Assembly: GCA_947454485.1 (NCBI GenBank)
Contig: CANGJJ010000006.1
Coordinates: 62,001 to 126,000 of the forward strand
Reading direction: 5' to 3'
Origin: Beijerinckiaceae bacterium
Lineage (GTDB): Bacteria > Pseudomonadota > Alphaproteobacteria > Rhizobiales > Beijerinckiaceae
DNA length: 64,000 nt
The position numbers and the translations under genes are program-made. Numbering within the stretch: the stretch's first letter is position 1; each line of letters begins with the position of its first letter. This document shows, piece after piece, positions 1 through 64,000 of this stretch. A model generated the notes under the pieces. It was not told the DNA's origin. It ran no database searches and worked only from the letters and a program-made list of their open reading frames with translations.

Positions 1-612
<612 letters not shown>

Positions 613-752
613 AGCATTCCTCGCCCGGCATGGCAGGCTGGCCCCTGCTACCCTGAGATCGGTGGACGGTCCCCCCACCCCTCTCAGGATTGCCAGGGCG
701 AGGCCTGGCGTCACAGGTTACGAAGACCGGGCGCCTCTCTCACAAGAAAAGG

Positions 753-910
753 CTCCCGCTCCTCCCACTGGGAGGAGCTGTCAGCACATGCTGACTGAGA
801 AGGGGATAGCGCCCCTCAAGACGAGGCGCAGTCCAAAGAGGGCCCTCCCGATCAACACCCGATCCCCTCATCCGTCCGCTGCGCGCCCACCTTCTCCCAC
901 TGGGAGAAGG
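753..910 (+). repeat. Intergenic bipartite palindromic repeat, copy A
   Basis: The left module has two adjacent hairpins: a 9-bp stem at 758-766/770-778 (GCTCCTCCC with its complement) and a 7-bp stem at 780-786/789-795 (GTCAGCA with TGCTGAC). The right module (about 858-910) reads CGATCCCCTCATCCGTCCGC and then a hairpin CCTTCTCCC-act-GGGAGAAGG at 890-910. The same two modules recur at 33925-34078 in the same orientation and at 12712-12888 inverted. This is therefore a dispersed non-coding repeat family. The sequence between the modules is variable. Confidence 0.85.
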
Positions 911-953
911 ACAAGCCGCCCCTCGACAGTGTCCCACTGCACGTTTAGAACGA

Positions 954-980
954 GCCCGGATCCGGCAGATCCGGGCTTTT
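954..980 (+). terminator. Factor-independent terminator downstream of recA
   Basis: A perfect 9-bp stem, GCCCGGATC (954-962) with GATCCGGGC (968-976), encloses a 5-base loop and is followed by TTTT. It lies after the recA stop and before alaS, so it most simply ends recA transcription. If the alaS transcript starts upstream of it, it could instead act as an attenuator; the sequence does not decide this. Confidence 0.85.
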
Positions 981-1079
981 GCTTGTGAAGAGGCCAAGTG
1001 CCAGCACTCAGGCAAGGCTATCACCCATGCTTTGCCGGCAGGACGGGCCGCAGGGCGGCTGAACAGGAACGGTTCGTAA

Positions 1080-3752
1080 ATGAGCGGCGTCAACGAGATC
1101 CGGTCGACCTTTCTCGACTACTTTGCCAAGAACGGCCATTCGGTCGTGGAGTCATCGCCGCTTGTTCCGCGCAACGACCCGACGCTCATGTTCACCAATG
1201 CTGGCATGGTCCAGTTCAAGAATGTGTTCACCGGTGTCGAGAAGCGCCCCTATACCCGCGCCACCTCGTCACAAAAATGCGTCCGCGCCGGCGGCAAGCA
1301 CAATGACCTCGACAATGTCGGCTATACCGCGCGCCACCATACGTTCTTCGAGATGCTCGGCAATTTCTCCTTCGGCGATTATTTCAAAGCCGATGCGATT
1401 GAACTTGCCTGGAAGCTGATCACAACCGAATTCGCTTTGTCGAAAGAGCGCCTGCTCGTCACCGTCTATCACACCGACGATGAAGCCCATGCGCTGTGGA
1501 AGAAGATCGCTGGCTTCAGCGATGACAAGATCATCCGCATCCCCACCTCAGACAATTTCTGGGCGATGGGCGACACCGGCCCCTGCGGCCCCTGCTCTGA
1601 AATCTTCTATGACCAAGGCCCCGCTTTGCAGGGCGGCCCTCCCGGCAGCCCCGATGAAGATGGCGACCGGTTCCTTGAATTCTGGAACCTCGTCTTCATG
1701 CAATATGAGCAGGTCGGCCCCGGCGAGCGCATCCCGCTCCCGCGTCCCTCCATCGACACCGGCATGGGGCTTGAGCGCATCGCAGCCATTCTGCAGGGCG
1801 TTCATTCCAATTACGACATCGACCTCATGCGCGCGCTCATCCGCGCGTCATCCGAGGCCACCAATGTCGATGCCGATGGTCCTCAAAAGGCGAGCCATCG
1901 CATCATCGCAGACCATTTGCGCGCCTCCTCCTTCCTCGTTGCGGATGGCGTTCTGCCCTCCAATGAAGGTCGCGGCTATGTGCTGCGCCGTATCATGCGC
2001 CGTGCCATGCGCCATGCGCAGTTGCTGGGCGCCAAAGATCCGCTGATGTATCGCCTCGTTCCCGCGCTGATCCGCGAAATGGGCGATGCTTTCCCTGAGC
2101 TTCGCCGCGCTGAAGGTCTGATCTCCGAGACGCTGCGCCTCGAAGAGACGCGCTTTCGCACCACGCTCGCGCGCGGTCTTTCGATTTTGGATGATGAATC
2201 AGCCGGTCTCACCTCGGGCCAGAAGCTCAATGGCGAAACCGCGTTCAAACTCTATGACACTTACGGCTTCCCGCTCGATCTGACGCAAGAGGCGCTGCGT
2301 GCGCGCGGCGTAGGCGTTGATACGGATGCGTTCAACACCGCCATGGAGCGCCAGCGCGCCGAAGCCCGCAAGGCTTGGGCGGGTTCGGGCGAGGCTGCCA
2401 CCGAGACCGTTTGGTTTGGCATTCGTGAGCGCGTCGGCGCCACTGAATATCTGGGCTATGAGACCGAGCGCGCCGAAGGCGTCATTGCTGCCCTCGTCAG
2501 CGGCGGCAAGGAAGTCGACACATTGGAAGCGGGCCAGAGCGGTTTGGTCGTGCTCAACCAAACGCCTTTCTATGCCGAATCCGGCGGTCAGGTCGGCGAC
2601 ACGGGCGTCATGAGCGCCACGGGCATCACTGCGCGTGTCACCAACACCCAAAAGAAACTCGGCGATCTCTTCGTCCATGAAGTGAAAGTCGAACTCGGCG
2701 CACTCAAGATCGGCATGGCCCTTGAGCTTGAGGTCGAGCACCAACGCCGCAGCGCCATCAGAGCCAATCATTCGGCGACCCATTTGCTGCATGAGGCTTT
2801 GCGTCAGGTTTTGGGCGATCATGTCGCGCAGAAGGGCTCAATGGTGGCCGCGGATCGTCTGCGCTTCGACTTTGCCCATCCCAAGCCCATCAGCGATGAT
2901 GAACTTGCGCAGGTGGAAGAGATCGCCAATCGCATTGTGCTGCAGAATGAAGCTGTCGTCACACGCCTCATGGCGGTGGATGAGGCCATCGATTCTGGCG
3001 CACGCGCTTTGTTCGGCGAAAAATATGGCGATGAGGTGCGCGTCGTGACCATGGGCGTTGAGACCCATGGCGAGCGCGCCGGCAAAGCCTTCTCGGTTGA
3101 ACTGTGCGGCGGCACTCATGTGCGTCGCACCGGCGATATCGGCCTTGTGTCCATTGTCTCAGAGAGCGCCGTTGCTGCCGGCGTGCGCCGTCTTGAAGCC
3201 AAGACGGCTGATGGCGCGCGCCAGCATCTCAATGAAGAAGCGCGCCGCCTGCGCGATGTCGCAGCTTTGTTGAAATCCCCCGCCGATGATGCGGCTGAAC
3301 GTTTGAGCGCATTGCTCGATGAGCGCCGCAAGCTCGAGCGCGAATTGCAAGATGCACGGCGCAAACTTGCTATGGGCGGCGGCGGCGCTTCGGGTGATGA
3401 CGCGATGCGCGACATTGCAGGCGTCAAAGTCTTTGCGCGCGCGGTGAGCGGCGTTGAGATGAAAGATCTCAAATCGCTTGCGGATGAAGCCAAAAGCAAA
3501 GTCGGCTCGGGCCTCGTCGTCATCGTCGGCGTGGCAGAAGATGGCAAGGCCGGCGTTGTTGTGGGCGTCACGCCCGATATGACTTCGCGCTTCAATGCAG
3601 TTGATCTGGTGCGCCTTGGCTCAGAATGCCTTGGCGGCAAGGGTGGCGGCGGGCGCCCTGACATGGCCCAAGCTGGCGGGCCTGATGGTGCGCAGGCGCA
3701 AGCAGCCCTTGATGCAATCACCGCAGCCATCGAGGCAAAGGCCAAAGCATGA
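1080..3752 (+). CDS. alaS: Alanine--tRNA ligase
   Basis: A cytoplasmic class II aminoacyl-tRNA synthetase that charges tRNA-Ala and edits mischarged Ser/Gly. At 890 residues it has the normal full length. The N-terminal aminoacylation domain starts [20 protein letters not shown] and includes [10 protein letters not shown]. The editing domain carries the zinc ligands HSATH (about residue 566) and CGGTH (about 675). The C-terminal part has a coiled segment and a Gly-rich C-Ala domain ([16 protein letters not shown]). The start is the ATG at 1080, matching the conserved N terminus. The stop overlaps the start of the next gene by 4 bases (ATGA), suggesting translational coupling. Confidence 0.98.
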
Positions 3753-4906
3753 CCAAGGAGGGCCACGGCAAGCTCCTGCGGGCGCGACGACGTGTGCATC
3801 TCCTGCTGGATGGAGGCGAAGCTGATCTTGCCTCCAGACTTGTTCACCGCTCCATTGTCCTGCTGATCTTCGCGAGTATCACGGCTGTTGTTTTGGAGAG
3901 CGTGCCTGCGCTCGCGATGCGCTATGAGCATCTGTTCCTCGCCGTTGAAATTCTCGCCATTACTTTCTTCACGCTCGAATTTCTGCTGCGTCTGTGGTGC
4001 GCGCCAGATCACGCCCCCTATGCTGATTTGACACCCATGCGTGCGCGGTTTGAATTTCTGCGAACGGGCTCGGCCATCATCGACCTTCTGTCGATCCTGC
4101 CCTTCTATCTCACGCTTTTTGTGCCCGCTGAATTGCGCGTTCTGCTCGTCTTTCGTCTGCTGCGCTATTTCAAACTCGCGCGCTATTCGCCCGGCATGCG
4201 CTCGCTCATGGCGGCCTTGCAGTCTGAGCGCAAAGCCCTGCTCGCCTCACTCGTCATTCTCTTTGGCCTCGTTCTCCTTGCAGCCTCAGCCATGCATCTG
4301 GCCGAACATGATGTGCAGCCTGATCGCTTTGGCACGATCCCTGATGCAATGTGGTGGGCGATTGTCACCCTCACCACCGTTGGCTATGGCGATGTTGTGC
4401 CCATGACGGCCATTGGCCGCGTGATTGCAGGCTTCACCATGCTAGCAGGTCTGATGATGCTGGCTTTGCCCATCGGCATCATCGCCAATGCCTTTTCCGA
4501 AGAGATTCACCGCCGCGAATTTGTCGTCACCTGGTCCATGCTGGCGCGTGTGCCGCTCTTTGCATCCCTCTCGGCGGCCGAGATTGCCGATGTGATGGAC
4601 TATTTGCGCGCACGCACAGTCCCCGCCGACACAATCATCATGCGACGCGGCGACACCGCTACATGCATGTTCTTCATTGCAGCGGGCGAAGTGGAGATCG
4701 AAGCGCCCACTGGCGTGCTCAGCCTTGGCGTTGGCCATTTCTTTGGTGAGATGTCTTTGCTGCGCCAAACGCGCCGCAGCGCCACAGCCCGCACGACCCA
4801 GCCCACCAAATTGCTCGTGCTCGAAGCCAATGATCTGACCGAACTCATGGCGCATAATCCGCAAATCGCCCGCAGCATCGAGGCTGTGGCGCAGTCGCGG
4901 CAGTAA
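3749..4906 (+). CDS. Voltage-gated potassium channel with cyclic nucleotide-binding domain
   Basis: An inner-membrane six-helix ion channel of the MloK1/KvAP type. The K+ selectivity filter TVGYGD is at residues 210-215. The S4-like helix has repeated basic residues (R130, R136, R139, K142, R145), which suggests voltage sensing. After S6, residues about 268-370 form a cNMP-binding domain with FGEMSLL (332-338) and RRSATA (342-347), the phosphate-binding cassette that in MloK1 contacts cAMP. The length of 385 residues suits this architecture. The ATG overlaps the alaS stop, so the two are probably cotranscribed. That pairing looks positional rather than functional. Confidence 0.93.
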
Positions 4907-4971
4907 GGAACCAACCAAGCTTTGCCGATGTTGATCTTCTGCTGCACAACGCAGCATGGAGGCGCACTCCC

Positions 4972-5151
4972 ATGAATATCGGCAATCTGTTTTATTGGGC
5001 GCTGATGTTTCTCATTGTCGCCATCCTCGCAGCCCTGCTCGGCTTTGGCGGTGTCGCAGGCACAGCCATGGAGGGCGCGCGTTTGCTCTTCTGGGTTGCA
5101 CTGGCTCTCTTCCTCATCTCCATCATCTTTGGCTTCATGCGGGGGCGGTGA
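4972..5151 (+). CDS. DUF1328-like small membrane protein (59 aa)
   Basis: The short reading frame begins [20 protein letters not shown] and ends IIFGFMRGR. It has two hydrophobic helices separated by a Gly-rich turn ([10 protein letters not shown]), the pattern of the YtjA/DUF1328 family, which is usually 50-65 residues. The function of this family is unknown; members are often found near stress genes. The ATG is preceded by GGAGG (4958-4962, about 9 bases upstream). The stop is immediately followed by the AGGAG that serves the next gene, so this and the universal stress protein form a tight pair. Confidence 0.82.
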
Positions 5152-5155
5152 GGAG

Positions 5156-5581
5156 ATGTTTCACACCATTCTCGTTCCCATTGATCTGAGCGAAACCTCA
5201 ATCAGCAAATCAGCTCTCGACAAAGCCGATGCGATTGCCCAATGGACCGGCGCAGCTTTGCGCTTGCTGAATGTGCAAGTTCTGCTGCCTGCCAATTTTC
5301 TCGACTATATGCCCGCTGATTTTGATACACAGCAGCGCCGCGAAGCCGAACGCTCGCTCGAGAAAATGGCGCTCGGCCTGCGTGTGCCACCAGAGCGAGT
5401 CTCAACCATTGTGCGCGTGGGCGGTGTTTATCCCGAGATCCTCGCCGAAGCTGATACATTTGGCGCTGATCTGATCGTTATAGGCTCACACCGCCCCGCC
5501 ATGTCGACTTATCTGCTCGGCTCCAATGCCAAGACCGTGGTGCGCCATGCGCGCTGCTCTGTTCTGGTCGTCCGCGATTAG
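5156..5581 (+). CDS. Universal stress protein, UspA family
   Basis: A single-domain 141-residue Usp protein. It begins MFHTILVPIDLSETS, the typical first beta strand and nucleotide-proximal Asp. It ends with the G-2x-G-9x-G(S/T)-type ATP-binding signature (VIGSHRPAMSTYLLGSNAKT) and the last strand CSVLVVRD. The start at 5156 is set by AGGAG at 5151-5155, directly abutting the ATG with little spacer, and by family alignment; a longer frame reaching back to 5015 would overlap the DUF1328-like gene. Its stop overlaps the stop of the convergent aldo/keto reductase gene by a few bases. Role: stress survival, likely ATP binding. Confidence 0.92.
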   Translation: MFHTILVPIDLSETSISKSALDKADAIAQWTGAALRLLNVQVLLPANFLDYMPADFDTQQRREAERSLEKMALGLRVPPERVSTIVRVGGVYPEILAEADTFGADLIVIGSHRPAMSTYLLGSNAKTVVRHARCSVLVVRD

Positions 5582-6507
5582 GCCTTGGTGATCGCGTCAA
5601 TCGCAGACAGATCATCCACGCTCATCTGCCAGCGCACAGATGCCGCATTGGCGCGTACTTGCTCCGCCGTACTCGCGCCTGCAATCACACTTCCAACCGT
5701 GCCTTGACCCGCAAGCCAGCTCATCGACAATTCCAGAAGATTATATCCGCGCTCCTGCGCATAGACATTGAGCGCCTGCGCAATGGCGCGCTTGCGCTCA
5801 TTCATATGGCGCTTGGCCATAGCCGGGAATTTGGTGAGACGCCCCTGCGCCTGCGCATCGCTAAGATATTTGCCGCTCAGCAAACCTCCGGCGAGCGGAT
5901 AAAAGGGCAGCAGGCTCACGCCATGATGTTCCATCGCTGGTACAAGCTCAGCCTCAATCCCGCGCTCAACGAGGCTATATTCATTTTGCGCCGAGATGAA
6001 ATATTCGAGCTGGCCGAGGCGCGAGGTCCAAAGCGCATCGCTCAACTGCCAACCGGCGAAATTCGAGCAGCCGATATAACGCACCTTACCTTGGCGCACG
6101 AGATCGTCGAGCGCGCGCAATGTCTCTTCCATTGGCGTTGCGGGATCTGGTTGATGCATCTGATATAGATCAATCCAGTCGGTGCGCAGCCGCCGCAAGC
6201 TCGCCTCGACCGCCTCCATAATATAGCGGCGCGATCCACCCTGTTTGCGCTCACCCATGGGATTGGCGAATTTGGTGGCCAGTACGATGTCTTGACGCCG
6301 CGCGCCCAGCACCTCGCCCATCACCCTCTCAGACCCGCCACGCTCGCCATAGACATCGGCTGTGTCGAACAAAGTGATGCCCGCATCAAGCGCCGCATGG
6401 ATGACAGCGCGACTGCCCGCCGCATCCAGCCTGCCGCCGAAATTGTTGCAACCAATCCCAACGATGGACACTTCAAGGCCAGAGCGGCCGAGCCTGCGGC
6501 TTTTCAT
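5578..6507 (-). CDS. Aldo/keto reductase
   Basis: An NADPH-dependent oxidoreductase with a TIM-barrel fold, reducing aldehydes or ketones to alcohols. The family tetrad is visible: Asp and Tyr in FDTADVYG, Lys in ATKFANP and His in YQMHQPDP. The YajO/YhdN-like subfamily signature GCSNFAGWQL is also present. I chose the ATG at 6507 (MKSRRLGRSGLEV) because AGAGGGGG lies just upstream and the family starts at this motif. ATGs at 6513 and 6546 are in frame alternatives. The length of 309 residues is usual. Substrate is not predictable. It is transcribed convergently with uspA. Confidence 0.9.
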   Translation of the reverse strand: MKSRRLGRSGLEVSIVGIGCNNFGGRLDAAGSRAVIHAALDAGITLFDTADVYGERGGSERVMGEVLGARRQDIVLATKFANPMGERKQGGSRRYIMEAVEASLRRLRTDWIDLYQMHQPDPATPMEETLRALDDLVRQGKVRYIGCSNFAGWQLSDALWTSRLGQLEYFISAQNEYSLVERGIEAELVPAMEHHGVSLLPFYPLAGGLLSGKYLSDAQAQGRLTKFPAMAKRHMNERKRAIAQALNVYAQERGYNLLELSMSWLAGQGTVGSVIAGASTAEQVRANAASVRWQMSVDDLSAIDAITKA

Positions 6508-6611
6508 GTGCATTCCCCCTCTGCTGCGCCTATTCTGGCGAGCCATCGCCTCTTGTAAAGAGCGACACGCTTGCTAAGCTTGCAGCCAGAAACAAAATAT
6601 CGGGAGGAGAT

Positions 6612-7445
6612 ATGGGTACGATTGTTGGGGGCTTTGGAGCGCCCCATTCGCCAAGCCTGCCATCTGTCGTCGCCAAAAATCCTGCCTTTGTGGAGAATGC
6701 TCTTTATGCGGATTTGCGTCGCCATATTGAGGAGGTGAAGGCCGATGTTGTACTCATCTTCTCCAACGACCATTTCAACACATTCTTCTACGACAATTTC
6801 CCACTCTTTTCGGTTGGCGTTGCGCCTGAAACATCAGGCCCCAATGATGAGACGCCGATGCCGCATCACAAGATCCCCCTTCATGAGGGCCTGGCTGCGC
6901 ATATTCATCGCACCGGCATTTCAAATGGATTTGATCTATCTCTCACTCAAGAATTCACTGTCGATCATGCTTTCGCCGTGCCGTGGCATTTCATTGGCGC
7001 GGATCGTCCCATTCAGATGGTGCCGATCTTTGTGAACTGCTTCTCCAATCCCCTGCCGCTCGCAAGCCGCGCGCATGATCTGGGGCGCATGATCGGCAGC
7101 GCCATTCGGACCTTTCCAGAAGATATTCGCGTTGCGGTCTTTGCCAGCGGCAGCTTCTCGCTGGAGATCGGCGGCCCGCAAATTCCTCCCAATGAGCGCT
7201 CGGGCGTACCGGACCGTGTTTGGGTTGATCGTATTGTCGAATGTATGCGCAAGCCCAATATTCGCGACCTGATTGATGAGGCAACGCCGCTGCAATTGCT
7301 GCGCGCGGGTAATGCGGGTGGCGAATTGCTGAACTGGATTGCGATGCTCGGCGTTATTGGCGACCAAGCGCCTACCGAACTCCATCCCCAGTCACATGGT
7401 CACGCCTTTGGCACTTGGCGTTGGGATCAAGGGAACCGCGCATGA
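6612..7445 (+). CDS. LigB-type extradiol dioxygenase, catalytic subunit
   Basis: A non-haem Fe(II) enzyme that opens catecholic rings by extradiol (meta) cleavage, of the class III LigAB superfamily. Iron ligands fit the LigB pattern: His12 (GAPHSP), His54 (SNDHFNTFF) and Glu238 (GGELLNWIAM). The length is 277 residues. GGGAGGAG lies upstream of the ATG at 6612. The small LigA-type subunit follows with a 4-base overlap, giving the order catalytic then small. That is the reverse of the ligA-ligB order of the classical protocatechuate 4,5-dioxygenase. The ring substrate (protocatechuate, gallate or another) cannot be read from sequence. Confidence 0.9.
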   Translation: MGTIVGGFGAPHSPSLPSVVAKNPAFVENALYADLRRHIEEVKADVVLIFSNDHFNTFFYDNFPLFSVGVAPETSGPNDETPMPHHKIPLHEGLAAHIHRTGISNGFDLSLTQEFTVDHAFAVPWHFIGADRPIQMVPIFVNCFSNPLPLASRAHDLGRMIGSAIRTFPEDIRVAVFASGSFSLEIGGPQIPPNERSGVPDRVWVDRIVECMRKPNIRDLIDEATPLQLLRAGNAGGELLNWIAMLGVIGDQAPTELHPQSHGHAFGTWRWDQGNRA

Positions 7446-7768
7446 GCAATTATGGCATTCACAAACTCTGCCGCTCGGCCTTGCATGATCACGAGATCCG
7501 CAAAGCACTGAAGGATGACCCTCAGCAAGCCATGCAGCTCTTTCCCCTCACGCAGGAGGAGAAAGATTTGCTGATGGCGGGCGATGTCGCAGCTTTGTGG
7601 GAGCGCGGCGCAAGCGGCTTCTTGCTGAGCTATCTCACGCGCTGGCAACTCTTCGGCTTGAGCGTGGATATTTATTGCGAGCGCATGCGCAAAGCCAAGG
7701 ACTGGCGCTATCCTGCAGGATGGCAGGGCGTGACCTCAGGCCGCGCGCGCGATTATCCCAATGTGTGA
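7442..7768 (+). CDS. LigA-type small subunit of extradiol dioxygenase
   Basis: A 108-residue all-helical protein matching the LigA subunit of protocatechuate 4,5-dioxygenase. Landmarks are YGIHKLCRSALHDHEIRKAL, LTQEEKDLLMAGDVAALWERG and a terminal segment of the type LTRWQLFGLS. In LigAB this subunit covers the active site and helps bind the substrate carboxylate. The start is the ATG at 7442, inside the ATGA overlap with the catalytic subunit, which implies coupled translation and a fixed stoichiometry. A half copy of the intergenic repeat follows the stop at 7776. Confidence 0.9.
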   Translation: MSNYGIHKLCRSALHDHEIRKALKDDPQQAMQLFPLTQEEKDLLMAGDVAALWERGASGFLLSYLTRWQLFGLSVDIYCERMRKAKDWRYPAGWQGVTSGRARDYPNV

Positions 7769-7775
7769 GGGCCCC

Positions 7776-7806
7776 CTCCTCCCACCGGGGGGAGCGAAGG
7801 CTTCGC
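7776..7806 (+). repeat. Half copy of the intergenic repeat (left module)
   Basis: CTCCTCCCACCGGGGGGAGC at 7776-7795 differs at two positions from the first hairpin of copy A. A second small hairpin GCGAA-ggc-TTCGC (7794-7806) sits where copy A has its second hairpin. The right module is absent. The site lies between the convergent dioxygenase and phosphatase genes and could also act as a transcript end. Confidence 0.6.
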
Positions 7807-7824
7807 TGGGCAAAGAATGATGAC

Positions 7825-8340
7825 CTAAAGCGCCATCTTGTCTGGCGTGACGAAGCTCACCAGCCGCGCGCTGTGCAAAGACAGATCGACCCAGTCTTCA
7901 ATATCAAGATCCAGCACAGCCAGGCTTGCTGTGGGCATGCCATGGGCAAGCTCATCACGCAGACCCGCCTGACCGCGCGCCACCATCAGATTGGCAAATT
8001 CCGCAATGCCCGGATTATGCCCGACATAAAGCAGCGTATGCACATCGCTTTGCACTTGGCGCAGCTCTGCGACAATGTCGGCGACTTCGGCATTGTAGAG
8101 ACCTTTGCGCACAGACTGCTGCACGGGACTCGTCCAAGTCTGCTGCACCAGATCAAAAGTCTCGCGCGTACGCGCTGAGGGCGAGACGACCGCCAAATCG
8201 GGGAACAGACCATTGCGGGCGATGTAATGGCCGACCTTGCCGCATTCCACGCGCCCGCGCGTTGACAACTCGCGTTCGAGATCGCCGCCGGGAGAATGAG
8301 CCACCGCTTCCGCGTGACGAAGAATGAGAATGCACCGCAT
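7825..8340 (-). CDS. SixA-like phosphohistidine phosphatase
   Basis: A 171-residue histidine phosphatase. The catalytic RHA motif is at residues 8-10 (ILILRHAEA). The second Arg lies in SPSARTRETF and the second His in YVGHNPG, all as in SixA. SixA removes phosphate from His-containing phosphotransfer domains, so a phosphorelay protein is a plausible substrate; general small-molecule phosphatase activity is possible. The start is the ATG at 8340, with no clear Shine-Dalgarno. It heads a leftward gene separated by about 50 bases from an upstream membrane protein gene. Confidence 0.88.
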   Translation of the reverse strand: MRCILILRHAEAVAHSPGGDLERELSTRGRVECGKVGHYIARNGLFPDLAVVSPSARTRETFDLVQQTWTSPVQQSVRKGLYNAEVADIVAELRQVQSDVHTLLYVGHNPGIAEFANLMVARGQAGLRDELAHGMPTASLAVLDLDIEDWVDLSLHSARLVSFVTPDKMAL

Positions 8341-8392
8341 GAGGAGAATCTACAGCGCCTCGAGGCGAAAGGCGAGTGGCAGCGCGCCGCGC

Positions 8393-8698
8393 TTAACGCT
8401 GACTGCGCTCCTCATCCACGACCTTGTAATCGACATCAATGACATCGCCCGGCCCCTGCGCTTGCTGGCGCATGGCCTCCATCTGCGCATTCATCTGCGC
8501 CACGGCCTTGCGAATGCGGTGGCGTATGACCAAACCGCCCACGATCACCACAGGCGCAAGCAGCAGGGCCACACCAAGCCCCACGACCAGCAGCGCCGCG
8601 CCCATAGCCACCGCCACAACCAGCCCCAGCGCCATGCTCCACGAAGGAAAGCGCGAGACATGCGTGCCAGAGCGGTCAGAGATCAAAAAGCGGATCAT
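8393..8698 (-). CDS. Small membrane protein of unknown function
   Basis: A 101-residue protein I do not recognise. Residues about 22-60 form one long or two hydrophobic segments (MALGLVVAVAMGAALLVVGL then ALLLAPVVIVGGLVI). A basic amphipathic stretch follows (RHRIRKAVAQMNAQMEAMRQ), then a polar acidic tail. It is likely an inner-membrane protein with a cytoplasmic tail. GGAGG at the right distance before the ATG at 8698, and its place between sixA-like and cytochrome genes on the same strand, support it as a real gene. Confidence 0.7.
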   Translation of the reverse strand: MIRFLISDRSGTHVSRFPSWSMALGLVVAVAMGAALLVVGLGVALLLAPVVIVGGLVIRHRIRKAVAQMNAQMEAMRQQAQGPGDVIDVDYKVVDEERSQR

Positions 8699-8738
8699 GA
8701 AGCCTCCTACCCAAAAATTGGGACCGCACGGCCAGCTT

Positions 8739-9113
8739 TCAAGGCTGGGTTTTGGGCTCTGACTTGGGCTCTGACTTGGGCTCAGGCTTGGCTTTGACCT
8801 GAATAGAGCGCAGATAGGCCATCAGATCGGCGATTTGATTGGGCTGGAACTCGAAGAGCGGCATATCGGGCGCCTCATGGCCCACCATGATCCCCTCGGC
8901 CAAAGCCTCTTCCAGATCATCGAGCGGATAGCGCTGTGCCAAGGTGCGGAAGGCTGGCGCCTGCAAATTGGCGCTCTCGCCGGTGCGCGCGATGGCGTGG
9001 CACACCGCACAATTGCGCTGCGCGATGCGCTGGCCACGCTGGGCTGAGCCTTGTGCATAGGCTTCGCTGGCAAGGAGGGTGAGAAAAAGAGAGCTGAGCA
9101 AAATAGCGCGCAT
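8739..9113 (-). CDS. Periplasmic class I cytochrome c
   Basis: A small electron carrier with a cleavable signal peptide (residues 1-20, ending AYA) and one haem-attachment site CAVCH at residues 35-39. The likely axial Met is in PDMPLFEF (about Met84), so it would be a His/Met class I cytochrome. The C terminus is unusual: a KPEPKSEPKSEP-type tail encoded by an in-frame 12-bp tandem repeat (8754-8789). Its redox partner is unknown. The neighbouring small membrane protein is encoded just downstream on the same strand. Confidence 0.9.
   Translation of the reverse strand: MRAILLSSLFLTLLASEAYAQGSAQRGQRIAQRNCAVCHAIARTGESANLQAPAFRTLAQRYPLDDLEEALAEGIMVGHEAPDMPLFEFQPNQIADLMAYLRSIQVKAKPEPKSEPKSEPKTQP
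8754..8789 (-). repeat. Tandem 12-bp repeat in cytochrome c gene
   Basis: Three consecutive 12-base units (GGGCTCTGACTT twice, then the variant GGGCTCAGGCTT, + strand) encode the Lys-Ser/Pro-Glu-Pro units at the C terminus of the cytochrome. Unit-number changes would keep the frame and only alter tail length. Confidence 0.85.
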
Positions 9114-9244
9114 GGAAGTCCAGTCCTGAAGAAGGCCTCAGTTTAGCTCAATCTGCGTTCCCGCGCTCCCCCTTCTTTGGGAACAGACCAAGCCTTTGCA
9201 GTCTGCCTCTGTGTCGTTAAAACACCCCCAACGGAGGAACCACC

Positions 9245-10195
9245 ATGACCGCAGCACCCGGCCGCATTGACGTCCATCACCATCTTCTGCCCGAATTCTA
9301 CAAAGACGCGCAGCGCGCAGCGGGCATCGGCGGCACTGCCTATCAGGGCTTTCCCGAATGGAGCCCCGAACATTCCATCCGCTTGATGGACCGCGAAGGC
9401 ATCGGCGCGGCTGTTGTCTCTTACACATCGCCCGGCATCTGGTTTGGCGACCGCGCGCAAACGCGCGATCTGGCGCGCCGCTTCAATGATTATCTGGCAG
9501 AACTCATCACCAAATGGCCGACACGTTTTGGCGCTTTCGCCTTTCTGCCTTTGCCTGATGTTGATGCATCGCTGAAAGAGCTGGAGCGTATTTCAGAGTT
9601 GAAACTCGATGGCGTCTGCCTGCTCACCAGTGTGGATGATCGCTATATCGGCCATCCTGATTTCGAGCCGCTCTATCAAGAGCTGAACAAACGCAAGACC
9701 GTCACCTTCATTCACCCCTGCTACCCACCGGGCGTGGAAGCCAAGGGCTGGGATCTGCCGCGCATGCTCGTTGATTATCCCGGGGAGACGACCAAGGTTG
9801 CAACCAATCTCATCTTGAAGGGCGTGACGACGCGCTGCCCTGACATTCCCTTCATCCTGTCCCATTCAGGCGGCACACTGCCGATGCTCGCCCACCGCAT
9901 CTCGCTCTTCGACAAGTCGAACACCTTCAAAGACAACTATCCAGACGGCGCGCTGCATCACATTGCGCGCTTCTATTACGACACGGCTTTGTCAGGCCAT
10001 AAAGTACCGCTGACGGCACTGCGCGGCTTTGTGCCCGACACACAAATCATGTTCGGCACCGACTATCCCTATATTTCGGAGGATAAGGTCACGCGCGAAC
10101 GCGAGGGCTTTGACGCCTATGAAGGGCTGCAAGGGGCCAATCTGAAGGCAGTTGAGCGCGACAACGCTCTGCGCCTCTTCCCGCGTCTGCGCTAA
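9245..10195 (+). CDS. Amidohydrolase 2 family protein (ACMSD-like decarboxylase/hydrolase)
   Basis: A 316-residue metal-dependent TIM-barrel enzyme related to aminocarboxymuconate-semialdehyde decarboxylase. The metal motif HxH is at residues 11-13 (IDVHHHLLPEFY). Further ligands are in FIHPCYPP, in the SHSGG motif and in FGTDYPY (the catalytic Asp). Family members decarboxylate aromatic or muconate acids or hydrolyse lactones. The LigAB-type dioxygenase about 2 kb upstream makes a role in ring-cleavage product processing possible but unproven. GGAGGAACCACC precedes the ATG. Confidence 0.88.
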   Translation: MTAAPGRIDVHHHLLPEFYKDAQRAAGIGGTAYQGFPEWSPEHSIRLMDREGIGAAVVSYTSPGIWFGDRAQTRDLARRFNDYLAELITKWPTRFGAFAFLPLPDVDASLKELERISELKLDGVCLLTSVDDRYIGHPDFEPLYQELNKRKTVTFIHPCYPPGVEAKGWDLPRMLVDYPGETTKVATNLILKGVTTRCPDIPFILSHSGGTLPMLAHRISLFDKSNTFKDNYPDGALHHIARFYYDTALSGHKVPLTALRGFVPDTQIMFGTDYPYISEDKVTREREGFDAYEGLQGANLKAVERDNALRLFPRLR

Positions 10196-10249
10196 GGCCT
10201 TTTTTCGCCAAGATCCATGCTTAGATATTGCGTGAACCAAAGGGCGCGC

Positions 10250-11698
10250 ATGGCACTGGATTTGATCGACGAGGCACGCATCACGGCTCGCGCCTTGGCT
10301 GACTATGTCGGCGGGCGCGGGCTGCGGCTCGGTGTCACTGGTCTGTCGCGCGCCGGCAAGACCGTCTTCATCACAGCCCTTGTGCATAGCTTGTTGCGCG
10401 GCGCGCGTATGCCCGTCCTGCGCGCCATGAGCGAGGGCCGCTTGATCAGCGCAAGACTGGAGCCGCAGCCTGATGATGCTGTGCCCCGCTTTGCCTATGA
10501 GGATCATCTGGCCGCACTGACGGGCGGCATAGAAGGCCCACAGGCCCGCCACTGGCCGCAGTCCACACGTCGCATCTCAGAACTGCGCCTCACCCTCACC
10601 TTTGAATCGCAAAAGCGCTGGCGCAAAGGCGCGCGCAATCTCACCATCGACATCGTCGATTATCCCGGCGAATGGCTGCTCGATCTGCCACTACTCGACA
10701 AGACCTATGCACAATGGTCGCGCGAGACATTGGAGGCCAGCGCACAAGCCGCGCGCGCGCATCTGGCTTCTGAATGGCGCGGTTATCTCACCATACTCGA
10801 TGCTGCTGGCGCGGCTGACGAAGAAAAAGCGCGCAAAGCCGCTCATCTCTTTACTGCCTATCTGCGCCACGCACGCGATGAGCGCTATGCTCTGTCCACT
10901 TTACCACCTGGCCGCTTTCTCATGCCCGGCGATCTTGAGGGCTCGCCCGCCCTCACCTTCTCACCCTTGGTGATGGAGGGCGACGAGCCCGCACCCCATA
11001 CGCTTGGCGCGCTGATGCAGCGTCGCTACGAAGCTTACAAGTCATATATTGTGAAGCCCTTCTTTCGCGATCACTTCGCGCGGCTCGATCGGCAGATTGT
11101 TTTGGTCGATGCTTTGGGCGCGCTCAACTCGGGCCCAACTGCCGTGCGTGATCTCGAACAGGGTTTGAGCGATGTGTTGCAAGCCTTCCGCACCGGTCGC
11201 AATGGTGCGCTTGCGCAAATCTTTCGCCCGCGCATCGACAAAATTCTCTTTGCCGCCACCAAAGCCGACCATCTCCATCATTCCATGCATGATCGGCTGG
11301 AGATGATTGTGCGCCACCTCGTCGCGCGCGCCCTCTCACGCGGTGAGGCGAGCGGCGCGACGATGGATGTGATTGCTTTGGCTGCTGTGCGCGCAACGCG
11401 TGAACTGCGCTTGCGCGATGGCACACGCGAGATCGACGCCATCAGCGGCACGCCCCTGAAGGGTGAGCAGATTGGCGATCAGATTTTTGATGGTCAAACA
11501 GAGATGGCGATTTTCCCCGGCATCTTGCCCGAAGATCCACGCAGCGTCTTTCGCGGCGAGGGTTTGGCGCAAGACGAATCCGAAGCTGATTGGCGCTTTG
11601 CGCGCTTCCGCCCGCCGCTCTTGAGCGAGGGCGCACAGCTGCCCCATATTCGTCTCGACCGAGCCCTGCAATTCTTGCTGGCGGATAAACTCACATGA
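10250..11698 (+). CDS. ycjX: YcjX-family P-loop GTPase-like protein
   Basis: A DUF463/YcjX protein of 482 residues with a P-loop GLSRAGKT near residue 33 and a DIVDYPGEWLLDLPLL segment typical of the family. YcjX is a stress-linked nucleotide-binding protein of unknown cellular role, encoded beside ycjF in many proteobacteria. I chose the ATG at 10250 (MALDLIDEARI) with AAAGGG upstream; an upstream ATG at 10217 has no ribosome site. The stop overlaps the ycjF start by 4 bases. Confidence 0.9.
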   Translation: MALDLIDEARITARALADYVGGRGLRLGVTGLSRAGKTVFITALVHSLLRGARMPVLRAMSEGRLISARLEPQPDDAVPRFAYEDHLAALTGGIEGPQARHWPQSTRRISELRLTLTFESQKRWRKGARNLTIDIVDYPGEWLLDLPLLDKTYAQWSRETLEASAQAARAHLASEWRGYLTILDAAGAADEEKARKAAHLFTAYLRHARDERYALSTLPPGRFLMPGDLEGSPALTFSPLVMEGDEPAPHTLGALMQRRYEAYKSYIVKPFFRDHFARLDRQIVLVDALGALNSGPTAVRDLEQGLSDVLQAFRTGRNGALAQIFRPRIDKILFAATKADHLHHSMHDRLEMIVRHLVARALSRGEASGATMDVIALAAVRATRELRLRDGTREIDAISGTPLKGEQIGDQIFDGQTEMAIFPGILPEDPRSVFRGEGLAQDESEADWRFARFRPPLLSEGAQLPHIRLDRALQFLLADKLT

Positions 11699-12687
11699 AC
11701 TCCCTGCGCCCCAAAGCCTACCACCTGCAAGATCCATCTGTGGAGATGGATCTGCAAGAGGATGTCTTCGCTGAACATGACCTGCCGCAAAGCGATGAGA
11801 GCGCGGTAGAGGAGGCACAAGCGCGCGGGATTATCGCGCGCGGCTTGATGAGTTGGGGCACTATCTTCTGGTCAGCGCTTACGGCCCTTATTTCAATGGC
11901 GCTCAGTGCCTCAGCCTATGATCTGGTCAGTGACTTCTTTGCGCGCTCGGCAGCCTTGGGCGCGCTGGCTCTCACGCTGCTCAGCCTGATCATCATCGCA
12001 GCTCTCATCTTCATCACCCGTGAAGTGCGGGGCCTTTTCCGCCAACGCTATATTGCCGATCTCCATCAAGCCTTCGCCCGTGCGCATGAGATGGATGATC
12101 GAGATGCAGCACGCTTGCTGGTCGGTCGCTTGGCCAGCCTTTATGAGAACCGCCCCACCACGGCGCGGGCCCGCAGTGAACTGGCACGCCTGCGCGAAGA
12201 GATCATTGATGGCCGCGATCTGGTCGAACTCACCGAACGATATTTGGTGAGCGCGCTTGATGACGAGGCCACGCGAGAGATTGCGCGCGCTGCCAAACGC
12301 GTCTCAGTCGTCACCGCGATTAGCCCGCGCGCCATCATTGACTTGCTCTTTGTGCTTGGCCAAGCCGTGCAACTCATCCGACGCATTGCGGAGATCTATG
12401 GCGGCCGACCCGGCTTCTTTGGCTTTCTGCGTATCGCAAAATCCGTCGCCGCCCATCTGGCGATCACAGGCGGCATGGCAGCGGGTGACAGTCTTGTGCA
12501 GCAAGCTTTGGGTCACGGCATCGCCGCCAAACTTTCCGCCCGTTTGGGTGAAGGTGTTCTCAATGGCATGATGAGCGCCCGCATTGGCCTGTCTGCCATG
12601 GCACTTTGTCGCCCCCTGCCCTTCCTCACCAAACCAACCCCCGGCGTCAGCGATGTCGCGCCATTTTTGTTGTCGCGTGACAAGTGA
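11695..12687 (+). CDS. ycjF: YcjF-family inner-membrane protein
   Basis: A 330-residue DUF697/TIGR01620-type protein. It has an acidic soluble N terminus and two predicted transmembrane helices (about residues 58-77 and 88-107). A Glu/Arg-rich cytoplasmic region (TREVRGLFRQRYIADLHQAF) follows, then a C-terminal DUF697 domain with hydrophobic stretches (IDLLFVLGQAVQLIRRIAEI). It starts inside the ycjX stop codon, so the two are translated together. The pair is conserved but of unknown function; in enterobacteria it belongs to the phage-shock regulon. No psp gene is visible here. Confidence 0.88.
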   Translation: MNSLRPKAYHLQDPSVEMDLQEDVFAEHDLPQSDESAVEEAQARGIIARGLMSWGTIFWSALTALISMALSASAYDLVSDFFARSAALGALALTLLSLIIIAALIFITREVRGLFRQRYIADLHQAFARAHEMDDRDAARLLVGRLASLYENRPTTARARSELARLREEIIDGRDLVELTERYLVSALDDEATREIARAAKRVSVVTAISPRAIIDLLFVLGQAVQLIRRIAEIYGGRPGFFGFLRIAKSVAAHLAITGGMAAGDSLVQQALGHGIAAKLSARLGEGVLNGMMSARIGLSAMALCRPLPFLTKPTPGVSDVAPFLLSRDK

Positions 12688-12711
12688 TGCCTCTCCCAGC
12701 GCCTGCGTCAT

Positions 12712-12888
12712 CCTTCTCCCTGTGGGAGAAGGTGGCCGCGGAGCGGACGGATGAGGGGATCGGATATTCGTTGTGAGAGGCGCCATCCACCCTCCCCTTG
12801 AGGGGGAAGGTAGAGCGTTCTCAATTCTGCAACGCCCGATCCCCTCAGTCAGCATGCGCTGACAGCTCCTCCCACTGGGAAGAGCGGG
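12712..12888 (-). repeat. Intergenic bipartite palindromic repeat, copy B (inverted)
   Basis: Read on the minus strand this has the same order as copies A and C. The left module (about 12835-12888) includes the CAGTGGGAGGAGCTGTCAGC arm and the GTCAGCGCATGCTGAC hairpin. The right module (about 12712-12763) ends in the CCTTCTCCC...GGGAGAAGG hairpin. It lies between the convergent ycjF and msrQ genes. The middle (about 12764-12834) is unlike the middles of copies A and C. Confidence 0.85.
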
Positions 12889-12892
12889 CGCT

Positions 12893-13759
12893 TTATTTTG
12901 CGAAGGTGTTGCGCGCGGCCTTCGCCCCAAACCTCACGCGCACTTCCGCCAACACAGCCACCATCACGCCCGCCAGCAGCACCCACCATGCGGGGCGAAT
13001 TGTGTAGCTGAAATCCAGATTGGCCGAGATGACACGCCAGATACTGACGGTCGTGGAGAGCTTGTAATAGAGCGCCTCCAAAGCAGCGGTCGCCACACCG
13101 CTCACCACAGCAACGCCTGCAAGATTAACAAAGCCCGGCACGAAACTTTTACGCACAGCACGAAAAGCCATCAGCAAAACAAAAAGGCCGCACATCAAAG
13201 CCGCCTCGCTCGCATCAAGCCGCACTTCCATGAAATAATGAATGAGGCTGAGTAACGTGGCGACATAGACCCAAGAATGGAGCACATTCCATTTCTGTGC
13301 GCCCAGATATCTGATGCCCATGTCATTCGACGTGAGCGCGAGGGGGATCATGATCAACGTACCGATCAGCCCCACCGTCAAAAACAAACGCAGCACCAAT
13401 TCCAGCGCAATCGTCATCCATGCAAAGCGCAGATCAACACACCACAGCGCAATATGCGCCAGCGTATAGAAGAGCGCGGCCAGGCCCAGCATACGCCGCA
13501 CGATGATAAGGCGATTGAGCCGCGCCACATAGCGCAGTGGCGTGACGGCCAAAGACAGGACAAGAATGCGGATCGCCCAATCGCCGCTCTCGCGCACAAG
13601 ATCCGTGATGGGCTTGGGCGAATATAAACCCGCCTCAAATTTATAGACCATCCAGATAGCGGGCGCGATCAGCGCCAACAATGTGGCAAGCTTGAGCCAT
13701 GACAGACGGCCTGCGCGATCTGTCCAAGGCATCCAAACAGACAGAGCGGCGGCACTCAT
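12893..13759 (-). CDS. msrQ: MsrQ, haem-binding membrane subunit of a methionine sulfoxide reductase system
   Basis: A 288-residue inner-membrane protein of the ferric-reductase-like transmembrane family (YedZ/MsrQ). It has about six to seven helices and candidate haem-ligating histidines in TLAHIALW, VLHSWVY and SLIHYFM. MsrQ passes electrons from quinol or flavin to the periplasmic molybdoprotein MsrP, which repairs oxidised methionines. No msrP gene is beside it in the window, which is unusual for the canonical msrPQ operon. Its upstream same-strand neighbours are ferredoxin-NADP reductase and a ferredoxin. The start at 13759 has AGGA about 9 bases upstream. Confidence 0.85.
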   Translation of the reverse strand: MSAAALSVWMPWTDRAGRLSWLKLATLLALIAPAIWMVYKFEAGLYSPKPITDLVRESGDWAIRILVLSLAVTPLRYVARLNRLIIVRRMLGLAALFYTLAHIALWCVDLRFAWMTIALELVLRLFLTVGLIGTLIMIPLALTSNDMGIRYLGAQKWNVLHSWVYVATLLSLIHYFMEVRLDASEAALMCGLFVLLMAFRAVRKSFVPGFVNLAGVAVVSGVATAALEALYYKLSTTVSIWRVISANLDFSYTIRPAWWVLLAGVMVAVLAEVRVRFGAKAARNTFAK

Positions 13760-13787
13760 GGCAGCAATCCTGCGCCCGCCGCCACGC

Positions 13788-14825
<1,038 letters not shown>

Positions 14826-14848
14826 TCAGATCTCTGCCTGCTAGAATA

Positions 14849-15226
<378 letters not shown>

Positions 15227-15267
15227 TCATAGCAAAAGAGACATCGCAATGCGAGTGCGCCTCAAGC

Positions 15268-15657
15268 TCAAGCGAGCAGGGTCTTGATGGCGCTGGTGGC
15301 CGCGCGCACGGCAGCCTCAAGATCGGCCAAGGCGCTGGCCAGCACCTTATCCTTCACGGGACTGTCAGCCAGGCCCTCAAAGGTCTGGGCAGCGACCGCG
15401 ACACCCCCCGCCCCCACGGCCCGGGCCGAGGCGGCCAAGGTGCGGGCGAGATCGCGCTGCAGGGCGCGGCTCTGGCTCGTGCGCAGCTGCCCCAAAAGCT
15501 GGGTGGCCTGCCTCTCAAAGAGGGACAAAAGCTCACGCTCAAGCTCGGCATTGCCGTGACTTTGATGGGCGAGGCGCACCAAATCGAGAGGCCGCTCGGC
15601 CTCTGGCTGGGGATAACTTGCGCCCTCAAGCGCCCTGACTTGCAGGCGGGCCGTCAT
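15268..15657 (-). CDS. Hpt-like domain protein lacking the phospho-accepting histidine
   Basis: A 129-residue helical protein with the layout of short rhizobial Hpt proteins: LDLVRLAHQSHGNAELEREL, then LLSLFERQATQLLGQL, then the helix that normally carries the AHTLKGSA motif. Here the latter reads LARTLAASA (residues 70-78): Arg72 replaces the phospho-accepting His and Ala75-Ala76 replace Lys-Gly. If the assignment is right it cannot relay phosphate and would act as a decoy or scaffold. It is divergent from the large coiled-coil gene, so both promoters lie in 15658-15920. Confidence 0.6.
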   Translation of the reverse strand: MTARLQVRALEGASYPQPEAERPLDLVRLAHQSHGNAELERELLSLFERQATQLLGQLRTSQSRALQRDLARTLAASARAVGAGGVAVAAQTFEGLADSPVKDKVLASALADLEAAVRAATSAIKTLLA

Positions 15658-15920
15658 GTGAGCCTCCGAAACAAATTGCTAAGCTACTGATGGAGCCCGG
15701 ACTTTGAGATCACGGACTCGCGTCCCTCATCATGCCCCGCCCAGATGAAAGGGGCGTTAACGACGATTCAGTTTTCGCCCCTGCCAAGGTTTCAATTTGT
15801 GTAGTTCGCGGTTACATTTCTAAGTCATTAAGAATGGGATTGTTGGGTGGGCAAACCTTTCATCCCCGTAAGCTGCCTTACGGCAGCCCAAGCGTCATTT
15901 TTAAGTAGAGGCGGTAAGAC
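15658..15920. promoter_or_regulatory. Divergent control region between Hpt-like gene and polar-growth gene
   Basis: These 263 non-coding bases are more AT-rich than the surroundings. They contain a GTTAACG palindrome (about 15757-15763) and an imperfect hairpin AAGCTGCCTTACGGCAGC near 15870-15887. They must hold the promoters of both divergent genes. Single TTAA half-sites occur, but no complete TTAA-N7-TTAA CtrA box, so cell-cycle control is not supported by what I see. AGAGGCGG precedes the ATG of the rightward gene. Confidence 0.5.
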
Positions 15921-18900
15921 ATGGCGACGACACCCCAGGCGCAGGATCCGTCCGAAAGCGCCCTGTCCGCGATCGAAGACGCTCTGAATCTTACCGCAGC
16001 GGAAGGCAAAGACTTAGCCTCCGCCAGCGATGCCAACCGCCTTCCCAAGGTGGATGACAATAAAGACCTCGCGCCGCGACCGCGCAGCACGCTCACACCG
16101 CCTGAGCCTGCCAATGAATCCGCCCGCCGCAAAGCCGAACCCGACGCGATTGCCCCCTCGTCGAAGCCCGCCAATGACGACCGCCGTTCGGTTGGCCAGA
16201 TCCTTCAGGCGTTGCAATACCGCCCCAGCAGCACACCTCTCGTCCTCGCAGGTCTTGCCTCGGCCTCATGGTTGGTTCTGTCCGCTCTTTATGTGAGCGG
16301 CGAAGCTGCCCTCGCCACCAAGGCGCAGATGGCTCTTTATGCATTGGGCGCTTTTGGCCCCTGCGTATTCTTCTTTATCTCTGCCAGCCTCACGCGCCGC
16401 GTGCAGGAGATGCGCCACACCGCCCGCTCCATGAGCGAAGTCGCGATCCGTTTGGCCGATCCTGAAAGCTTTACAACCGAACAAGTGATGATGCTGTCGC
16501 AGGCCATCCGCCGCGAACTCGCCTCCATGGGCGATGGCGTCGAGCGCGCGCTGGCCCGGGCCGGCGAGCTTGAAATGCTCGTGCACAATGAAGTCTCCAA
16601 TCTCGAGCGCTCTTATTCTGACAATGAGCGCCGCATTCGCGCCTTGATCGACGAATTGGCCGCCGAGCGCGAAGCCATTGTTGGCAATGCTGACCGCGTG
16701 CGTCAGGCAGTCTCACAAGCGCAAGAGGCGATCTCGCGTGAACTCGCTCATGCGGGTGGGCGCATCGCCGAGCAGGTTACAGAAGCAGGCCTGCAGGTCT
16801 CCAATTCGCTGGGCAACCATACCGAGCAGATCACTCGTCAGCTGCGCGATTCAGGCAGCGAGATTCTGCATGCGGTGGGCGACCAGAGCCAGTCCATCGT
16901 GCAGCAACTGCAGAGCGCCGGCGACACGATCACCGAGAGCGTGCGCGGCTTCAACCATATTTTCGAGAGCTCGCGTCTGGAGCTGAACGAGGCTGGTCAG
17001 CAGCTCTCGCAGGTTCTGACTGAGCGCACCACAGCCTTCCATGATGTCGTTCATCAGGCGCGCGAAGAGCTCGACACTGCTGGTCAGCAATTGTCCGGCA
17101 TGCTCAATGACCAGACCAATGCCTTCAGCACGGTCGTTCATACAGCGCGCGAAGATCTCACCGTCACTGGCGAGCAGCTCTCCAACTTGCTGAGCGAGCG
17201 CACCGAGGCCTTCCACACGGTCGTCAGCCATGCGCGCGACGAATTGATGGTCGCAGGCCAACATCTGGAAGCCACGCTCGACGAGCGCACCCGCACTTTC
17301 GCGGCCCTGTCCAGCGATACGCAAGTCGCACTCGCCACGACGGGCGACCAGATTGCGCAGGATATTGCCGAGCGCACCAATCAGGCTGCCGAAGTGCTCG
17401 CCTCCTCGCGCGACATCGTCATCGGTGCCACCACCGATGTTGAGAATGCCATCGCCGAACGTGTCGATCATTTGCGCACTGTTCTGGAGAGCGCGCAGGA
17501 TACGATGGCCCAGTCGGGCGATCAGCTCGCCTCGACCTTCTCCGAAAAGACAGAGTCCCTGCGCCTTGCAGTGGAAACCTCGCAGCAGTCGCTCGTGGGC
17601 GCCAGCGAAGTTGTCGCGCAGGCCTTTGCAGAACGCGTCGACGAGCTGCGCTCGACCATCGAACAGTCGCAGGCCAATGTCGCCGATGCAGGCGATCTGG
17701 TGGCGGCAGCTCTTGCAAGTCGCGCCGAAGAGGCGCGCAACGCCCTCCTCGCCCAGCAGGCCGAATTCGAAACCGCAGGCGAGCAGCTCATTGTGGCGCT
17801 TGTCGAGAATATGAATGGCGTACGTCAGGCCCTCAGCGAGTCGCGCGGCGGCTTTGTGGAGGCCGGCGACGAAGTGGCCGCGACCATCGGTGCGCGGATC
17901 GATGCAGTCCATGCCATGCTGCAGGACGCAAGCCGCGAACTCACCCAGTCGGGCGAAGAGCTGGCGCGTGTGCTCGACCAGCAGACCGAAGTCACCAAAA
18001 CCACGCTCGGCCATTCAGGCGCCGATCTCATCGAGATCTCCAACCGCGTCACGGCCGATCTTGCGATGCATGTCGCGACATCGCGTCAGGAGATCGAGGC
18101 CGCGCATATCAGCCTGCAAGAGCAGCTTGAGCTGCATCGCAGCTTCGTGCGCGAGACGCTCGACGAACATACGAGCGCGACCGGCACGCACTTTGCTGAA
18201 TCCACCAACGATGTTCTGTCGGCCATCGCCGTTCATTCCGAGCGCGTGGCAGAGAATCTCGAAGTCCGCGTGCGCGAATTCCGCACCGCTGTTCTCTCGC
18301 TCGGCGATGCGCTGGGCGATCAGATTGCCTCGCAGTCGGAGCGCTTCTCGACCGATATCGGTGTGGGCCTCAGTGCCATCGAAGAGACCTTCAGCGTCCA
18401 TGGCGAAGGCCTCAACACCAAATTCACCGAACGCACACAGGAAATTGCCAGCCAGCTTGGCGGCTTGATTGAACGTGTGGAGAGCGGCCTTGATTCGCGC
18501 TCGCGTTCGCTCAGCGATTCACTGGCCAATAATGCACTCGAAGTGGCGCGCAGCCTCGGCGAAGGCGTCAATGCGATCAACCGCGCGTTGGATCCTGCCG
18601 CGATGGATGAGGCCCTTGGGCAGCGTCTGGCCGAAACCAACACCCTCCTCACCGAAAAGATCGCCGCCCTGCAGGTCGTGCTCGACGAGGGTGCACAGAC
18701 CATCGGCAACAGCTTCGAAGAGCGTCAGCAAAGTCTCGCAGCCTCCGTTGCCAAACATGGTCAGGAGATCAACGAGACGGTGGAGCTTGCCAGCCAACTC
18801 GTCAACGAGACCATGGGCTCACGCGCGCGCGAATTGCACGAGATGCTCGCTGCTACAGCGCGCAGCATGACCGACACGCTCGACACTGTGACCCAGACCA

Positions 18901-20498
18901 GCAGCACATTGAACGAAGAAGTGGTGCGCTTGGGCGAGACGGTCACAAATACGATTCAGGATCGCGCCTCGGCGATTGTCGATCATTTGGGCGAGAGGCA
19001 GGCCGAATTCGCAGAGAGCATCCAAGGCTCTATGGATGCGGCCCGCGACAATCTGCTGGGTGTCAGCGCGCAGGTGGAACAAGAGATCACCACCGCATTC
19101 GGCAATCTGGAGCGCACTGGCGGCGAGCTGCAAACCATGTTGGTGGCAGCCGACCAGACCTTCACCTCGATCGACAGCTCGCTGGTCGAAAGCGTTGCCA
19201 AATTGCAGACTGCGCTCGGCACGGTCTCGATGCAGGTCAACAATCTCAACCAGACGGCCAACAATACGCTGGGCGGCTTCGAAGCGGTCAGCGGCCAGGT
19301 GCGCGAGCACAATCTGGCGCTCGGCCAATCGATGGAAGATCTGGTGCGCACGCAGCAAGAGCTGGACGCCGCCTTCGAGGCGCGTCGCGCAGCCCTTTAC
19401 GAATTGCTCCACAGCCTCGACCAGAAGGCCGAAGATGTGGATGCGGTGATGAAGTCCTTCAATGCGCTGATCGAAGGCTCCTTCCACGACGCCGAGAACC
19501 GTGCACGCGATGTGGGCGCCCTGCTCGCGCGCGCCAGCGAAAATGTCGTTTCGACCATCGCCGAACAATTCGGTCAGGTGCGCGAAGAGACGGGCAAGGA
19601 GCGCGAACGCACGCTCATGGCCATGCGCGCGGCCTACGAACAGGCCTCAAACGACGTGCAGCAATATTTCGGCAGCTCGCTCGAAAAATTCCGCGCTTCC
19701 ACCGCCGAAATGCGTGGTATGGCGCAGGAGATCCAGCGCGAGATCAACGCTGCCCGCGAAGAAGTGCAGCGCGGTGCCGCCGAACTGCCGCGTGAGACGG
19801 CTGAACAAGCCGCCGCCATGCGTCGCGTTGTTGCCGAACAGATGAAGGCGCTCAATGAGCTGACCGAAGTGGTGCAGCGCTCCAACCGTGGCTATGACGT
19901 GGCTGACCCCGTCGGCGTCAGCGCGGCCGCCCCAGCTGCCCGCCGCGTCGAAAAGCCCCGCGCCCCGCGCGTTGAGCCCATCGCCCCGCCGGTTCTGGAA
20001 GAGCCCATCGCACCGGCTCCCGTGCCCCGTCCCCGCCCTGTCGTCCCGCCCCGTGCGCCTGCACCCGCAGCGCAGGCCGAGCGTGGCCCCGGCTGGCTGA
20101 GCGATCTTCTGGCCCGCGCCTCCAAGGACGAGGGTGAGGTTGCCGTGAAGGCACCGCCCCGCCAGGCGGCTGACGCCATCTCGCTCGATCTCGCCCGCCT
20201 TGTTGACCATGCAGGCGTGACTGATGCGTGGGAGCGTTACTATCGCAACGAGCGTGGCGCCTTCTCACGCCGCGTCTATACGCAGCAGGGTCAAGGCACA
20301 TTCGATGAGATGCGTCGCCGCTACGGTAGCGATGCGGATTTCCGCGACACGGTTGATCGCTATGCGCAGGAGTTCGAGCGTATCCTCGCCGATGTGGCGC
20401 GCGATGACCGCGATGGCTCACGCACACGCGGCTATCTCCTCTCCGATCAGGGCAAGGTCTATACGATCCTCGCTCATGCGGCAGGCCGCCTCGACTGA
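15921..20498 (+). CDS. Giant membrane-anchored coiled-coil protein, Growth Pole Ring (GPR)/RgsE-like
   Basis: A 1525-residue protein. Residues 1-100 are polar and low complexity. Two transmembrane helices lie at about 105-124 and 136-157. A coiled-coil rod runs from about 160 to 1330, then a Pro/Ala-rich linker (about 1335-1388) and a compact C-terminal domain (1389-1525, GPGWLSDLLARA to the end). Within the rod, residues 256-343 are eight 11-residue units and 358-734 are thirteen gap-free 29-residue units. This architecture matches GPR of Agrobacterium and RgsE of Sinorhizobium, which form a ring at the growing pole and are needed for unipolar growth. The rod is shorter than their roughly 2100 residues. 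The assignment rests on architecture, not alignment. A strong terminator follows the stop. Confidence 0.8.
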   Translation: MATTPQAQDPSESALSAIEDALNLTAAEGKDLASASDANRLPKVDDNKDLAPRPRSTLTPPEPANESARRKAEPDAIAPSSKPANDDRRSVGQILQALQYRPSSTPLVLAGLASASWLVLSALYVSGEAALATKAQMALYALGAFGPCVFFFISASLTRRVQEMRHTARSMSEVAIRLADPESFTTEQVMMLSQAIRRELASMGDGVERALARAGELEMLVHNEVSNLERSYSDNERRIRALIDELAAEREAIVGNADRVRQAVSQAQEAISRELAHAGGRIAEQVTEAGLQVSNSLGNHTEQITRQLRDSGSEILHAVGDQSQSIVQQLQSAGDTITESVRGFNHIFESSRLELNEAGQQLSQVLTERTTAFHDVVHQAREELDTAGQQLSGMLNDQTNAFSTVVHTAREDLTVTGEQLSNLLSERTEAFHTVVSHARDELMVAGQHLEATLDERTRTFAALSSDTQVALATTGDQIAQDIAERTNQAAEVLASSRDIVIGATTDVENAIAERVDHLRTVLESAQDTMAQSGDQLASTFSEKTESLRLAVETSQQSLVGASEVVAQAFAERVDELRSTIEQSQANVADAGDLVAAALASRAEEARNALLAQQAEFETAGEQLIVALVENMNGVRQALSESRGGFVEAGDEVAATIGARIDAVHAMLQDASRELTQSGEELARVLDQQTEVTKTTLGHSGADLIEISNRVTADLAMHVATSRQEIEAAHISLQEQLELHRSFVRETLDEHTSATGTHFAESTNDVLSAIAVHSERVAENLEVRVREFRTAVLSLGDALGDQIASQSERFSTDIGVGLSAIEETFSVHGEGLNTKFTERTQEIASQLGGLIERVESGLDSRSRSLSDSLANNALEVARSLGEGVNAINRALDPAAMDEALGQRLAETNTLLTEKIAALQVVLDEGAQTIGNSFEERQQSLAASVAKHGQEINETVELASQLVNETMGSRARELHEMLAATARSMTDTLDTVTQTSSTLNEEVVRLGETVTNTIQDRASAIVDHLGERQAEFAESIQGSMDAARDNLLGVSAQVEQEITTAFGNLERTGGELQTMLVAADQTFTSIDSSLVESVAKLQTALGTVSMQVNNLNQTANNTLGGFEAVSGQVREHNLALGQSMEDLVRTQQELDAAFEARRAALYELLHSLDQKAEDVDAVMKSFNALIEGSFHDAENRARDVGALLARASENVVSTIAEQFGQVREETGKERERTLMAMRAAYEQASNDVQQYFGSSLEKFRASTAEMRGMAQEIQREINAAREEVQRGAAELPRETAEQAAAMRRVVAEQMKALNELTEVVQRSNRGYDVADPVGVSAAAPAARRVEKPRAPRVEPIAPPVLEEPIAPAPVPRPRPVVPPRAPAPAAQAERGPGWLSDLLARASKDEGEVAVKAPPRQAADAISLDLARLVDHAGVTDAWERYYRNERGAFSRRVYTQQGQGTFDEMRRRYGSDADFRDTVDRYAQEFERILADVARDDRDGSRTRGYLLSDQGKVYTILAHAAGRLD
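16992..18122 (+). repeat. Thirteen in-frame 87-bp (29-residue) repeats in the coiled-coil gene
   Basis: From Ala358 each unit is exactly 29 residues and typically starts (A/S/T)G(D/E/Q)xL or a close variant, with ERT/ERV near position 11-13. First units: AGQQLSQVLTERTTAFHD.., AGQQLSGMLNDQTNAFST.., TGEQLSNLLSERTEAFHT... Each unit splits as 11+11+7, a hendecad-hendecad-heptad pattern for a long rod. DNA identity between units is limited, so these are old protein-level duplications. Confidence 0.85.
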
Positions 20499-20523
20499 GG
20501 CCTTTGCTGATCACTCTTCATCA

Positions 20524-20551
20524 AGGCGCGGCTTCGGCTGCGCCTTTTTTA
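20524..20551 (+). terminator. Strong terminator after the coiled-coil gene
   Basis: AAGGCGCGGC (20524-20533) pairs over 10 bp, with one G-U, with GCTGCGCCTT (20538-20547) around a TTCG tetraloop. A run of T to 20551 follows. It lies 25 bases after the stop and just before the 3' end of the convergent lipoprotein gene. Confidence 0.92.
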
Positions 20552-20556
20552 TGGGA

Positions 20557-21177
20557 TCAGAAACGGCGCGTAGTGAATGTGATGATCTGGTCCATGACGC
20601 TCTGCAAGGCCTGATCAAGGGCAAGAGGCGCTTGATCGGCAGAGGCTTGCGCTGGCACGGCGGCACTGAACACTTCGCCAGCGAGAATGCGCCCACTGGC
20701 CTCGTCAATCAGTTTGACCGCTATTTCAACCGCCGCCTCACCGCGCGCGACATCCATCTCAAAGCGGCGAATTTCACTGTTCAGCGCATAGCGCGCGACC
20801 AAGCGACTATTGGGGCGCCCCACAAAGGCAACAAGTTTGCGGTTCTCGAAGCTCTGCACCAAACGCGTCTGCACAAGTCGCGGCAGGGGCTCACGCCATT
20901 GCACATCTTTGAGTGTGGCAACGCCCTCGCCCAGCGGGCGCACAATGATGCGATCTGTATCAGCTGGCGCTGAGGCCACGGGCTCATAGATAATGAGCTG
21001 GCCGCGCGGCGCACGCACAGCCTGCCCCTGCGGTAGTGCTGTCAGATCATAGGTTTGCGATGGCCCTGCCCCGCAGCCAGCCAAAGGCAATGCAACGGCC
21101 AGCGCAATCACGCGCAGGCACGAGGCAAAGCTGCAGCTTGGCAACACAGGCACAACAAGGTGCACAAGGGGCTCCAT
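20557..21177 (-). CDS. ABC-type transport auxiliary lipoprotein (PqiC/Mla-associated family)
   Basis: A 206-residue lipoprotein. The hydrophobic signal ends in a lipobox LAGC (ALPLAGCGAG), and the mature domain has features of the YmbA/PqiC auxiliary lipoprotein family (TYDLTALP, then DRIIVRPLGEG and ALNSEIRRFEMD). Such proteins cooperate with MCE-type lipid transporters at the outer membrane. It is divergent from mlaE-mlaF-mlaD rather than at their 3' end. The start is uncertain: ATG 21177 lacks a good ribosome site, ATG 21204 is an in-frame alternative, and a GTG nearer the lipobox is possible. Confidence 0.8.
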   Translation of the reverse strand: MEPLVHLVVPVLPSCSFASCLRVIALAVALPLAGCGAGPSQTYDLTALPQGQAVRAPRGQLIIYEPVASAPADTDRIIVRPLGEGVATLKDVQWREPLPRLVQTRLVQSFENRKLVAFVGRPNSRLVARYALNSEIRRFEMDVARGEAAVEIAVKLIDEASGRILAGEVFSAAVPAQASADQAPLALDQALQSVMDQIITFTTRRF

Positions 21178-21301
21178 TCGAATCGCAATATACAGCGCGA
21201 TCATTGCACGACTATGTGAACAACAGCGCCCTTCGTCATGCAAGACGCCACAATGGAGGGTGTAAACTGCATCACGATTCGGTGTGTCCTCTTGAGGCTC
21301 C

Positions 21302-22432
21302 ATGATGATCGAACCCAGCTTCACGCAAGGCACAACAGCGCAGGCGCTGCGCTTTGGGCTGGGCGGTTGCTGGGTGATCAGCGCGCCCGCCCTTGAAGCG
21401 ACAGCGACACAATTGGAGGCTGCCGCCCGCAACGCCCAACATATCGAGATTGATCTTGGCGAGATCATCGCACTCGACACGGCCGGTGCCTGGCTGATTG
21501 ACCGTATGCGCTGCGCCATCAAAGCCCACGGCGGCGATGTGCGCTTGGTGGGCGCGCGCAGGGAACATGACATTCTGCTCGGCGCTGCCCATTACCGCCC
21601 CTTTGACGTCAAGCCTCCCGTGCAAGGCTCGTTATTGGTGGAGCGGCTGGCGGATGTGGGTGAGACGGTGGCGGATGCGGGACGCGATCTTTATCGCGGT
21701 GTCTCATTCTTGGGCGAAGTGATGAGCGCGCTTGTGCGCCTCATTCTCAACCCGGCACGGATGCGCAGCACATCTGTTGTCTATCATATCGACAGTTTTG
21801 CTCTGCGCGGCTTGCCGATCATCGCGCTCATCAATTTTTTGGTGGGCTGTATTGTCGCCCAGCAAGGCATTTTTCAATTGCAGCGCTTTGGGGCTGCAAC
21901 CTTTGCGGTCGATCTCATCGGCATTCTGGTTCTGCGCGAACTCGCCGTGCTCCTCAGCTCCATCATGGTTGCGGGGCGTTCAGGCTCAGCCATCACCGCT
22001 GAATTGGGCTCCATGAAAATGCGCGAAGAGATTGGTGCTCTGCGCGTCATGGGTCTCGACCCGATTGAAGTCCTCGTCGTGCCGCGCCTGCTCGCCCTGC
22101 TCGTTGCCTTGCCTCTGTTGACCTTTGTCGCCGACATGGCAGCCATTTTGGGCGGCATGGTCGTCTCGATCACCTATGGCGACTTCAGCATGGATGTGTT
22201 TTTTGATCGCCTGCAAAATGCGATCAAGCTCAACACATTCCTCGTCGGCCTCATCAAAGCCCCCTTCATGGCGCTGGTGATCGCGATGATCTCAGCCATG
22301 GAGGGATTGGCAGTGAAAGGCTCGGCTGAATCTTTGGGCCGCTGCGTGACGGCCTCTGTCGTCAAATCCATCTTCATGGTGATTGTGGTCGATGGACTCT
22401 TCGCCATGTTCTTTGCAGCGATTCAATATTGA
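21302..22432 (+). CDS. mlaE: MlaE-type lipid ABC transporter permease with N-terminal STAS domain
   Basis: A 376-residue inner-membrane permease of the MlaFEDB class, which moves phospholipid between inner and outer membranes. Residues about 10-100 form a STAS domain (IEIDLGEIIALDTAGAWLID), the role played by separate MlaB in E. coli. The permease core (about 150-376) has ALRGLPIIALINFLVG, VAGRSGSAITAELGSMKM and EEIGALRVMGLDPIEVLVVP, the MlaE coupling region. It starts at ATG 21302; a second ATG follows directly. The stop overlaps the start of mlaF. Confidence 0.93.
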   Translation: MMIEPSFTQGTTAQALRFGLGGCWVISAPALEATATQLEAAARNAQHIEIDLGEIIALDTAGAWLIDRMRCAIKAHGGDVRLVGARREHDILLGAAHYRPFDVKPPVQGSLLVERLADVGETVADAGRDLYRGVSFLGEVMSALVRLILNPARMRSTSVVYHIDSFALRGLPIIALINFLVGCIVAQQGIFQLQRFGAATFAVDLIGILVLRELAVLLSSIMVAGRSGSAITAELGSMKMREEIGALRVMGLDPIEVLVVPRLLALLVALPLLTFVADMAAILGGMVVSITYGDFSMDVFFDRLQNAIKLNTFLVGLIKAPFMALVIAMISAMEGLAVKGSAESLGRCVTASVVKSIFMVIVVDGLFAMFFAAIQY

Positions 22433-23238
22433 TGAGCGCGCATAGCCCCCTCCCCTCACATGAGCTTGCAATCCGTGTGCGCGCGCTGCAGGTCGGCTTT
22501 GGCACGCGCCTCGTCCTCAACAATCTCGAACTTGATGTGCGACGCGGCGAAGTGCTGGGCTTTGTGGGCGGCTCTGGCACTGGCAAATCGGTTTTGGCGC
22601 GCACCATTCTGGGCCTTGTGCAAAAACGCGCTGGCCGCGTTGAAGTCTTCGGTGAGGATCTCGACCAATTGAGCAAAGAGGGCCACCGCGCGATGGAGAG
22701 GCGCTGGGGCGTTTTGTTTCAGCATGGCGCTTTATTCTCTGGCCTCACCGTGCTGCAAAATGTGCAAGTGCCGATGCGCGAATATCTCTCGCTCTCCCCC
22801 ATCCTCATGGATGAATTGGCGCGGCTCAAGATCGCTCTTGTCGGGCTGAAGCCAGAGGCGGCGGATAAATATCCATCCGAACTCTCAGGCGGCATGATCA
22901 AACGTGCCGCCCTTGCCCGCGCCCTCGCGCTGGATCCTGAACTTGTCTTTCTTGACGAGCCAACCTCCGGCCTTGATCCAATCAGCGCGGCTGAGTTTGA
23001 TGAGCTGATCAAAACACTGCAGCAGACTTTGGGCCTCACGGTCTTCATGGTGACGCATGATCTTGATAGCCTCTATTCTGTCTGCGACCGTGTCGCCGCT
23101 CTGGCTGATGGCAAAGTCATTGCCACTGGCACGATTGAACAGATGCTCGCAGCCGAACATCCTTGGCTGCGCACTTATTTCCACGGCACACGCGCCAGCC
23201 GATTAACGCTGGCGCGCGCGCAGTCCACCGGAGCCTGA
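22432..23238 (+). CDS. mlaF: MlaF-type ABC transporter ATPase
   Basis: A 268-residue cytoplasmic ATPase. Walker A is GGSGTGKSV, the signature is LSGGMIKRAALARA (the MlaF/TtgG variant), Walker B is LVFLDEPTSGLDP and the switch His is in VTHDLDS. It powers MCE-linked lipid transport with MlaE and MlaD. The ATG at 22432 shares a base with the mlaE TGA; a TTG one codon earlier is less likely. The mlaD gene starts 4 bases after the stop. Confidence 0.95.
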   Translation: MSAHSPLPSHELAIRVRALQVGFGTRLVLNNLELDVRRGEVLGFVGGSGTGKSVLARTILGLVQKRAGRVEVFGEDLDQLSKEGHRAMERRWGVLFQHGALFSGLTVLQNVQVPMREYLSLSPILMDELARLKIALVGLKPEAADKYPSELSGGMIKRAALARALALDPELVFLDEPTSGLDPISAAEFDELIKTLQQTLGLTVFMVTHDLDSLYSVCDRVAALADGKVIATGTIEQMLAAEHPWLRTYFHGTRASRLTLARAQSTGA

Positions 23239-23242
23239 TGAG

Positions 23243-24250
23243 ATGGAAACCAGAGCCAATTACGCCCTCATCGGTGTCTTTACGCTGAGCGTTCTAGCGG
23301 CCGCCTTTGGCTTTGTCTTTTGGTTCTCGGGTGGCGACAAGACAGCCAATGCCAAAAGCTTCCGCATTGTCTTCTCAAGCTCTGTCTCTGGCCTCTCGCG
23401 CGGCGGCGCAGTCTCCTTCAATGGCCTGCGCGTGGGCGAAGTGACCAAGATTGAGCTGGGGGACAATCCCTCCACCGTCTTTGCGATGATTGAGATTGAT
23501 CAGCGCACGCCGGTGAAGGCTGACACGCGCGCACGGCTCGAGTTTCAGGGCCTGACCGGTGTCGCCTCTGTGGCACTGATCGGCGGCAGTGTCGATGCGC
23601 CTGATTACCACGGCACACGCCAAGCCCCCGCGCAAATCTTGGCTGAGCGATCCGACTTTCAAAACATCGTCGACACGCTGCAAAATCTCTCGGTGAAACT
23701 CGATTCCATGCTCGACAAGGCCGACAAGCTCGTGGGCGAAAATGCGGGCTCCATTTCGAGCACGGTCAAAAATATCGAAACCTTCTCCAAAGCGCTTGCA
23801 GATAATTCTGGCAGCGTGAATGAATTCGTCGCGGCCATGGGCGATGTCAGCAAATCGCTGAAACCCTTTTTGGAAACGCTCGACCGCAACAGTGGCAATG
23901 TCGATGCCATTATGAAAGATACGCGCGAATTGACCGCAAGGCTCAATGCAGCTGCTGGCAAGATCGACGGATTGATGGGTGCAGGCGGCGGGCCGGGCAT
24001 GCTCGATGAGATTAGCGATGCTGCAAAATCCATGCGCACTCTTGCCGACAATCTTGATCAACGCACACGGGACATTGCCAATGGCGTGAAGCAATTCACT
24101 GGCCCGGGCTTGCGCAGCTATGAAGCTCTTGCAGCAGATGGTCGGCGCACATTGGAAGAGATCAATCGCACACTGCGTTCCTTTGAGCGCAATCCGCAGC
24201 AATTGATCTTTGGGGCCAAGCCACAGGTACCTGAGTTCAGCCAAAGGTAG
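23243..24250 (+). CDS. mlaD: MlaD-type MCE-domain protein
   Basis: A 335-residue periplasmic protein anchored by one N-terminal helix (residues 8-28, ALIGVFTLSVLAAAFGFVFW). The MCE domain spans about 38-115 (FSSSVSGLSRGGAVSFNGLRVGEV region, VSFNGLRVGEV being the hallmark). A long helical tail follows, with repeated NxGSV/NxGN elements. MCE domains form hexameric rings with a lipid channel. It is longer than E. coli MlaD (183) but normal for alphaproteobacteria. It ends the three-gene operon; a terminator lies 126 bases downstream. Confidence 0.94.
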   Translation: METRANYALIGVFTLSVLAAAFGFVFWFSGGDKTANAKSFRIVFSSSVSGLSRGGAVSFNGLRVGEVTKIELGDNPSTVFAMIEIDQRTPVKADTRARLEFQGLTGVASVALIGGSVDAPDYHGTRQAPAQILAERSDFQNIVDTLQNLSVKLDSMLDKADKLVGENAGSISSTVKNIETFSKALADNSGSVNEFVAAMGDVSKSLKPFLETLDRNSGNVDAIMKDTRELTARLNAAAGKIDGLMGAGGGPGMLDEISDAAKSMRTLADNLDQRTRDIANGVKQFTGPGLRSYEALAADGRRTLEEINRTLRSFERNPQQLIFGAKPQVPEFSQR

Positions 24251-24523
24251 GAAAAGACTTCAGCCGCAGTTGATCTGGATCATATCGGCTAAGCTGGTCA
24301 GCCTATACTAAGAATAAGACTCGACTGCGAGTTAGCCTGAGTTCGCATCCCTCCCGCGATCATCAGGCCAACCTTCAACCGCCCCTGTGGCTTAGCCCGG
24401 GGCGGTTTTTTTGCGCGTCAACGCTGCTTGGCCTTTCATGAATTGTTGCAGATCAAAGGCGGGATCAATCCTTTGGTCTCTACTATTTTTGGGCGGGGGC
24501 TTTGTGAGTGTGAGGAGACAGCT
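24251..24523. other. mlaD-hsp20 intergenic region
   Basis: The 273 bases contain the mlaD terminator (24377-24412) and then the leader of the small heat-shock gene. I looked for a ROSE-type RNA thermometer just before the ATG and did not find its conserved core. TGAGGAG at 24511-24517 is the ribosome site of the next gene. Confidence 0.6.
24377..24412 (+). terminator. Terminator downstream of the mla operon
   Basis: AACCGCCCC (24377-24385) pairs with GGGGCGGTT (24399-24407) over 9 bp with a 13-base loop. A run of seven T (24406-24412) follows. Confidence 0.92.
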
Positions 24524-25030
24524 ATGCGACTTCCCAGCCTCTGGTCCGGCCGTGACATGTTGGACCCATTCCGCGCCATGCAACGCGACATCGACAGCCT
24601 CTTCAGCGATTATTCGAAAGACTGGACCAAGGGCATGCGCATGCCTGCCATCAATGTCGGTGAAAGCGATGGCGAGATCGACATTACAGCTGAGCTACCG
24701 GGTGTGGACCAGAAAGACATCAAGCTGAATATTGAGGGCAACCGCCTGACCATCTCGGGCGAGAAGCGCGAAGAGAGCAAGAAGGATGAAAAAGACTGGC
24801 ATGTGGTCGAGCGCAGCTATGGCTCGTTTCATCGTGCTGTTGCCCTGCCCTTCGAGCCAGCCAGCGATGCTGTTGAGGCGCATTTCAACAATGGCGTACT
24901 TCATTTGCGGGTGAAGAAACCTGCCATTGCCAAGTCGCAGCAAAAGACGATCGAGATTAAACCGGGAGCGCCAGAACAGCCCAAGCCCGAGGCCAAGGTC
25001 GAAACAAGCGCACAGAGCAAAGCGAGCTGA
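24524..25030 (+). CDS. Hsp20/alpha-crystallin small heat-shock protein
   Basis: A 168-residue ATP-independent chaperone. The alpha-crystallin domain runs from about residue 44 (MPAINVGESDGEIDITAELP) through LTISGEKREE to the GVLHLRVKKP motif. The C terminus is extended by a Pro/Lys/Glu-rich tail. The ATG at 24524 (MRLPSLWSGRDMLDPFRAMQ) is set by TGAGGAG 7 bases upstream; the frame extends further 5' but without family similarity. The stop directly abuts the stop of the convergent regulator gene. Confidence 0.94.
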   Translation: MRLPSLWSGRDMLDPFRAMQRDIDSLFSDYSKDWTKGMRMPAINVGESDGEIDITAELPGVDQKDIKLNIEGNRLTISGEKREESKKDEKDWHVVERSYGSFHRAVALPFEPASDAVEAHFNNGVLHLRVKKPAIAKSQQKTIEIKPGAPEQPKPEAKVETSAQSKAS

Positions 25031-25648
25031 TTACTCCATCACCGCCGCGCGCAAGATGCACACCATGGTTGCGCGCGCCGGTTCTTTGGAGAGATTGCGA
25101 ATGACATGGGGGCGGTCGCAGCGATAGCGCAAAGTCTCGCCTGCTTTGGCCGCCTCTTTCACACCCGCGACCTCAACCTCAAGCTCGCCTTCGAGCACCG
25201 ACAGACATTCAACCGAGCCATGCTGATGCGGCTCTGAGGCCAGAACGCCGCCCGGCTCCGCGCTGAACATATACCACTGCAGCCATTCAACGGTCTTGAT
25301 CCAGCCGATGATGGCCAGATGGCATTTGCCATCTTCTGACACGAGGATCGGCGTTTCGTTCTTCGATGATTTTTGAATGAAGGGCTCGTCATCCGAGCCT
25401 TGCAACACACGGTCGATGGACACGTCCAAAGCCTGCGCCAAACGCCAGATGGTCGAGAGCGTGGGATTGGTCTCGTTGCGCTCGATCTGGCTGATGATGG
25501 ATTTGGCGACGCCCGACTGGTCCGACAGTTCCGACAGGGACATGCTATGCGCCTTGCGCAGCCGCATCACCGCGCGGCCCAACTGACCCGACAGGGCCTG
25601 CGCCCCCGCTTCCAGAGCCTTCGCCTTGTCCTTGCCCTCGACGCCCAT
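25031..25648 (-). CDS. XRE-family regulator with C-terminal cupin domain
   Basis: A 205-residue DNA-binding protein. The helix-turn-helix is at about residues 25-80 (LGRAVMRLRKAHSMSLSELS, then GVAKSIISQIERNETNPTLS). A cupin sensor domain follows at about 125-195 (PHQHGSVECLSVLEGELEVEV and YRCDRPHVIRNL). This PuuR/SutR-like architecture usually senses a small metabolite and represses a nearby catabolic or transport gene. The most likely targets are the upstream, same-strand EamA/SDR genes or itself; the sequence does not show which. Confidence 0.92.
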   Translation of the reverse strand: MGVEGKDKAKALEAGAQALSGQLGRAVMRLRKAHSMSLSELSDQSGVAKSIISQIERNETNPTLSTIWRLAQALDVSIDRVLQGSDDEPFIQKSSKNETPILVSEDGKCHLAIIGWIKTVEWLQWYMFSAEPGGVLASEPHQHGSVECLSVLEGELEVEVAGVKEAAKAGETLRYRCDRPHVIRNLSKEPARATMVCILRAAVME

Positions 25649-25720
25649 CGGTTGAATGCCCCTGCTGCACCGCCTCGTTCTTTTTATAGAACGAAATCGG
25701 CCTGTTTAACAGGGGGCGGA

Positions 25721-26647
25721 TTAGCGCAGGCGGCGGGCGCGCTCGCCCACAATCACCAAAATACCAGCCGCCGTGACGATGGAGGCGCCCAGCAGCACGG
25801 TCGGGGTCGGGAATTCACCCAAAAACAGAACACTCAGCACCAGCACCCAGATCATGGATGTGTAATCGAAACAGGCGATGATGGACGCATCGGCCAGAAC
25901 GAAGCTGCGCGTCATCAAGATCTGCCCGACACCGCCCAGAATACCCGCGCCAATCAGCGGCCACCAATGATGGGGCTGCGGCCAGACCCAAGCCAATGAC
26001 TGCACTGAAGAGGCAGCAGGCCAGGACGAGGGCCAGAGCGCGCCCAACAACATCAGCAGCACACCAATGCCGCTGGCAGTGAGCTGAAAATAAAAGATCA
26101 CCGCGCCCATATGTTCGGTCTGCACAAGGCGGCGCGTTTGCACCATGGCGAGCGCCAGACAAAAGGCACCCGTCAGCGCCATGAGCGCACCAATCGCCCC
26201 GCGCGACATGCCTTGCTGAAAACCACCGCCCAAATGTTCCGACAGCATCAGCAAGACGCCACCAAAACCAATGGCCACACCAAACCACCGCGCAGGCCCA
26301 ACGCGCTCACCGAGCCAAAGTGCGGCCAGAACGACAATGATGAGAGGGCCTGCATAGCCAACTGCCGTCACATCAGCGAGTGGCAGGAACGAGTAAGCCG
26401 CAAACATCAGCACCATATTGCTGGTGCCGGAGATAGCGCGCAGAAAATGCCCACCCGGTCGCTTGGTATAGAGCGCATAACGAAGCTCGCCGCGCCACGC
26501 GAGCCATGCGCCCAAAACAAAGAGCGCAAAGAAGGACCGAAAGAAAACCAGCTCGCCCACCGGATATTCATTGAACGCCTTCACCACCGCCATCATGCAA
26601 GCGAAGGCGAGTGTGGAGGCGACCTTATAGGCGATCCCTGCAAGCAT
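25721..26647 (-). CDS. EamA/DMT-superfamily transporter
   Basis: A 308-residue inner-membrane protein with ten predicted helices in two EamA repeats, exporting or importing metabolites. The first repeat begins AGIAYKVASTLAFACMMAVV and includes ELVFFRSFFALF; the second includes GGVGQILMTRSFVLADASII. ATG 26647 lies 4 bases past the stop of the upstream SDR gene. A TTG at 26683 would overlap that gene and is rejected. Substrate is unknown. It is the last gene of the leftward chrA-rhodanese-SDR-EamA run. Confidence 0.88.
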   Translation of the reverse strand: MLAGIAYKVASTLAFACMMAVVKAFNEYPVGELVFFRSFFALFVLGAWLAWRGELRYALYTKRPGGHFLRAISGTSNMVLMFAAYSFLPLADVTAVGYAGPLIIVVLAALWLGERVGPARWFGVAIGFGGVLLMLSEHLGGGFQQGMSRGAIGALMALTGAFCLALAMVQTRRLVQTEHMGAVIFYFQLTASGIGVLLMLLGALWPSSWPAASSVQSLAWVWPQPHHWWPLIGAGILGGVGQILMTRSFVLADASIIACFDYTSMIWVLVLSVLFLGEFPTPTVLLGASIVTAAGILVIVGERARRLR

Positions 26648-26651
26648 CAGG

Positions 26652-27434
26652 CTAGAACGCGCCGGGGAAAGCGCCCCCGTCAATCAGCATATTCTGACCG
26701 GTGATATAGCCCGCATGGTCGCTCGCCAAAAAGGCGCAGAGCTTGCCGAACTCTTCTGGATTGCCGAGCCGCTGCGCGGGAATAGCTTTCGTGCGCGCGG
26801 CCAAAATATCATCTGCACTCTGCCCCGGATTTTTGGCCGCAGCCGCGCTCGCCGTCTGGCGCAGACGATCCGTCAAAAAGGCACCGGGCAGGATGTTGTT
26901 GATGGTGACATTGGAAGCTGCCACCTGACGCGCCACACCCGCCACGAAAGCTGTGAGACCTGCACGCGCGCCCGAGGACAAATCGAGCATCGGCAGCGGC
27001 GCTTTCACAGAGCCTGATGTGATGTTGATGATGCGGCCAAAGCGACGCGCCACCATGCCATCAATGACGCCTTGGATGAGTTCAATCGGCGTCAGCATAT
27101 TGGCCTCAACACCGGCGACCATGTCGCCATGCGAGAGTTGGCGGAAGTCTTTGGGCGGCGGGCCACCATTGTTGTTGACGAGAATATCAACCTCAGCACA
27201 AGCGGCCAAAAGCGCAGCGCGGCCTTGCGCTGTGCCCACATCAGCCACCACCGCAGTGACTTTTGCGCCTGTGGCCTGCGCAATAGCTTTGGCGGTCTCA
27301 TCAAGCACCTGCTGATTGCGGCCATTGATCACGACTTCGCAGCCAGCCTCTGCCAGCGCTGTGGCGCAAGCACGACCAAGCCCCTTGCTGGACGCGCAGA
27401 TGATCGCGCGACGGCCCTTCAATCCCAGATCCAT
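26652..27434 (-). CDS. Short-chain dehydrogenase/reductase with altered active site
   Basis: A 260-residue Rossmann-fold protein. The cofactor loop is CASSKGLGRA (TGxxxGxG-like), NNNGG replaces NNAG, and the catalytic Ser is present in NITSGS (about Ser140). The YxxxK dyad, expected 13 residues later, reads S153-S-G-A-R157 (DLSSGARAGL): Tyr is Ser and Lys is Arg. Classic oxidoreductase chemistry is therefore doubtful. GGAGGA sits before the ATG at 27434. It lies between rhodanese and EamA genes on the same strand. Confidence 0.85.
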   Translation of the reverse strand: MDLGLKGRRAIICASSKGLGRACATALAEAGCEVVINGRNQQVLDETAKAIAQATGAKVTAVVADVGTAQGRAALLAACAEVDILVNNNGGPPPKDFRQLSHGDMVAGVEANMLTPIELIQGVIDGMVARRFGRIINITSGSVKAPLPMLDLSSGARAGLTAFVAGVARQVAASNVTINNILPGAFLTDRLRQTASAAAAKNPGQSADDILAARTKAIPAQRLGNPEEFGKLCAFLASDHAGYITGQNMLIDGGAFPGAF

Positions 27435-27461
27435 GACATCCTCCGCCTGCGCTGACCTCAC

Positions 27462-27794
27462 TCAGTCGTTCACAATCTCTTCGCCCGCGCCCTGCCATTC
27501 CAGCATGCCGCCGGTGAAATGAGCGCGCACATCCATACGGCCAGCTTCCTGCGCAAGGCCAAGCGCTGTGATCGAGCGACGACCCGAGCGGCAATGGAGC
27601 ACAATGCGCTGGCCGGGTGTCTGCGGTGGGAGGCTGTCAGGGTCAAACACAGACAGAGCATTCAAAGTCGCGCCGGGAATATGGCCCGCATCCCATTCAA
27701 TGGGTTCGCGCACATCAACCAGCACAATGGAGCCATTGGCGAGACCGGCTTTCAATTCTTCAAGGCTGACGTCTTCAACGATGATCTTGTCCAC
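27462..27794 (-). CDS. Rhodanese-domain protein
   Basis: A single-domain sulfurtransferase of about 110 residues. The DVREPIEWDAGHIPGA motif and the active-site loop HCRSGRRS, with its persulfide-forming Cys, are both intact. The likely start is GTG 27794 (encoding MDKIIVEDVS), with GGAGAG 4-5 bases upstream; a TTG at 27806 is an alternative. It follows the chromate transporter gene closely. Role: sulfur transfer or redox signalling. Confidence 0.88.
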   Translation of the reverse strand: MDKIIVEDVSLEELKAGLANGSIVLVDVREPIEWDAGHIPGATLNALSVFDPDSLPPQTPGQRIVLHCRSGRRSITALGLAQEAGRMDVRAHFTGGMLEWQGAGEEIVND

Positions 27795-27806
27795 GATGCT
27801 CTCCAA

Positions 27807-28361
27807 TCACTGGCTCACAGGCCAGATACCAGCAAATTCAGCCGCCACAAACAATGATGCGCCCGCAAAGAGCACGACAAAGGGATGCAGCTTGCGCCAG
27901 ATGCTCAGCCAGATGCCGGCCCCCAGCGCGCAGACCCACACCAGAGCGCTATTACCCGATAGACGGATGATGGATATAGCGCCCGCCATCACAAGTCCGA
28001 CAGCGATGGGCGCAAGGCCCTTCTCCAAAGCCGTATGCCATTGATGACCGCGATAGCGATCATAAAAGCGCGCCACGACCATGCACAGGATCGAGGCCGG
28101 CAAAAACAGCGCAAGCGTTGCCACCAAAGCGCCCAGCCAGCCCGCGATCTTCCAGCCGATCAAAGTCGCCAACATCGCACCGGGACCGGGAGCCACACGC
28201 GCGATGGAGAACAGATCAATGAATTCACGCGCCGTGACCCATTGCATCACATCCACAGTCTCGCGCTGCAAGGGCGCAAAAATGCTGGGCCCGCCGCCAA
28301 TCGACAAAAGCGAGAAGGGAACGAGAATGACAGTGAGACCGATGAGGGGATTGTCGCGCAT
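27807..28361 (-). CDS. Chromate transporter ChrA-like, second half
   Basis: A 184-residue membrane protein of the short-chain CHR family. It starts MRDNPLIGLTVILVPFSLLS, contains GGGPSIFAPLQRETV and ends with hydrophobic helices. Short CHR proteins work as pairs with opposite membrane orientation. The partner is the gene directly upstream, with an ATGA overlap at 28361. The pair should export chromate or another oxyanion. The neighbouring rhodanese hints at sulfate or sulfur chemistry, but that is inference. Confidence 0.86.
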   Translation of the reverse strand: MRDNPLIGLTVILVPFSLLSIGGGPSIFAPLQRETVDVMQWVTAREFIDLFSIARVAPGPGAMLATLIGWKIAGWLGALVATLALFLPASILCMVVARFYDRYRGHQWHTALEKGLAPIAVGLVMAGAISIIRLSGNSALVWVCALGAGIWLSIWRKLHPFVVLFAGASLFVAAEFAGIWPVSQ

Positions 28362-28927
28362 CACGCTTCCCCTCGCGGCCAAGCGAGCGCAATACTCAGC
28401 GGCGCCAAGACAGCCACCACCGGCACAAGTGGCCATTGCAAAATGCCGATGGCGACAAAGACGCAAAAGGCCATCAGCCCCATGGAAAATTCGCGGCATC
28501 CATGCGCTGCGCCCGCAAAGGCCATGCGCAACACCATGCCCACCGCAGTTGCGGCAATACCATCCATCGCCGAATGAAAGCCCGGCAATTTAATCACATC
28601 ATCATAGACGCTCGCCAGCGCGATCACGAGAAAGAAGGGGCCGGTGAGAACACAGACCAGAGCCACCAAAGCCCCCACAGAGCCGCGCAGAACCTGACCA
28701 ATATAAACGGCCATATTGGTCACATTGGCGCCCGGAAGAACCTGCCCGAGAGCCAGACCTGAGAGAAACTGCCCCTCACTCAACCATCCCAGCCGCGTGA
28801 CTGTGAGGCGATGCATCCAGCCCGTCACACCACCACCGAAACTGAAAGCGCCGACCTGCAAAAAGACACGCGCAATAGCCCAGAGGGAAACCCGCTTGTC
28901 GGCAGCTTTTGTCTCTTCGCCCGGCAT
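28361..28927 (-). CDS. Chromate transporter ChrA-like, first half
   Basis: A 188-residue membrane protein with the N-terminal CHR motif VGAFSFGGGVTGWM and the internal SGLALGQVLPGANVTN (compare the CHR signature GQ-x-x-PG). It pairs with the following gene, which has its own full CHR motif set. ATG 28927 (MPGEETKAADKR) has GAGGGAG upstream. It appears to be the first gene of the leftward five-gene run ending at 25721. Confidence 0.86.
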   Translation of the reverse strand: MPGEETKAADKRVSLWAIARVFLQVGAFSFGGGVTGWMHRLTVTRLGWLSEGQFLSGLALGQVLPGANVTNMAVYIGQVLRGSVGALVALVCVLTGPFFLVIALASVYDDVIKLPGFHSAMDGIAATAVGMVLRMAFAGAAHGCREFSMGLMAFCVFVAIGILQWPLVPVVAVLAPLSIALAWPRGEA

Positions 28928-29095
28928 GGCAGCGGTCTCCCTCGATTCGGCCCTGTCCACCATGCCACAAAGCGCAACCAGCCGCGCTGTCTGGCGGGTT
29001 TTCTGCCACATGCGCTAGTGCTTGTTCTTCAGCCGGTCCTTTGCGAATATCGCGCCGGACAATTCGGCGCCAAGCCGATACGGGAGGACAACAGA

Positions 29096-29944
29096 ATGCA
29101 TGATGCGGCGCATAATCAGGTTCAGACCCTGAAGGGAATTGAGTTCGTCCGTCGTGGGGACGAAAGTCTGCAGGGCGAGCTGCATCTTCCCGCCAATGCC
29201 AAGAACGCCCCCTGCATCATCGCCATTCACGGCGGCGCCTGGCAGCGTGGCGGCCCCAAGAGCTATGCTAAGCTTGGCCCCTATCTCGCCCAGCATGGCA
29301 TTGCAGTCTTCGCGGTGACCTATCGCTTTGCGCCCAAAAATCTCTATCCGGCGGCTGTGCAGGATTCGCGCGCGGCCATTCAGTTCATCCGCTCAAAGGG
29401 CGCTGAATGGGGCATTGATGTGAACCGCCTTGCCGTCATGGGGGATTCTGCAGGCGGCCATCTGGCGGCGCTGGTGGCACTGGCGGGCGATAACCCTGAA
29501 TTTGCGGGCAAGCCTGAGGATGCCTATCCCGGCGTCAGCACCAAGGTGAAGGCCTGTGTGCCGATTTATGGCATTTTCGACATGGTGGCCCAGTGGGAGT
29601 TCGACCATCTGCTCGCGCCCAAGGGCAATCTGGGCGAGATCTTTTTGGGCTTCAGCGCGCTTGAAGATCGCTTTGGCTATCACAAGGCCTCGCCGATCAA
29701 TTATGTCACCAAGGCGGCCACCCAGATCGCCTTCTTCATGGCTTGGGGCACGCGCGATGACATTGTGGACCCCGTATCCCAGTCCGAGCGGATGCGCGAT
29801 GCCTTGAAGCGGGCCGATGTGTTCGTGCGGACCGCCACCGTCGATACCGGCCATTTCTGGATCCATGACCCGCTCGACGAGCCGGGCAGCTTCCCCGGTT
29901 TCGTGGCCCCCCGCCTACTGCGGTTCCTGCAGGAAAAACTGTGA
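29096..29944 (+). CDS. Alpha/beta hydrolase, HSL/carboxylesterase type
   Basis: A 282-residue esterase of the BD-FAE/hormone-sensitive-lipase branch. The oxyanion-hole motif is HGGAWQRGG, the nucleophile elbow MGDSAGGH, the acid probably Asp in GTRDDIVDP, and the base His in VDTGHFW. GGGAGGACAACAGA precedes ATG 29096; longer in-frame starts reach into the divergent ChrA gene and are not credible. The substrate is unknown; related enzymes include kynurenine formamidase. A long palindrome follows the stop and then a marR gene. Confidence 0.88.
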   Translation: MHDAAHNQVQTLKGIEFVRRGDESLQGELHLPANAKNAPCIIAIHGGAWQRGGPKSYAKLGPYLAQHGIAVFAVTYRFAPKNLYPAAVQDSRAAIQFIRSKGAEWGIDVNRLAVMGDSAGGHLAALVALAGDNPEFAGKPEDAYPGVSTKVKACVPIYGIFDMVAQWEFDHLLAPKGNLGEIFLGFSALEDRFGYHKASPINYVTKAATQIAFFMAWGTRDDIVDPVSQSERMRDALKRADVFVRTATVDTGHFWIHDPLDEPGSFPGFVAPRLLRFLQEKL

Positions 29945-29987
29945 TCAATCGCTCTGTTGTCGGATCCTTAGGTATCTGATAATTTCT

Positions 29988-30016
29988 CCCCTCGACCGGA
30001 TATATCCGGCGAGGGG
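29988..30016. promoter_or_regulatory. Long palindrome upstream of marR (candidate operator)
   Basis: CCCCTCG-a-CCGGATATATCCGG-CGAGGGG: a 14-base perfect palindrome CCGGATATATCCGG (29996-30009) flanked by 7-base inverted arms, with a single unpaired A at 29995. It lies 48 bases before the marR ATG and has no T tract. It fits an operator for the MarR dimer better than a terminator, though either is possible. Confidence 0.55.
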
Positions 30017-30063
30017 CGAAAAGCCCCTTGAAACACACCGGCCAACGGTGGAGGGGGAGGAAG

Positions 30064-30525
30064 ATGAACCAACATTCTCATATCGAGGCGCAAGCATCGG
30101 CTAATTTGCCATTGCTGATGAGCGCACTCGTCTCGCGGCTGGGCCGTGAGACTGTTCGTGGCCTCACGGGGCTGCGTTTGGGCGCACAGGGCGCCCGCGT
30201 TCTCGTCTATCTGGTCGAGCAATCGGGCCTGCGCTGTTCGTCTCTGGCGGCAGCCGTTGGTCTGGAGGCCACTGCGCTCTCGCATTTGCTGCGCAGCCTG
30301 TCAGATCAGGGCCTGATTGAGCGCGAACGCGCGCGCGGCGACAACCGCTCCATCGAGGTGCGGCTGACGGCCAAGGGGCGCGAAGTTGCGCTGCGCTGTC
30401 AGGAAATCGGCGGCAATGCCGAGCGGCATCTGATGACGGGCCTCAACGAGCAAGATGTCGCGCAATTGCACGAGATCCTGCGTCGCATGAGCGCCAATCT
30501 GGATGCTGCTGAGCGCGCCGCCTGA
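30064..30525 (+). CDS. MarR-family transcriptional regulator
   Basis: A 153-residue winged-helix repressor. The recognition helix region is LRCSSLAAAVGLEATALSHL and the wing is RERARGDNRSIEVRLTAKG, the D-x-R signature of MarR proteins. GGGGGAGGAAG precedes the ATG. It follows the esterase gene on the same strand and its stop directly abuts the stop of the convergent VOC gene. A palindrome at 29988-30016 is its likely binding site. Ligand is unknown. Confidence 0.93.
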   Translation: MNQHSHIEAQASANLPLLMSALVSRLGRETVRGLTGLRLGAQGARVLVYLVEQSGLRCSSLAAAVGLEATALSHLLRSLSDQGLIERERARGDNRSIEVRLTAKGREVALRCQEIGGNAERHLMTGLNEQDVAQLHEILRRMSANLDAAERAA

Positions 30526-30879
30526 TCAGACCGCCGCTTTGGCGAAGAGCTGGATGATATTGCCTTCCGGGTCACGGAAGGCCAGCACTTTGCCATGGCT
30601 GCCCATATCGCGCCGCTGCACAATCGTGCAGCCGCCAGCGATGAGCTTGTCTTCATAAGGCGCCAGATCATCCACTTCGAGGGCTGCCACAGCGCCGCCC
30701 TCCAGATTGGCGGATTCCTCGGGGCTGCTCAAAGCAAAGCTGACATTTCCGCCATCAAACTGCGCCCAGCGCGCCCCATCGCGAAACTTCAGCTTGAGGC
30801 CAAACACATCCTCATAAAAGGACACGGCCCGGTCCATATCCTTGACCGTGTAATAGACGCTCTGCACACGTTTCAGCAC
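30526..30879 (-). CDS. VOC-superfamily (glyoxalase/dioxygenase-fold) protein
   Basis: A 117-residue protein with two beta-alpha-beta-beta-beta modules: YYTVKDMDRAVSFYEDVFGL and VDDLAPYEDKLIAGG...FRDPEGNIIQLF. The terminal Glu/Gln metal-site region is FRDPEGNIIQL. The family includes glyoxalase I, resistance proteins and dioxygenases; function cannot be chosen. I use GTG 30879, with GGGGAGA 6 bases upstream. TTG 30894 is an alternative. Confidence 0.85.
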   Translation of the reverse strand: MLKRVQSVYYTVKDMDRAVSFYEDVFGLKLKFRDGARWAQFDGGNVSFALSSPEESANLEGGAVAALEVDDLAPYEDKLIAGGCTIVQRRDMGSHGKVLAFRDPEGNIIQLFAKAAV

Positions 30880-31010
30880 GACACTTCTCCCCAATGAATG
30901 TCTGCACCAGACTGGGCGAGCCGCAAGCCAGCGTCAACACACCGGTTGGGCCGGTGAACCCAAGCTGCTATAAGCCCCCGCGATAGGAAAACGCCACGGA
31001 GGCTCGCCCC

Positions 31011-31970
31011 ATGTACAAGAAAATGCCGGTCATCGCCCTTGAGGAACATTATTGGGACCGCGAGCTTGCCGCCCAATTGCAAGGCGCTGAGGGCTCGCGC
31101 TCACAGGACATGCTGAACCGCCTCTATGACCTTGGCGATCTGCGCCTGAAAGAGATGGACGAGGCGGGCATCGACATTCAGGTGCTCTCGCATGGCGCAC
31201 CCTCCGCACAAAAACTCGACGCTTCCATTGCTGTTGATCTTACCAAGCGCGTCAATGATCGCCTGGCGCAGGCAATCTCGCGTCACCCCACGCGCTTTGC
31301 AGGCTTTGCCGCTCTGCCCACGATCAATCCTGATGCCGCTGCGCGCGAGCTCGAGCGCTGCGTGAAAGATCTCAACATGGTGGGCGCGATGATCTGCGGC
31401 CTGACCAATGGCATGTTCCATGACGATGAGCGCTTCTTGCCGATCTTCGAAATGGCAGAAAAGCTCGGTGTGCCGATCTATTTCCATCCCTCCTTCCCCG
31501 ACAAGAATGTGTCGGAGGTCTATTACGACAAATATGCGAAGGACTATCCGCAGGTCGTGCGCGCGGCTTGGGGCTATACGGTGGAGACCGCCACGCAGGC
31601 CGTGCGCCTGATCTTGAGCGGCCTGTTTGCCAAGCATCCCAAGCTCAATGTCATCCTCGGCCATTTTGGCGAGACCCTGCCCTATCAGCTGTGGCGCATT
31701 GATCAGGCTTTGAAGCGTCCCGGCCATGAGTCCGTGAACTTCCGCGAAGTCTTCACGCGCAACTTCCACATCACCACCAGCGGTCACTTCTCCACCACCG
31801 CGCTCGTCTGCGCGATGATGGAGATGAGCATGGATCACATCATGTTCTCGGTGGACTATCCTTTCGTCGCCAATAAGCCGGCGATGGATTGGCTCGACAC
31901 GCTGCAGATTTCCAACACCGATATGCGCAAATTCCTGTCGGGCAATGCGCGCAATCTGTTGAAGATCTAA
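31011..31970 (+). CDS. Amidohydrolase-family decarboxylase (gamma-resorcylate decarboxylase-like)
   Basis: A 319-residue TIM-barrel enzyme of the amidohydrolase 2 group. The N-terminal metal motif is ALEEHYWD (E11, H13), the ExH form seen in 2,6- and 2,3-dihydroxybenzoate decarboxylases rather than HxH. Other ligands lie in IYFHPSF, ILGHFGE and FSVDYPF (the catalytic Asp). It most likely decarboxylates a hydroxybenzoate non-oxidatively. It heads a rightward group with an alpha/beta hydrolase and a MetE-like gene, spaced by 48 and 11 bases. Confidence 0.88.
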   Translation: MYKKMPVIALEEHYWDRELAAQLQGAEGSRSQDMLNRLYDLGDLRLKEMDEAGIDIQVLSHGAPSAQKLDASIAVDLTKRVNDRLAQAISRHPTRFAGFAALPTINPDAAARELERCVKDLNMVGAMICGLTNGMFHDDERFLPIFEMAEKLGVPIYFHPSFPDKNVSEVYYDKYAKDYPQVVRAAWGYTVETATQAVRLILSGLFAKHPKLNVILGHFGETLPYQLWRIDQALKRPGHESVNFREVFTRNFHITTSGHFSTTALVCAMMEMSMDHIMFSVDYPFVANKPAMDWLDTLQISNTDMRKFLSGNARNLLKI

Positions 31971-32018
31971 ACCCAACACAGGCGGCCTCGTGCCGCCTCA
32001 CTGCTGTGAGAGATAGCC

Positions 32019-32726
32019 ATGGCCAAGAGCCAGACCCTTTATCTGCTGCCCGGACTTTTGTGCGACGCTTACACTTATGAAAAGCAGGTCGCCGCGCTGA
32101 AGGCTGACTATGACGTGCGTGTGCTGGATTTCTTCGGCTGCGAGTCCATGACCGACATGGCCGAGCGCGTCTTCAAAGACGCCCCCGAGCGCTTCTCGGT
32201 CTGCGGCTTTTCGATGGGCGGGCGCGTCGCCTTGCAGATGTATAAGATGCAGCCCCAGCGTATCGAGCGCCTGTGCCTGCTCGACACGGGCGTGACGCCG
32301 GTTGCAGCAGGTGAAGCTGAGAAGCGTCAGGCGCTCGTCGACCTTGCGCATAAGCGTGGCATGGCGGCCCTGTGTTCTGTCTGGCTACCGCCAATGCTGC
32401 ATCCTGACCAGCGCAACAATCCTGCCCTTGTCGACCCCCTGACGGCAATGGTCTGCCGCGCGACGCCGCAGATTTTCGAAGGGCAGATCCGTGCGCTTCT
32501 GGGCCGTGAAGATGCACGCCCCCTGCTCTCGACCATGCGCATGCCCGTCAGCGTGGCTGTTGGCCGCCAGGACGAATGGAGCACGGTCGCTCAGCATGAG
32601 GACTTTGCAAAACAGATCCCAGGGGCCAAACTGACCGTGATCGAAGAGAGCGGCCATTTCGTGCCCGTCGAACAGCCCGAGGCTCTGACAGCGGTGCTGC
32701 GCGACCTGATGGCTCAGCCGATCTAA
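32019..32726 (+). CDS. Alpha/beta hydrolase
   Basis: A 235-residue single-domain hydrolase. The N-terminal strand YLLPGLLCDAYTYEKQV includes the oxyanion region, and the nucleophile elbow is CGFSMGGR. The acid is probably Asp in VGRQDEWS and the base His in EESGHFVPVEQP. It belongs to the MenH/pimeloyl-carboxylesterase-like group; substrate is unknown. It lies between the decarboxylase and MetE-like genes, and the ribosome site of the next gene (AAAGGAGGA) begins in its stop codon. Confidence 0.9.
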   Translation: MAKSQTLYLLPGLLCDAYTYEKQVAALKADYDVRVLDFFGCESMTDMAERVFKDAPERFSVCGFSMGGRVALQMYKMQPQRIERLCLLDTGVTPVAAGEAEKRQALVDLAHKRGMAALCSVWLPPMLHPDQRNNPALVDPLTAMVCRATPQIFEGQIRALLGREDARPLLSTMRMPVSVAVGRQDEWSTVAQHEDFAKQIPGAKLTVIEESGHFVPVEQPEALTAVLRDLMAQPI

Positions 32727-32737
32727 AGGAGGACGTG

Positions 32738-33853
32738 ATGGCAAAAGGACCGTTTCGCGCTGACCATGTCGGCAGCCTGCTGCGACCGCAGGAACTCAAA
32801 GACGCCCGCGCGAAAGCTGCCAGCGGCGAGATCACACGTGATCAGCTGCGCGCTATCGAAGACAAATGCATTCGCGATGTGGTGCAATTGCAAGAGAGCG
32901 CTGGCCTGCAGTCTGTGACCGATGGCGAGTTCCGTCGTGCCATGTGGCATACGGACTTTCTCACCGGCTTTGATGGCATCGTCCCGACCCATTCCAACTA
33001 TGCAGTGAAATTTCACGGCAAGGGCGGCGAGACAGCAGAAACGCGCTCCATGCTCACAGTCAATGGCAAAGTGCGCCGCTCCAAGCCCATCATGATCGAC
33101 CATTTCGCTTTTCTGAAATCGGTCACGACCAAGACTGCAAAATTCTGCATGCCATCTGCGACCTATCTGCATGTGCGCGGCGGCCGCAATCTCGTTGACC
33201 CGACCGCTTATCCTGACATGCAGGAGTTCTGGCACGATATCGCACAGGGCTATCAGGAAGAGATCGCTGATCTTGCCAAGGCGGGCTGCGATTATGTGCA
33301 GATCGACGATGTGTCCTTCGCCTATCTGTGCGATGAAAATATCTGCAAGCAGATTGCCAATGATGGCGAAGACCCCAAGCGCCTGCCCCAGCTCTATACC
33401 AAGATCGTCAATACGCTGGTCGCCAAGCGTCCCGCCAATATGACGGTGACGATCCACACCTGCCGTGGCAATCACGACAGTATGTGGATGGCAGAAGGTG
33501 GCTATGACGCGGTGGCTGAGGCCTTCTTTACTGAAGCTGATGTCGATGGCTTCTTCCTTGAATATGACACCGAGCGCGCCGGTGGTTTCGAGCCCCTGCG
33601 CTTTGTGCCGAAGAACAAGAAGGTCGTGCTGGGTCTCATCAGCTCGAAAGAAGCTGCGATTGAATCAAAAGATCAGATCAAGCGCCGCATCGACGAGGCG
33701 ACCAAATATATCGCGCTCGACCAATTGTGCCTCAGCCCCCAATGCGGCTTCGCCTCCACCGCTCCGGGCAACCGCATCACCGAAGATGTGGAACGCAAAA
33801 AGCTGCAGCTGATCGTTGAGATCGCGCAGGAAGTTTGGGGAAGTGCTGTGTAA
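32738..33853 (+). CDS. MetE C-terminal-like cobalamin-independent methyltransferase
   Basis: A 371-residue protein matching the catalytic (C-terminal) half of cobalamin-independent methionine synthase, like YxjG/YxjH. Zinc ligands are preserved: His and Cys in TIHTCRGNH, Glu in FFLEYDTERAG and Cys in LSPQCGFAS. An N-terminal motif FRADHVGSLLRP is typical of the stand-alone group. It probably transfers a methyl group to a thiol; donor and acceptor are unknown. AAAGGAGGA precedes ATG 32738. An MTHFR-like gene lies on the opposite strand just beyond the repeat. Confidence 0.9.
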   Translation: MAKGPFRADHVGSLLRPQELKDARAKAASGEITRDQLRAIEDKCIRDVVQLQESAGLQSVTDGEFRRAMWHTDFLTGFDGIVPTHSNYAVKFHGKGGETAETRSMLTVNGKVRRSKPIMIDHFAFLKSVTTKTAKFCMPSATYLHVRGGRNLVDPTAYPDMQEFWHDIAQGYQEEIADLAKAGCDYVQIDDVSFAYLCDENICKQIANDGEDPKRLPQLYTKIVNTLVAKRPANMTVTIHTCRGNHDSMWMAEGGYDAVAEAFFTEADVDGFFLEYDTERAGGFEPLRFVPKNKKVVLGLISSKEAAIESKDQIKRRIDEATKYIALDQLCLSPQCGFASTAPGNRITEDVERKKLQLIVEIAQEVWGSAV

Positions 33854-33924
33854 GGCAGAGCTGCCGCTCCTCCAACAGGGGTCGGGCGGCTGAGGTTTGC
33901 TGCACTCCAAAAAGAAGAGGCACC

Positions 33925-34078
33925 CGCTCCTCCCAGTGGGAGGAGCTGTCGGCGGATGCCGACTGAGGCGGGGATCAAGACTTTCAGGATGAGGCTCCGT
34001 CAGGGTGAGCCTTACTCCGCCACACCCGATCCCCTCATCCGTCCGCTCCGCGACCACCTTCTCCCAATGGGAGAAGGA
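33925..34078 (+). repeat. Intergenic bipartite palindromic repeat, copy C
   Basis: The left module (about 33925-33975) has the stem GCTCCTCCC/GGGAGGAGC and a second hairpin GTCGGCggatGCCGAC; the second keeps pairing although its sequence differs from copy A. The right module (about 34024-34078) has CGATCCCCTCATCCGTCCGC and the CCTTCTCCCaatGGGAGAAGG hairpin. The right end abuts the stop codon of the MTHFR-like gene, so it lies between two convergent genes. Confidence 0.85.
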
Positions 34079-34969
34079 TTATTCCGCCAGCGCATCCTTG
34101 ATCCACGCACTCGTCTTCGCCAATCCACCAACGGGGAAGAAGTGGAAGGCTTCGACGCAGCGGCCTTTGTCACTCACCAACACATCGCCAAGACCGCGCA
34201 CGACGCCCTCCGGCCCCGTGTCTTTCAACAAGCGGCCAATCGTGCCGATATGTTTTTGCACGGCGGAGATCGAATTGCCGATGCCACAGCGCAGGGCGAA
34301 TTTCAGCAGCGTGGCCGGATTGGCAGGTCCTGCCAGACCAAGACGCACGGGCGCATCAAGCCCGATGTCGTGAATCGCACCCAGCCATTGCTCAATCGGG
34401 CGCGGATCAAATGAGAATTGCGTGACAATCCCATAGCCAAGCCCCGCCGCTTTGGCAGCATCGCGCTTATCAATGAGCACACGCATCAAACGCTCATGCG
34501 ACAGACCGACATTGCCTTCAGGATGGCCCGCCACATCCACATGGGTGATACCCACTTGCTGCAGCACACCACTCTCGATGATCTGCAAGCTCGTTGCATA
34601 ATCACCGCGCGCGCGGGTTGAATCACCCGCGATCAACAGCAAGCGCTTGACGCCGCCCTGCTCGACTGCGCCGCCGACATAATCAGCCAACATCTGTCGC
34701 CCCGCGATCTGGCGCGCTGGCAGATGCAAAACGGGATTATAGCCCGCATCATGCAAGATGCGCGCGATCTTGATACGCTCACCAAAATCATCCCCCGGCA
34801 GATAGCTCACATAGATGTCGGAGCCGGGACGAAAATAACTGTCGAGCACTTTGGGTGAGTTCTTTTCATAAACCTCGACCGTGGCCGCGCGCAGCAGGCT
34901 GGCGATCCGGTCTTGAACGAGTGAGGGCACAGGGGCGCTCCTTGAAGTGCGGGCAAGTGCGAGAGTCAT
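34079..34969 (-). CDS. Methylenetetrahydrofolate reductase-like protein
   Basis: A 296-residue protein of the MTHFR/FAD-linked oxidoreductase fold. It contains LLLIAGDSTRARGDYATSL and VDVAGHPEGNVGL, matching the GD and AGHPEGH-type folate/FAD motifs of MetF. It lacks several other MetF signatures, so it may be a specialised paralogue that handles methyl groups delivered to folate during catabolism. GAGG lies 5 bases before the ATG. It is the last gene of the leftward operon that starts with the Liv importer, directly after the HTH-methyltransferase gene. Confidence 0.85.
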   Translation of the reverse strand: MTLALARTSRSAPVPSLVQDRIASLLRAATVEVYEKNSPKVLDSYFRPGSDIYVSYLPGDDFGERIKIARILHDAGYNPVLHLPARQIAGRQMLADYVGGAVEQGGVKRLLLIAGDSTRARGDYATSLQIIESGVLQQVGITHVDVAGHPEGNVGLSHERLMRVLIDKRDAAKAAGLGYGIVTQFSFDPRPIEQWLGAIHDIGLDAPVRLGLAGPANPATLLKFALRCGIGNSISAVQKHIGTIGRLLKDTGPEGVVRGLGDVLVSDKGRCVEAFHFFPVGGLAKTSAWIKDALAE

Positions 34970-34976
34970 TTACGCC

Positions 34977-36404
34977 TCACGCTTGCTTGCGCGAAATGAC
35001 ATAGGATTCATCATTGAACCAAAGCCCGCCATGTTTTTGCAGGACCTCTTGCGTCGCCTCGAGATAAGCATCGCTTTTCACGACCTCCGACAGACGCTGA
35101 TCTTCAATCTGCGCGACATAAATCGCTGCATTCCACGCAGCAAACAATGTCGAGGTGCCAATCGCCCCCACCACTTCCCCCGGCAGCGTATGCATATCGT
35201 AGCGAAAGACTGAGCGCGCATCGGCATAGGCATTGAAGGTGAGATTGCGCCCCGCTGCCCCCAGCTCCTCTTTCACCGCACGCAGCACCGCATGACGATC
35301 AACCTCGAAGGGATTTTCACCCGGCCAGACTTTCTGCACGATCTCGAGGCCCGGATCCTGCCCCATAGAATGAATACCAATCAGCCGCCCGCCAGGACCA
35401 ATGGCGCGCGCCAAAGGGCCAATCACTTTCTTGGCTTTGAACTCAGCCGAAGCGCGCGCGCGATAGGGCTGCGAGGCGATGATGAGATCATAATCGGCCG
35501 TCACGCGGCCGGGTTTTGGCAGAATAGAATCGAGCAAGAAGCGATGGTCTTCGCGATAGAGGGTGAGAACAATCGGACGATCATAAACAGGATTGCCCGT
35601 CTTGGCGCTGACCTTAGCATTCCAATTCTCGGACAAGAAGCTCTGCAGATCGGTCAGTTGCTCTTCAAAATCATGCGCAGAATTACCGGTGAGCGCGACA
35701 TCTTTCCAGATGAGACCTTGCGCGGCGGCAGGGCTTTTGGGCGTCAGCCACGGCGCTTCAGAATAATAGAGATTGGTGAGCACGATCACGCTGGCAGGAT
35801 GCTCGCAAAAACGATCCGGCAATTTCTCGAGCGTCAGGCGCACATCTTCAAGGCTGACCTCTTTGCCAACAACATAAAAGGGCATAGTGGGGTGACGCGC
35901 ATGCATAGCGCGCATGACACGCGAAAGCACAGTGCCATCACCCACACCCGCATCGAACAAGCGCAAAGCTGGCGGGCGCGGATTGATATTGGCAAGCTCC
36001 ATCGACACGCGATTGGCGACCACCCATTTCTCCGAACAGGTGTTCACGAAGAGCAGATATTTTTGGCGATTGTCGAAGAAGCGGAAATTCTCTTCCGCAT
36101 TATGCGGCGGGGCCGCAAAGGCCATTCGCTGGGCCGGCGGATGAGGCTGCGCGCTGCGCGCACTGCCGCGACGGCGCACACGCAAGGCTTGGGGATTGTC
36201 GGCATGGCTGGCGATGAAACCGCGCAAACGGTCGAGCGTGTCGAGCGTCAGACTGCCACCATCGCGCAGCCGCGAGACGAGCTTGCCATCATTGACTGCA
36301 AGGCGCCCGAAGGTTGATTCCGCGAGGCCCGCGAGGCGACAAAAGTCGCTGATTTCAACGAGAATGTCCTGAGCACCCATGGCGTCCCCCATGGCTCCGC
36401 TCAT
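34977..36404 (-). CDS. HTH-methyltransferase fusion protein
   Basis: A 475-residue protein. Residues about 14-65 look like a helix-turn-helix (FCRLAGLAESTFGRLAVNDG, then KLVSRLRDGGSLTLDTLDRL). The main domain (about 110-450) is a class I SAM-dependent methyltransferase: motif I DAGVGDGTVLSRVM, acidic residue in VVGKEVS, and later YDLIIASQPYRA and PGGRLIGIHS. I do not know a named relative. It could be a regulator using a methyltransferase-like sensor, or an enzyme. It lies between livF and the MTHFR-like gene. ATG 36404 is used; two other in-frame ATGs lie within ten codons. Confidence 0.75.
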   Translation of the reverse strand: MSGAMGDAMGAQDILVEISDFCRLAGLAESTFGRLAVNDGKLVSRLRDGGSLTLDTLDRLRGFIASHADNPQALRVRRRGSARSAQPHPPAQRMAFAAPPHNAEENFRFFDNRQKYLLFVNTCSEKWVVANRVSMELANINPRPPALRLFDAGVGDGTVLSRVMRAMHARHPTMPFYVVGKEVSLEDVRLTLEKLPDRFCEHPASVIVLTNLYYSEAPWLTPKSPAAAQGLIWKDVALTGNSAHDFEEQLTDLQSFLSENWNAKVSAKTGNPVYDRPIVLTLYREDHRFLLDSILPKPGRVTADYDLIIASQPYRARASAEFKAKKVIGPLARAIGPGGRLIGIHSMGQDPGLEIVQKVWPGENPFEVDRHAVLRAVKEELGAAGRNLTFNAYADARSVFRYDMHTLPGEVVGAIGTSTLFAAWNAAIYVAQIEDQRLSEVVKSDAYLEATQEVLQKHGGLWFNDESYVISRKQA

Positions 36405-36504
36405 GTCGAAGCCTTAGGGTGCATGATCTCCCGCCCACACTCACCGTCAACCACAAAATGCCTACACGAAAGTGGGCAACGTGAGTGGGCAAGAGTGGGA
36501 CGGC

Positions 36505-37209
36505 TCAGACGCCGAGATAAGTCTCGTGAATGGCGGGATTGGCCATCAGCTCTGCCGTTGTGCCTGCCCAAGCGATCTCGCCCTTTTCCACCACATAGTG
36601 GCGATCGGCGAGCTCACACAAAGCCTCCAGCTCCTTGTCGATGACGAGGATGGAGAGGCCAGAGCCTTTGAGCGCCTTCAGCCGCGCCCAGATCTCTTCG
36701 CGGATGACGGGGGCCAACCCCTCGGTAGCTTCATCCAAAATCAGGAGGCGCGGATTGGTCATCAAGGCGCGGCCAATGGCGAGCATCTGCTGTTCACCGC
36801 CAGAAAGCTGCGTGCCGCTATTGGACATGCGCTCGCCCAGACGCGGAAAAAAGTCGATGACACGATCAAAGGTCCAGCGCTCAGCGCCCCAGCTGCGATC
36901 AATCCCCGCCATGAGCAGATTTTCGCGCACGCTCAGATTGGGGAAAATCTGGCGTCCTTCTGGCACCAAACCAAGACCAAGGCGCGCGATACTATGCGAG
37001 GGCAATTTTTCGATGCGCTCACCAGCGAGATGAATCTCGCCCCGCTCGGCGCGCACCATGCCCATAATCGTGCGCACGGTCGTTGTCTTGCCCATGCCGT
37101 TGCGCCCGATCAGCGTCACGACTTCGCCTTCGCCAATTGTCAGCGACAGGCCAAAGAGCACGCGGGCATGACCATAACCCGCTTCAATGTTGCGCATATC
37201 GAGCAGCAT
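36505..37209 (-). CDS. livF: Branched-chain amino acid-type ABC transporter ATPase LivF
   Basis: A 234-residue ATPase with Walker A GRNGMGKTT, signature LSGGEQQMLAIGRAL and Walker B LLILDEATEGLAP (the LivF EGLAP variant). It forms the ATPase pair with LivG. I take ATG 37209, with GAGGGG just upstream; a GTG at 37221 overlaps livG more. In this family substrates include branched amino acids, but in catabolic islands often aromatic acids. Confidence 0.95.
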   Translation of the reverse strand: MLLDMRNIEAGYGHARVLFGLSLTIGEGEVVTLIGRNGMGKTTTVRTIMGMVRAERGEIHLAGERIEKLPSHSIARLGLGLVPEGRQIFPNLSVRENLLMAGIDRSWGAERWTFDRVIDFFPRLGERMSNSGTQLSGGEQQMLAIGRALMTNPRLLILDEATEGLAPVIREEIWARLKALKGSGLSILVIDKELEALCELADRHYVVEKGEIAWAGTTAELMANPAIHETYLGV

Positions 37210-37217
37210 GGAGCCCC

Positions 37218-37964
37218 TCACGACCTGTGACCGAGATAGGCAGCCTTCACAGCTGCATCTGTGCGGATGGATTGCGGCTCGCCGGTCGCAATCATGCTTC
37301 CAGCCACCAGAACACTGACGCGATCTGCCAATGCAAAGACCGCATCCATATCGTGTTCAACGATGAGGATGGCATAGTCTTTCTTGAGCCCGCTCAAGAT
37401 GCGGGTCATGCGCTGTCCATCCTGACGGCCCATGCCGGCCATAGGTTCATCCAGCAGCAAAAGCGAAGGCTTCATGGCAAGCGCCATAGCCAGCTCCAAC
37501 TGGCGACGCTCACCATGGGAGAGATCTTCAGCCACGATTTGCGCGCGATGATCAAGACCGATCGTCGCCAAAGCCTCCATCGCAGGCCCGTTGAGCGCTG
37601 GATCGCGCCACGCATCGCGCCAGAATTTAAAACCATGACCCTGCTGCGCCTGCACCGCGAGCGACACATTGGCCAGCGCCGTGAACTGCGGAAAGATCGA
37701 GGTGATCTGGAACGAGCGCGCCATGCCGAGCTGCGAGCGCCGATGCGGCGGCTCTTGCGTAATGTCGCGCCCCTTGAAACTGATCGTGCCACTATCGGGC
37801 GCAAGCTCGCCCTGCAGCTGCGCAATCAAAGTCGTCTTGCCCGCGCCATTGGGGCCGATCAAGGCATGAGTTTCGCCGGGCATGACATTGAGCGACAGAT
37901 CATTGGTCGCGACCAGACCCGAGAAACGCTTGTAGAGATTATTGACGGAGAGGATCGGCGTCAT
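37218..37964 (-). CDS. livG: Branched-chain amino acid-type ABC transporter ATPase LivG
   Basis: A 248-residue ATPase with Walker A GPNGAGKTT, signature LSHGERRQLELAMALA (the LivG LSHG variant), Walker B LLLLDEPMAGM and switch EHDMDAVF. The start ATG 37964 sits in the ATGA overlap with the livM stop. The overlap with livF and livM points to coupled translation. Confidence 0.95.
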   Translation of the reverse strand: MTPILSVNNLYKRFSGLVATNDLSLNVMPGETHALIGPNGAGKTTLIAQLQGELAPDSGTISFKGRDITQEPPHRRSQLGMARSFQITSIFPQFTALANVSLAVQAQQGHGFKFWRDAWRDPALNGPAMEALATIGLDHRAQIVAEDLSHGERRQLELAMALAMKPSLLLLDEPMAGMGRQDGQRMTRILSGLKKDYAILIVEHDMDAVFALADRVSVLVAGSMIATGEPQSIRTDAAVKAAYLGHRS

Positions 37965-39001
37965 CAGGCATGCCCTCCCTCGGTATTGCTGGCGCTCTTG
38001 CTGCGGGTGAGGCCGAGCACATCCACCAGACCGCCACGCAAATAAACAACGATCAGCACGACGACGATGCCAAAAGGCAGCTGCCAGAACTGTGTCCAAG
38101 AGGGCAGATAGGCCTCCAGCAGAACGAACAAGATCGCGCCCAGCACAGGCCCCCACACACGACCCATGCCGCCCAGCACTGCCATGACGACATAATCACC
38201 TGCGCGCACCCATGACAGATCAGAGGGGCTGACAAAGGCCTGACCGCTTGCCCACAGCGCGCCCGCAAGCCCCGTCACTGCGCCAGAGATCGCAAAGGCC
38301 ATGAGCTTGTAGCGCAGCGGGGGAATGCCAAGCGCCACCACGCGGCGCTCATTCTGCGATGTCGCGCGCAGGATGATGCCAAAGCGGCTTTGCACCAAAC
38401 GCGCAAAGACAAAGATCGTCGCGGTGAGCACACCCACCGCCACATAATAAAAGGTCGTTCGTTTGGTGATGTTGAAATCAGCGAAATGCAGATTGGCGAG
38501 AACCTGCAAACCATCTTCGCCACCATATTGCTGCAAGGCGACGAAGAAATAGTAGAGCATCTGGTTGAAGGCCAGAGTGATCATGATGAAGTAAGTGCCG
38601 CTGGTGCGCAGCGAAATGATGCCCGTCAGCGCGGCAACACCCATGGCGCATAAAAATGCCAGCGGCATGGAGATCGCCAGATTGTCCGTACCCGCAAAGA
38701 GGCCGAGAAATTTCGTCGCTTCATAATCATGAAAGGCGAGGATCGCGACCGTATAGGCACCCACGCCAAACAGGCCCGAATGCATCAGGCTCACAAGACC
38801 GCCATAGCCGAGCACGAAATTCAGCGCCACCGCCACGATGGAGAAAATGACCGCGCGGGTGAAGAGGCGGATGAGGAAGGGATTGTCGGTAGCCGCAGCA
38901 AAAGTTGGCACAAGAGCCAAAGCGGCCAGCACCAGCAAGATCGGCCAGTTGCCGCGCAGCCATGCGCTCAGCGAAAAAGAGGGGTTCGATTGATCAGCCA
39001 T
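37964..39001 (-). CDS. livM: Branched-chain amino acid-type ABC transporter permease LivM
   Basis: A 345-residue inner-membrane permease with about ten helices. Family landmarks are LNFVLGYGGLVSLMHSGLFG, RTSGTYFIMITLAFNQMLYY and GGMGRVWGPVLGAILF. ATG 39001 is chosen because it overlaps the livH stop by 8 bases; longer frames run into livH. Confidence 0.94.
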   Translation of the reverse strand: MADQSNPSFSLSAWLRGNWPILLVLAALALVPTFAAATDNPFLIRLFTRAVIFSIVAVALNFVLGYGGLVSLMHSGLFGVGAYTVAILAFHDYEATKFLGLFAGTDNLAISMPLAFLCAMGVAALTGIISLRTSGTYFIMITLAFNQMLYYFFVALQQYGGEDGLQVLANLHFADFNITKRTTFYYVAVGVLTATIFVFARLVQSRFGIILRATSQNERRVVALGIPPLRYKLMAFAISGAVTGLAGALWASGQAFVSPSDLSWVRAGDYVVMAVLGGMGRVWGPVLGAILFVLLEAYLPSWTQFWQLPFGIVVVLIVVYLRGGLVDVLGLTRSKSASNTEGGHA

Positions 39002-39866
39002 GAACGGGGAACAGTCCCTTGGGACGCCATGCAAGAATGAGCGCCATGAGCATGAAGATGACCATGCTGCCCAAAGCATGAGGCAGCAAGACGCGACCGA
39101 AAGTGTCGACAATGCCAATCATCAAAGCCGCGATGAAAGCACCGCGAATGGAGCCGATGCCACCAATCACAGTGACAACGAGCGCAAGAATGAGAATGGG
39201 CTCACCCATACCAACTTGCACCGCTGTGATGGGGCCTGCCATCATGCCAGCGAGCCCCGCGAGCGCAGCGCCAGCAGCAAAGACCAGCGCAAAGACGAGC
39301 TGCACATCAACACCCAGCGCCGAGGCCATGGGACGATTGGAGGCGCCAGCCCTGATCCACATGCCGGTGCGCGTATGCACAACCACAACATAAAGACCGA
39401 GCGCAACAACAAGGCCCACGCTGAGAATGGCGAGGCGAAAGGCGGGATAGAGCACGCCGTCCATGATCTCGACCGAGCCTGACAACAAGGCAGGCACTGG
39501 CATAGGCACAGGCACAACGCCCCACACCATGCGCACAAGATCATTGAAGATGAGAATGAGACCGAAAGTGACGAGAACCTGATCCAGATGGCCGCGCGCA
39601 TAAAAGCGCCGCAGCACAATCAGCTCCATCAAGATACCCATGATGGCTGTGCAGGGAATGGCGAGTGCAATGGCGAGCAGAAAATTGCCGGTGATTTTGA
39701 TAAACATGGCAGCGAAAAAAGCGCCCGCCATATAGAGCGATCCATGGGCGAGATTGATCAAATTCATAATGCCAAACACCAGCGTCAAACCGGCGGACAT
39801 CAAGAATAATTGCACGCCAAGCTGCACGCCGTTGAGCGACTGTTCAATGAAAAGGCTGAGGGTCAT
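38994..39866 (-). CDS. livH: Branched-chain amino acid-type ABC transporter permease LivH
   Basis: A 290-residue inner-membrane permease. It has FGIMNLINLAHGSLYMAGAF (family hallmark NxAHG), RRFYARGHLDQVLVTFGL and VVTVIGGIGSIRGAFIAALM. It pairs with LivM to form the channel. It is separated from the upstream receptor gene by about 50 bases that hold a stable hairpin. Confidence 0.95.
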   Translation of the reverse strand: MTLSLFIEQSLNGVQLGVQLFLMSAGLTLVFGIMNLINLAHGSLYMAGAFFAAMFIKITGNFLLAIALAIPCTAIMGILMELIVLRRFYARGHLDQVLVTFGLILIFNDLVRMVWGVVPVPMPVPALLSGSVEIMDGVLYPAFRLAILSVGLVVALGLYVVVVHTRTGMWIRAGASNRPMASALGVDVQLVFALVFAAGAALAGLAGMMAGPITAVQVGMGEPILILALVVTVIGGIGSIRGAFIAALMIGIVDTFGRVLLPHALGSMVIFMLMALILAWRPKGLFPVHG

Positions 39867-39884
39867 GTGAGACTCTGCAAAGCA

Positions 39885-39906
39885 GCCGGGGGATCTCTCC
39901 CCCGGC
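39885..39906 (-). other. Intercistronic stem-loop between receptor and permease genes
   Basis: GCCGGGGG (39885-39892) pairs over 8 bp with CCCCCGGC (39899-39906) around a 6-base loop. There is no U tract in the direction of transcription. Such hairpins after solute-binding-protein genes commonly protect the upstream mRNA and lower expression of the following permease genes; here this is inference. Confidence 0.7.
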
Positions 39907-39916
39907 CGTTCGATGA

Positions 39917-41104
39917 TTATTGAGCGGCCATCTTGCAGTCGCCCGAATATGCATCCGTCAGATCACTCATGATCTTCTGCTGGAGCTTGGCGACGAGGCG
40001 ACCCTTCTCATCCTTCTCGATCTTGGTGAGATAGTAATCCTGGATCGGGAAGTGGTTCGTGTTGAATTTGAAGTTGCCGCGCACGGACTCAAACTTCACA
40101 TTCTCCATCGCCTTCTGGAAGGCAACCTTGTCCTCGATCTTGCCGCCAATCGAATCGATGGCAGCCTGCATCATACGGCCTGTGTCATAGGCGAGCGCAG
40201 CATAGGGAGACGGAATGCGGTTATATTCCTTCTCAAAGTCAGCTGCGAAACGCTTGTTAGCGGCATTGTCGAGATATTCGCTCCACAGCGCGCCCGTATA
40301 CATGCCAAGCGCTGCATCGCCGAGCGCGGGCAAAATGGTCTGATCAACCACGGCTGCGCCAGCATAGAGCGGGATCTGATCCTTGAGACCTGCCTGCGCA
40401 TATTGCTTGACGAAGTTGATGCCCATGCCGCCGGGATAGAAGACGAGCACAGCATCGGGCTTGGCCGCACGGATCTGCGCGATCTCAGCAGAATAATCGA
40501 GCTGGCCCATGGTGGTGTAAACTTCACCCGCGACATCGCCCTTATAGTAGCGCTTCACGCCGGTGAGCATATCTTTGCCAGCGGGATAGTTGGGGGCCAT
40601 GAGATAGATCTTCTTATAGCCCTTCTCGCGCAAATATTGGCCCATGCCTTCGTAGTTCTGGTCATTCTGGAAGGCGGCTGCAAAGAAGCGCGGATGGCAC
40701 TGACGGCCAGCCACAATCGAAGGGCCTGCATTGGTCGAGATATAGAAGGCACCAGCATCCAGCACCGGCTTCAGCACGGCGAGCAGCACATTGGAGAAAT
40801 TGATGCCGGTGACGATCTGCACCTTGTCGCTCTCGAGCATCTTGTCGACGACCTGACGACCCACATCGGGCTTCACCTGGTCATCGCCATAAACGACCTG
40901 CACGGGGCGGCCGCCGAATGTATTGTTGGCATGTTTGAGCGCGAGCTTGAAACCATCCGACAGGTCACGACCCAGAACGCCCTCAGGACCGGACATGGTC
41001 GAGATGAAGCCAATCTTGATAGGCTGCTGGGCCTGTGCACCTGCACTGAGCAAGAGACCCACGGCGGCGGCCGCAAGGCCCGCCAGACGAAGCGACGTCT
41101 TCAT
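39917..41104 (-). CDS. Liv-type ABC transporter solute-binding protein
   Basis: A 395-residue periplasmic receptor. The signal peptide covers residues 1-25 (cleavage after GAQA), and the mature part begins QQPIKIGFISTMSGPEGVLG, the type I periplasmic-binding (Peripla_BP_6) start. The internal GRQCHPRFFAAAFQNDQNYE motif is typical of receptors near aromatic catabolism genes. ATG 41104 has GGAGGA at ideal spacing; GTG 41116 is a less likely start. First gene of the operon running to 34079. Confidence 0.93.
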   Translation of the reverse strand: MKTSLRLAGLAAAAVGLLLSAGAQAQQPIKIGFISTMSGPEGVLGRDLSDGFKLALKHANNTFGGRPVQVVYGDDQVKPDVGRQVVDKMLESDKVQIVTGINFSNVLLAVLKPVLDAGAFYISTNAGPSIVAGRQCHPRFFAAAFQNDQNYEGMGQYLREKGYKKIYLMAPNYPAGKDMLTGVKRYYKGDVAGEVYTTMGQLDYSAEIAQIRAAKPDAVLVFYPGGMGINFVKQYAQAGLKDQIPLYAGAAVVDQTILPALGDAALGMYTGALWSEYLDNAANKRFAADFEKEYNRIPSPYAALAYDTGRMMQAAIDSIGGKIEDKVAFQKAMENVKFESVRGNFKFNTNHFPIQDYYLTKIEKDEKGRLVAKLQQKIMSDLTDAYSGDCKMAAQ

Positions 41105-41215
41105 AAAATCCTCCACTGCGGCTGGCAGGACCTCCCCCGGCCCCGGCTCCAGCTTGGACCCGAGTCTTAGCGCAAATATACGACCCGCGCACCCCGTTCG
41201 CTTCAGGTGAATGGA

Positions 41216-42190
41216 TCAATGCAGCTTGGGATTTTGTGCAATGCGGTTGCGGTCAGCGCTCACCACGCTGATCTCCAGCGTGCGCCCATTGCGCAGAATG
41301 CCGAGCTGTAATTTCGTGCCCACTGGCCCCAGCGCCCAGAGTTTTTTGTAAAAACCCGCCAGCTCCACGACCGGCGCGCCATTCACCGACAAGACAACAT
41401 CGCCCGCTTGCAGATTGGCAGCTTTAGCTGGCCCGCGATCAGCGACCCCCATGACCACGACCTTATTGTCCATATCGGTCGCATAAAGACCGAGCCAGGG
41501 ACGCGGTGGCTGATTCGGCTGGCCCGTCGCCAGAATGTCCTCGATCACGGGTTTGAGCAGATTGATCGGGATGCTCATATTGATGTTTTCGGTAATGCCT
41601 TTGCCGCGTTGCTGCTCAAGTTGCAGCGAGCCAAGACCCACCAGATCCCCCTCCGGCCCGATGAGCGCTGTGCCGCCCCAATTGGGATGGGAGGGCGAGG
41701 TGAAGATCGCCTGTTCGAGCAGATATTCCCAGTAACCGGCAAACTGCTGGCGCGCGACCACATGGGCCGCGACCGCGCGCAAACGCCCGCCCCCGCCTGC
41801 CATCACCACATCATCGCCAATCTGGATCATATCAGAATCGCCCAGCCGCAGAGGCGGGCAATCGAGCTTGCCGAGCGCTTGAACCAGCGCAAAACCGCTG
41901 GTGTGGTCAATGCCAATCACATCGGCGGGCACGACTTTGCCCTCCCCGGTGCGCAGCCAGACAGAATCTGCCTCATTGACAAGATAGCCAACCGTCAGCA
42001 CCAACCCATTGTCGCGGATGAGCACAGCACTGCCCGCCCGTTCCGTGCCCAAAGTGGCCGCAGAAAAGGCCGTCTCGGGGACAATCGAGCTGATGTAAAG
42101 AACGCTGCCCAGAACCCCGTCCAGATCGAACTCATATTCATCTGGCTTGGGCTGAAAAGCCGCAGGCACTTTCCAGTCGCTGAACGACAC
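41216..42190 (-). CDS. Trypsin-like/PDZ protein lacking catalytic His and Ser (DegP/HtrA-like pseudoprotease)
   Basis: A 324-residue protein with an HtrA-like layout: a protease-like domain (about 25-225) and one PDZ domain (about 230-320, PWLGLYATD to the end, with LQAGDVVLSVNGAPV). The triad is broken. The His position reads TVGYLV (Tyr69 where TAAHVV is expected) and the Ser loop reads PNWGGTAL (Trp171 where GNSGG is expected). The Asp (Asp95, GIDHTSGFALV) remains. No signal peptide is visible. It is probably a non-catalytic binding protein. It is leftward, just downstream of the TauD-type gene. Confidence 0.82.
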   Translation of the reverse strand: MSFSDWKVPAAFQPKPDEYEFDLDGVLGSVLYISSIVPETAFSAATLGTERAGSAVLIRDNGLVLTVGYLVNEADSVWLRTGEGKVVPADVIGIDHTSGFALVQALGKLDCPPLRLGDSDMIQIGDDVVMAGGGGRLRAVAAHVVARQQFAGYWEYLLEQAIFTSPSHPNWGGTALIGPEGDLVGLGSLQLEQQRGKGITENINMSIPINLLKPVIEDILATGQPNQPPRPWLGLYATDMDNKVVVMGVADRGPAKAANLQAGDVVLSVNGAPVVELAGFYKKLWALGPVGTKLQLGILRNGRTLEISVVSADRNRIAQNPKLH

Positions 42191-42264
42191 AGGGCAAGCT
42201 CCATCTCTGCCGCAAAACCATGTCTATCATAGTCCGCGCTGAGCATCCGACAAGCACCCAGCCC

Positions 42265-43125
42265 TCAGGCGGGAACCTCGCCCAAAACAGTCACGCGCCG
42301 CAGAATACGCCGCTCGGTCGCGGGGAAATCTGACCTTGCGTGAAGCGTGCAGCGATTGTCCCACATGATCAGGTCGCCCACGCGCCAGCGATGCACATAT
42401 TGAAACTCTGGCCGCTCTTGATGGTCGAAGATGCGGCGCAGAATTTCATCGCTCTCCGCGCGCGCCAGCCCTTCGATACAGGCTGTCATACCGCGATTGA
42501 CATAGAGCGCTTTGCGTCCCGTCACAGGATGGGTGCGCACGATGGGATGGGCATAGTGCTTCGCGTTGGGCGGGATCTGCGGATACAAATCCATCGCCGC
42601 ATCGCCATAGCCGCCCTCTTCATTATATTCAAAAATATTGATCGCCTTGGCCCCATCAATCTTGGCCTTCAGCTCCTGCGGCAGGGTTTCGTAAGCGCGA
42701 TACATATTGGCAAAGAGCGTATCGCCACCCTGCGAGGGAATCTCGATCGAATAGAGCAATGCCGCCATGCAGGGACGCTCGACATAGCATTGGTCAGAAT
42801 GGAACAGCATCTCGCCATCGGGCAGAGCGCCGATCAGCTGGCCGTTCTCGCGCACATTGGAGATCAGAAAAGAGGATGAATATTGCTGCGACAATCCGCT
42901 GTTGCGATTGACCGCGCGCGCCAATGGCCCAAAGCGCTCTGCAAAGGCGACTTGATGGGGCTCATCGAGCTGTTGCCCGCGCAGCAAGATCACGCAATGG
43001 TCGTGGAAGGCCTGGGTAATCGCAGCAAAGTCGCCCTCGCCCACGGGCTGGCTCAGATCGACACCGGTGATCTCAGCCCCTATTTCCGGCGCGAGCTTAT
43101 GCACCCCAACAGCCGACTGACCCAC
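42265..43125 (-). CDS. TauD/TfdA-family Fe(II)/2-oxoglutarate dioxygenase
   Basis: A 286-residue enzyme that hydroxylates its substrate using 2-oxoglutarate, O2 and Fe(II). Iron ligands are His and Asp in MLFHSDQCY and the distal His in RCTLHARSDF. The 2-oxoglutarate-binding Arg is in RRILRRVTV. I choose GTG 43125 (VGQSAVGVHKLAPEIGAEIT) because GGGGAGG lies 7 bases upstream and the length then equals TauD. The longer frame to 43221 has no similarity. Substrates of the family include taurine, alkyl sulfates and 2,4-D; none can be selected here. Confidence 0.9.
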   Translation of the reverse strand: MGQSAVGVHKLAPEIGAEITGVDLSQPVGEGDFAAITQAFHDHCVILLRGQQLDEPHQVAFAERFGPLARAVNRNSGLSQQYSSSFLISNVRENGQLIGALPDGEMLFHSDQCYVERPCMAALLYSIEIPSQGGDTLFANMYRAYETLPQELKAKIDGAKAINIFEYNEEGGYGDAAMDLYPQIPPNAKHYAHPIVRTHPVTGRKALYVNRGMTACIEGLARAESDEILRRIFDHQERPEFQYVHRWRVGDLIMWDNRCTLHARSDFPATERRILRRVTVLGEVPA

Positions 43126-43311
43126 TTCGCGCCTCCCCTGATTTGCACCCAAGTCTGGACACAGGGCGGCGCAAGTCAAGTCCACGCAAAAATGTGATCG
43201 AAGCGCCTCCAATGGCGTCACTTTGCCTTTGCTTCATGCGCTGTGCATGACAAACTTGCTTGTCGGCGCACCGCAGCAATCACAACATGTGGGCGTCTCT
43301 TGGAGGATCCT

Positions 43312-44328
43312 ATGGCATTTCGTTTGAAGCCCGTCAGCGCGCTCTTGGCTGGCCTGTTGCTCGCGGCGCCCGTACAGGCGCAAGAGAGCTTCTATGCCGG
43401 AAAGACCATCAGCATCATTGTGGGCTTTGGCGCCGGTGGTGGCTATGACCTTTATGCGCGCCTGCTCTCGCGCTTCCTCGGCAAACACATCCCCGGCACT
43501 CCAACCGTCATCGTGCAGAATATGGAGGGTGCTGGCGGCGTGCGCGCGGCCAACTATGTCTATGCCAATGCCGCCAAAGACGGCACGGTGATCGCTGGCG
43601 TCAATCAAGGCGCGGCCTTGTTCCAACTGCTGGGTGGCAAGGGCGCGCAATATGATCCTGCCAAATTCCAATGGCTGGGCAGCATGGCCTCATCCAACAA
43701 CACGGTCTATGTCTGGCACAAGGCAGGCGTGAACACGATTGAAGATGCCAAAGCCCGCGAAGTCTCAATGGCCGGCAGCGGCGTGATCTCAGATGCCAAT
43801 ATCTATCCTGCGATTTTGAATGCACTGGTCGGCACCAAATTCAAAGTCATCAATGGCTATGCAGGCACCAATGAGAGCAATCTGGCGCTTGAGCGCGGCG
43901 AGGTTGATGGTCGCGGCGGTGGAGCCTATTCGAGCCTCGTCAGCACACGGCCCCAATGGCTGCGCGACAAGCAGATCAAAATCATTACACAGATTGGAAC
44001 TGAGAAAGAACCCGATCTCCCAGATGTGCCGCGCCTGCTCGATCTTGTGACGAATGAGGAAGACAAACAGATCGCCTCGCTGGTCACACTCCCCGTCTCC
44101 ATCGGCTATAATTATTGGCTCGCGCCCGATGTGCCAGCAGAGCGCATCGCTATTTTGCGCAAAGCCTTTGTGGCGACGATGAGCGATCCTGAGCTCATCG
44201 CAGAAGCACGCAAACAGCTCTTCGACATCAGGCCCAAAAGCGGCGAAGAGCTGGAGGCCATGGTGCGAAAGGCCGCTGAGATACCAAAGCCGATCTTGCA
44301 ACGCACAGCCACAATTTTGGGCTGGTAA
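43312..44328 (+). CDS. Tripartite tricarboxylate transporter receptor-type protein (Bug/TctC family)
   Basis: A 338-residue periplasmic receptor with a signal peptide (residues 1-24, ending VQA) and the Bug core IVGFGAGGGYDLYARLLSRF. It binds organic acids or aromatics for TctAB-type permeases. No tctA or tctB gene is in the window, so it is an orphan receptor, as is common in this group of bacteria. ATG 43312 is set by GGAGG; it is divergent from the TauD-type gene. Confidence 0.9.
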   Translation: MAFRLKPVSALLAGLLLAAPVQAQESFYAGKTISIIVGFGAGGGYDLYARLLSRFLGKHIPGTPTVIVQNMEGAGGVRAANYVYANAAKDGTVIAGVNQGAALFQLLGGKGAQYDPAKFQWLGSMASSNNTVYVWHKAGVNTIEDAKAREVSMAGSGVISDANIYPAILNALVGTKFKVINGYAGTNESNLALERGEVDGRGGGAYSSLVSTRPQWLRDKQIKIITQIGTEKEPDLPDVPRLLDLVTNEEDKQIASLVTLPVSIGYNYWLAPDVPAERIAILRKAFVATMSDPELIAEARKQLFDIRPKSGEELEAMVRKAAEIPKPILQRTATILGW

Positions 44329-44332
44329 GCAA

Positions 44333-44360
44333 AAGGGCCGGATCACTCCGGCCCTTCTTT
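44333..44360. terminator. Bidirectional terminator between converging operons
   Basis: AAGGGCCGGA (44333-44342) pairs over 10 bp with TCCGGCCCTT (44347-44356) around a 4-base loop. It is flanked by A-rich bases on the left and CTTT on the right. It ends the rightward receptor gene and the long leftward operon, whose last stop codon overlaps it at 44359. Confidence 0.88.
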
Positions 44361-46647
44361 ATGCCTTGCGCTTGGCGGCTTGCACCAAATCCCAAATCCT
44401 GTTGGGCGACAGCGGCAGAATATTTGGCGCAACACCAAAACTCTTCAGCGCTGAGCTCACTGCATTGGCGACGACACCGCCGATGGGAATGATGCCGCCC
44501 TCGCCCGCACCCTTCGCACCAATCGGATGATTGGGGGTTGGATAATTATCGGTCGAGATGCAGTGAATATGCGGATAGTCGGTAGCAAGCGGCAGCAGAT
44601 AATCGGCCAGCGATCCAACAAGCAAAGTGCCCTGATCATCATAGGCAAGCTCTTCTGAGAAGACGCTACCAAAGCCCTGCACCGCCGCACCCATCACCTG
44701 ACCATGCAAGGTCAGCGGATTAATGATACGGCCCACATCGTCAACGACCAGATATTCAAGCACCTGCACATGACCCGTGTCAGCATCAACCGCGACATGA
44801 ACCGCGCCCGCGCCATAAGTATAGGTCGGCGTCCAGCTCGTATATTTGGCCTCAGTGACAATCTTGGCAGAGGCGACCTCCGCAAGTGGCACAGAGCGCC
44901 CATCCGCATGACGCGCCACGCCTTCAGCAATGGTGAGTGACGAGGGATCGACATTGAGACGCTTGGCCGCCTCTTCGCGGAAGCGGTCCAACATTTTCTC
45001 AGCCGCCATCATGATCGCGCTGCCACCCATGACGGTCGCACGCGAGCCATAAGAGCCCCAACCTTCCTTCAACAGATCAGTCGAACCGTGATAGATGCGC
45101 AAGCGATCCATCGGCAGCTCAAGCGCATCCGCAGTGATCTGCAACATCACCGTCTCGACGCCCTGCCCAATCGAAGATGAACCGATATACAAAGTCACAC
45201 TGCCATCGGCCTCCAATTCGAGCTTGCAAGCCTCGGAGGGGCCCGATGCACCACCTTCAATGAAGCTGGCAATGGCGATGCCGTGATAGCGACCATCAAC
45301 CTGCTGACCATCCAGCTTGGCTTTCTCGTCCCAGTGAAACTCTTTCAGGCAGCGGTCGAATGTCTCGCGATAATCACCGCTGTCGCAATTGGTCTCCGCG
45401 CGGCCATCGCTCGGCAGAACAGTGGCGAGCGGATAAGGCATCTCGGTATTGGTAAGGAGATTCTTGCGACGCAGCGCCACGCGATCCATCTGCAGAGCGT
45501 CAGCCGCCATCTCCATCAGCCGCTCCATGAAGAAGCAGCCTTCATAGCGCCCCGGCCCGCGATAAGTACCGGCGGGTGTTTTGTTGCTCACAAAGGCATG
45601 GGCTTTGAGATCAATATTGGGCACACGATAAGGCCCTGTCATGAACTGCGCCGCATTACGCACAGGCGTCATACCGTTGGGCCGCACATAAGCGCCGATA
45701 TTGACATAAAGATCGCCACGCATCCCCAAGATCGTGCCATCTTTTGACAGCGCCAATTCCACCTGCGCTTCACATTCACGCGAATGACCAATCGCGGTGA
45801 AATGTTCGCGGCGATCTTCAACCCATTTGATCGGTTTGTTGAACTTGCGCGCGGCAAAGGCGCACAAAAAGTCTTCGGGGTAGAATTCGCCGCGCGCACC
45901 AAAGCCGCCGCCCACATCAACCTCGATATAATCCACCGCCTCTTCGGGCAGCTTCATCATATCGGCCATGGTTTTGCGATTGAAGAAGGGGAGCTTGGCT
46001 GCACCTGACACGCGTAAGCGCCGGTTTTTCTCATCCCATTCGGCCAGAAGACCGCGCGTTTCCATCGGCGTTGCGGTTTGGCGCTGCGTATAGAAGCGAT
46101 CCTTGACCACAACATCGGCCTTGGCAAAGGCCTCATCCGCACTGCCCTTCTGGGCATTAAAGACAGAGGTCACATTGGACTTCTGCGCCTCGAACAAAAG
46201 CACCTTATCGGCAAAGCAAGTTTCGCGATCAAGCACCGCCGGGAGCTGCTCATACTCCACATCAATCAAACCAAGTGCATCTTCAGCGATCTCTTGGGAG
46301 TCTGCCAACACGACCGCAATCGGCTCACCAAAATAGCGCACTTTGCCGCGCCCGATAATGGGCTGCGCAAAAGGACCGATGGTCGGATTGGGACGACGGA
46401 AGGGGATGGTGGGAACATCCTCACCCATATCATCGCCCGTAAGCACAGCGCGCACGCCCTCAAGCGCCAGCGCAGCCGAAGCATCAATCTTCAAAATGCG
46501 GCCATGACCAACGGGGCTGCGCAAGAAAACCGCATGCCACATGCCTTCGCGCGACATGTCGCCGACATATTCGCCCGTGCCCGTCAAAAAGCGCTGATCT
46601 TCGATCCGCTCAACGGGGCTACCAATGTAAGTGTTGACGGTGCGCAT
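44359..46647 (-). CDS. Molybdenum hydroxylase large subunit (xanthine dehydrogenase family), set 1
   Basis: A 762-residue molybdopterin-binding catalytic subunit. It starts MRTVNTYIGSPVERIEDQRF. The Mo-site loop is AGTYRGPGRYEG and the catalytic Glu is in KGAGEGGIIP near the C terminus. The VAYRCSFR loop of CO dehydrogenase is absent, so it is a hydroxylase of an organic, probably heterocyclic, substrate. ATG 46647 begins right after the stop of the small subunit, with GGGGAGAG upstream. Last gene of the 12-gene operon. Confidence 0.92.
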   Translation of the reverse strand: MRTVNTYIGSPVERIEDQRFLTGTGEYVGDMSREGMWHAVFLRSPVGHGRILKIDASAALALEGVRAVLTGDDMGEDVPTIPFRRPNPTIGPFAQPIIGRGKVRYFGEPIAVVLADSQEIAEDALGLIDVEYEQLPAVLDRETCFADKVLLFEAQKSNVTSVFNAQKGSADEAFAKADVVVKDRFYTQRQTATPMETRGLLAEWDEKNRRLRVSGAAKLPFFNRKTMADMMKLPEEAVDYIEVDVGGGFGARGEFYPEDFLCAFAARKFNKPIKWVEDRREHFTAIGHSRECEAQVELALSKDGTILGMRGDLYVNIGAYVRPNGMTPVRNAAQFMTGPYRVPNIDLKAHAFVSNKTPAGTYRGPGRYEGCFFMERLMEMAADALQMDRVALRRKNLLTNTEMPYPLATVLPSDGRAETNCDSGDYRETFDRCLKEFHWDEKAKLDGQQVDGRYHGIAIASFIEGGASGPSEACKLELEADGSVTLYIGSSSIGQGVETVMLQITADALELPMDRLRIYHGSTDLLKEGWGSYGSRATVMGGSAIMMAAEKMLDRFREEAAKRLNVDPSSLTIAEGVARHADGRSVPLAEVASAKIVTEAKYTSWTPTYTYGAGAVHVAVDADTGHVQVLEYLVVDDVGRIINPLTLHGQVMGAAVQGFGSVFSEELAYDDQGTLLVGSLADYLLPLATDYPHIHCISTDNYPTPNHPIGAKGAGEGGIIPIGGVVANAVSSALKSFGVAPNILPLSPNRIWDLVQAAKRKA

Positions 46648-46648
46648 A

Positions 46649-47128
46649 TCAGCTCTCCCCCGCCTTGGCGCGATAGGCTTCGCGCGCTTCCATCGCAGCT
46701 TCGATGATCGGAATATAGCCTGTGCAACGACAGATATTGCCCGACAAAACATCGCGGATGCGCTCTTCGTCCGCATCAGGCTCCTGGCTGAGCAAAGCGT
46801 GAAGCGTGGTCAACATGCCCGGCGTGCAGAAACCACATTGCAAACCGTGATGCTTTTTGAAGGCGAGCTGCAAGGGAGAAAGCTCCTCGCCAGCTCCGAT
46901 CCCCTCAATGGTCGTGATCTTGGCGCCATCTGCTTGCACCGCGAGCATGAGGCAAGAGCGAACGGCCTCGCCATTCACAATCACTGTACATGCGCCGCAC
47001 ACACCGTGTTCACAACCCACATGCGTGCCGGTCATGCCCACATCATGGCGCAAGCAATCGGCGAGTGTTGTTCGCGCGGCTGGATCAACAGTGACCTTGC
47101 GGCCATTGACGTCAAAAGAAACTGTCAT
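46649..47128 (-). CDS. Molybdenum hydroxylase [2Fe-2S] subunit, set 1
   Basis: A 159-residue iron-sulfur subunit. The plant-type cluster motif is CEHGVCGAC plus a later Cys (VRSCLMLA). The second cluster uses CGFC (QCGFCTPGM) and CRC (NICRCTGY). It carries electrons from the Mo site to FAD. ATG 47128 with GAGG upstream is preferred to the in-frame GTG 47140. It lies between the FAD and large subunits, as is usual. Confidence 0.95.
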   Translation of the reverse strand: MTVSFDVNGRKVTVDPAARTTLADCLRHDVGMTGTHVGCEHGVCGACTVIVNGEAVRSCLMLAVQADGAKITTIEGIGAGEELSPLQLAFKKHHGLQCGFCTPGMLTTLHALLSQEPDADEERIRDVLSGNICRCTGYIPIIEAAMEAREAYRAKAGES

Positions 47129-47136
47129 GGCGGACC

Positions 47137-47994
47137 TCACTTGGCAGCCTGCGCAAGCGCGCGTTTGGTCAAAGTGCCCACAAGCGAGCGGCGATAATCT
47201 CTCGAGGCATGAATATCACTCTGCGGATTAACTTCTCCGCTCGCGACATCACCCACAGTTTCAAACAAGGCCTCACTCGGCTCTTGACCATTCAAGGCAG
47301 CCTCAGCGTTGGGCAGACGGCGCGGAATATCGGTCGCACCAAAGACGCCGATATGGGCCTGCGTGATCAGTCCCTGCTGATCAAGATCATAGAAAGCAAC
47401 GATCCCCGCGATGGCAAAGTCACCGCGCCGGCGCGCAAATTCTTGGAAGCCCCAGCGGCGGCGCTTGGGCCATACGGGCACGCGCACAGCTGTGATGATC
47501 TCATCATCAGCAAGGCAAGTCTCCAGAGCACCCGTGAATAAATCCGCCGCTTTGATCGCGCGCGCGCCTTTGCTCCCCACAACATCAATCACCGCATCGC
47601 AGGCCACAGCCAGTGCAGGGAACTCTGCAGCAGGATCAGCATGGGCCAAACTGCCGCCAACCGTGCCGCGATTGCGGATCTGATAATGCGCGACATGTTC
47701 CATCGCCGCAGCCAGAACGGGCACAACACGCGCAAGTTCGCGGCTCTCTTCGATCATGCGCCAGCGCACCATGGCGCCGATCTTCACTTCCTTGGCGAGC
47801 ACCTCAATGGAATCAAGCCCGGGCACATGGCGCAGGTCGACCAATGCAGATGGCTGCGCGAGACGAAATGCCATGACCGGCATCAAGCTCTGCCCGCCTG
47901 CAATAGGACGCGCCGACCCTTCGGAGGCCGCCAGCAGTGCCACAGCCTCAGCCAGTGAGGTGGGCGCGTGATAATCAAAAGTGGGCAGTTTCAT
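47137..47994 (-). CDS. Molybdenum hydroxylase FAD-binding subunit, set 1
   Basis: A 285-residue medium subunit of the CoxM/XdhB family. FAD motifs are ARPIAGGQSLMPVM (compare AGGQSL) and RNRGTVGGSLAHADPAAE. It passes electrons to an external acceptor. It begins 12 bases after the upstream decarboxylase-like gene and ends 8 bases before the [2Fe-2S] subunit start. Confidence 0.94.
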   Translation of the reverse strand: MKLPTFDYHAPTSLAEAVALLAASEGSARPIAGGQSLMPVMAFRLAQPSALVDLRHVPGLDSIEVLAKEVKIGAMVRWRMIEESRELARVVPVLAAAMEHVAHYQIRNRGTVGGSLAHADPAAEFPALAVACDAVIDVVGSKGARAIKAADLFTGALETCLADDEIITAVRVPVWPKRRRWGFQEFARRRGDFAIAGIVAFYDLDQQGLITQAHIGVFGATDIPRRLPNAEAALNGQEPSEALFETVGDVASGEVNPQSDIHASRDYRRSLVGTLTKRALAQAAK

Positions 47995-48006
47995 GCCACG
48001 AGCTCC

Positions 48007-48993
48007 TCAGATGCGGAAAACTTTGCCGCGCTTGTGGCCCTGCCCGACAGGCAGAAACAATTCATCAAGCGTCAGACGGCGACTGGTCAGGCCCTGCTCG
48101 TGCGAGAAGCCCGCCAGCATATCAAGCTGCTTGGCATTATTGGGCGTGAGGCCATATTCCCATGGATCAGGCCCCAAGATCTCTTCCTGTTCTTCCCAAG
48201 CCTCGCGATACCAAGCAAGCGGCGCAACGCGCGGATTTTCCATGCGCTGCATACCGATCTCTTTGGCCCGCTCAAATGCATGGAACAGATTGACAGGCAC
48301 CCAGGGATATTTCTCGACGATCTCATGCTTGATGCCAAGCACATGCATGATCGGGAAGATCTGCGTGCGCTTATAGAAGGCGATCTCTTCGGCTTTGTAA
48401 TTGGGAAACAGGCGGCCAACCCGCGGATCTTTATTGACGAGCGGCGCAATTAGATCGGGATGGATGAGCGCATCAATCTCACCCTCTGCCAGCATGGTCT
48501 CAATCGACTTGTCATCGGGGATGCGCTGCAGATTGAGGCCCGGAGGCGGCGTGAACTCAACAGCCTCGGCAAGCTCTGTGTACCAATCAATTGATTTGAA
48601 CGGCACGCCATATTCATGGTCGAGCAAACCACGCAACCACAACAAAGCAGTCGATTGATATTGCTTGAGACCGACCTTGCGACCAATCAGATCCTTCGGG
48701 CTCTTGATGCCCTTAGATGTGTTGATGAAGATAAAGCCATGGCGAAAGCGGCGATGCAAAAAGACAGGCAGCGCATCAAAACCAAAGCCCTTGTCTTTGG
48801 AGGCGATATAAGACGAGCCGGAAACTTCACCCACATCAAAATCGCGGTTACGCAAGAAGCGATAATGGCGCGTGGTGGAATCCATCGCCGTGAGGACATT
48901 GAGCTCAATGCCATCTGGCTTCACCGTGCCGTCTTTCAGCGGGCGAATGATCTCATAGTCACCGCATGCCAATGTAAGCTCTAACTTGGCCAT
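48007..48993 (-). CDS. 4,5-dihydroxyphthalate decarboxylase-like protein (periplasmic-binding-protein fold), copy 1
   Basis: A 328-residue protein without a signal peptide that resembles Pht5-type 4,5-dihydroxyphthalate decarboxylases and their ABC-receptor-like relatives. Landmarks are LACGDYEIIRPLKDG near the start, GRKVGLKQYQSTALLWLRGL and EKYPWVPVNLFHAFERAKE. If enzymatic it would remove a carboxyl group from an aromatic diacid; it could also be a cytoplasmic binding protein. It lies directly upstream of Mo hydroxylase set 1. A relative lies at 61608. Confidence 0.78.
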   Translation of the reverse strand: MAKLELTLACGDYEIIRPLKDGTVKPDGIELNVLTAMDSTTRHYRFLRNRDFDVGEVSGSSYIASKDKGFGFDALPVFLHRRFRHGFIFINTSKGIKSPKDLIGRKVGLKQYQSTALLWLRGLLDHEYGVPFKSIDWYTELAEAVEFTPPPGLNLQRIPDDKSIETMLAEGEIDALIHPDLIAPLVNKDPRVGRLFPNYKAEEIAFYKRTQIFPIMHVLGIKHEIVEKYPWVPVNLFHAFERAKEIGMQRMENPRVAPLAWYREAWEEQEEILGPDPWEYGLTPNNAKQLDMLAGFSHEQGLTSRRLTLDELFLPVGQGHKRGKVFRI

Positions 48994-49015
48994 AAGCCCC
49001 TCCCCTTGCCGTTCT

Positions 49016-49918
49016 TTAGCGTGGCTTTGCGGTGGATGATTTTACCGATTGCATCAGTGAGCGAAGATAGGCACTGGCCGCTTCACCCTTGAGGGCCGTG
49101 CCCCACATTTCTTTCACAGCCTTCTCATGCAGCGTGAGCGCCTCTTGCGCCGATGTAATCATTGCGACGCCCACACGCACATTGGGATTTTCGCCCAATC
49201 GGAAAGGGCTCAGCGTCATCACCTTGCGGTCGGGCTGACGGAAGATTTGAAAGCCTGTCTGCGGCAAGGCATCACGCACGACACCAATCTGCACACCAAT
49301 CGGCCCGCTGGAGATTAACTCAGCGAAATATTCAATCTCGGCTTGCGCCAATGCGCGGCGCTGATCCTGCTGATCTTGCGGCAGTTGCGCTTTTCCCACA
49401 AAGCCATTGCGCAGCAAACGTTCGATCTCGATACCAGAGATGAGATTGACAACACCGGGCTGACGACGCCGGAAGGTTGCTTTGCGCTCAACCAGAATGT
49501 CGAGGATGGTGTTGATATCCGCCATGACGCGTTCACGGTCGGGAATATCAGCTGCCACACTCTCGATCAGCAACTGTTTCAGCAATTCATCAAAGCGCTC
49601 TGAGGCGAGCAGGTAAGACAAGGGGCCAGCAAGAACGACGATATGTTCGGCCTGCTCTTCCAATTGCCGCAAGCGCTCGAAATAAGCCACAGCCGAGGAG
49701 ATATATTCGATGCCAACACCCAAAAGTGTCGGGATCGACACATCCAGCAATTCAGCGAGCTTTTCGAGCGTCTCGATCTTGGCCAATTCACCGCGTTCGA
49801 AACGATAAAGAGCGGTGCGCGAAATACCGATACGGCGGGCGATTTCATCCGCGCTCATACCAGAGGCGAGGCGAAACGCCTTCAGCCGTTGCCCGATCTC
49901 ATCGTAGCGAAAACTCAT
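49016..49918 (-). CDS. XRE-family regulator with a large unassigned C-terminal domain
   Basis: A 300-residue protein. The N-terminal helix-turn-helix (about 8-65) reads IGQRLKAFRLASGMSADEIA, then RRIGISRTALYRFERGELAK. The remaining roughly 230 residues are soluble and match no domain I recognise; they probably sense a metabolite. The start ATG 49918 overlaps the stop of the quinone reductase gene, so it is translated within the catabolic operon and likely controls it. Feedback by a pathway intermediate is a reasonable inference. Confidence 0.88.
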   Translation of the reverse strand: MSFRYDEIGQRLKAFRLASGMSADEIARRIGISRTALYRFERGELAKIETLEKLAELLDVSIPTLLGVGIEYISSAVAYFERLRQLEEQAEHIVVLAGPLSYLLASERFDELLKQLLIESVAADIPDRERVMADINTILDILVERKATFRRRQPGVVNLISGIEIERLLRNGFVGKAQLPQDQQDQRRALAQAEIEYFAELISSGPIGVQIGVVRDALPQTGFQIFRQPDRKVMTLSPFRLGENPNVRVGVAMITSAQEALTLHEKAVKEMWGTALKGEAASAYLRSLMQSVKSSTAKPR

Positions 49919-50913
49919 GCTGCACTCCACGGCAGCAAAATCATACGCCCTTGCGCTGTGCGTTCTTCAACAGCGCGTAGCGCCTGCGCAAAATTGTCGA
50001 GTGGCAACTCAGAAGCTGCGAGCGGCTTCAGCTTGCCCTGCACATAAAAATCAAAGACCTCGCGATAGCATTGCGCAACCTGTTCTGGGCGTCGCTTGCG
50101 ATAATCGCTCACCTGCAGACCTGAGACTTCGATATTTTTAACGAGCAGATAATTCACTTTGACGGAGGGAATATGCCCAGCCGCAAAGCCGATAACCACA
50201 AGACGGCCACACCAGGCCAAAGCTCGGATGGCGGCGTCAAACACATCACCGCCCAAGGGATCGAGAATGATGTCGACGCCCTTGCCATCGGTCTGCGCAT
50301 GAACCTGCGCACGCAGGCTCTCGCGCAAATCAGGAGCTGACAGATCAACGACACCATCAGCACCAGCAGCCAGCGCCTGCGCCTCTTTGGCACGCGAAGA
50401 AATGCCTGCCAAAACGCGCGCACCCATGGCTTTGGCCAATTGCACACTGGCTTGCCCCACAGCGCCCGTTGCGCCCAACACAAGAACAGTTTCGCCCGGC
50501 TGCAAACGCGCACGCTCGCGCAATGCAAACCATGATGTGTCGAAGGCAAGCGACATGGCGCCAGCCTGCGTATAAGACAGTCCGTCGGGCAGCGCATAGC
50601 AGCTCTTGGCAGGCGCGAGCGCATATTGTGCATAGCCGCCCTGCTCAGCCATGGCGAGAATACGCGTCCCAACTTTGAGATTGGTAACACCCTCACCAAG
50701 GGCTGTAACAACACCCACAGGGCCCTTGCCCGGCGTGAAAGGCAGCTTGGGCAAAAATTGATATTTGCCGCTGATGACCAACAAATCGACGAAGTTAACA
50801 GGTGCAGCATGCACCTCCATCAATACTTCACCGGGGCCGGGCTGTGGCACAGCCACATCCTCGACACGCGCATCGTCGTAAGGACCAAAAGAACGAAGAA
50901 CAACGGCACGCAT
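49915..50913 (-). CDS. Zinc-free medium-chain dehydrogenase, quinone oxidoreductase type
   Basis: A 332-residue MDR-family NADPH oxidoreductase. The NADP motif is VLVLGATGAVGQASVQLAKA. The catalytic-zinc Cys/His ligands of alcohol dehydrogenases are absent. It likely reduces an enoyl or quinone-like intermediate; enoyl-CoA or enone reduction would fit beside an acyl-CoA synthetase. ATG 50913 has GAGG 8 bases upstream and lies 10 bases past the synthetase stop. Confidence 0.88.
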   Translation of the reverse strand: MRAVVLRSFGPYDDARVEDVAVPQPGPGEVLMEVHAAPVNFVDLLVISGKYQFLPKLPFTPGKGPVGVVTALGEGVTNLKVGTRILAMAEQGGYAQYALAPAKSCYALPDGLSYTQAGAMSLAFDTSWFALRERARLQPGETVLVLGATGAVGQASVQLAKAMGARVLAGISSRAKEAQALAAGADGVVDLSAPDLRESLRAQVHAQTDGKGVDIILDPLGGDVFDAAIRALAWCGRLVVIGFAAGHIPSVKVNYLLVKNIEVSGLQVSDYRKRRPEQVAQCYREVFDFYVQGKLKPLAASELPLDNFAQALRAVEERTAQGRMILLPWSAA

Positions 50914-50923
50914 CAGTTCAGCC

Positions 50924-52570
50924 TCACGCAACAGCTTTGGGTTTGAAGCGCACAGGCACAGGTGCAAAACGACCCTCGCTCACCCCGCTCACCAGATCGC
51001 GCTTCAAAATCTTGCCGCTGGGTGTCAGTGGCATTTTGTCGAGCACAAGAACGAATTCAGGCATATCAAAGCGTGACAGACCTGCATCATCGAGATGGCT
51101 CAGCAAATCATCCGGCGTCATCGCCTCAGCCTTGCGCAGCACGACGGCCAAGCAAACCTTCTCGCCAAGGCGATCATCTGCCACAGGCAGAGCTGCTGCC
51201 TTGTCGACAAGCTCATGCCGCATAGCGAGCGCTTCGATCCGTGCGGGATAGATATTATGACCGCCACGAATGATGACGTCTTTCTTGCGACCCGTGATGC
51301 GCAGATAGCCTTTCTCATCCATCCAACCCAGATCGCCGGTCATGAACCAGCCACTGCGATTGAAAGATGTCTCGGTCGCTTCCTGATCGTCGAAATAGCC
51401 CAGCATCAAACTCGCGCCGCGCCCGCCAATCTGCCCAGCCTCGCCCGCGGGCAATTCGCGATCAGGATCATCCTGCGCAAAAATCTTCACCTCATAGCCA
51501 GAGCAAGCTCGACCTGAGGTTTCACAGATCGTCTGCGCATCATCGCTCGGCACGGTGTAGTGATGCGAGCCAGCCTCGGTCATGCCATAGCCACTCTGCG
51601 GCACAACACCGTGATCGAGCAAACCAGCTGCAACACTCGGCGGCACTGATGCGCCCGAGATGCGGAAGCCCTTCACCTGCCCCAGCTGTTTCAAACCGCG
51701 TTGGCGGATCTCGCTCAATAGGTCAATCGCATGGGTTGGAACGCCGATGATGAAAGTCGTGCCGGCATCAATGATGCGATCAACAAGGCTCTTGCCGCGT
51801 GGCAGATCATGGACAATGAATTCACCGCCACGAATGAGCGTCATACCACAAGCGCCATAGCCCAGATTATGGCTGAGCGGGCTCATCGAATAGACAACAC
51901 TATCTTCCAGCAGCGACCAGTCAGCTGACAGCGCACGCGCATTGGCAAGCAAAGTATTGTCGCTATGCATGACGCCTTTGGGGATGCCCGTCGTGCCGGA
52001 TGTGAAGGCGAGATAGACAATCGTATTGGGATCACTGCGGACCTCAGGCGGGGCGCCGTTCAGATCTTTGAACGAGAGCTTCGCCTCATCGCTCGAAAGC
52101 GGGTCAAGGCCATAAACCGCGCGCAGCGAGGGGATCGCACCAAGCTCATTGAAGATATCGGCCTTGTGCGCATCAGCCCCATAACCGCGCTCAGTGATCA
52201 AAGCGCTCGCGCGCATACGGATCATAAGATCGCGAATTTCAGCGACCGTGTGATCGCGATGGAGCGAGGGGCAGCAGACATAGCCATTGCGCGAACAGGC
52301 CAGCGATGCCACAGCCGTCTCAAGACGGCTCGGCAACCAGACAGCCACACGCTCACCAGCCTTGACGCCTTGACGATGTAGATCACCTGCGAGCGCCTCC
52401 ACAGCACCAATCAAAGCGCTGTAGGTAATCGCCCGCTTTTGATCGCGCAAAGCAACCTTGCCGGGTGTCTTGCGCGCATGGGCGGCCACGAGCTGGAAGA
52501 TCGTATCATCCTGCCAGTGACCTTCCGCATAAAAGCGACGCATGTCCTGCGCATTCAGCAAGGTGAGCAT
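50924..52570 (-). CDS. Acyl-CoA synthetase (AMP-forming)
   Basis: A 548-residue ANL-superfamily ligase. The P-loop-like motif is LAFTSGTTGIPKGVMHSDN, the A5 motif SGYGMTEAG, the A7/A8 region FMTGDLGWMDEKGYLRITGR and the A10 Lys in TPSGKILKRDL. It converts a carboxylic acid to its CoA thioester using ATP. It resembles cyclohexanecarboxylate and medium-chain acyl-CoA ligases. ATG 52570 is used; the longer frame overlaps the upstream amidase. The ribosome site is weak. Confidence 0.92.
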   Translation of the reverse strand: MLTLLNAQDMRRFYAEGHWQDDTIFQLVAAHARKTPGKVALRDQKRAITYSALIGAVEALAGDLHRQGVKAGERVAVWLPSRLETAVASLACSRNGYVCCPSLHRDHTVAEIRDLMIRMRASALITERGYGADAHKADIFNELGAIPSLRAVYGLDPLSSDEAKLSFKDLNGAPPEVRSDPNTIVYLAFTSGTTGIPKGVMHSDNTLLANARALSADWSLLEDSVVYSMSPLSHNLGYGACGMTLIRGGEFIVHDLPRGKSLVDRIIDAGTTFIIGVPTHAIDLLSEIRQRGLKQLGQVKGFRISGASVPPSVAAGLLDHGVVPQSGYGMTEAGSHHYTVPSDDAQTICETSGRACSGYEVKIFAQDDPDRELPAGEAGQIGGRGASLMLGYFDDQEATETSFNRSGWFMTGDLGWMDEKGYLRITGRKKDVIIRGGHNIYPARIEALAMRHELVDKAAALPVADDRLGEKVCLAVVLRKAEAMTPDDLLSHLDDAGLSRFDMPEFVLVLDKMPLTPSGKILKRDLVSGVSEGRFAPVPVRFKPKAVA

Positions 52571-52586
52571 AGTTGACGCCACAGGC

Positions 52587-53900
52587 TTACTCCGCAGATT
52601 TCTTGATTTTAGGAATGGGCAGGCTGATCCCTGCGCGATCGCGCAGCCAGATGGAGGCTTGTAGCAAGCGCTGATCCTGCCAGCGCGGGGCAATCACCTG
52701 CACAGCGACAGGCATTTTGTTGCGACCGCGCGCCGCAGGCAGCGCAAGAGTTGGGACATGCAGGCAGGTCCAGAAGCCCTGGAACGCCGGCTCGCCTGTG
52801 AAAGCAAGACCCACAGGCGCTTCACCATGAACACAAGGGGCGAGCAAAATATCGTAATCGGCGAAGAGCTCATCAAGCTTCACGCGCGCAAATTCTGCAA
52901 AGCGCAGCTCATCATGATAGGCCGCCTCTGATGTCTTGAGACCAAGCTCAATGGACTTCGTCATCTGCGGGCTCAAAAGCCCGCGGTGATGCGCCCATTC
53001 CCATGCAAGCGAGCGTGCGCGCTCGACATTGTTGAGCACTTCGCGCGTCTCACTGATGCGCGCGAATTTGGCGGGCAGTTTGAACATGCGCACCGAAGCG
53101 CCAGCCGCCTTGGCTTTCGCAGCAGCTTCGTCCAAAGCCTTCTTCGTCTCGGGCTTTGCCTTCTCATACATTGGCGTCAGGCAAATACCGATCCGCGGCG
53201 CGCGCTTGGACGCACGCGCATCAATCTGCTGATTGGTGAGACCCGTTGAGAAAAGCGCGCAATCTTCAACCGTGCGCCCGAACAGGCCAATCGTGTCGAG
53301 CGACTCGGCTGCAAATTTCAACCCTTCGCGATTATAGGTGTTATAGGTCGGCTTATAGCCGACAATGCCGCAATAAGAGGCGGGGCGCAGAACAGAGCCA
53401 CCGGTCTGCGTGCCAAAAGCCAGCGGCACCATGAAGTCAGCAACAGCCGCAGCCGAGCCGCTCGACGAGCCACCGGGCGTGCGCGTCACATCATGCGGAT
53501 TGGTGGTAGCGCCCGGCGCAATGCCCGCAAGCTCGCAGGTCACCGTCTTGCCAAGAACAACCGCACCCGCTGCGCGCGCAAGAGCAACGCAAGCTGCATC
53601 ATTGCGGCTTTGATAGCCGTCATAAATTGGGGAGCCCATCTGCGTCGGCAGATCATGCGTGTTCAAAACATCCTTCACGCCAACCGGAACGCCATGCAAG
53701 GGACCCTTGGGAGGCGTCGCATCACAAGCGCGCGCAGCAGCCAGGGCCTTGTCAAAATCCGTCGCTGACCACGCATGCACAACATCTTCGCGCGCCTCGA
53801 TGCGCTCGATACAGGCGCGCACCAATTGCTCGGATGTAATCTCGCCAGCCTTGATCTTCTGTGCCGCCTCAGTGGCGGAAAGTTCGTTGAGTAATGTCAT
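52587..53900 (-). CDS. Amidase (amidase-signature family)
   Basis: A 437-residue hydrolase that splits C-N amide bonds. The Ser-Ser-Lys triad is visible: Lys in VPVGVKDVLN, the cis-Ser and nucleophile Ser in TPGGSSSGSAAAVAD and TQTGGSVLRP. No signal peptide, so it is cytoplasmic. It overlaps the upstream PyrC-like gene by 4 bases, so an amide produced by that cyclic amidohydrolase is an attractive substrate; this is inference. Confidence 0.93.
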   Translation of the reverse strand: MTLLNELSATEAAQKIKAGEITSEQLVRACIERIEAREDVVHAWSATDFDKALAAARACDATPPKGPLHGVPVGVKDVLNTHDLPTQMGSPIYDGYQSRNDAACVALARAAGAVVLGKTVTCELAGIAPGATTNPHDVTRTPGGSSSGSAAAVADFMVPLAFGTQTGGSVLRPASYCGIVGYKPTYNTYNREGLKFAAESLDTIGLFGRTVEDCALFSTGLTNQQIDARASKRAPRIGICLTPMYEKAKPETKKALDEAAAKAKAAGASVRMFKLPAKFARISETREVLNNVERARSLAWEWAHHRGLLSPQMTKSIELGLKTSEAAYHDELRFAEFARVKLDELFADYDILLAPCVHGEAPVGLAFTGEPAFQGFWTCLHVPTLALPAARGRNKMPVAVQVIAPRWQDQRLLQASIWLRDRAGISLPIPKIKKSAE

Positions 53901-54943
53901 GATTGAATAACCTTCCAGGGAATGACTTCACCGCCGCGATAAATCAATGCACGCTCTTCCGGCCCCGCGACCTTAATCTCATCGGGGGCAACCCAATCCC
54001 GCTTCTCAAGTGTGATCGTCTCGCTATTGGGCTCCATGCCATAATGGCGCGGACCATTAAGCGAAGCGAAGGCTTCCAAATTCTGCAGCTTGCCCTGCTC
54101 CTCAAAAACCTGCGCATAGGTCTCAATCGCGACCGGCGCATTGAAGAGCCCGGCAGCGCCCACAACGCCGAGCTTCTTGGCAACAGCATGCGGCGCAGAA
54201 TCAGTTCCAAGGAAGAAACAGGCATCACCCGATGTCGCTGCATCAATCAGGGCGAGACGATCATGCTCCGTCTTGATCACAGGCATGCAGTAGAAATAGG
54301 GGCGATTGCCCCAGCCGAGCCAATCTGTGCGGTTGTGGCGCAAATGATAGGGCGTGATCGAAGCGCCAACCTGCGGCGCAGACGAGCGGATATATTCAAC
54401 GCCAATCTTGGAGGACAGATGTTCAAGAATGATCTTGAGACCGGGAAACTTCTTCGTCATCGGAATGAGGCGGCGCTCAATGAAGACGGCCTCGCGGTCG
54501 AACACATCCACCGCCGGATCGACCTCTTCCCCATGGATCAAAAAGCGCATGCCAATTTTTTCCATGCGCGCCAGCACGGGCTCAATCTTGCGATAATCAG
54601 TCACGCCCGCCGCTGAATTGGTCGTGGCATTGGCAGGATAAAGCTTCACGCCGGTGAAGATGCCCTCTTTGAAACCGCGCTCGACATCATCTGGATCCGT
54701 GTCATCGGTCAGATAGCAGGTCATCAGCGGCTTAAAGGTCGTATCCTTCGGCAAGACCGCCATAGCGCGCTTGCGATAAGCGTCTGCATCAGCAGCCGTG
54801 CGCACAGGCGGCACGAGATTGGGCATCAGAATCGCGCGGCCAAATTTCTGCGCCGTGAACGGCAAAGATGCTTTCAGCATCTCATTGTCGCGCACATGCA
54901 AATGCCAATCATCGGGCTTGCGAATGGTGATGCGCGTTGTCAT
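53897..54943 (-). CDS. pyrC: Dihydroorotase PyrC-type (class II) cyclic amidohydrolase
   Basis: A 348-residue protein equal in length to E. coli PyrC. The binuclear zinc site is complete: HxH in DDWHLHVRDN (H14, H16), the carboxylated Lys in TGVKLYPA, His in LIHGEEVD and ILEHLSSK, and Asp in LGTDSAPHAV. PyrC interconverts carbamoyl-aspartate and dihydroorotate. Its place between a Mo hydroxylase and an amidase, with ATGA overlaps on both sides, suggests it may open a heterocyclic ring in catabolism instead of, or as well as, serving pyrimidine synthesis. Confidence 0.9.
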   Translation of the reverse strand: MTTRITIRKPDDWHLHVRDNEMLKASLPFTAQKFGRAILMPNLVPPVRTAADADAYRKRAMAVLPKDTTFKPLMTCYLTDDTDPDDVERGFKEGIFTGVKLYPANATTNSAAGVTDYRKIEPVLARMEKIGMRFLIHGEEVDPAVDVFDREAVFIERRLIPMTKKFPGLKIILEHLSSKIGVEYIRSSAPQVGASITPYHLRHNRTDWLGWGNRPYFYCMPVIKTEHDRLALIDAATSGDACFFLGTDSAPHAVAKKLGVVGAAGLFNAPVAIETYAQVFEEQGKLQNLEAFASLNGPRHYGMEPNSETITLEKRDWVAPDEIKVAGPEERALIYRGGEVIPWKVIQS

Positions 54944-57273
54944 GGGGCAGCAGCCTTCTCGATAAGGGAGACGAGATCGGGGGGCGTGATCGGCACGCGG
55001 GTGATTTTGACATTGAAGGGCGCGAGCGCATCATCCACTGCAGCGGCCACAGCCGCCGTCATCGGGATAACGCCCGATTCACCGACACCTTTGATGCCAA
55101 GCTCGTTGAGCGGTGTGGGCGACGTCAGATGCACAATGTCGACTTTCATCGGCATTTCTGTCGCACTCACCAGCAAATATTCTGCAAGGGTCGTGGTGAC
55201 AGGCTGGGCATTTTCGTCAAAGCCCATCCATTCATACAGCGCATTGCCGATACCATGGGCCATGCCGCCGATGATCTGCCCCTCGACAATTTGCGGATTC
55301 AAGACATTGCCGCAATCATGCGCGAAAGTGACATGGGTCAGTTGCACAAGCCCCGTCTCAGGATCGACCTCAACCTCAACAACCGCTGTGCCATTGGCAT
55401 AGGTCATATCATTGATGATGACGCGCTCGGTTGCCTCCAAACCCGGATCAAGACCACCGGGCACATAATAGCCAGGCAGACCGGCCAGAGCGCGCGCGAT
55501 CTCACCCAAACCAACCTTGCGCTCGTCATTGCCTTTGAGGCGCACATGGCGACCTTCAACTTCGAGCGCTTGCTCGCCCACATCAAGCATATGTGCAGCA
55601 ACGGTCAGAGCTTTGGCGCGCACTTTCTTGGCAGCTGCATGAGCTGAGGCGCCTGCCATAACGGCCTGACGGCTATTGAAGCCACCCATGCCATAATCAA
55701 TGGCGGCTGTGTCGCCCGTCACGACAGTAATATTGCTCATGTCGCAACCAAGCTGTTCAGCGACGACCTGCGCGAGCATGGTCTTGGTGCTCTGGCCCAT
55801 AGCAGCAGCACCGCTGGCCACATGAATGCGACCATTCTCGCCGATGCGTACACTGACAGGTTCAAAAGGTCCGCGACCTGTACCTTCAACATAATTGGCA
55901 AGGCCAATCCCAAGATAGCGCCCCTCTTTGCGCGCAGCAGCCTGACGCGCGCGGAAGCCCGCCCAATCGGCTTTCTCAAGAGCCGCCGCTTGAGTGGCAG
56001 GATAATCACCACTGTCGAGCACGACCTGCATACCGCCGCGCGTCTTGAGCGGCGTCGTATAGGGGATCAGCTCTGGGGGCACGAGATTTCGACGACGCAC
56101 TTCATCGGTCGTCAGCTTCAATTCGCGCGCCACGCGATCCATCAAACGTTCCATCGCAAAGACAGCCTGCGGCTGGCCTGCACCACGAATGGGAGTCACG
56201 GGCACTTTGTTGGTGACGGCGAGTTTGATGTCGAGGAAGAAGCACGGAACAATATAGGGCAGCGTGATCGCCGCAGCAGATCCATAAGGCACATTCACGC
56301 CGCGCGCCGTATAGGCACCGTGATCGTGAACGAGCAGACCACGCAGACCAAGAATCTTGCCATCATTGTCGACCGCGATCTGCATATCCCAAAGCTGGTC
56401 GCGCTCTTGTGTCGTAGAGACGAAATGTTCGCGGCGATCTTCGATCCATTTGACCGGAGCGCGCAATTCACGCGCTGCCAAAGCAAGGATCACCTCTTCG
56501 GGATAGAAAACGAGCTTGGGGCCAAAGCCACCACCGACATCGGGCGTCACAACGCGCAGCTTGTCTTCATCAAGACCCAGCACATCGCAAATCACACGCT
56601 TGCAGGCATGGGGCGTCTGCGTCGAGCTCCAGAGCGTGATGATGTCTTCGAGTCGGTCGTGGCGCGCCACAACGCCGCGACATTCCATCGAATGGGCAAC
56701 ACCGCGATGCTGCCACAGCTCTTCATGGAACACATGCGGGGCGCTGGCAAAGACCGTCTCATGGTCGCCATAGCCCATGGTGAATTCGGCGACCAGATTA
56801 TGCGGCTGGCTGGAATGAGCGCGCGGCGCATCAGCCTCCAGCGCGGCCTTGCAATCACTCACAGCCGGCAGCGGCTCATAATCGACCATGACAAGCGCAG
56901 CGGCATCTTCGGCGATATAGCGGCTATCGGCGATCACCACCGCAATGGCCTCGCCCACATGCACGACTTCTTGATCGCTCAGGGTGGGACGATGCAGCTC
57001 TTGCCGGAAGGCCGGGCTAGGCAGCGCGACTTTCAAGAGAGGATCGCTCAGATGATGGGCGATATCTTCCATACGCCAGATCGCGCGCACGCCCGGCACA
57101 TCGAGCGCAGCGGAAATATCAACCGTGCGGATCAGCGCATGGGCTTCAGCACTGCGCACAAAAGCAGCATGCAACAGGCCGGGGAAGCTGATGTCGTCGA
57201 CAAAGCAGGCCTGACCGCGCAGCAAGGCACGATCTTCGACACGCTCAACACTGGTGCCAACAATCCTGTTCAT
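54940..57273 (-). CDS. Molybdenum hydroxylase large subunit (xanthine dehydrogenase family), set 2
   Basis: A 777-residue molybdopterin subunit. It starts [20 protein letters not shown]. The Mo-site loop is TPIRGAGQPQAVFAMERL, different from set 1, and the catalytic Glu is in KGVGESGVIP. The CO dehydrogenase Cys loop is absent. Differences from set 1 in the substrate loop suggest a second, distinct hydroxylation. It overlaps the [2Fe-2S] subunit at its start and pyrC at its end by 4 bases each. Confidence 0.92.
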   Translation of the reverse strand: MNRIVGTSVERVEDRALLRGQACFVDDISFPGLLHAAFVRSAEAHALIRTVDISAALDVPGVRAIWRMEDIAHHLSDPLLKVALPSPAFRQELHRPTLSDQEVVHVGEAIAVVIADSRYIAEDAAALVMVDYEPLPAVSDCKAALEADAPRAHSSQPHNLVAEFTMGYGDHETVFASAPHVFHEELWQHRGVAHSMECRGVVARHDRLEDIITLWSSTQTPHACKRVICDVLGLDEDKLRVVTPDVGGGFGPKLVFYPEEVILALAARELRAPVKWIEDRREHFVSTTQERDQLWDMQIAVDNDGKILGLRGLLVHDHGAYTARGVNVPYGSAAAITLPYIVPCFFLDIKLAVTNKVPVTPIRGAGQPQAVFAMERLMDRVARELKLTTDEVRRRNLVPPELIPYTTPLKTRGGMQVVLDSGDYPATQAAALEKADWAGFRARQAAARKEGRYLGIGLANYVEGTGRGPFEPVSVRIGENGRIHVASGAAAMGQSTKTMLAQVVAEQLGCDMSNITVVTGDTAAIDYGMGGFNSRQAVMAGASAHAAAKKVRAKALTVAAHMLDVGEQALEVEGRHVRLKGNDERKVGLGEIARALAGLPGYYVPGGLDPGLEATERVIINDMTYANGTAVVEVEVDPETGLVQLTHVTFAHDCGNVLNPQIVEGQIIGGMAHGIGNALYEWMGFDENAQPVTTTLAEYLLVSATEMPMKVDIVHLTSPTPLNELGIKGVGESGVIPMTAAVAAAVDDALAPFNVKITRVPITPPDLVSLIEKAAAP

Positions 57274-57767
57274 GCGCGGCTCCCCGCGTCTTTGATGCGC
57301 TGGGCGGCATCAAGCGCTGCCGCCACAATGCCCTCATAACCGGTGCAGCGGCACAGATTGCCAGAGATCGCGATGCGCACATCAGAATCGGTGGGCGATG
57401 GATTATCGCGCAGCAATTCGGTCAGCGTGGTCAACATGCCAGGCGTACAGAAGCCGCATTGCAATCCGTGATGATCACGCAAAGCCGCCTGCAAATGGCT
57501 CAACTCGCCCTTGGCAGATTCCAGCCCTTCGATTGTCTCGATCTCATGGCCATTGGCCTGCACCGCCAGCATCAGGCAGGAGCGCGCGGAATGACCATCA
57601 AACAAAACCGTGCAAGCGCCGCATACACCATGTTCGCAGCCCACATGTGTCCCGGTGAGGCCAAATTCATGGCGCAAACAATCAGACAAAGTCATGCGCA
57701 CAGGCACGCTCGCTCTATGCAGCTTGCCATTCACCGTCACTTCAATCTCGCGCATCGGCTCGCTCAT
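57270..57767 (-). CDS. Molybdenum hydroxylase [2Fe-2S] subunit, set 2
   Basis: A 165-residue subunit with two cluster motifs: CEHGVCGAC with a later Cys (ARSCLMLA), and CGFC ([10 protein letters not shown]) with CRC ([10 protein letters not shown]). It has the same layout as the set 1 subunit but clearly different sequence, so the two sets are not a recent duplication. It has 4-base overlaps with both neighbours. Confidence 0.95.
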
Positions 57768-58639
57768 GACTTGCTCCCCGCGCTGGCCCGCTCACAGGCG
57801 CGCACAAGTGCACGCCGCACCATCACGCCGGCCAAATGCTGGCGATAGGAGGCTGGCGCATGCACATCTCCCAAAGCATCCAACTCTTTGCAGGCAGCGG
57901 TTGCTGCGCGGAAGAGTTCGGGCGAGGGCTCGCGCCCCATCAAGGCCGCCTCAATCGCCTCCATGCGCATGGGCGTGGCGCAAACACCGCCAATGGCAAC
58001 CGCCACGCGGTCAATTGCGCCCTGCGCATCGAGCGTCAGAACCACAGCCGCCGAGGCTATGGCAAAATCACCATGACGGCGGGCGAATTCTTCGAACGCA
58101 TAACCATGACCCTTGGGCCAGAGCGGCAGAGCAATGCGCGTGACAAGCTCATCCGCGCCAATGGCGGGTGTCATATAGCCAAGCGGAAAGTCGGCAAACA
58201 TCAGGCCGCGCGGGCCGGAAGGGCCCACGACCTCCACTTGCGCCTCGAGCGCAAGGCACAGGGTCGGCAATTCAGCCGCAGGATCGAGATGGCACAAAGA
58301 GCCGCCAATCGTGCCGCGGTTACGGGTCTGGCGATGGCCGACCTGCAACAGGGCCTCTGCCAGAATGGGGCAATGGGTGGCGACAAGGTCGCTGAACTCC
58401 AGCTCGCGCTGGCGCGTCATGGCACCAATGACCAGCGCCTGATCATGCAGCTCGACGCCCGCAAGGCCGGGGATATTGTTCAGATCGATCACATGGTCGG
58501 GCAGAACGAAGCGCATATTGAGCATGGGCATGAGCGATTGCCCGCCCGCCAGCAGCTTGGCATTTTCCAAAGAGCCCAGCAGCGCCACGGCATCTTCGAC
58601 GCTCTTGGGATCGTGATAGGCGAAGGAAGGAGGCTTCAT
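57764..58639 (-). CDS. Molybdenum hydroxylase FAD-binding subunit, set 2
   Basis: A 291-residue FAD subunit. Motifs are KLLAGGQSLMPMLNMRF and TRNRGTIGGSLCHLDPAAE. It is the first gene of the leftward operon ending at 44359, so the operon promoter should lie in 58640-58914. ATG 58639 (MKPPSFAYHDPKSV) matches the family N terminus. Confidence 0.94.
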   Translation of the reverse strand: MKPPSFAYHDPKSVEDAVALLGSLENAKLLAGGQSLMPMLNMRFVLPDHVIDLNNIPGLAGVELHDQALVIGAMTRQRELEFSDLVATHCPILAEALLQVGHRQTRNRGTIGGSLCHLDPAAELPTLCLALEAQVEVVGPSGPRGLMFADFPLGYMTPAIGADELVTRIALPLWPKGHGYAFEEFARRHGDFAIASAAVVLTLDAQGAIDRVAVAIGGVCATPMRMEAIEAALMGREPSPELFRAATAACKELDALGDVHAPASYRQHLAGVMVRRALVRACERASAGSKS

Positions 58640-58914
58640 CGCAAAAGCGGCTCCGGACCGAGTGAACCATTTTTTGTACTAAAGCTGCTTTTCGGTCTGC
58701 CCGCAAGAGCGCCACAGGGCCCCAACGCCTTTGTGCACATTTTGGCTGGCAGCTCGCAAAAGAGCGGAATAGCGGGCTTTCCTGCCCCTGTTTGTTTCTT
58801 TTGACAAAGACCGAACAGGCGTCGCCGCAGCATTGACCGGGCCTGCGGAACGTGATCCAATTTTGGCACAAACCAATGGTATCGGCTGTCAGGGCCAAGT
58901 TTCGGGAGACTTTC
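58640..58914. promoter_or_regulatory. Divergent promoter region of the 12-gene operon and the UbiD-like gene
   Basis: 275 non-coding bases between divergent start codons. The region must hold the promoters for the leftward operon and the rightward decarboxylase gene, and probably the site of the operon's XRE regulator. I see no strong inverted repeat and cannot assign -35/-10 boxes. CGGGAG at 58903-58908 is the ribosome site of the rightward gene. Confidence 0.5.
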
Positions 58915-60369
58915 ATGGCATCGTCGGGGCGCACCGCGCGGGGACAGGATTTGCGCGACTGGATCGCTCATATGGAGCGTGCGGGCGAGCTTATTCACAT
59001 CGAGGGCGCCGATCGTGAGCGCGAGATTGGCGGCATTATCGATATCGCCATGCGCGGCATGAATCGCCCCTCGGTTCTGTTCGACAAAGTGCCGGGCTAT
59101 GAGCCGGGCTTCCGTGTCCTCTCCAATCTGCTGACCTCAGTGAAGCGCATCGCCCTCACCCTGGGCCTTCCCGAAGATACGAGCGAAGTCGATCTGGTGC
59201 GCTTCTGGCGCGACTATATGAAGAATGCGCCGACCATTCCGCCCAAACAGGTCAATCATGGCGCGCTTTTGGAAAACACCTTCACCGGCGACGACATCGA
59301 CCTTTTGAAAATCCCCACCCCCCGTTGGCACGAGGGCGATGGCGGCTATTTCATGGGGACCGGCTGCATGGTCATCATGAAGGACCCCGAGTCAGGCTGG
59401 ATCAACTATGGCGCCTATCGCGTGCAGGTCCATGACAAGAAGACCGCCTCGGTCATGATCTCCAAGGGCAAGCACGGCGACATTCTCATGCGCAAATATC
59501 ATGAGAAGGGGCAGCCCTGCCCTATCGCCGTCGTGGTTGGCGTTCACCCCGGCCTCTTTGCTGTGGCGGGTCTTGAGATCCCCTATGGCAAGAATGAGTT
59601 TGAAGCTGCAGGCGGCCTTTTGGGCGAAGAAATCCGCATCATCAACGGCCCCGTCACGGGCCTGCCGATTCCCGCCGAAGCCGAGATCGCTTTTGAAGGC
59701 TATGTGCACAAGGGCGACCTGATTGAAGAAGGCCCGCTGGGCGAATGGACCGGCTATTATGCCGGCGGCAAGGATATGCGCCCTGCCATTCGCGTCGAGA
59801 CCTTCTGGCATCGCGACAACCCGGTTCTCACCGGCGCTATTCCCGGCGTGCCGCCCAATGATGATACATTCTATCGCGGCACCGCGCGCTCGGGCGCTGT
59901 GTGGCAAGAGTTGGAAGCCGCCGGTGTGCCCGAAGTACGCGGTGTGTGGTCGCATGAAGCGGGCGGCAGCCGCATGTGGCTCACCGTCTCGATCAAGCAG
60001 ATGTATGCAGGCCATGCCAAACAGGCCGGCCTCATCGCCTCACAATGTCATGCGGGTGCTTATGCCAACCGCGTTGTCGTTGTGGTGGATGATGATATCG
60101 ACCCGGCCAATATCAATGACGTGATCTGGTCGATCTGCACACGCTGCGATCCGCGCGATGATGTGCAGCTCTTGCATGGCTGCTGGAGCACCCATCTCGA
60201 TCCGATGTCCTATCCTGAGGACAAGCACAATATGAACTCGCGCATGATCATTGATGCTTGCGTGCCGTGGAACCGCAAGGCCAGCTGGCCCGATGTTGTG
60301 CGCAACAGCCCCGAGCTTGAAAAGGATGTGCGCGCGAAGTTCGGCGCCTTCCTGCCGAAGAACTGGTAA
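58915..60369 (+). CDS. UbiD-family decarboxylase
   Basis: A 484-residue enzyme of the UbiD family, which uses prenylated FMN to (de)carboxylate aromatic or alpha,beta-unsaturated acids. Landmarks are KIPTPRWHEGDGGYF, NYGAYRVQVHDKK (the Arg of the prFMN site) and IEEGPLGEWTGYY (catalytic Glu pair region). No ubiX-type prenyltransferase gene, needed to make the cofactor, is in the window. ATG 58915 follows CGGGAG; an upstream GTG at 58852 is less likely. It is divergent from the Mo hydroxylase operon. Confidence 0.92.
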   Translation: MASSGRTARGQDLRDWIAHMERAGELIHIEGADREREIGGIIDIAMRGMNRPSVLFDKVPGYEPGFRVLSNLLTSVKRIALTLGLPEDTSEVDLVRFWRDYMKNAPTIPPKQVNHGALLENTFTGDDIDLLKIPTPRWHEGDGGYFMGTGCMVIMKDPESGWINYGAYRVQVHDKKTASVMISKGKHGDILMRKYHEKGQPCPIAVVVGVHPGLFAVAGLEIPYGKNEFEAAGGLLGEEIRIINGPVTGLPIPAEAEIAFEGYVHKGDLIEEGPLGEWTGYYAGGKDMRPAIRVETFWHRDNPVLTGAIPGVPPNDDTFYRGTARSGAVWQELEAAGVPEVRGVWSHEAGGSRMWLTVSIKQMYAGHAKQAGLIASQCHAGAYANRVVVVVDDDIDPANINDVIWSICTRCDPRDDVQLLHGCWSTHLDPMSYPEDKHNMNSRMIIDACVPWNRKASWPDVVRNSPELEKDVRAKFGAFLPKNW

Positions 60370-60377
60370 TGATCAAA

Positions 60378-60408
60378 GTCGCAGGCGGGGAATGACCTTG
60401 CCTGCGAC
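60378..60408. terminator. Hairpin between converging UbiD-like and CoA-transferase genes
   Basis: GTCGCAGGC (60378-60386) pairs over 9 bp with GCCTGCGAC (60400-60408) with a 13-base loop. On the minus strand it is followed by TTTGATC, so it may end leftward transcripts better than rightward ones. Confidence 0.6.
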
Positions 60409-60421
60409 TGTTCCAGCCCGA

Positions 60422-61573
60422 TCAGCCGCCGCGAATATTGTCATTGGCGCTGAAGGACCATGGCCCGTCGCCAAGAGCCGGCGCCCCACGCCCCAATGCC
60501 AGAGAGCTGCGCGAAAAACGAATGGGGGTGCGCACACTGCGGATCCCATTGGCCTGCACCACAAGGCCGCGCGCGATCACCTGGGGATCTTCCAAAGCTT
60601 CAGCAACCGTATTGATCGGGCCACCGGGAATTCCAGCGCGCTCAAGCGCGGCGATCAGCTCGCCCTTTTTACGCAGTGATGTTTTCTGCGCGAGCATGGG
60701 GCACAGCACCGCGCGATTTTTCACACGCGCCGCATTGGTCGAATAATCTGGTTGCTCGGCAACACCGGGCAGGCCAAGCAAATCACACAAAGCCGCAAAT
60801 TGCCGATCATTGCCGCAAGCGATGATCAGATGACCATCGGCGGCGGGGAAAACCTGATAAGGCACGATATTGGGATGGGCATTGCCCATACGGCGCGGCG
60901 TTTGCCCGACCAGATGGTTCATCGCCTGATTGGCAAGCACTGCAATGCCGGTGTCGAGCAGAGCCAGATCGACATGCTGACCAAGGCCTGAGCTTTCGCG
61001 CTCTGCCAAAGCAGCCTGAATGCCGATCACGCCATAAAGGCCAGTGAAGACGTCAATCCAGGCAACACCAACTTTCTGCGGCTCACCATCGGGCTCGCCT
61101 GTCAGATCCATAATGCCGCTCATGCCCTGGATCATGAAATCATAACCCGCTTGCGCAGCGCGCGGACCATCCTGGCCAAAGCCCGTGACGGAGGCATAGA
61201 CAACACGCGGATTGATGAGGGCGACGCTTTCATAATCAAGGCCAAATTTGCGCAGGCCCCCGACTTTGAAATTTTCGATGACGACATCAGCATCCGAGAT
61301 CAGCGCTTTCAAACGCTCCAGATCATCCGCATCAGAAAAGTCGCAGATGATGGATTGCTTGCCACGATTGGTCGCATGGAAATAGGCGGCGGAGCGATCC
61401 CCATCCGCGCGATCAACAAAGGGCGGTCCCCAGCTGCGCGTATCATCGCCCTGCGGACTCTCCACCTTGATCACAGTTGCGCCAAGATCGGCCAAAGTCT
61501 GGCCGATCCAGGGACCCGCCAGAATGCGCGCCAATTCGACCACACGCAAACCACTGAGGGGCGCAAGGGCCAT
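60422..61573 (-). CDS. Class III CoA-transferase (CaiB/BaiF family)
   Basis: A 383-residue enzyme that moves CoA between organic acids. The family N terminus is LSGLRVVELARILAGPWIGQ, followed by LADLGATVIKVESPQGDDTR. The catalytic Asp lies in the GIMDLTGEPDG region. No donor is evident; succinyl-CoA or a pathway thioester is likely. It is preceded on the same strand by a dihydroxyphthalate-decarboxylase-like gene 34 bases upstream, and the two probably form an operon. Confidence 0.93.
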   Translation of the reverse strand: MALAPLSGLRVVELARILAGPWIGQTLADLGATVIKVESPQGDDTRSWGPPFVDRADGDRSAAYFHATNRGKQSIICDFSDADDLERLKALISDADVVIENFKVGGLRKFGLDYESVALINPRVVYASVTGFGQDGPRAAQAGYDFMIQGMSGIMDLTGEPDGEPQKVGVAWIDVFTGLYGVIGIQAALAERESSGLGQHVDLALLDTGIAVLANQAMNHLVGQTPRRMGNAHPNIVPYQVFPAADGHLIIACGNDRQFAALCDLLGLPGVAEQPDYSTNAARVKNRAVLCPMLAQKTSLRKKGELIAALERAGIPGGPINTVAEALEDPQVIARGLVVQANGIRSVRTPIRFSRSSLALGRGAPALGDGPWSFSANDNIRGG

Positions 61574-61607
61574 GGTTCATCCTTCCAAAATCAACCGCGC
61601 CAGAAGA

Positions 61608-62585
61608 TCACAGCTTCAGCGGATCCACAAAACTGTGCTCGATCGGGACATGCTGGGGAATCAGCTTCTGTTTATAGGCTGTATCTTCCAGTTTGAGGAT
61701 CGTCGGCAGATTGGCCTCCATCCCATAGGGCAATGGATCTGAGCCCACGATCTTGCTGAGCGCACGATAGCGCTGGTCAACCGCCGTATTGGCCTCTCCC
61801 GCATGAAGCTTCACCAACCAAGCCTGTTTGGCGCGTTCAAAAGCATCATAGAGCGAGCGGGCAACCCAAGGATGTTCGGCCAGAACAGAATCCTTCACCA
61901 CAATCGTCCCATGCATCGGATAAATGCCGGTGCGGCGATACCAATCGGCTTCGAGCTCTTCCACATTGGGGAAGATATCGGGATAGCCCTTGGCCTCAAC
62001 CTGCGCCCAACCACCGGTGGGCGCGCCTGAGCGACCAATGCCCGCATTGCCATCAAAGCCAGCATCCAAATCACCGCGCGCCATCATCTCGACCAGCGAA
62101 ACACCTTCGGGCGCGTGAATGACATTGGAGGGCAGCTGCAACTGGGTGACATGTTCTTCGTCATCGACGACCCATGTCACTTTGCTGGCATCGAGCCCAT
62201 AGTCATCAATGAGAATGCCGCGCGTCCAAACACCCGTGGTGACGGAATAGGCACGCACACCTACGCGCTTTCCTTCCAGATCTTTGGGATGGCGAATACC
62301 CGCCTCCGGGCGCACCAGCAAACCACCGTGGTGAAAGCGGCGGAAGATGAAGATCGGCAAAGCGACAAAGGGCGCACCATAGGCGCGCGCGATCATATAG
62401 GTCGTGGGCGCAAGTTCGCAGACATCGAACTCAACCTGCCGCACCATGCGGCGGAAGGCGGCGATCTGCGGCTGCACACGGATGAACTCAGCCTCCACGC
62501 CTTCGATTTCAATTTTGCCATTCAGCAAATCGGCTGTGTGGGGATAATCCGCAATCGCTAGAGTGAGGCGTAATTTCTGTGCCAT
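61608..62585 (-). CDS. 4,5-dihydroxyphthalate decarboxylase-like protein, copy 2
   Basis: A 325-residue relative of the protein at 48007, with no signal peptide. Shared landmarks are GKRVGVRAYSVTTGVWTRGI and EHPWVARSLYDAFERAKQAW (compare EKYPWVPVNLFHAFERAKE). The start at ATG 62585 (MAQKLRLTLAIADYPHT) has GGTGGA close upstream; ATG 62603 is an alternative without a ribosome site. It may be a decarboxylase of an aromatic diacid. It is paired with a CoA-transferase. Confidence 0.78.
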   Translation of the reverse strand: MAQKLRLTLAIADYPHTADLLNGKIEIEGVEAEFIRVQPQIAAFRRMVRQVEFDVCELAPTTYMIARAYGAPFVALPIFIFRRFHHGGLLVRPEAGIRHPKDLEGKRVGVRAYSVTTGVWTRGILIDDYGLDASKVTWVVDDEEHVTQLQLPSNVIHAPEGVSLVEMMARGDLDAGFDGNAGIGRSGAPTGGWAQVEAKGYPDIFPNVEELEADWYRRTGIYPMHGTIVVKDSVLAEHPWVARSLYDAFERAKQAWLVKLHAGEANTAVDQRYRALSKIVGSDPLPYGMEANLPTILKLEDTAYKQKLIPQHVPIEHSFVDPLKL

Positions 62586-62792
62586 ATTGTCCACCAATGT
62601 CATCTTTGCCGCGATGGTAGGGGATCGAGCCCAAACGCGCTAGTGCGCGCCTCCCTCCAATGGCCGATGGGGTGGACCGCCTGCTCGAAAGCGATTAATC
62701 ATCTCCAAGACAGCTGCAGCCAACTTTGGCGCGCAAGCACTGCGGCGCCGCCCTTGAGCGGTTCGCCCCAAAAGAACATTCGGGTGGGAACA

Positions 62793-63776
62793 ATGTCGTC
62801 TTCCTCTATCTCTCGCCGACAGCTGATGGCTGGCTCTGCAGCCAGTGCTGCCCTCATGGCATCACCTGCAGCCATTGCGCAGCAATTTCCCACCAAGCCG
62901 ATTCGTATCTTTCTGCCTTTTGCTGCGGGCGGCATTGGTGACATCACCTTCCGCCTTGTGACCGCCAAAGTGACAGAGCGTACGGGCATCCAATTCGTCA
63001 TCGAGAATCGTCCCGGTGCTGGTGGCATCAATTCGGCACTGGCGGGCAAACAAGCCCCGCCCGATGGCTATACGCTGGTGCAGATCGGCAATAGCTACAC
63101 GATCAGCGCCTCGCTCTTCAAAACGCTCCCCTATGATCTGGGCAAAGATTTCATGTCGGTCTCGATGCTGGCGCAGTTCGACATGCTGCTTGCCACCAGA
63201 GCCAATCACACGATCAACACTGTGGCCGATCTCGTCGCCATCGACCGCGCCAAACCGCGCACGCTCAACTTCGGAGCGATCTCGGCCGGCAGTACGCAAA
63301 ATCTTGCTGCCGATATGTTCCGCGCCACGATTGGCAGCGAAGCAACCGTCGTTCCATTCAAAAGCTCGCCCGAATTGATTCATGCACTCACGCGCGGCGA
63401 TATTGATGTCGGCTTTGACTATCTGGCCGCCTTCGCCGCTCCGCTGGCCGACAAGCAGCTCAAGCTCATCGCCTCTGCGGGTGAGAAGCGCAGCTCACTG
63501 ACCCCTGATACACCGACCGTCGCAGAGAGTGGCTGGCCGACCTATATCGTGACCTCATGGAATGGGGTTTCAGCACCTGTGGGTACGCCCAAAGAATTAA
63601 TCACCCTGCTCAACAAAGAAATTAGCGCTGTGCTGGCTCTGCAAGATACCAAAGACCGTTTCCGCCAGCTTGGCATGGAGACAGCTGAGAGCACACCCGA
63701 GGGAATGGATGAACGTCTGCGTGCCGATATGGCGCGTTGGCGCGAGGTAATCGGCAAGCTGGGCCTTGCCCAATAA
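62793..63776 (+). CDS. Tripartite tricarboxylate transporter receptor-type protein with Tat-like signal
   Basis: A 327-residue Bug/TctC receptor. The signal peptide carries a twin-arginine (SISRRQLMAG) and a hydrophobic stretch ending AIAQ, followed by FPTKPIRIFLPFAAGGIGD, the family core. No TctA/TctB partner is in the window. It probably captures an organic acid connected with the adjacent catabolic genes. ATG 62793 is chosen by the signal peptide; it is divergent from the copy 2 decarboxylase-like gene. Confidence 0.9.
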   Translation: MSSSSISRRQLMAGSAASAALMASPAAIAQQFPTKPIRIFLPFAAGGIGDITFRLVTAKVTERTGIQFVIENRPGAGGINSALAGKQAPPDGYTLVQIGNSYTISASLFKTLPYDLGKDFMSVSMLAQFDMLLATRANHTINTVADLVAIDRAKPRTLNFGAISAGSTQNLAADMFRATIGSEATVVPFKSSPELIHALTRGDIDVGFDYLAAFAAPLADKQLKLIASAGEKRSSLTPDTPTVAESGWPTYIVTSWNGVSAPVGTPKELITLLNKEISAVLALQDTKDRFRQLGMETAESTPEGMDERLRADMARWREVIGKLGLAQ

Positions 63777-63817
63777 TCTTCCGCAATTCTGACGACACGA
63801 CGACACAGGAACGCAAG

Positions 63818-64000
63818 ATGGACAAGACAACCAAGCGCCAAATGAAACTCTCGCTCTTCCTTACGGGCGATGGCAACTACCATATGGCAGGCTGGCGCTT
63901 GCCCGGGTCCAAAACCGATGGTGGTCAGAATATCGAACGCTGGGTTGAGGCAGCCCAAGCCATCGAGCGCGCCAAGCTGCATATGCTCTTCATTGCGGAT
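63818..64000 (+). CDS. LLM-class flavin-dependent monooxygenase, N-terminal part (3' end outside window)
   Basis: The visible 61 residues begin MDKTTKRQMKLSLFLTGDG and include MAGWRLPG and WVEAAQAIERAKLHMLFIAD. This is the start of the bacterial-luciferase-like family that includes nitrilotriacetate and alkanesulfonate-type monooxygenases (NtaA/SnaA/DszA); MAGWRxP is typical of the NtaA branch. AGGA lies before the ATG. The frame is open to the end of the window. It follows the receptor gene by about 40 bases and is likely cotranscribed. Confidence 0.85.
   Translation, partial: MDKTTKRQMKLSLFLTGDGNYHMAGWRLPGSKTDGGQNIERWVEAAQAIERAKLHMLFIAD

What the first reader, a model, noticed from the sequence alone, without database searches (positions are those of the whole stretch)
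44359..58639. Twelve-gene catabolic operon with two different molybdenum hydroxylases, a PyrC-like ring opener, amidase and CoA ligase
Twelve same-strand genes run without a break. In order they are FAD, [2Fe-2S] and Mo subunits (set 2), PyrC-like, amidase, acyl-CoA synthetase, MDR quinone reductase, XRE regulator, Pht5-like protein, then FAD, [2Fe-2S] and Mo subunits (set 1). Several pairs overlap by 4 bases, and one bidirectional terminator (44333) ends the run. Known families suggest a route: hydroxylate an N-heterocycle, open a cyclic amide, remove ammonia, activate with CoA, reduce, decarboxylate. I know no described operon with this combination. The order of steps and the substrate are inference.
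Basis: partly seen in the sequence, partly recalled or inferred. Interest (0 to 1): 0.78.

Follow-up and report, generated by a model that had tools for sequence, protein, structure and literature searches.

The report
Pyridine-carboxylate breakdown operon with recruited dihydroorotase
A bacterial gene cluster that looks built to break down a nitrogen-containing ring acid, by hydroxylating it twice, reducing it and then cutting the ring with an enzyme borrowed from DNA-base synthesis, so that the carbon can enter the citric acid cycle.

Summary
Twelve minus-strand genes at 58639→44359 have gaps of at most 22 bp and six 4-bp overlaps. Eleven keep their order in a Rhizobiales genome, L061. The conserved unit is larger than reported: it includes a divergent UbiD decarboxylase (58852-60369) and a TctC-like protein (43243-44328). 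The PyrC-like protein belongs to a separate clade (14 rows, support 100/100) that keeps 11 recalled catalytic residues but differs at 12 columns. Two relatives carry tricarballylate dehydrogenase genes inside the operon. Elsewhere a PuuE-like hydrolase appears where PyrC is missing. Best reading: two Mo hydroxylases make citrazinate ("3-deaza-orotate"); it is CoA-activated and reduced to a cyclic imide, opened by PyrC, deamidated to tricarballylate and oxidised to cis-aconitate. That resembles the isonicotinate route of Mycobacterium INA1. UbiD suggests a pyridine dicarboxylate as starting compound. No substrate was tested, and orotate-type chemistry remains the main rival.

The parts
57764..58639 (-). 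FAD subunit, Mo hydroxylase set A (first transcribed)
   Evidence: PF00941 160 bits, PF03450; 57-64% relatives in L061, L063, L064
57270..57767 (-). [2Fe-2S] subunit, set A
   Evidence: PF01799/PF00111
54940..57273 (-). Mo subunit, set A; relatives 59-75% in related clusters
   Evidence: PF02738/PF20256; closest solved 7dqx 473 bits and quinoline 2-oxidoreductase 452 bits
53897..54943 (-). PyrC-type amidohydrolase, proposed opener of a dihydroorotate-like cyclic imide
   Evidence: TIGR00856 400 bits, cut-off 293; operon-only clade 100/100; 11 catalytic positions kept in 28 of 28 rows, 12 separating columns
52587..53900 (-). amidase-signature enzyme, proposed half-amidase; K76, S145, S169 and R172 kept
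   Evidence: PF01425 253 bits; closest solved malonamidase E2, 267 bits; alignment of 3
50924..52570 (-). acyl-CoA ligase (start revised)
   Evidence: PF00501 209 bits; 61% to pDP3 ligase
49915..50913 (-). MDR (PIG3-like) reductase (start revised), proposed reductase of the CoA thioester
   Evidence: TIGR02824 222 bits, below its cut-off of 297; in the same locus as the ligase in 9 of 9 ligase loci looked at, adjacent or one thioesterase apart in 8 of 9
49016..49918 (-). XRE regulator with a conserved C-terminal part; relatives near orotate-type catabolic genes
   Evidence: PF01381; 58% to pDP3, 39-48% in orotate-type clusters
48007..48993 (-). Pht5-like protein (4,5-dihydroxyphthalate decarboxylase relative)
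   Evidence: 9jp7, 196 bits; 79% in L061, not found in the L062-L064 stretches
47137..47994 (-). FAD subunit, Mo hydroxylase set B
   Evidence: PF00941 161 bits
46649..47140 (-). [2Fe-2S] subunit, set B
   Evidence: glyceraldehyde DH gamma model 195 bits, below cut-off
44359..46647 (-). Mo subunit, set B (start revised); 34% identical to set A
   Evidence: 13 NCBIfam Mo-subunit models, none over cut-off; 7dqx 504 bits
44331..44358 (.). hairpin between convergent stop codons, probable bidirectional terminator
   Evidence: not listed by the consensus scan
58852..60369 (+). UbiD-type decarboxylase, divergent from the operon; 81-86% in L061-L064
   Evidence: PF01977 198 bits
43243..44328 (+). TctC-like substrate-binding protein; 71-74% relatives in L062-L064
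   Evidence: PF03401 29 bits, cut-off 27

Best explanation
The cluster encodes aerobic breakdown of a pyridine acid with a carboxyl group at ring position 4: isonicotinate-like, and because of UbiD probably a pyridine dicarboxylate. Proposed steps, all inferred from families and context. (1) The TctC-type protein helps uptake. (2) UbiD and perhaps the Pht5-like protein remove the extra carboxyl. (3) The two Mo hydroxylases put oxygen on both carbons flanking N, giving citrazinate (2,6-dihydroxypyridine-4-carboxylate, a 3-deaza analogue of orotate). (4) The ligase makes the CoA thioester and MDR reduces the ring; some relatives add a thioesterase, others have PyrD/PyrK. This yields the cyclic imide 2,6-dioxopiperidine-4-carboxylate, an analogue of dihydroorotate with one ring N replaced by carbon. 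(5) The PyrC-type enzyme hydrolyses the imide as dihydroorotase does, giving the half-amide of tricarballylate. (6) The amidase releases ammonia, giving tricarballylate. (7) TcuAB, on another contig in this genome but inside the operon in two relatives, oxidises it to cis-aconitate. (8) The XRE regulator probably senses an orotate-like ring acid.
For: TcuA (681 and 685 bits, cut-off 369) and TcuB (483 and 453 bits, cut-off 247) occur in L063 and L062, same-strand inside the operon in L063/L064. Plasmid pDP3 of Alicycliphilus has ligase 61%, thioesterase 55%, MDR 58%, amidase 49%, XRE 58%, two Mo sets and annotated tcuA/tcuB, with a PuuE-allantoinase-like protein and no PyrC hit. L067 has UbiD 69%, Mo subunit 60% and directly after it a 61% relative of that PuuE-like protein, the place PyrC has elsewhere. 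Both Mo subunits are, among solved structures, closest to an enzyme that hydroxylates a hydroxypyridine (role from the listing of PMC8305194). The window genome has tcuAB on contig C19 and a separate class-I PyrC, 343 bits, so the operon PyrC is probably not needed for biosynthesis. PyrC clade and residues. XRE relatives: 6 of the 73 plasmid records found were opened; 5 sit near PyrD, a PyrK relative and a carbamoylase-type hydrolase, 1 is pDP3. A passage of PMC4548258 says isonicotinate in Mycobacterium INA1 is hydroxylated to a 2,6-dihydroxy product.
Against: No substrate, product or transcript was measured. The window operon itself has no tcuAB, thioesterase or PyrDK. Two relatives (L083, L092) have orotate phosphoribosyltransferase genes flanking PyrC, which favours orotate. 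L066 has both PyrDK and MDR, so they are not strict alternatives. L062 shows no PyrC in 16.5 kb although the neighbours are there, and L062-L064 show no Pht5-like gene. TcuB passes one of two TcuB models (461 and 463 of 524 on the other). The same ligase and MDR types (52%) occur with beta-oxidation genes in Cupriavidus, so they are not specific to heterocycles. L118 has the PyrC with other Mo enzymes and no amidase or UbiD in 18 kb. The roles of UbiD, Pht5-like and CoA steps are guesses. No shared operator motif was found.
Confidence: 0.52

Rival explanations
1. Orotate/pyrimidine catabolism. The Mo enzymes and UbiD convert a pyrimidine acid to orotate, a reductase makes dihydroorotate, the PyrC-type enzyme opens it to N-carbamoylaspartate and the amidase acts as ureidosuccinase.
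For: PyrC keeps 11 recalled catalytic residues. PyrK/PyrD sit near it in 7 of 15 loci. PyrE genes flank it in L083 and L092. XRE relatives sit near orotate-type genes. Some amidase-signature enzymes act on ureides (e.g. 6c62 biuret hydrolase, 111 bits).
Against: The orotate-type plasmid clusters use a carbamoylase-type Zn hydrolase; the Variovorax one gave no listed hit at E 1e-8 in the 64-kb window. The ligase, MDR, thioesterase and TcuAB have no use in that route. The two PyrD relatives found in this genome are 28% identical. The PyrC clade differs from ordinary dihydroorotases at 12 columns.
Confidence: 0.2
2. Pyridine degradation as in the best reading, but for a ring without a 4-carboxylate (for example 2,6-dihydroxypyridine or a nicotinate), giving glutarate-type products instead of tricarballylate.
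For: Arthrobacter crystallopoietes has a similar Mo/PuuE-like/asparaginase/ligase/MDR cluster, with no tcuAB among the 17 features listed (that gene table is incomplete by design). The nearest model of the window's CoA-transferase is succinate-glutarate CoA-transferase, 513 bits but below cut-off 750.
Against: TcuAB in L062-L064 and pDP3. PyrC keeps R18, N42 and H252, which bind the carboxylate of dihydroorotate (conservation; role recalled).
Confidence: 0.17
3. Oxidative uracil route: Mo enzyme makes barbiturate, PyrC replaces barbiturase, amidase is ureidomalonase, ligase makes malonyl-CoA.
For: The amidase is closest among solved structures to malonamidase E2.
Against: The ligase is far below the malonyl-CoA synthase cut-off (215 of 558). 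UbiD, MDR, Pht5-like and TcuAB are unexplained. Barbiturate has no carboxylate.
Confidence: 0.03
4. Two unrelated catabolic sets that happen to lie in one run, each Mo hydroxylase with its own substrate.
For: The Mo subunits are only 34% identical, and set B is missing or distant in several relatives.
Against: Relatives of both Mo subunits recur with the same partners in L061-L064 (62-75%); short gaps and overlaps.
Confidence: 0.05

Closest known systems
Isonicotinate catabolism in Mycobacterium sp. INA1 (Kretzer, Frunzke & Andreesen 1993; not read, only its mention in passages of PMC4548258 was seen)
   Same: Hydroxylation to a 2,6-dihydroxy acid by Mo enzymes; a CoA-activated, reduced imide stage is recalled, not read
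   Different: Found here as genes, with a PyrC-type imide opener, a UbiD and a Pht5-like protein; substrate not tested
Catabolic plasmid pDP3 of Alicycliphilus denitrificans DP3 (annotated record; no paper seen)
   Same: Ligase, MDR, amidase and XRE of the same families (49-61%), two Mo sets
   Different: Carries tcuAB, a thioesterase and a PuuE-like hydrolase; no PyrC, UbiD or Pht5-like hit in the 58.8 of 62.8 kb read
Putative orotate-breakdown clusters on plasmids (Variovorax, Klebsiella, Nitratireductor, Roseicitreum, Agrobacterium)
   Same: XRE regulator of the same family; PyrC in two of the five (Variovorax and Klebsiella)
   Different: PyrK/PyrD and a carbamoylase-type Zn hydrolase instead of ligase, MDR and amidase; no UbiD or three-part Mo hydroxylase set found in the stretches read
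Type II dihydroorotase PyrC (TIGR00856)
   Same: Scores over cut-off; recalled catalytic residues kept
   Different: Separate clade, 12 separating columns, catabolic neighbours, and the genome has two other dihydroorotases

Membership tests
Type II dihydroorotase (TIGR00856) | HMM score over curated cut-off | tested here: met
   400.5 bits against 292.95
Type II dihydroorotase (TIGR00856) | metal ligands and carboxylate-binding residues (list recalled) | tested here: met
   11 positions, 28 of 28 rows identical
Type II dihydroorotase (TIGR00856) | groups with ordinary dihydroorotases | tested here: not met
   14 operon rows on one side of a 100/100 branch, 14 other rows on the other
Type II dihydroorotase (TIGR00856) | activity on dihydroorotate | not testable with these tools
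   no assay
Amidase-signature family | Lys/cis-Ser/Ser triad | tested here: met
   K76, S145, S169 in 3 of 3; motif positions recalled
Xanthine-dehydrogenase-type Mo hydroxylase | three subunits with FAD, two [2Fe-2S] domains and Mo-binding domains | tested here: met
   Pfam for set A complete and FAD of set B; [2Fe-2S] and Mo subunits of set B by NCBIfam models, below their equivalog cut-offs
Isonicotinate-type pathway (INA1) | two ring hydroxylations giving a 2,6-dihydroxy acid | tested here: inconclusive
   two Mo sets of the right family; substrate unknown
Isonicotinate-type pathway (INA1) | route to a tricarboxylic acid entering the citric acid cycle (recalled) | tested here: inconclusive
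   TcuAB in the L062-L064 clusters and on pDP3, but on another contig in this genome
Orotate-catabolic cluster | carbamoylase-type Zn hydrolase | tested here: not met
   no listed hit of the Variovorax enzyme in the window at E 1e-8
Orotate-catabolic cluster | PyrK/PyrD reductase | tested here: not met
   no hit in the window; the two PyrD relatives in this genome are 28% identical
Tricarballylate dehydrogenase TcuA | equivalog models over cut-off (relatives' genes) | tested here: met
   L062, L063 pass both TcuA models; TcuA-like of L061, L081 pass one of the two
Pht5-type decarboxylase | decarboxylase activity | not testable with these tools
   sequence match to 9jp7 only

The most novel reading that the evidence does not exclude
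A catabolic branch assembled from pyrimidine-synthesis parts. A PyrC clade (with PyrD/PyrK in some members) and an orotate-type regulator were taken over to handle 3-deaza analogues of orotate and dihydroorotate, that is citrazinate and 2,6-dioxopiperidine-4-carboxylate from natural pyridine dicarboxylates. The parts are interchangeable: PyrDK or ligase-thioesterase-MDR for ring reduction, and PyrC or a PuuE-like imidase for ring opening.
Probability: 0.42. Interest if true: 0.75.

Novelty: new variant of a known kind. Interest (0 to 1): 0.6.

Why it matters
If true, it supplies genes for a pyridine-4-carboxylate route that I know mainly from enzymology. It would show a core biosynthetic enzyme, dihydroorotase, turned into a ring-opening catabolic enzyme. 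It would also let 'dihydroorotase' annotations in such clusters be corrected: the operon PyrC passes the TIGR00856 equivalog cut-off, so automatic annotation would then give it the wrong name. The substrate question becomes a small set of direct growth and enzyme tests.

Tried and rejected
Amidase-based synteny in the window's own family led nowhere: 20 regions fetched of 29 relatives' loci listed, none with PyrC or the cluster. Four of the 12 named loci (L069-L072, Methylobacterium) do not carry the cluster. A shared operator in the divergent region was sought in 8 loci and not found: the best 12-mers reached 4 of 8 loci within two mismatches, as did 2 of 10 shuffles. The promoter scan gave 6 sites against 7.2 expected, so nothing was made of it; the terminator scan gave 22 against 16.6. 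No Rfam match in the window at gathering scores. The AlphaFold model of XRE was poor (mean pLDDT 62.6) and was not searched further. The idea that UbiD is a phthaloyl-CoA decarboxylase was considered after a 46% hit on an Aromatoleum plasmid, but no call told that gene's role; not used. Barbiturate and plain orotate readings are kept as rivals. Ten paper searches listed no paper on genes for isonicotinate or orotate breakdown; most listings were cut short (searches were complete, with 3 and 2 papers) and the library lacks most subscription journals, so absence from print is not claimed. A first test of L061:11324-12841 used the wrong frame and was redone as 11313-12806. In the PyrC alignment one of 11 ordinary rows (L108) was dropped because extraction failed, and L107 was not used; L118 was found later and is not in the tree. 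The organism of the window was not identified.
Full report
WHAT IS THERE. The window is G000:C6:62001-126000 of an unnamed 3.29-Mb genome. After moving four starts downstream, six junctions overlap by 4 bp and no gap exceeds 22 bp. A strong hairpin lies between the last stop codon and that of the convergent TctC-like gene, though the consensus terminator scan did not list it.

THE UNIT IS LARGER AND CONSERVED. A scan of named genome contigs with the amidase gave 12 loci, 8 of them at 52-65%; the other four, from Methylobacterium, lack the cluster. In L061 (uncultured Rhizobiales) 11 of the 12 genes recur in the same order, with a TcuA-like gene and a reversed TctC-like gene inserted, and UbiD divergent at 86%. 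L063 and L064 (Beijerinckiaceae) carry the set A Mo subunit, PyrC, amidase, ligase, thioesterase, MDR, TcuA, TcuB, CoxG and the TctC relative (71%) in one direction, with UbiD and XRE on the other strand. L062 is similar but shows no PyrC in 16.5 kb. No Pht5-like gene was seen in L062-L064. UbiD (81-86% in L061-L064) and TctC (71-74% in L062-L064) therefore belong with the operon; Pht5-like and XRE are less constant.

HOW RARE. PyrC relatives at E<=1e-135 were found in 4 of 385 genomes of the class, the window's own included; 1 of 398 in a phylum draw, the window's own; 8 of 11 genomes of one family, f114; and 2 of 397 genomes of the order of L063's genome, that genome included.

TABLE OF CONTEXTS. 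I looked at 15 loci with the operon-type PyrC: window, L061, L063, L064, L065, L066, L081, L082, L083, L089, L090, L091, L092, L093, L118. Many are short contigs, so absences are weak. Mo hydroxylase genes: 12 of 15. UbiD: 9 of 15. XRE: 9 of 15. Amidase: 9 of 15, counting L115, the other part of L091's contig. PyrK/PyrD: 7 of 15 (a 27% PyrD match in L081 not counted). Ligase: 4 of 15. MDR: 5 of 15, one of them (L066) with PyrK/PyrD too. TcuA or TcuA-like: 5 of 15. PyrE: 2 of 15.

THE PyrC CLADE. Fourteen operon-type proteins fall on one side of a branch with support 100/100; ten ordinary and four plasmid type II dihydroorotases fall on the other. Twelve columns separate the operon rows (13 or 14 of 14 alike) from the commonest residue of the ordinary rows; at 8 of them (140, 177, 178, 199, 216, 220, 228, 300) the operon residue is in none of the 14 other rows. 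They include V to E three residues after a metal-binding His, TT to SS just after another, H to Y at 216 and L to M at 220. Eleven catalytic positions (roles recalled) are identical in 28 of 28. The window genome also holds a second TIGR00856 protein and a class-I PyrC over cut-off; in f114, 6 of 8 genomes searched have a class-I PyrC over cut-off. So the operon protein keeps the catalytic residues, is probably not needed for biosynthesis, and may have a different but dihydroorotate-like substrate.

THE END PRODUCT. The FAD protein and its neighbour in L062 and L063 pass TcuA and TcuB equivalog cut-offs (TcuA both models; TcuB one of two): these enzymes turn tricarballylate into cis-aconitate (from the model names and general knowledge). 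The window genome has tcuAB at C19:4381-6841. If opening and deamidation of the ring give tricarballylate, the ring was 2,6-dioxopiperidine-4-carboxylate. That is dihydroorotate with one ring N replaced by carbon; its aromatic form is citrazinate. This is inference from chemistry.

INTERCHANGEABLE PARTS. Plasmid pDP3 of Alicycliphilus denitrificans has CoxG, ligase, thioesterase, MDR, a polysaccharide-deacetylase-family protein, XdhC, amidase, XRE, two Mo sets, tcuA and tcuB, and carries much of this twice. The deacetylase-family protein is, among solved structures, closest to PuuE allantoinase (94 bits), a family that also holds cyclic imidases (recalled). In L067 a 61% relative of it directly follows the set A Mo subunit, the place PyrC has elsewhere; UbiD (69%) is there too, on the same strand. 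Arthrobacter crystallopoietes pLDW-10 has a related set: Mo subunits, two such hydrolase-like genes (36% and 29%), asparaginase, CoxG-like, ligase 54%, MDR 53%. Replacement of PyrC by an unrelated hydrolase in a similar setting is the best evidence that PyrC acts as a ring-opening imidase. Against specificity: the same ligase and MDR types sit among beta-oxidation genes in Cupriavidus.

THE REGULATOR. The XRE search found 73 plasmid records. Of six such regions opened, one is pDP3 (58%, the closest) and five are orotate-type (39-48%): Variovorax, Nitratireductor, Agrobacterium, Roseicitreum and Klebsiella. All five carry PyrD and a carbamoylase-type hydrolase; four have a gene annotated as dihydroorotate dehydrogenase electron transfer subunit and the fifth, Klebsiella, a 40% PyrK relative. 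An orotate-like effector is therefore likely; citrazinate would fit. Two loci with PyrE beside the operon-type PyrC (L083, L092) instead suggest that orotate itself may matter in that branch.

UbiD AND START OF THE ROUTE. No UbiD was found on pDP3, which could then serve a monocarboxylate such as isonicotinate; the window type has UbiD, so a dicarboxylate keeping its 4-carboxyl (2,4- or 3,4-pyridinedicarboxylate) is my guess. L063 has a class II aldolase-family protein, with relatives in L062 and L064, whose best model is 3,4-dihydroxyphthalate decarboxylase, far below cut-off (81 of 200).

LITERATURE. I saw search listings, passages of PMC7356986 (a dioxygenase of the amidohydrolase superfamily, not PyrC) and passages of PMC4548258. 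The details of the INA1 route beyond the 2,6-dihydroxy product are recalled.

VERDICT. Observation confirmed; interpretation partly right; step order revised; substrate unproven. New variant of a known kind.

Noticed in passing
G000 (own genome): 17 Mo-hydroxylase large-subunit genes (18 matches, two of them pieces of one gene) in 3.29 Mb.
   Followed up: no
G000:C6:26532-27548 (outside the window) and G000:C8:49507-50730: A second type II dihydroorotase and a class-I dihydroorotase in the same genome.
   Followed up: partly
L119/L124, plasmid pDP3: Much of the catabolic cluster (not tcuAB) is present twice on the 62.8-kb plasmid, with the same protein accessions for most genes in both copies.
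   Followed up: no
L120, L121, L122, L123, L095: Putative orotate-breakdown operons on plasmids of Nitratireductor, Agrobacterium, Roseicitreum, Klebsiella and Variovorax; 53 of 73 plasmid records with an XRE relative are Klebsiella.
   Followed up: partly
window 61608-62603: A second protein with weak Phosphonate-bd/NMT1 matches like the Pht5-like one, beside a class III CoA-transferase at 60422-61573.
   Followed up: partly
L061:11313-12806, L067:15243-16712, L081:7515-8999, L082:11186-12664: A TcuA-like flavoprotein family (68-70% between L081 and L061 or L067); the two tested (L061, L081) pass only one of two TcuA models. It could be a ring reductase or a dehydrogenase.
   Followed up: partly
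L065 and L066: A TPR-repeat protein conserved (65%) between amidase and PyrK.
   Followed up: no
window 15921-20498: A 1525-aa ORF outside the finding.
   Followed up: no
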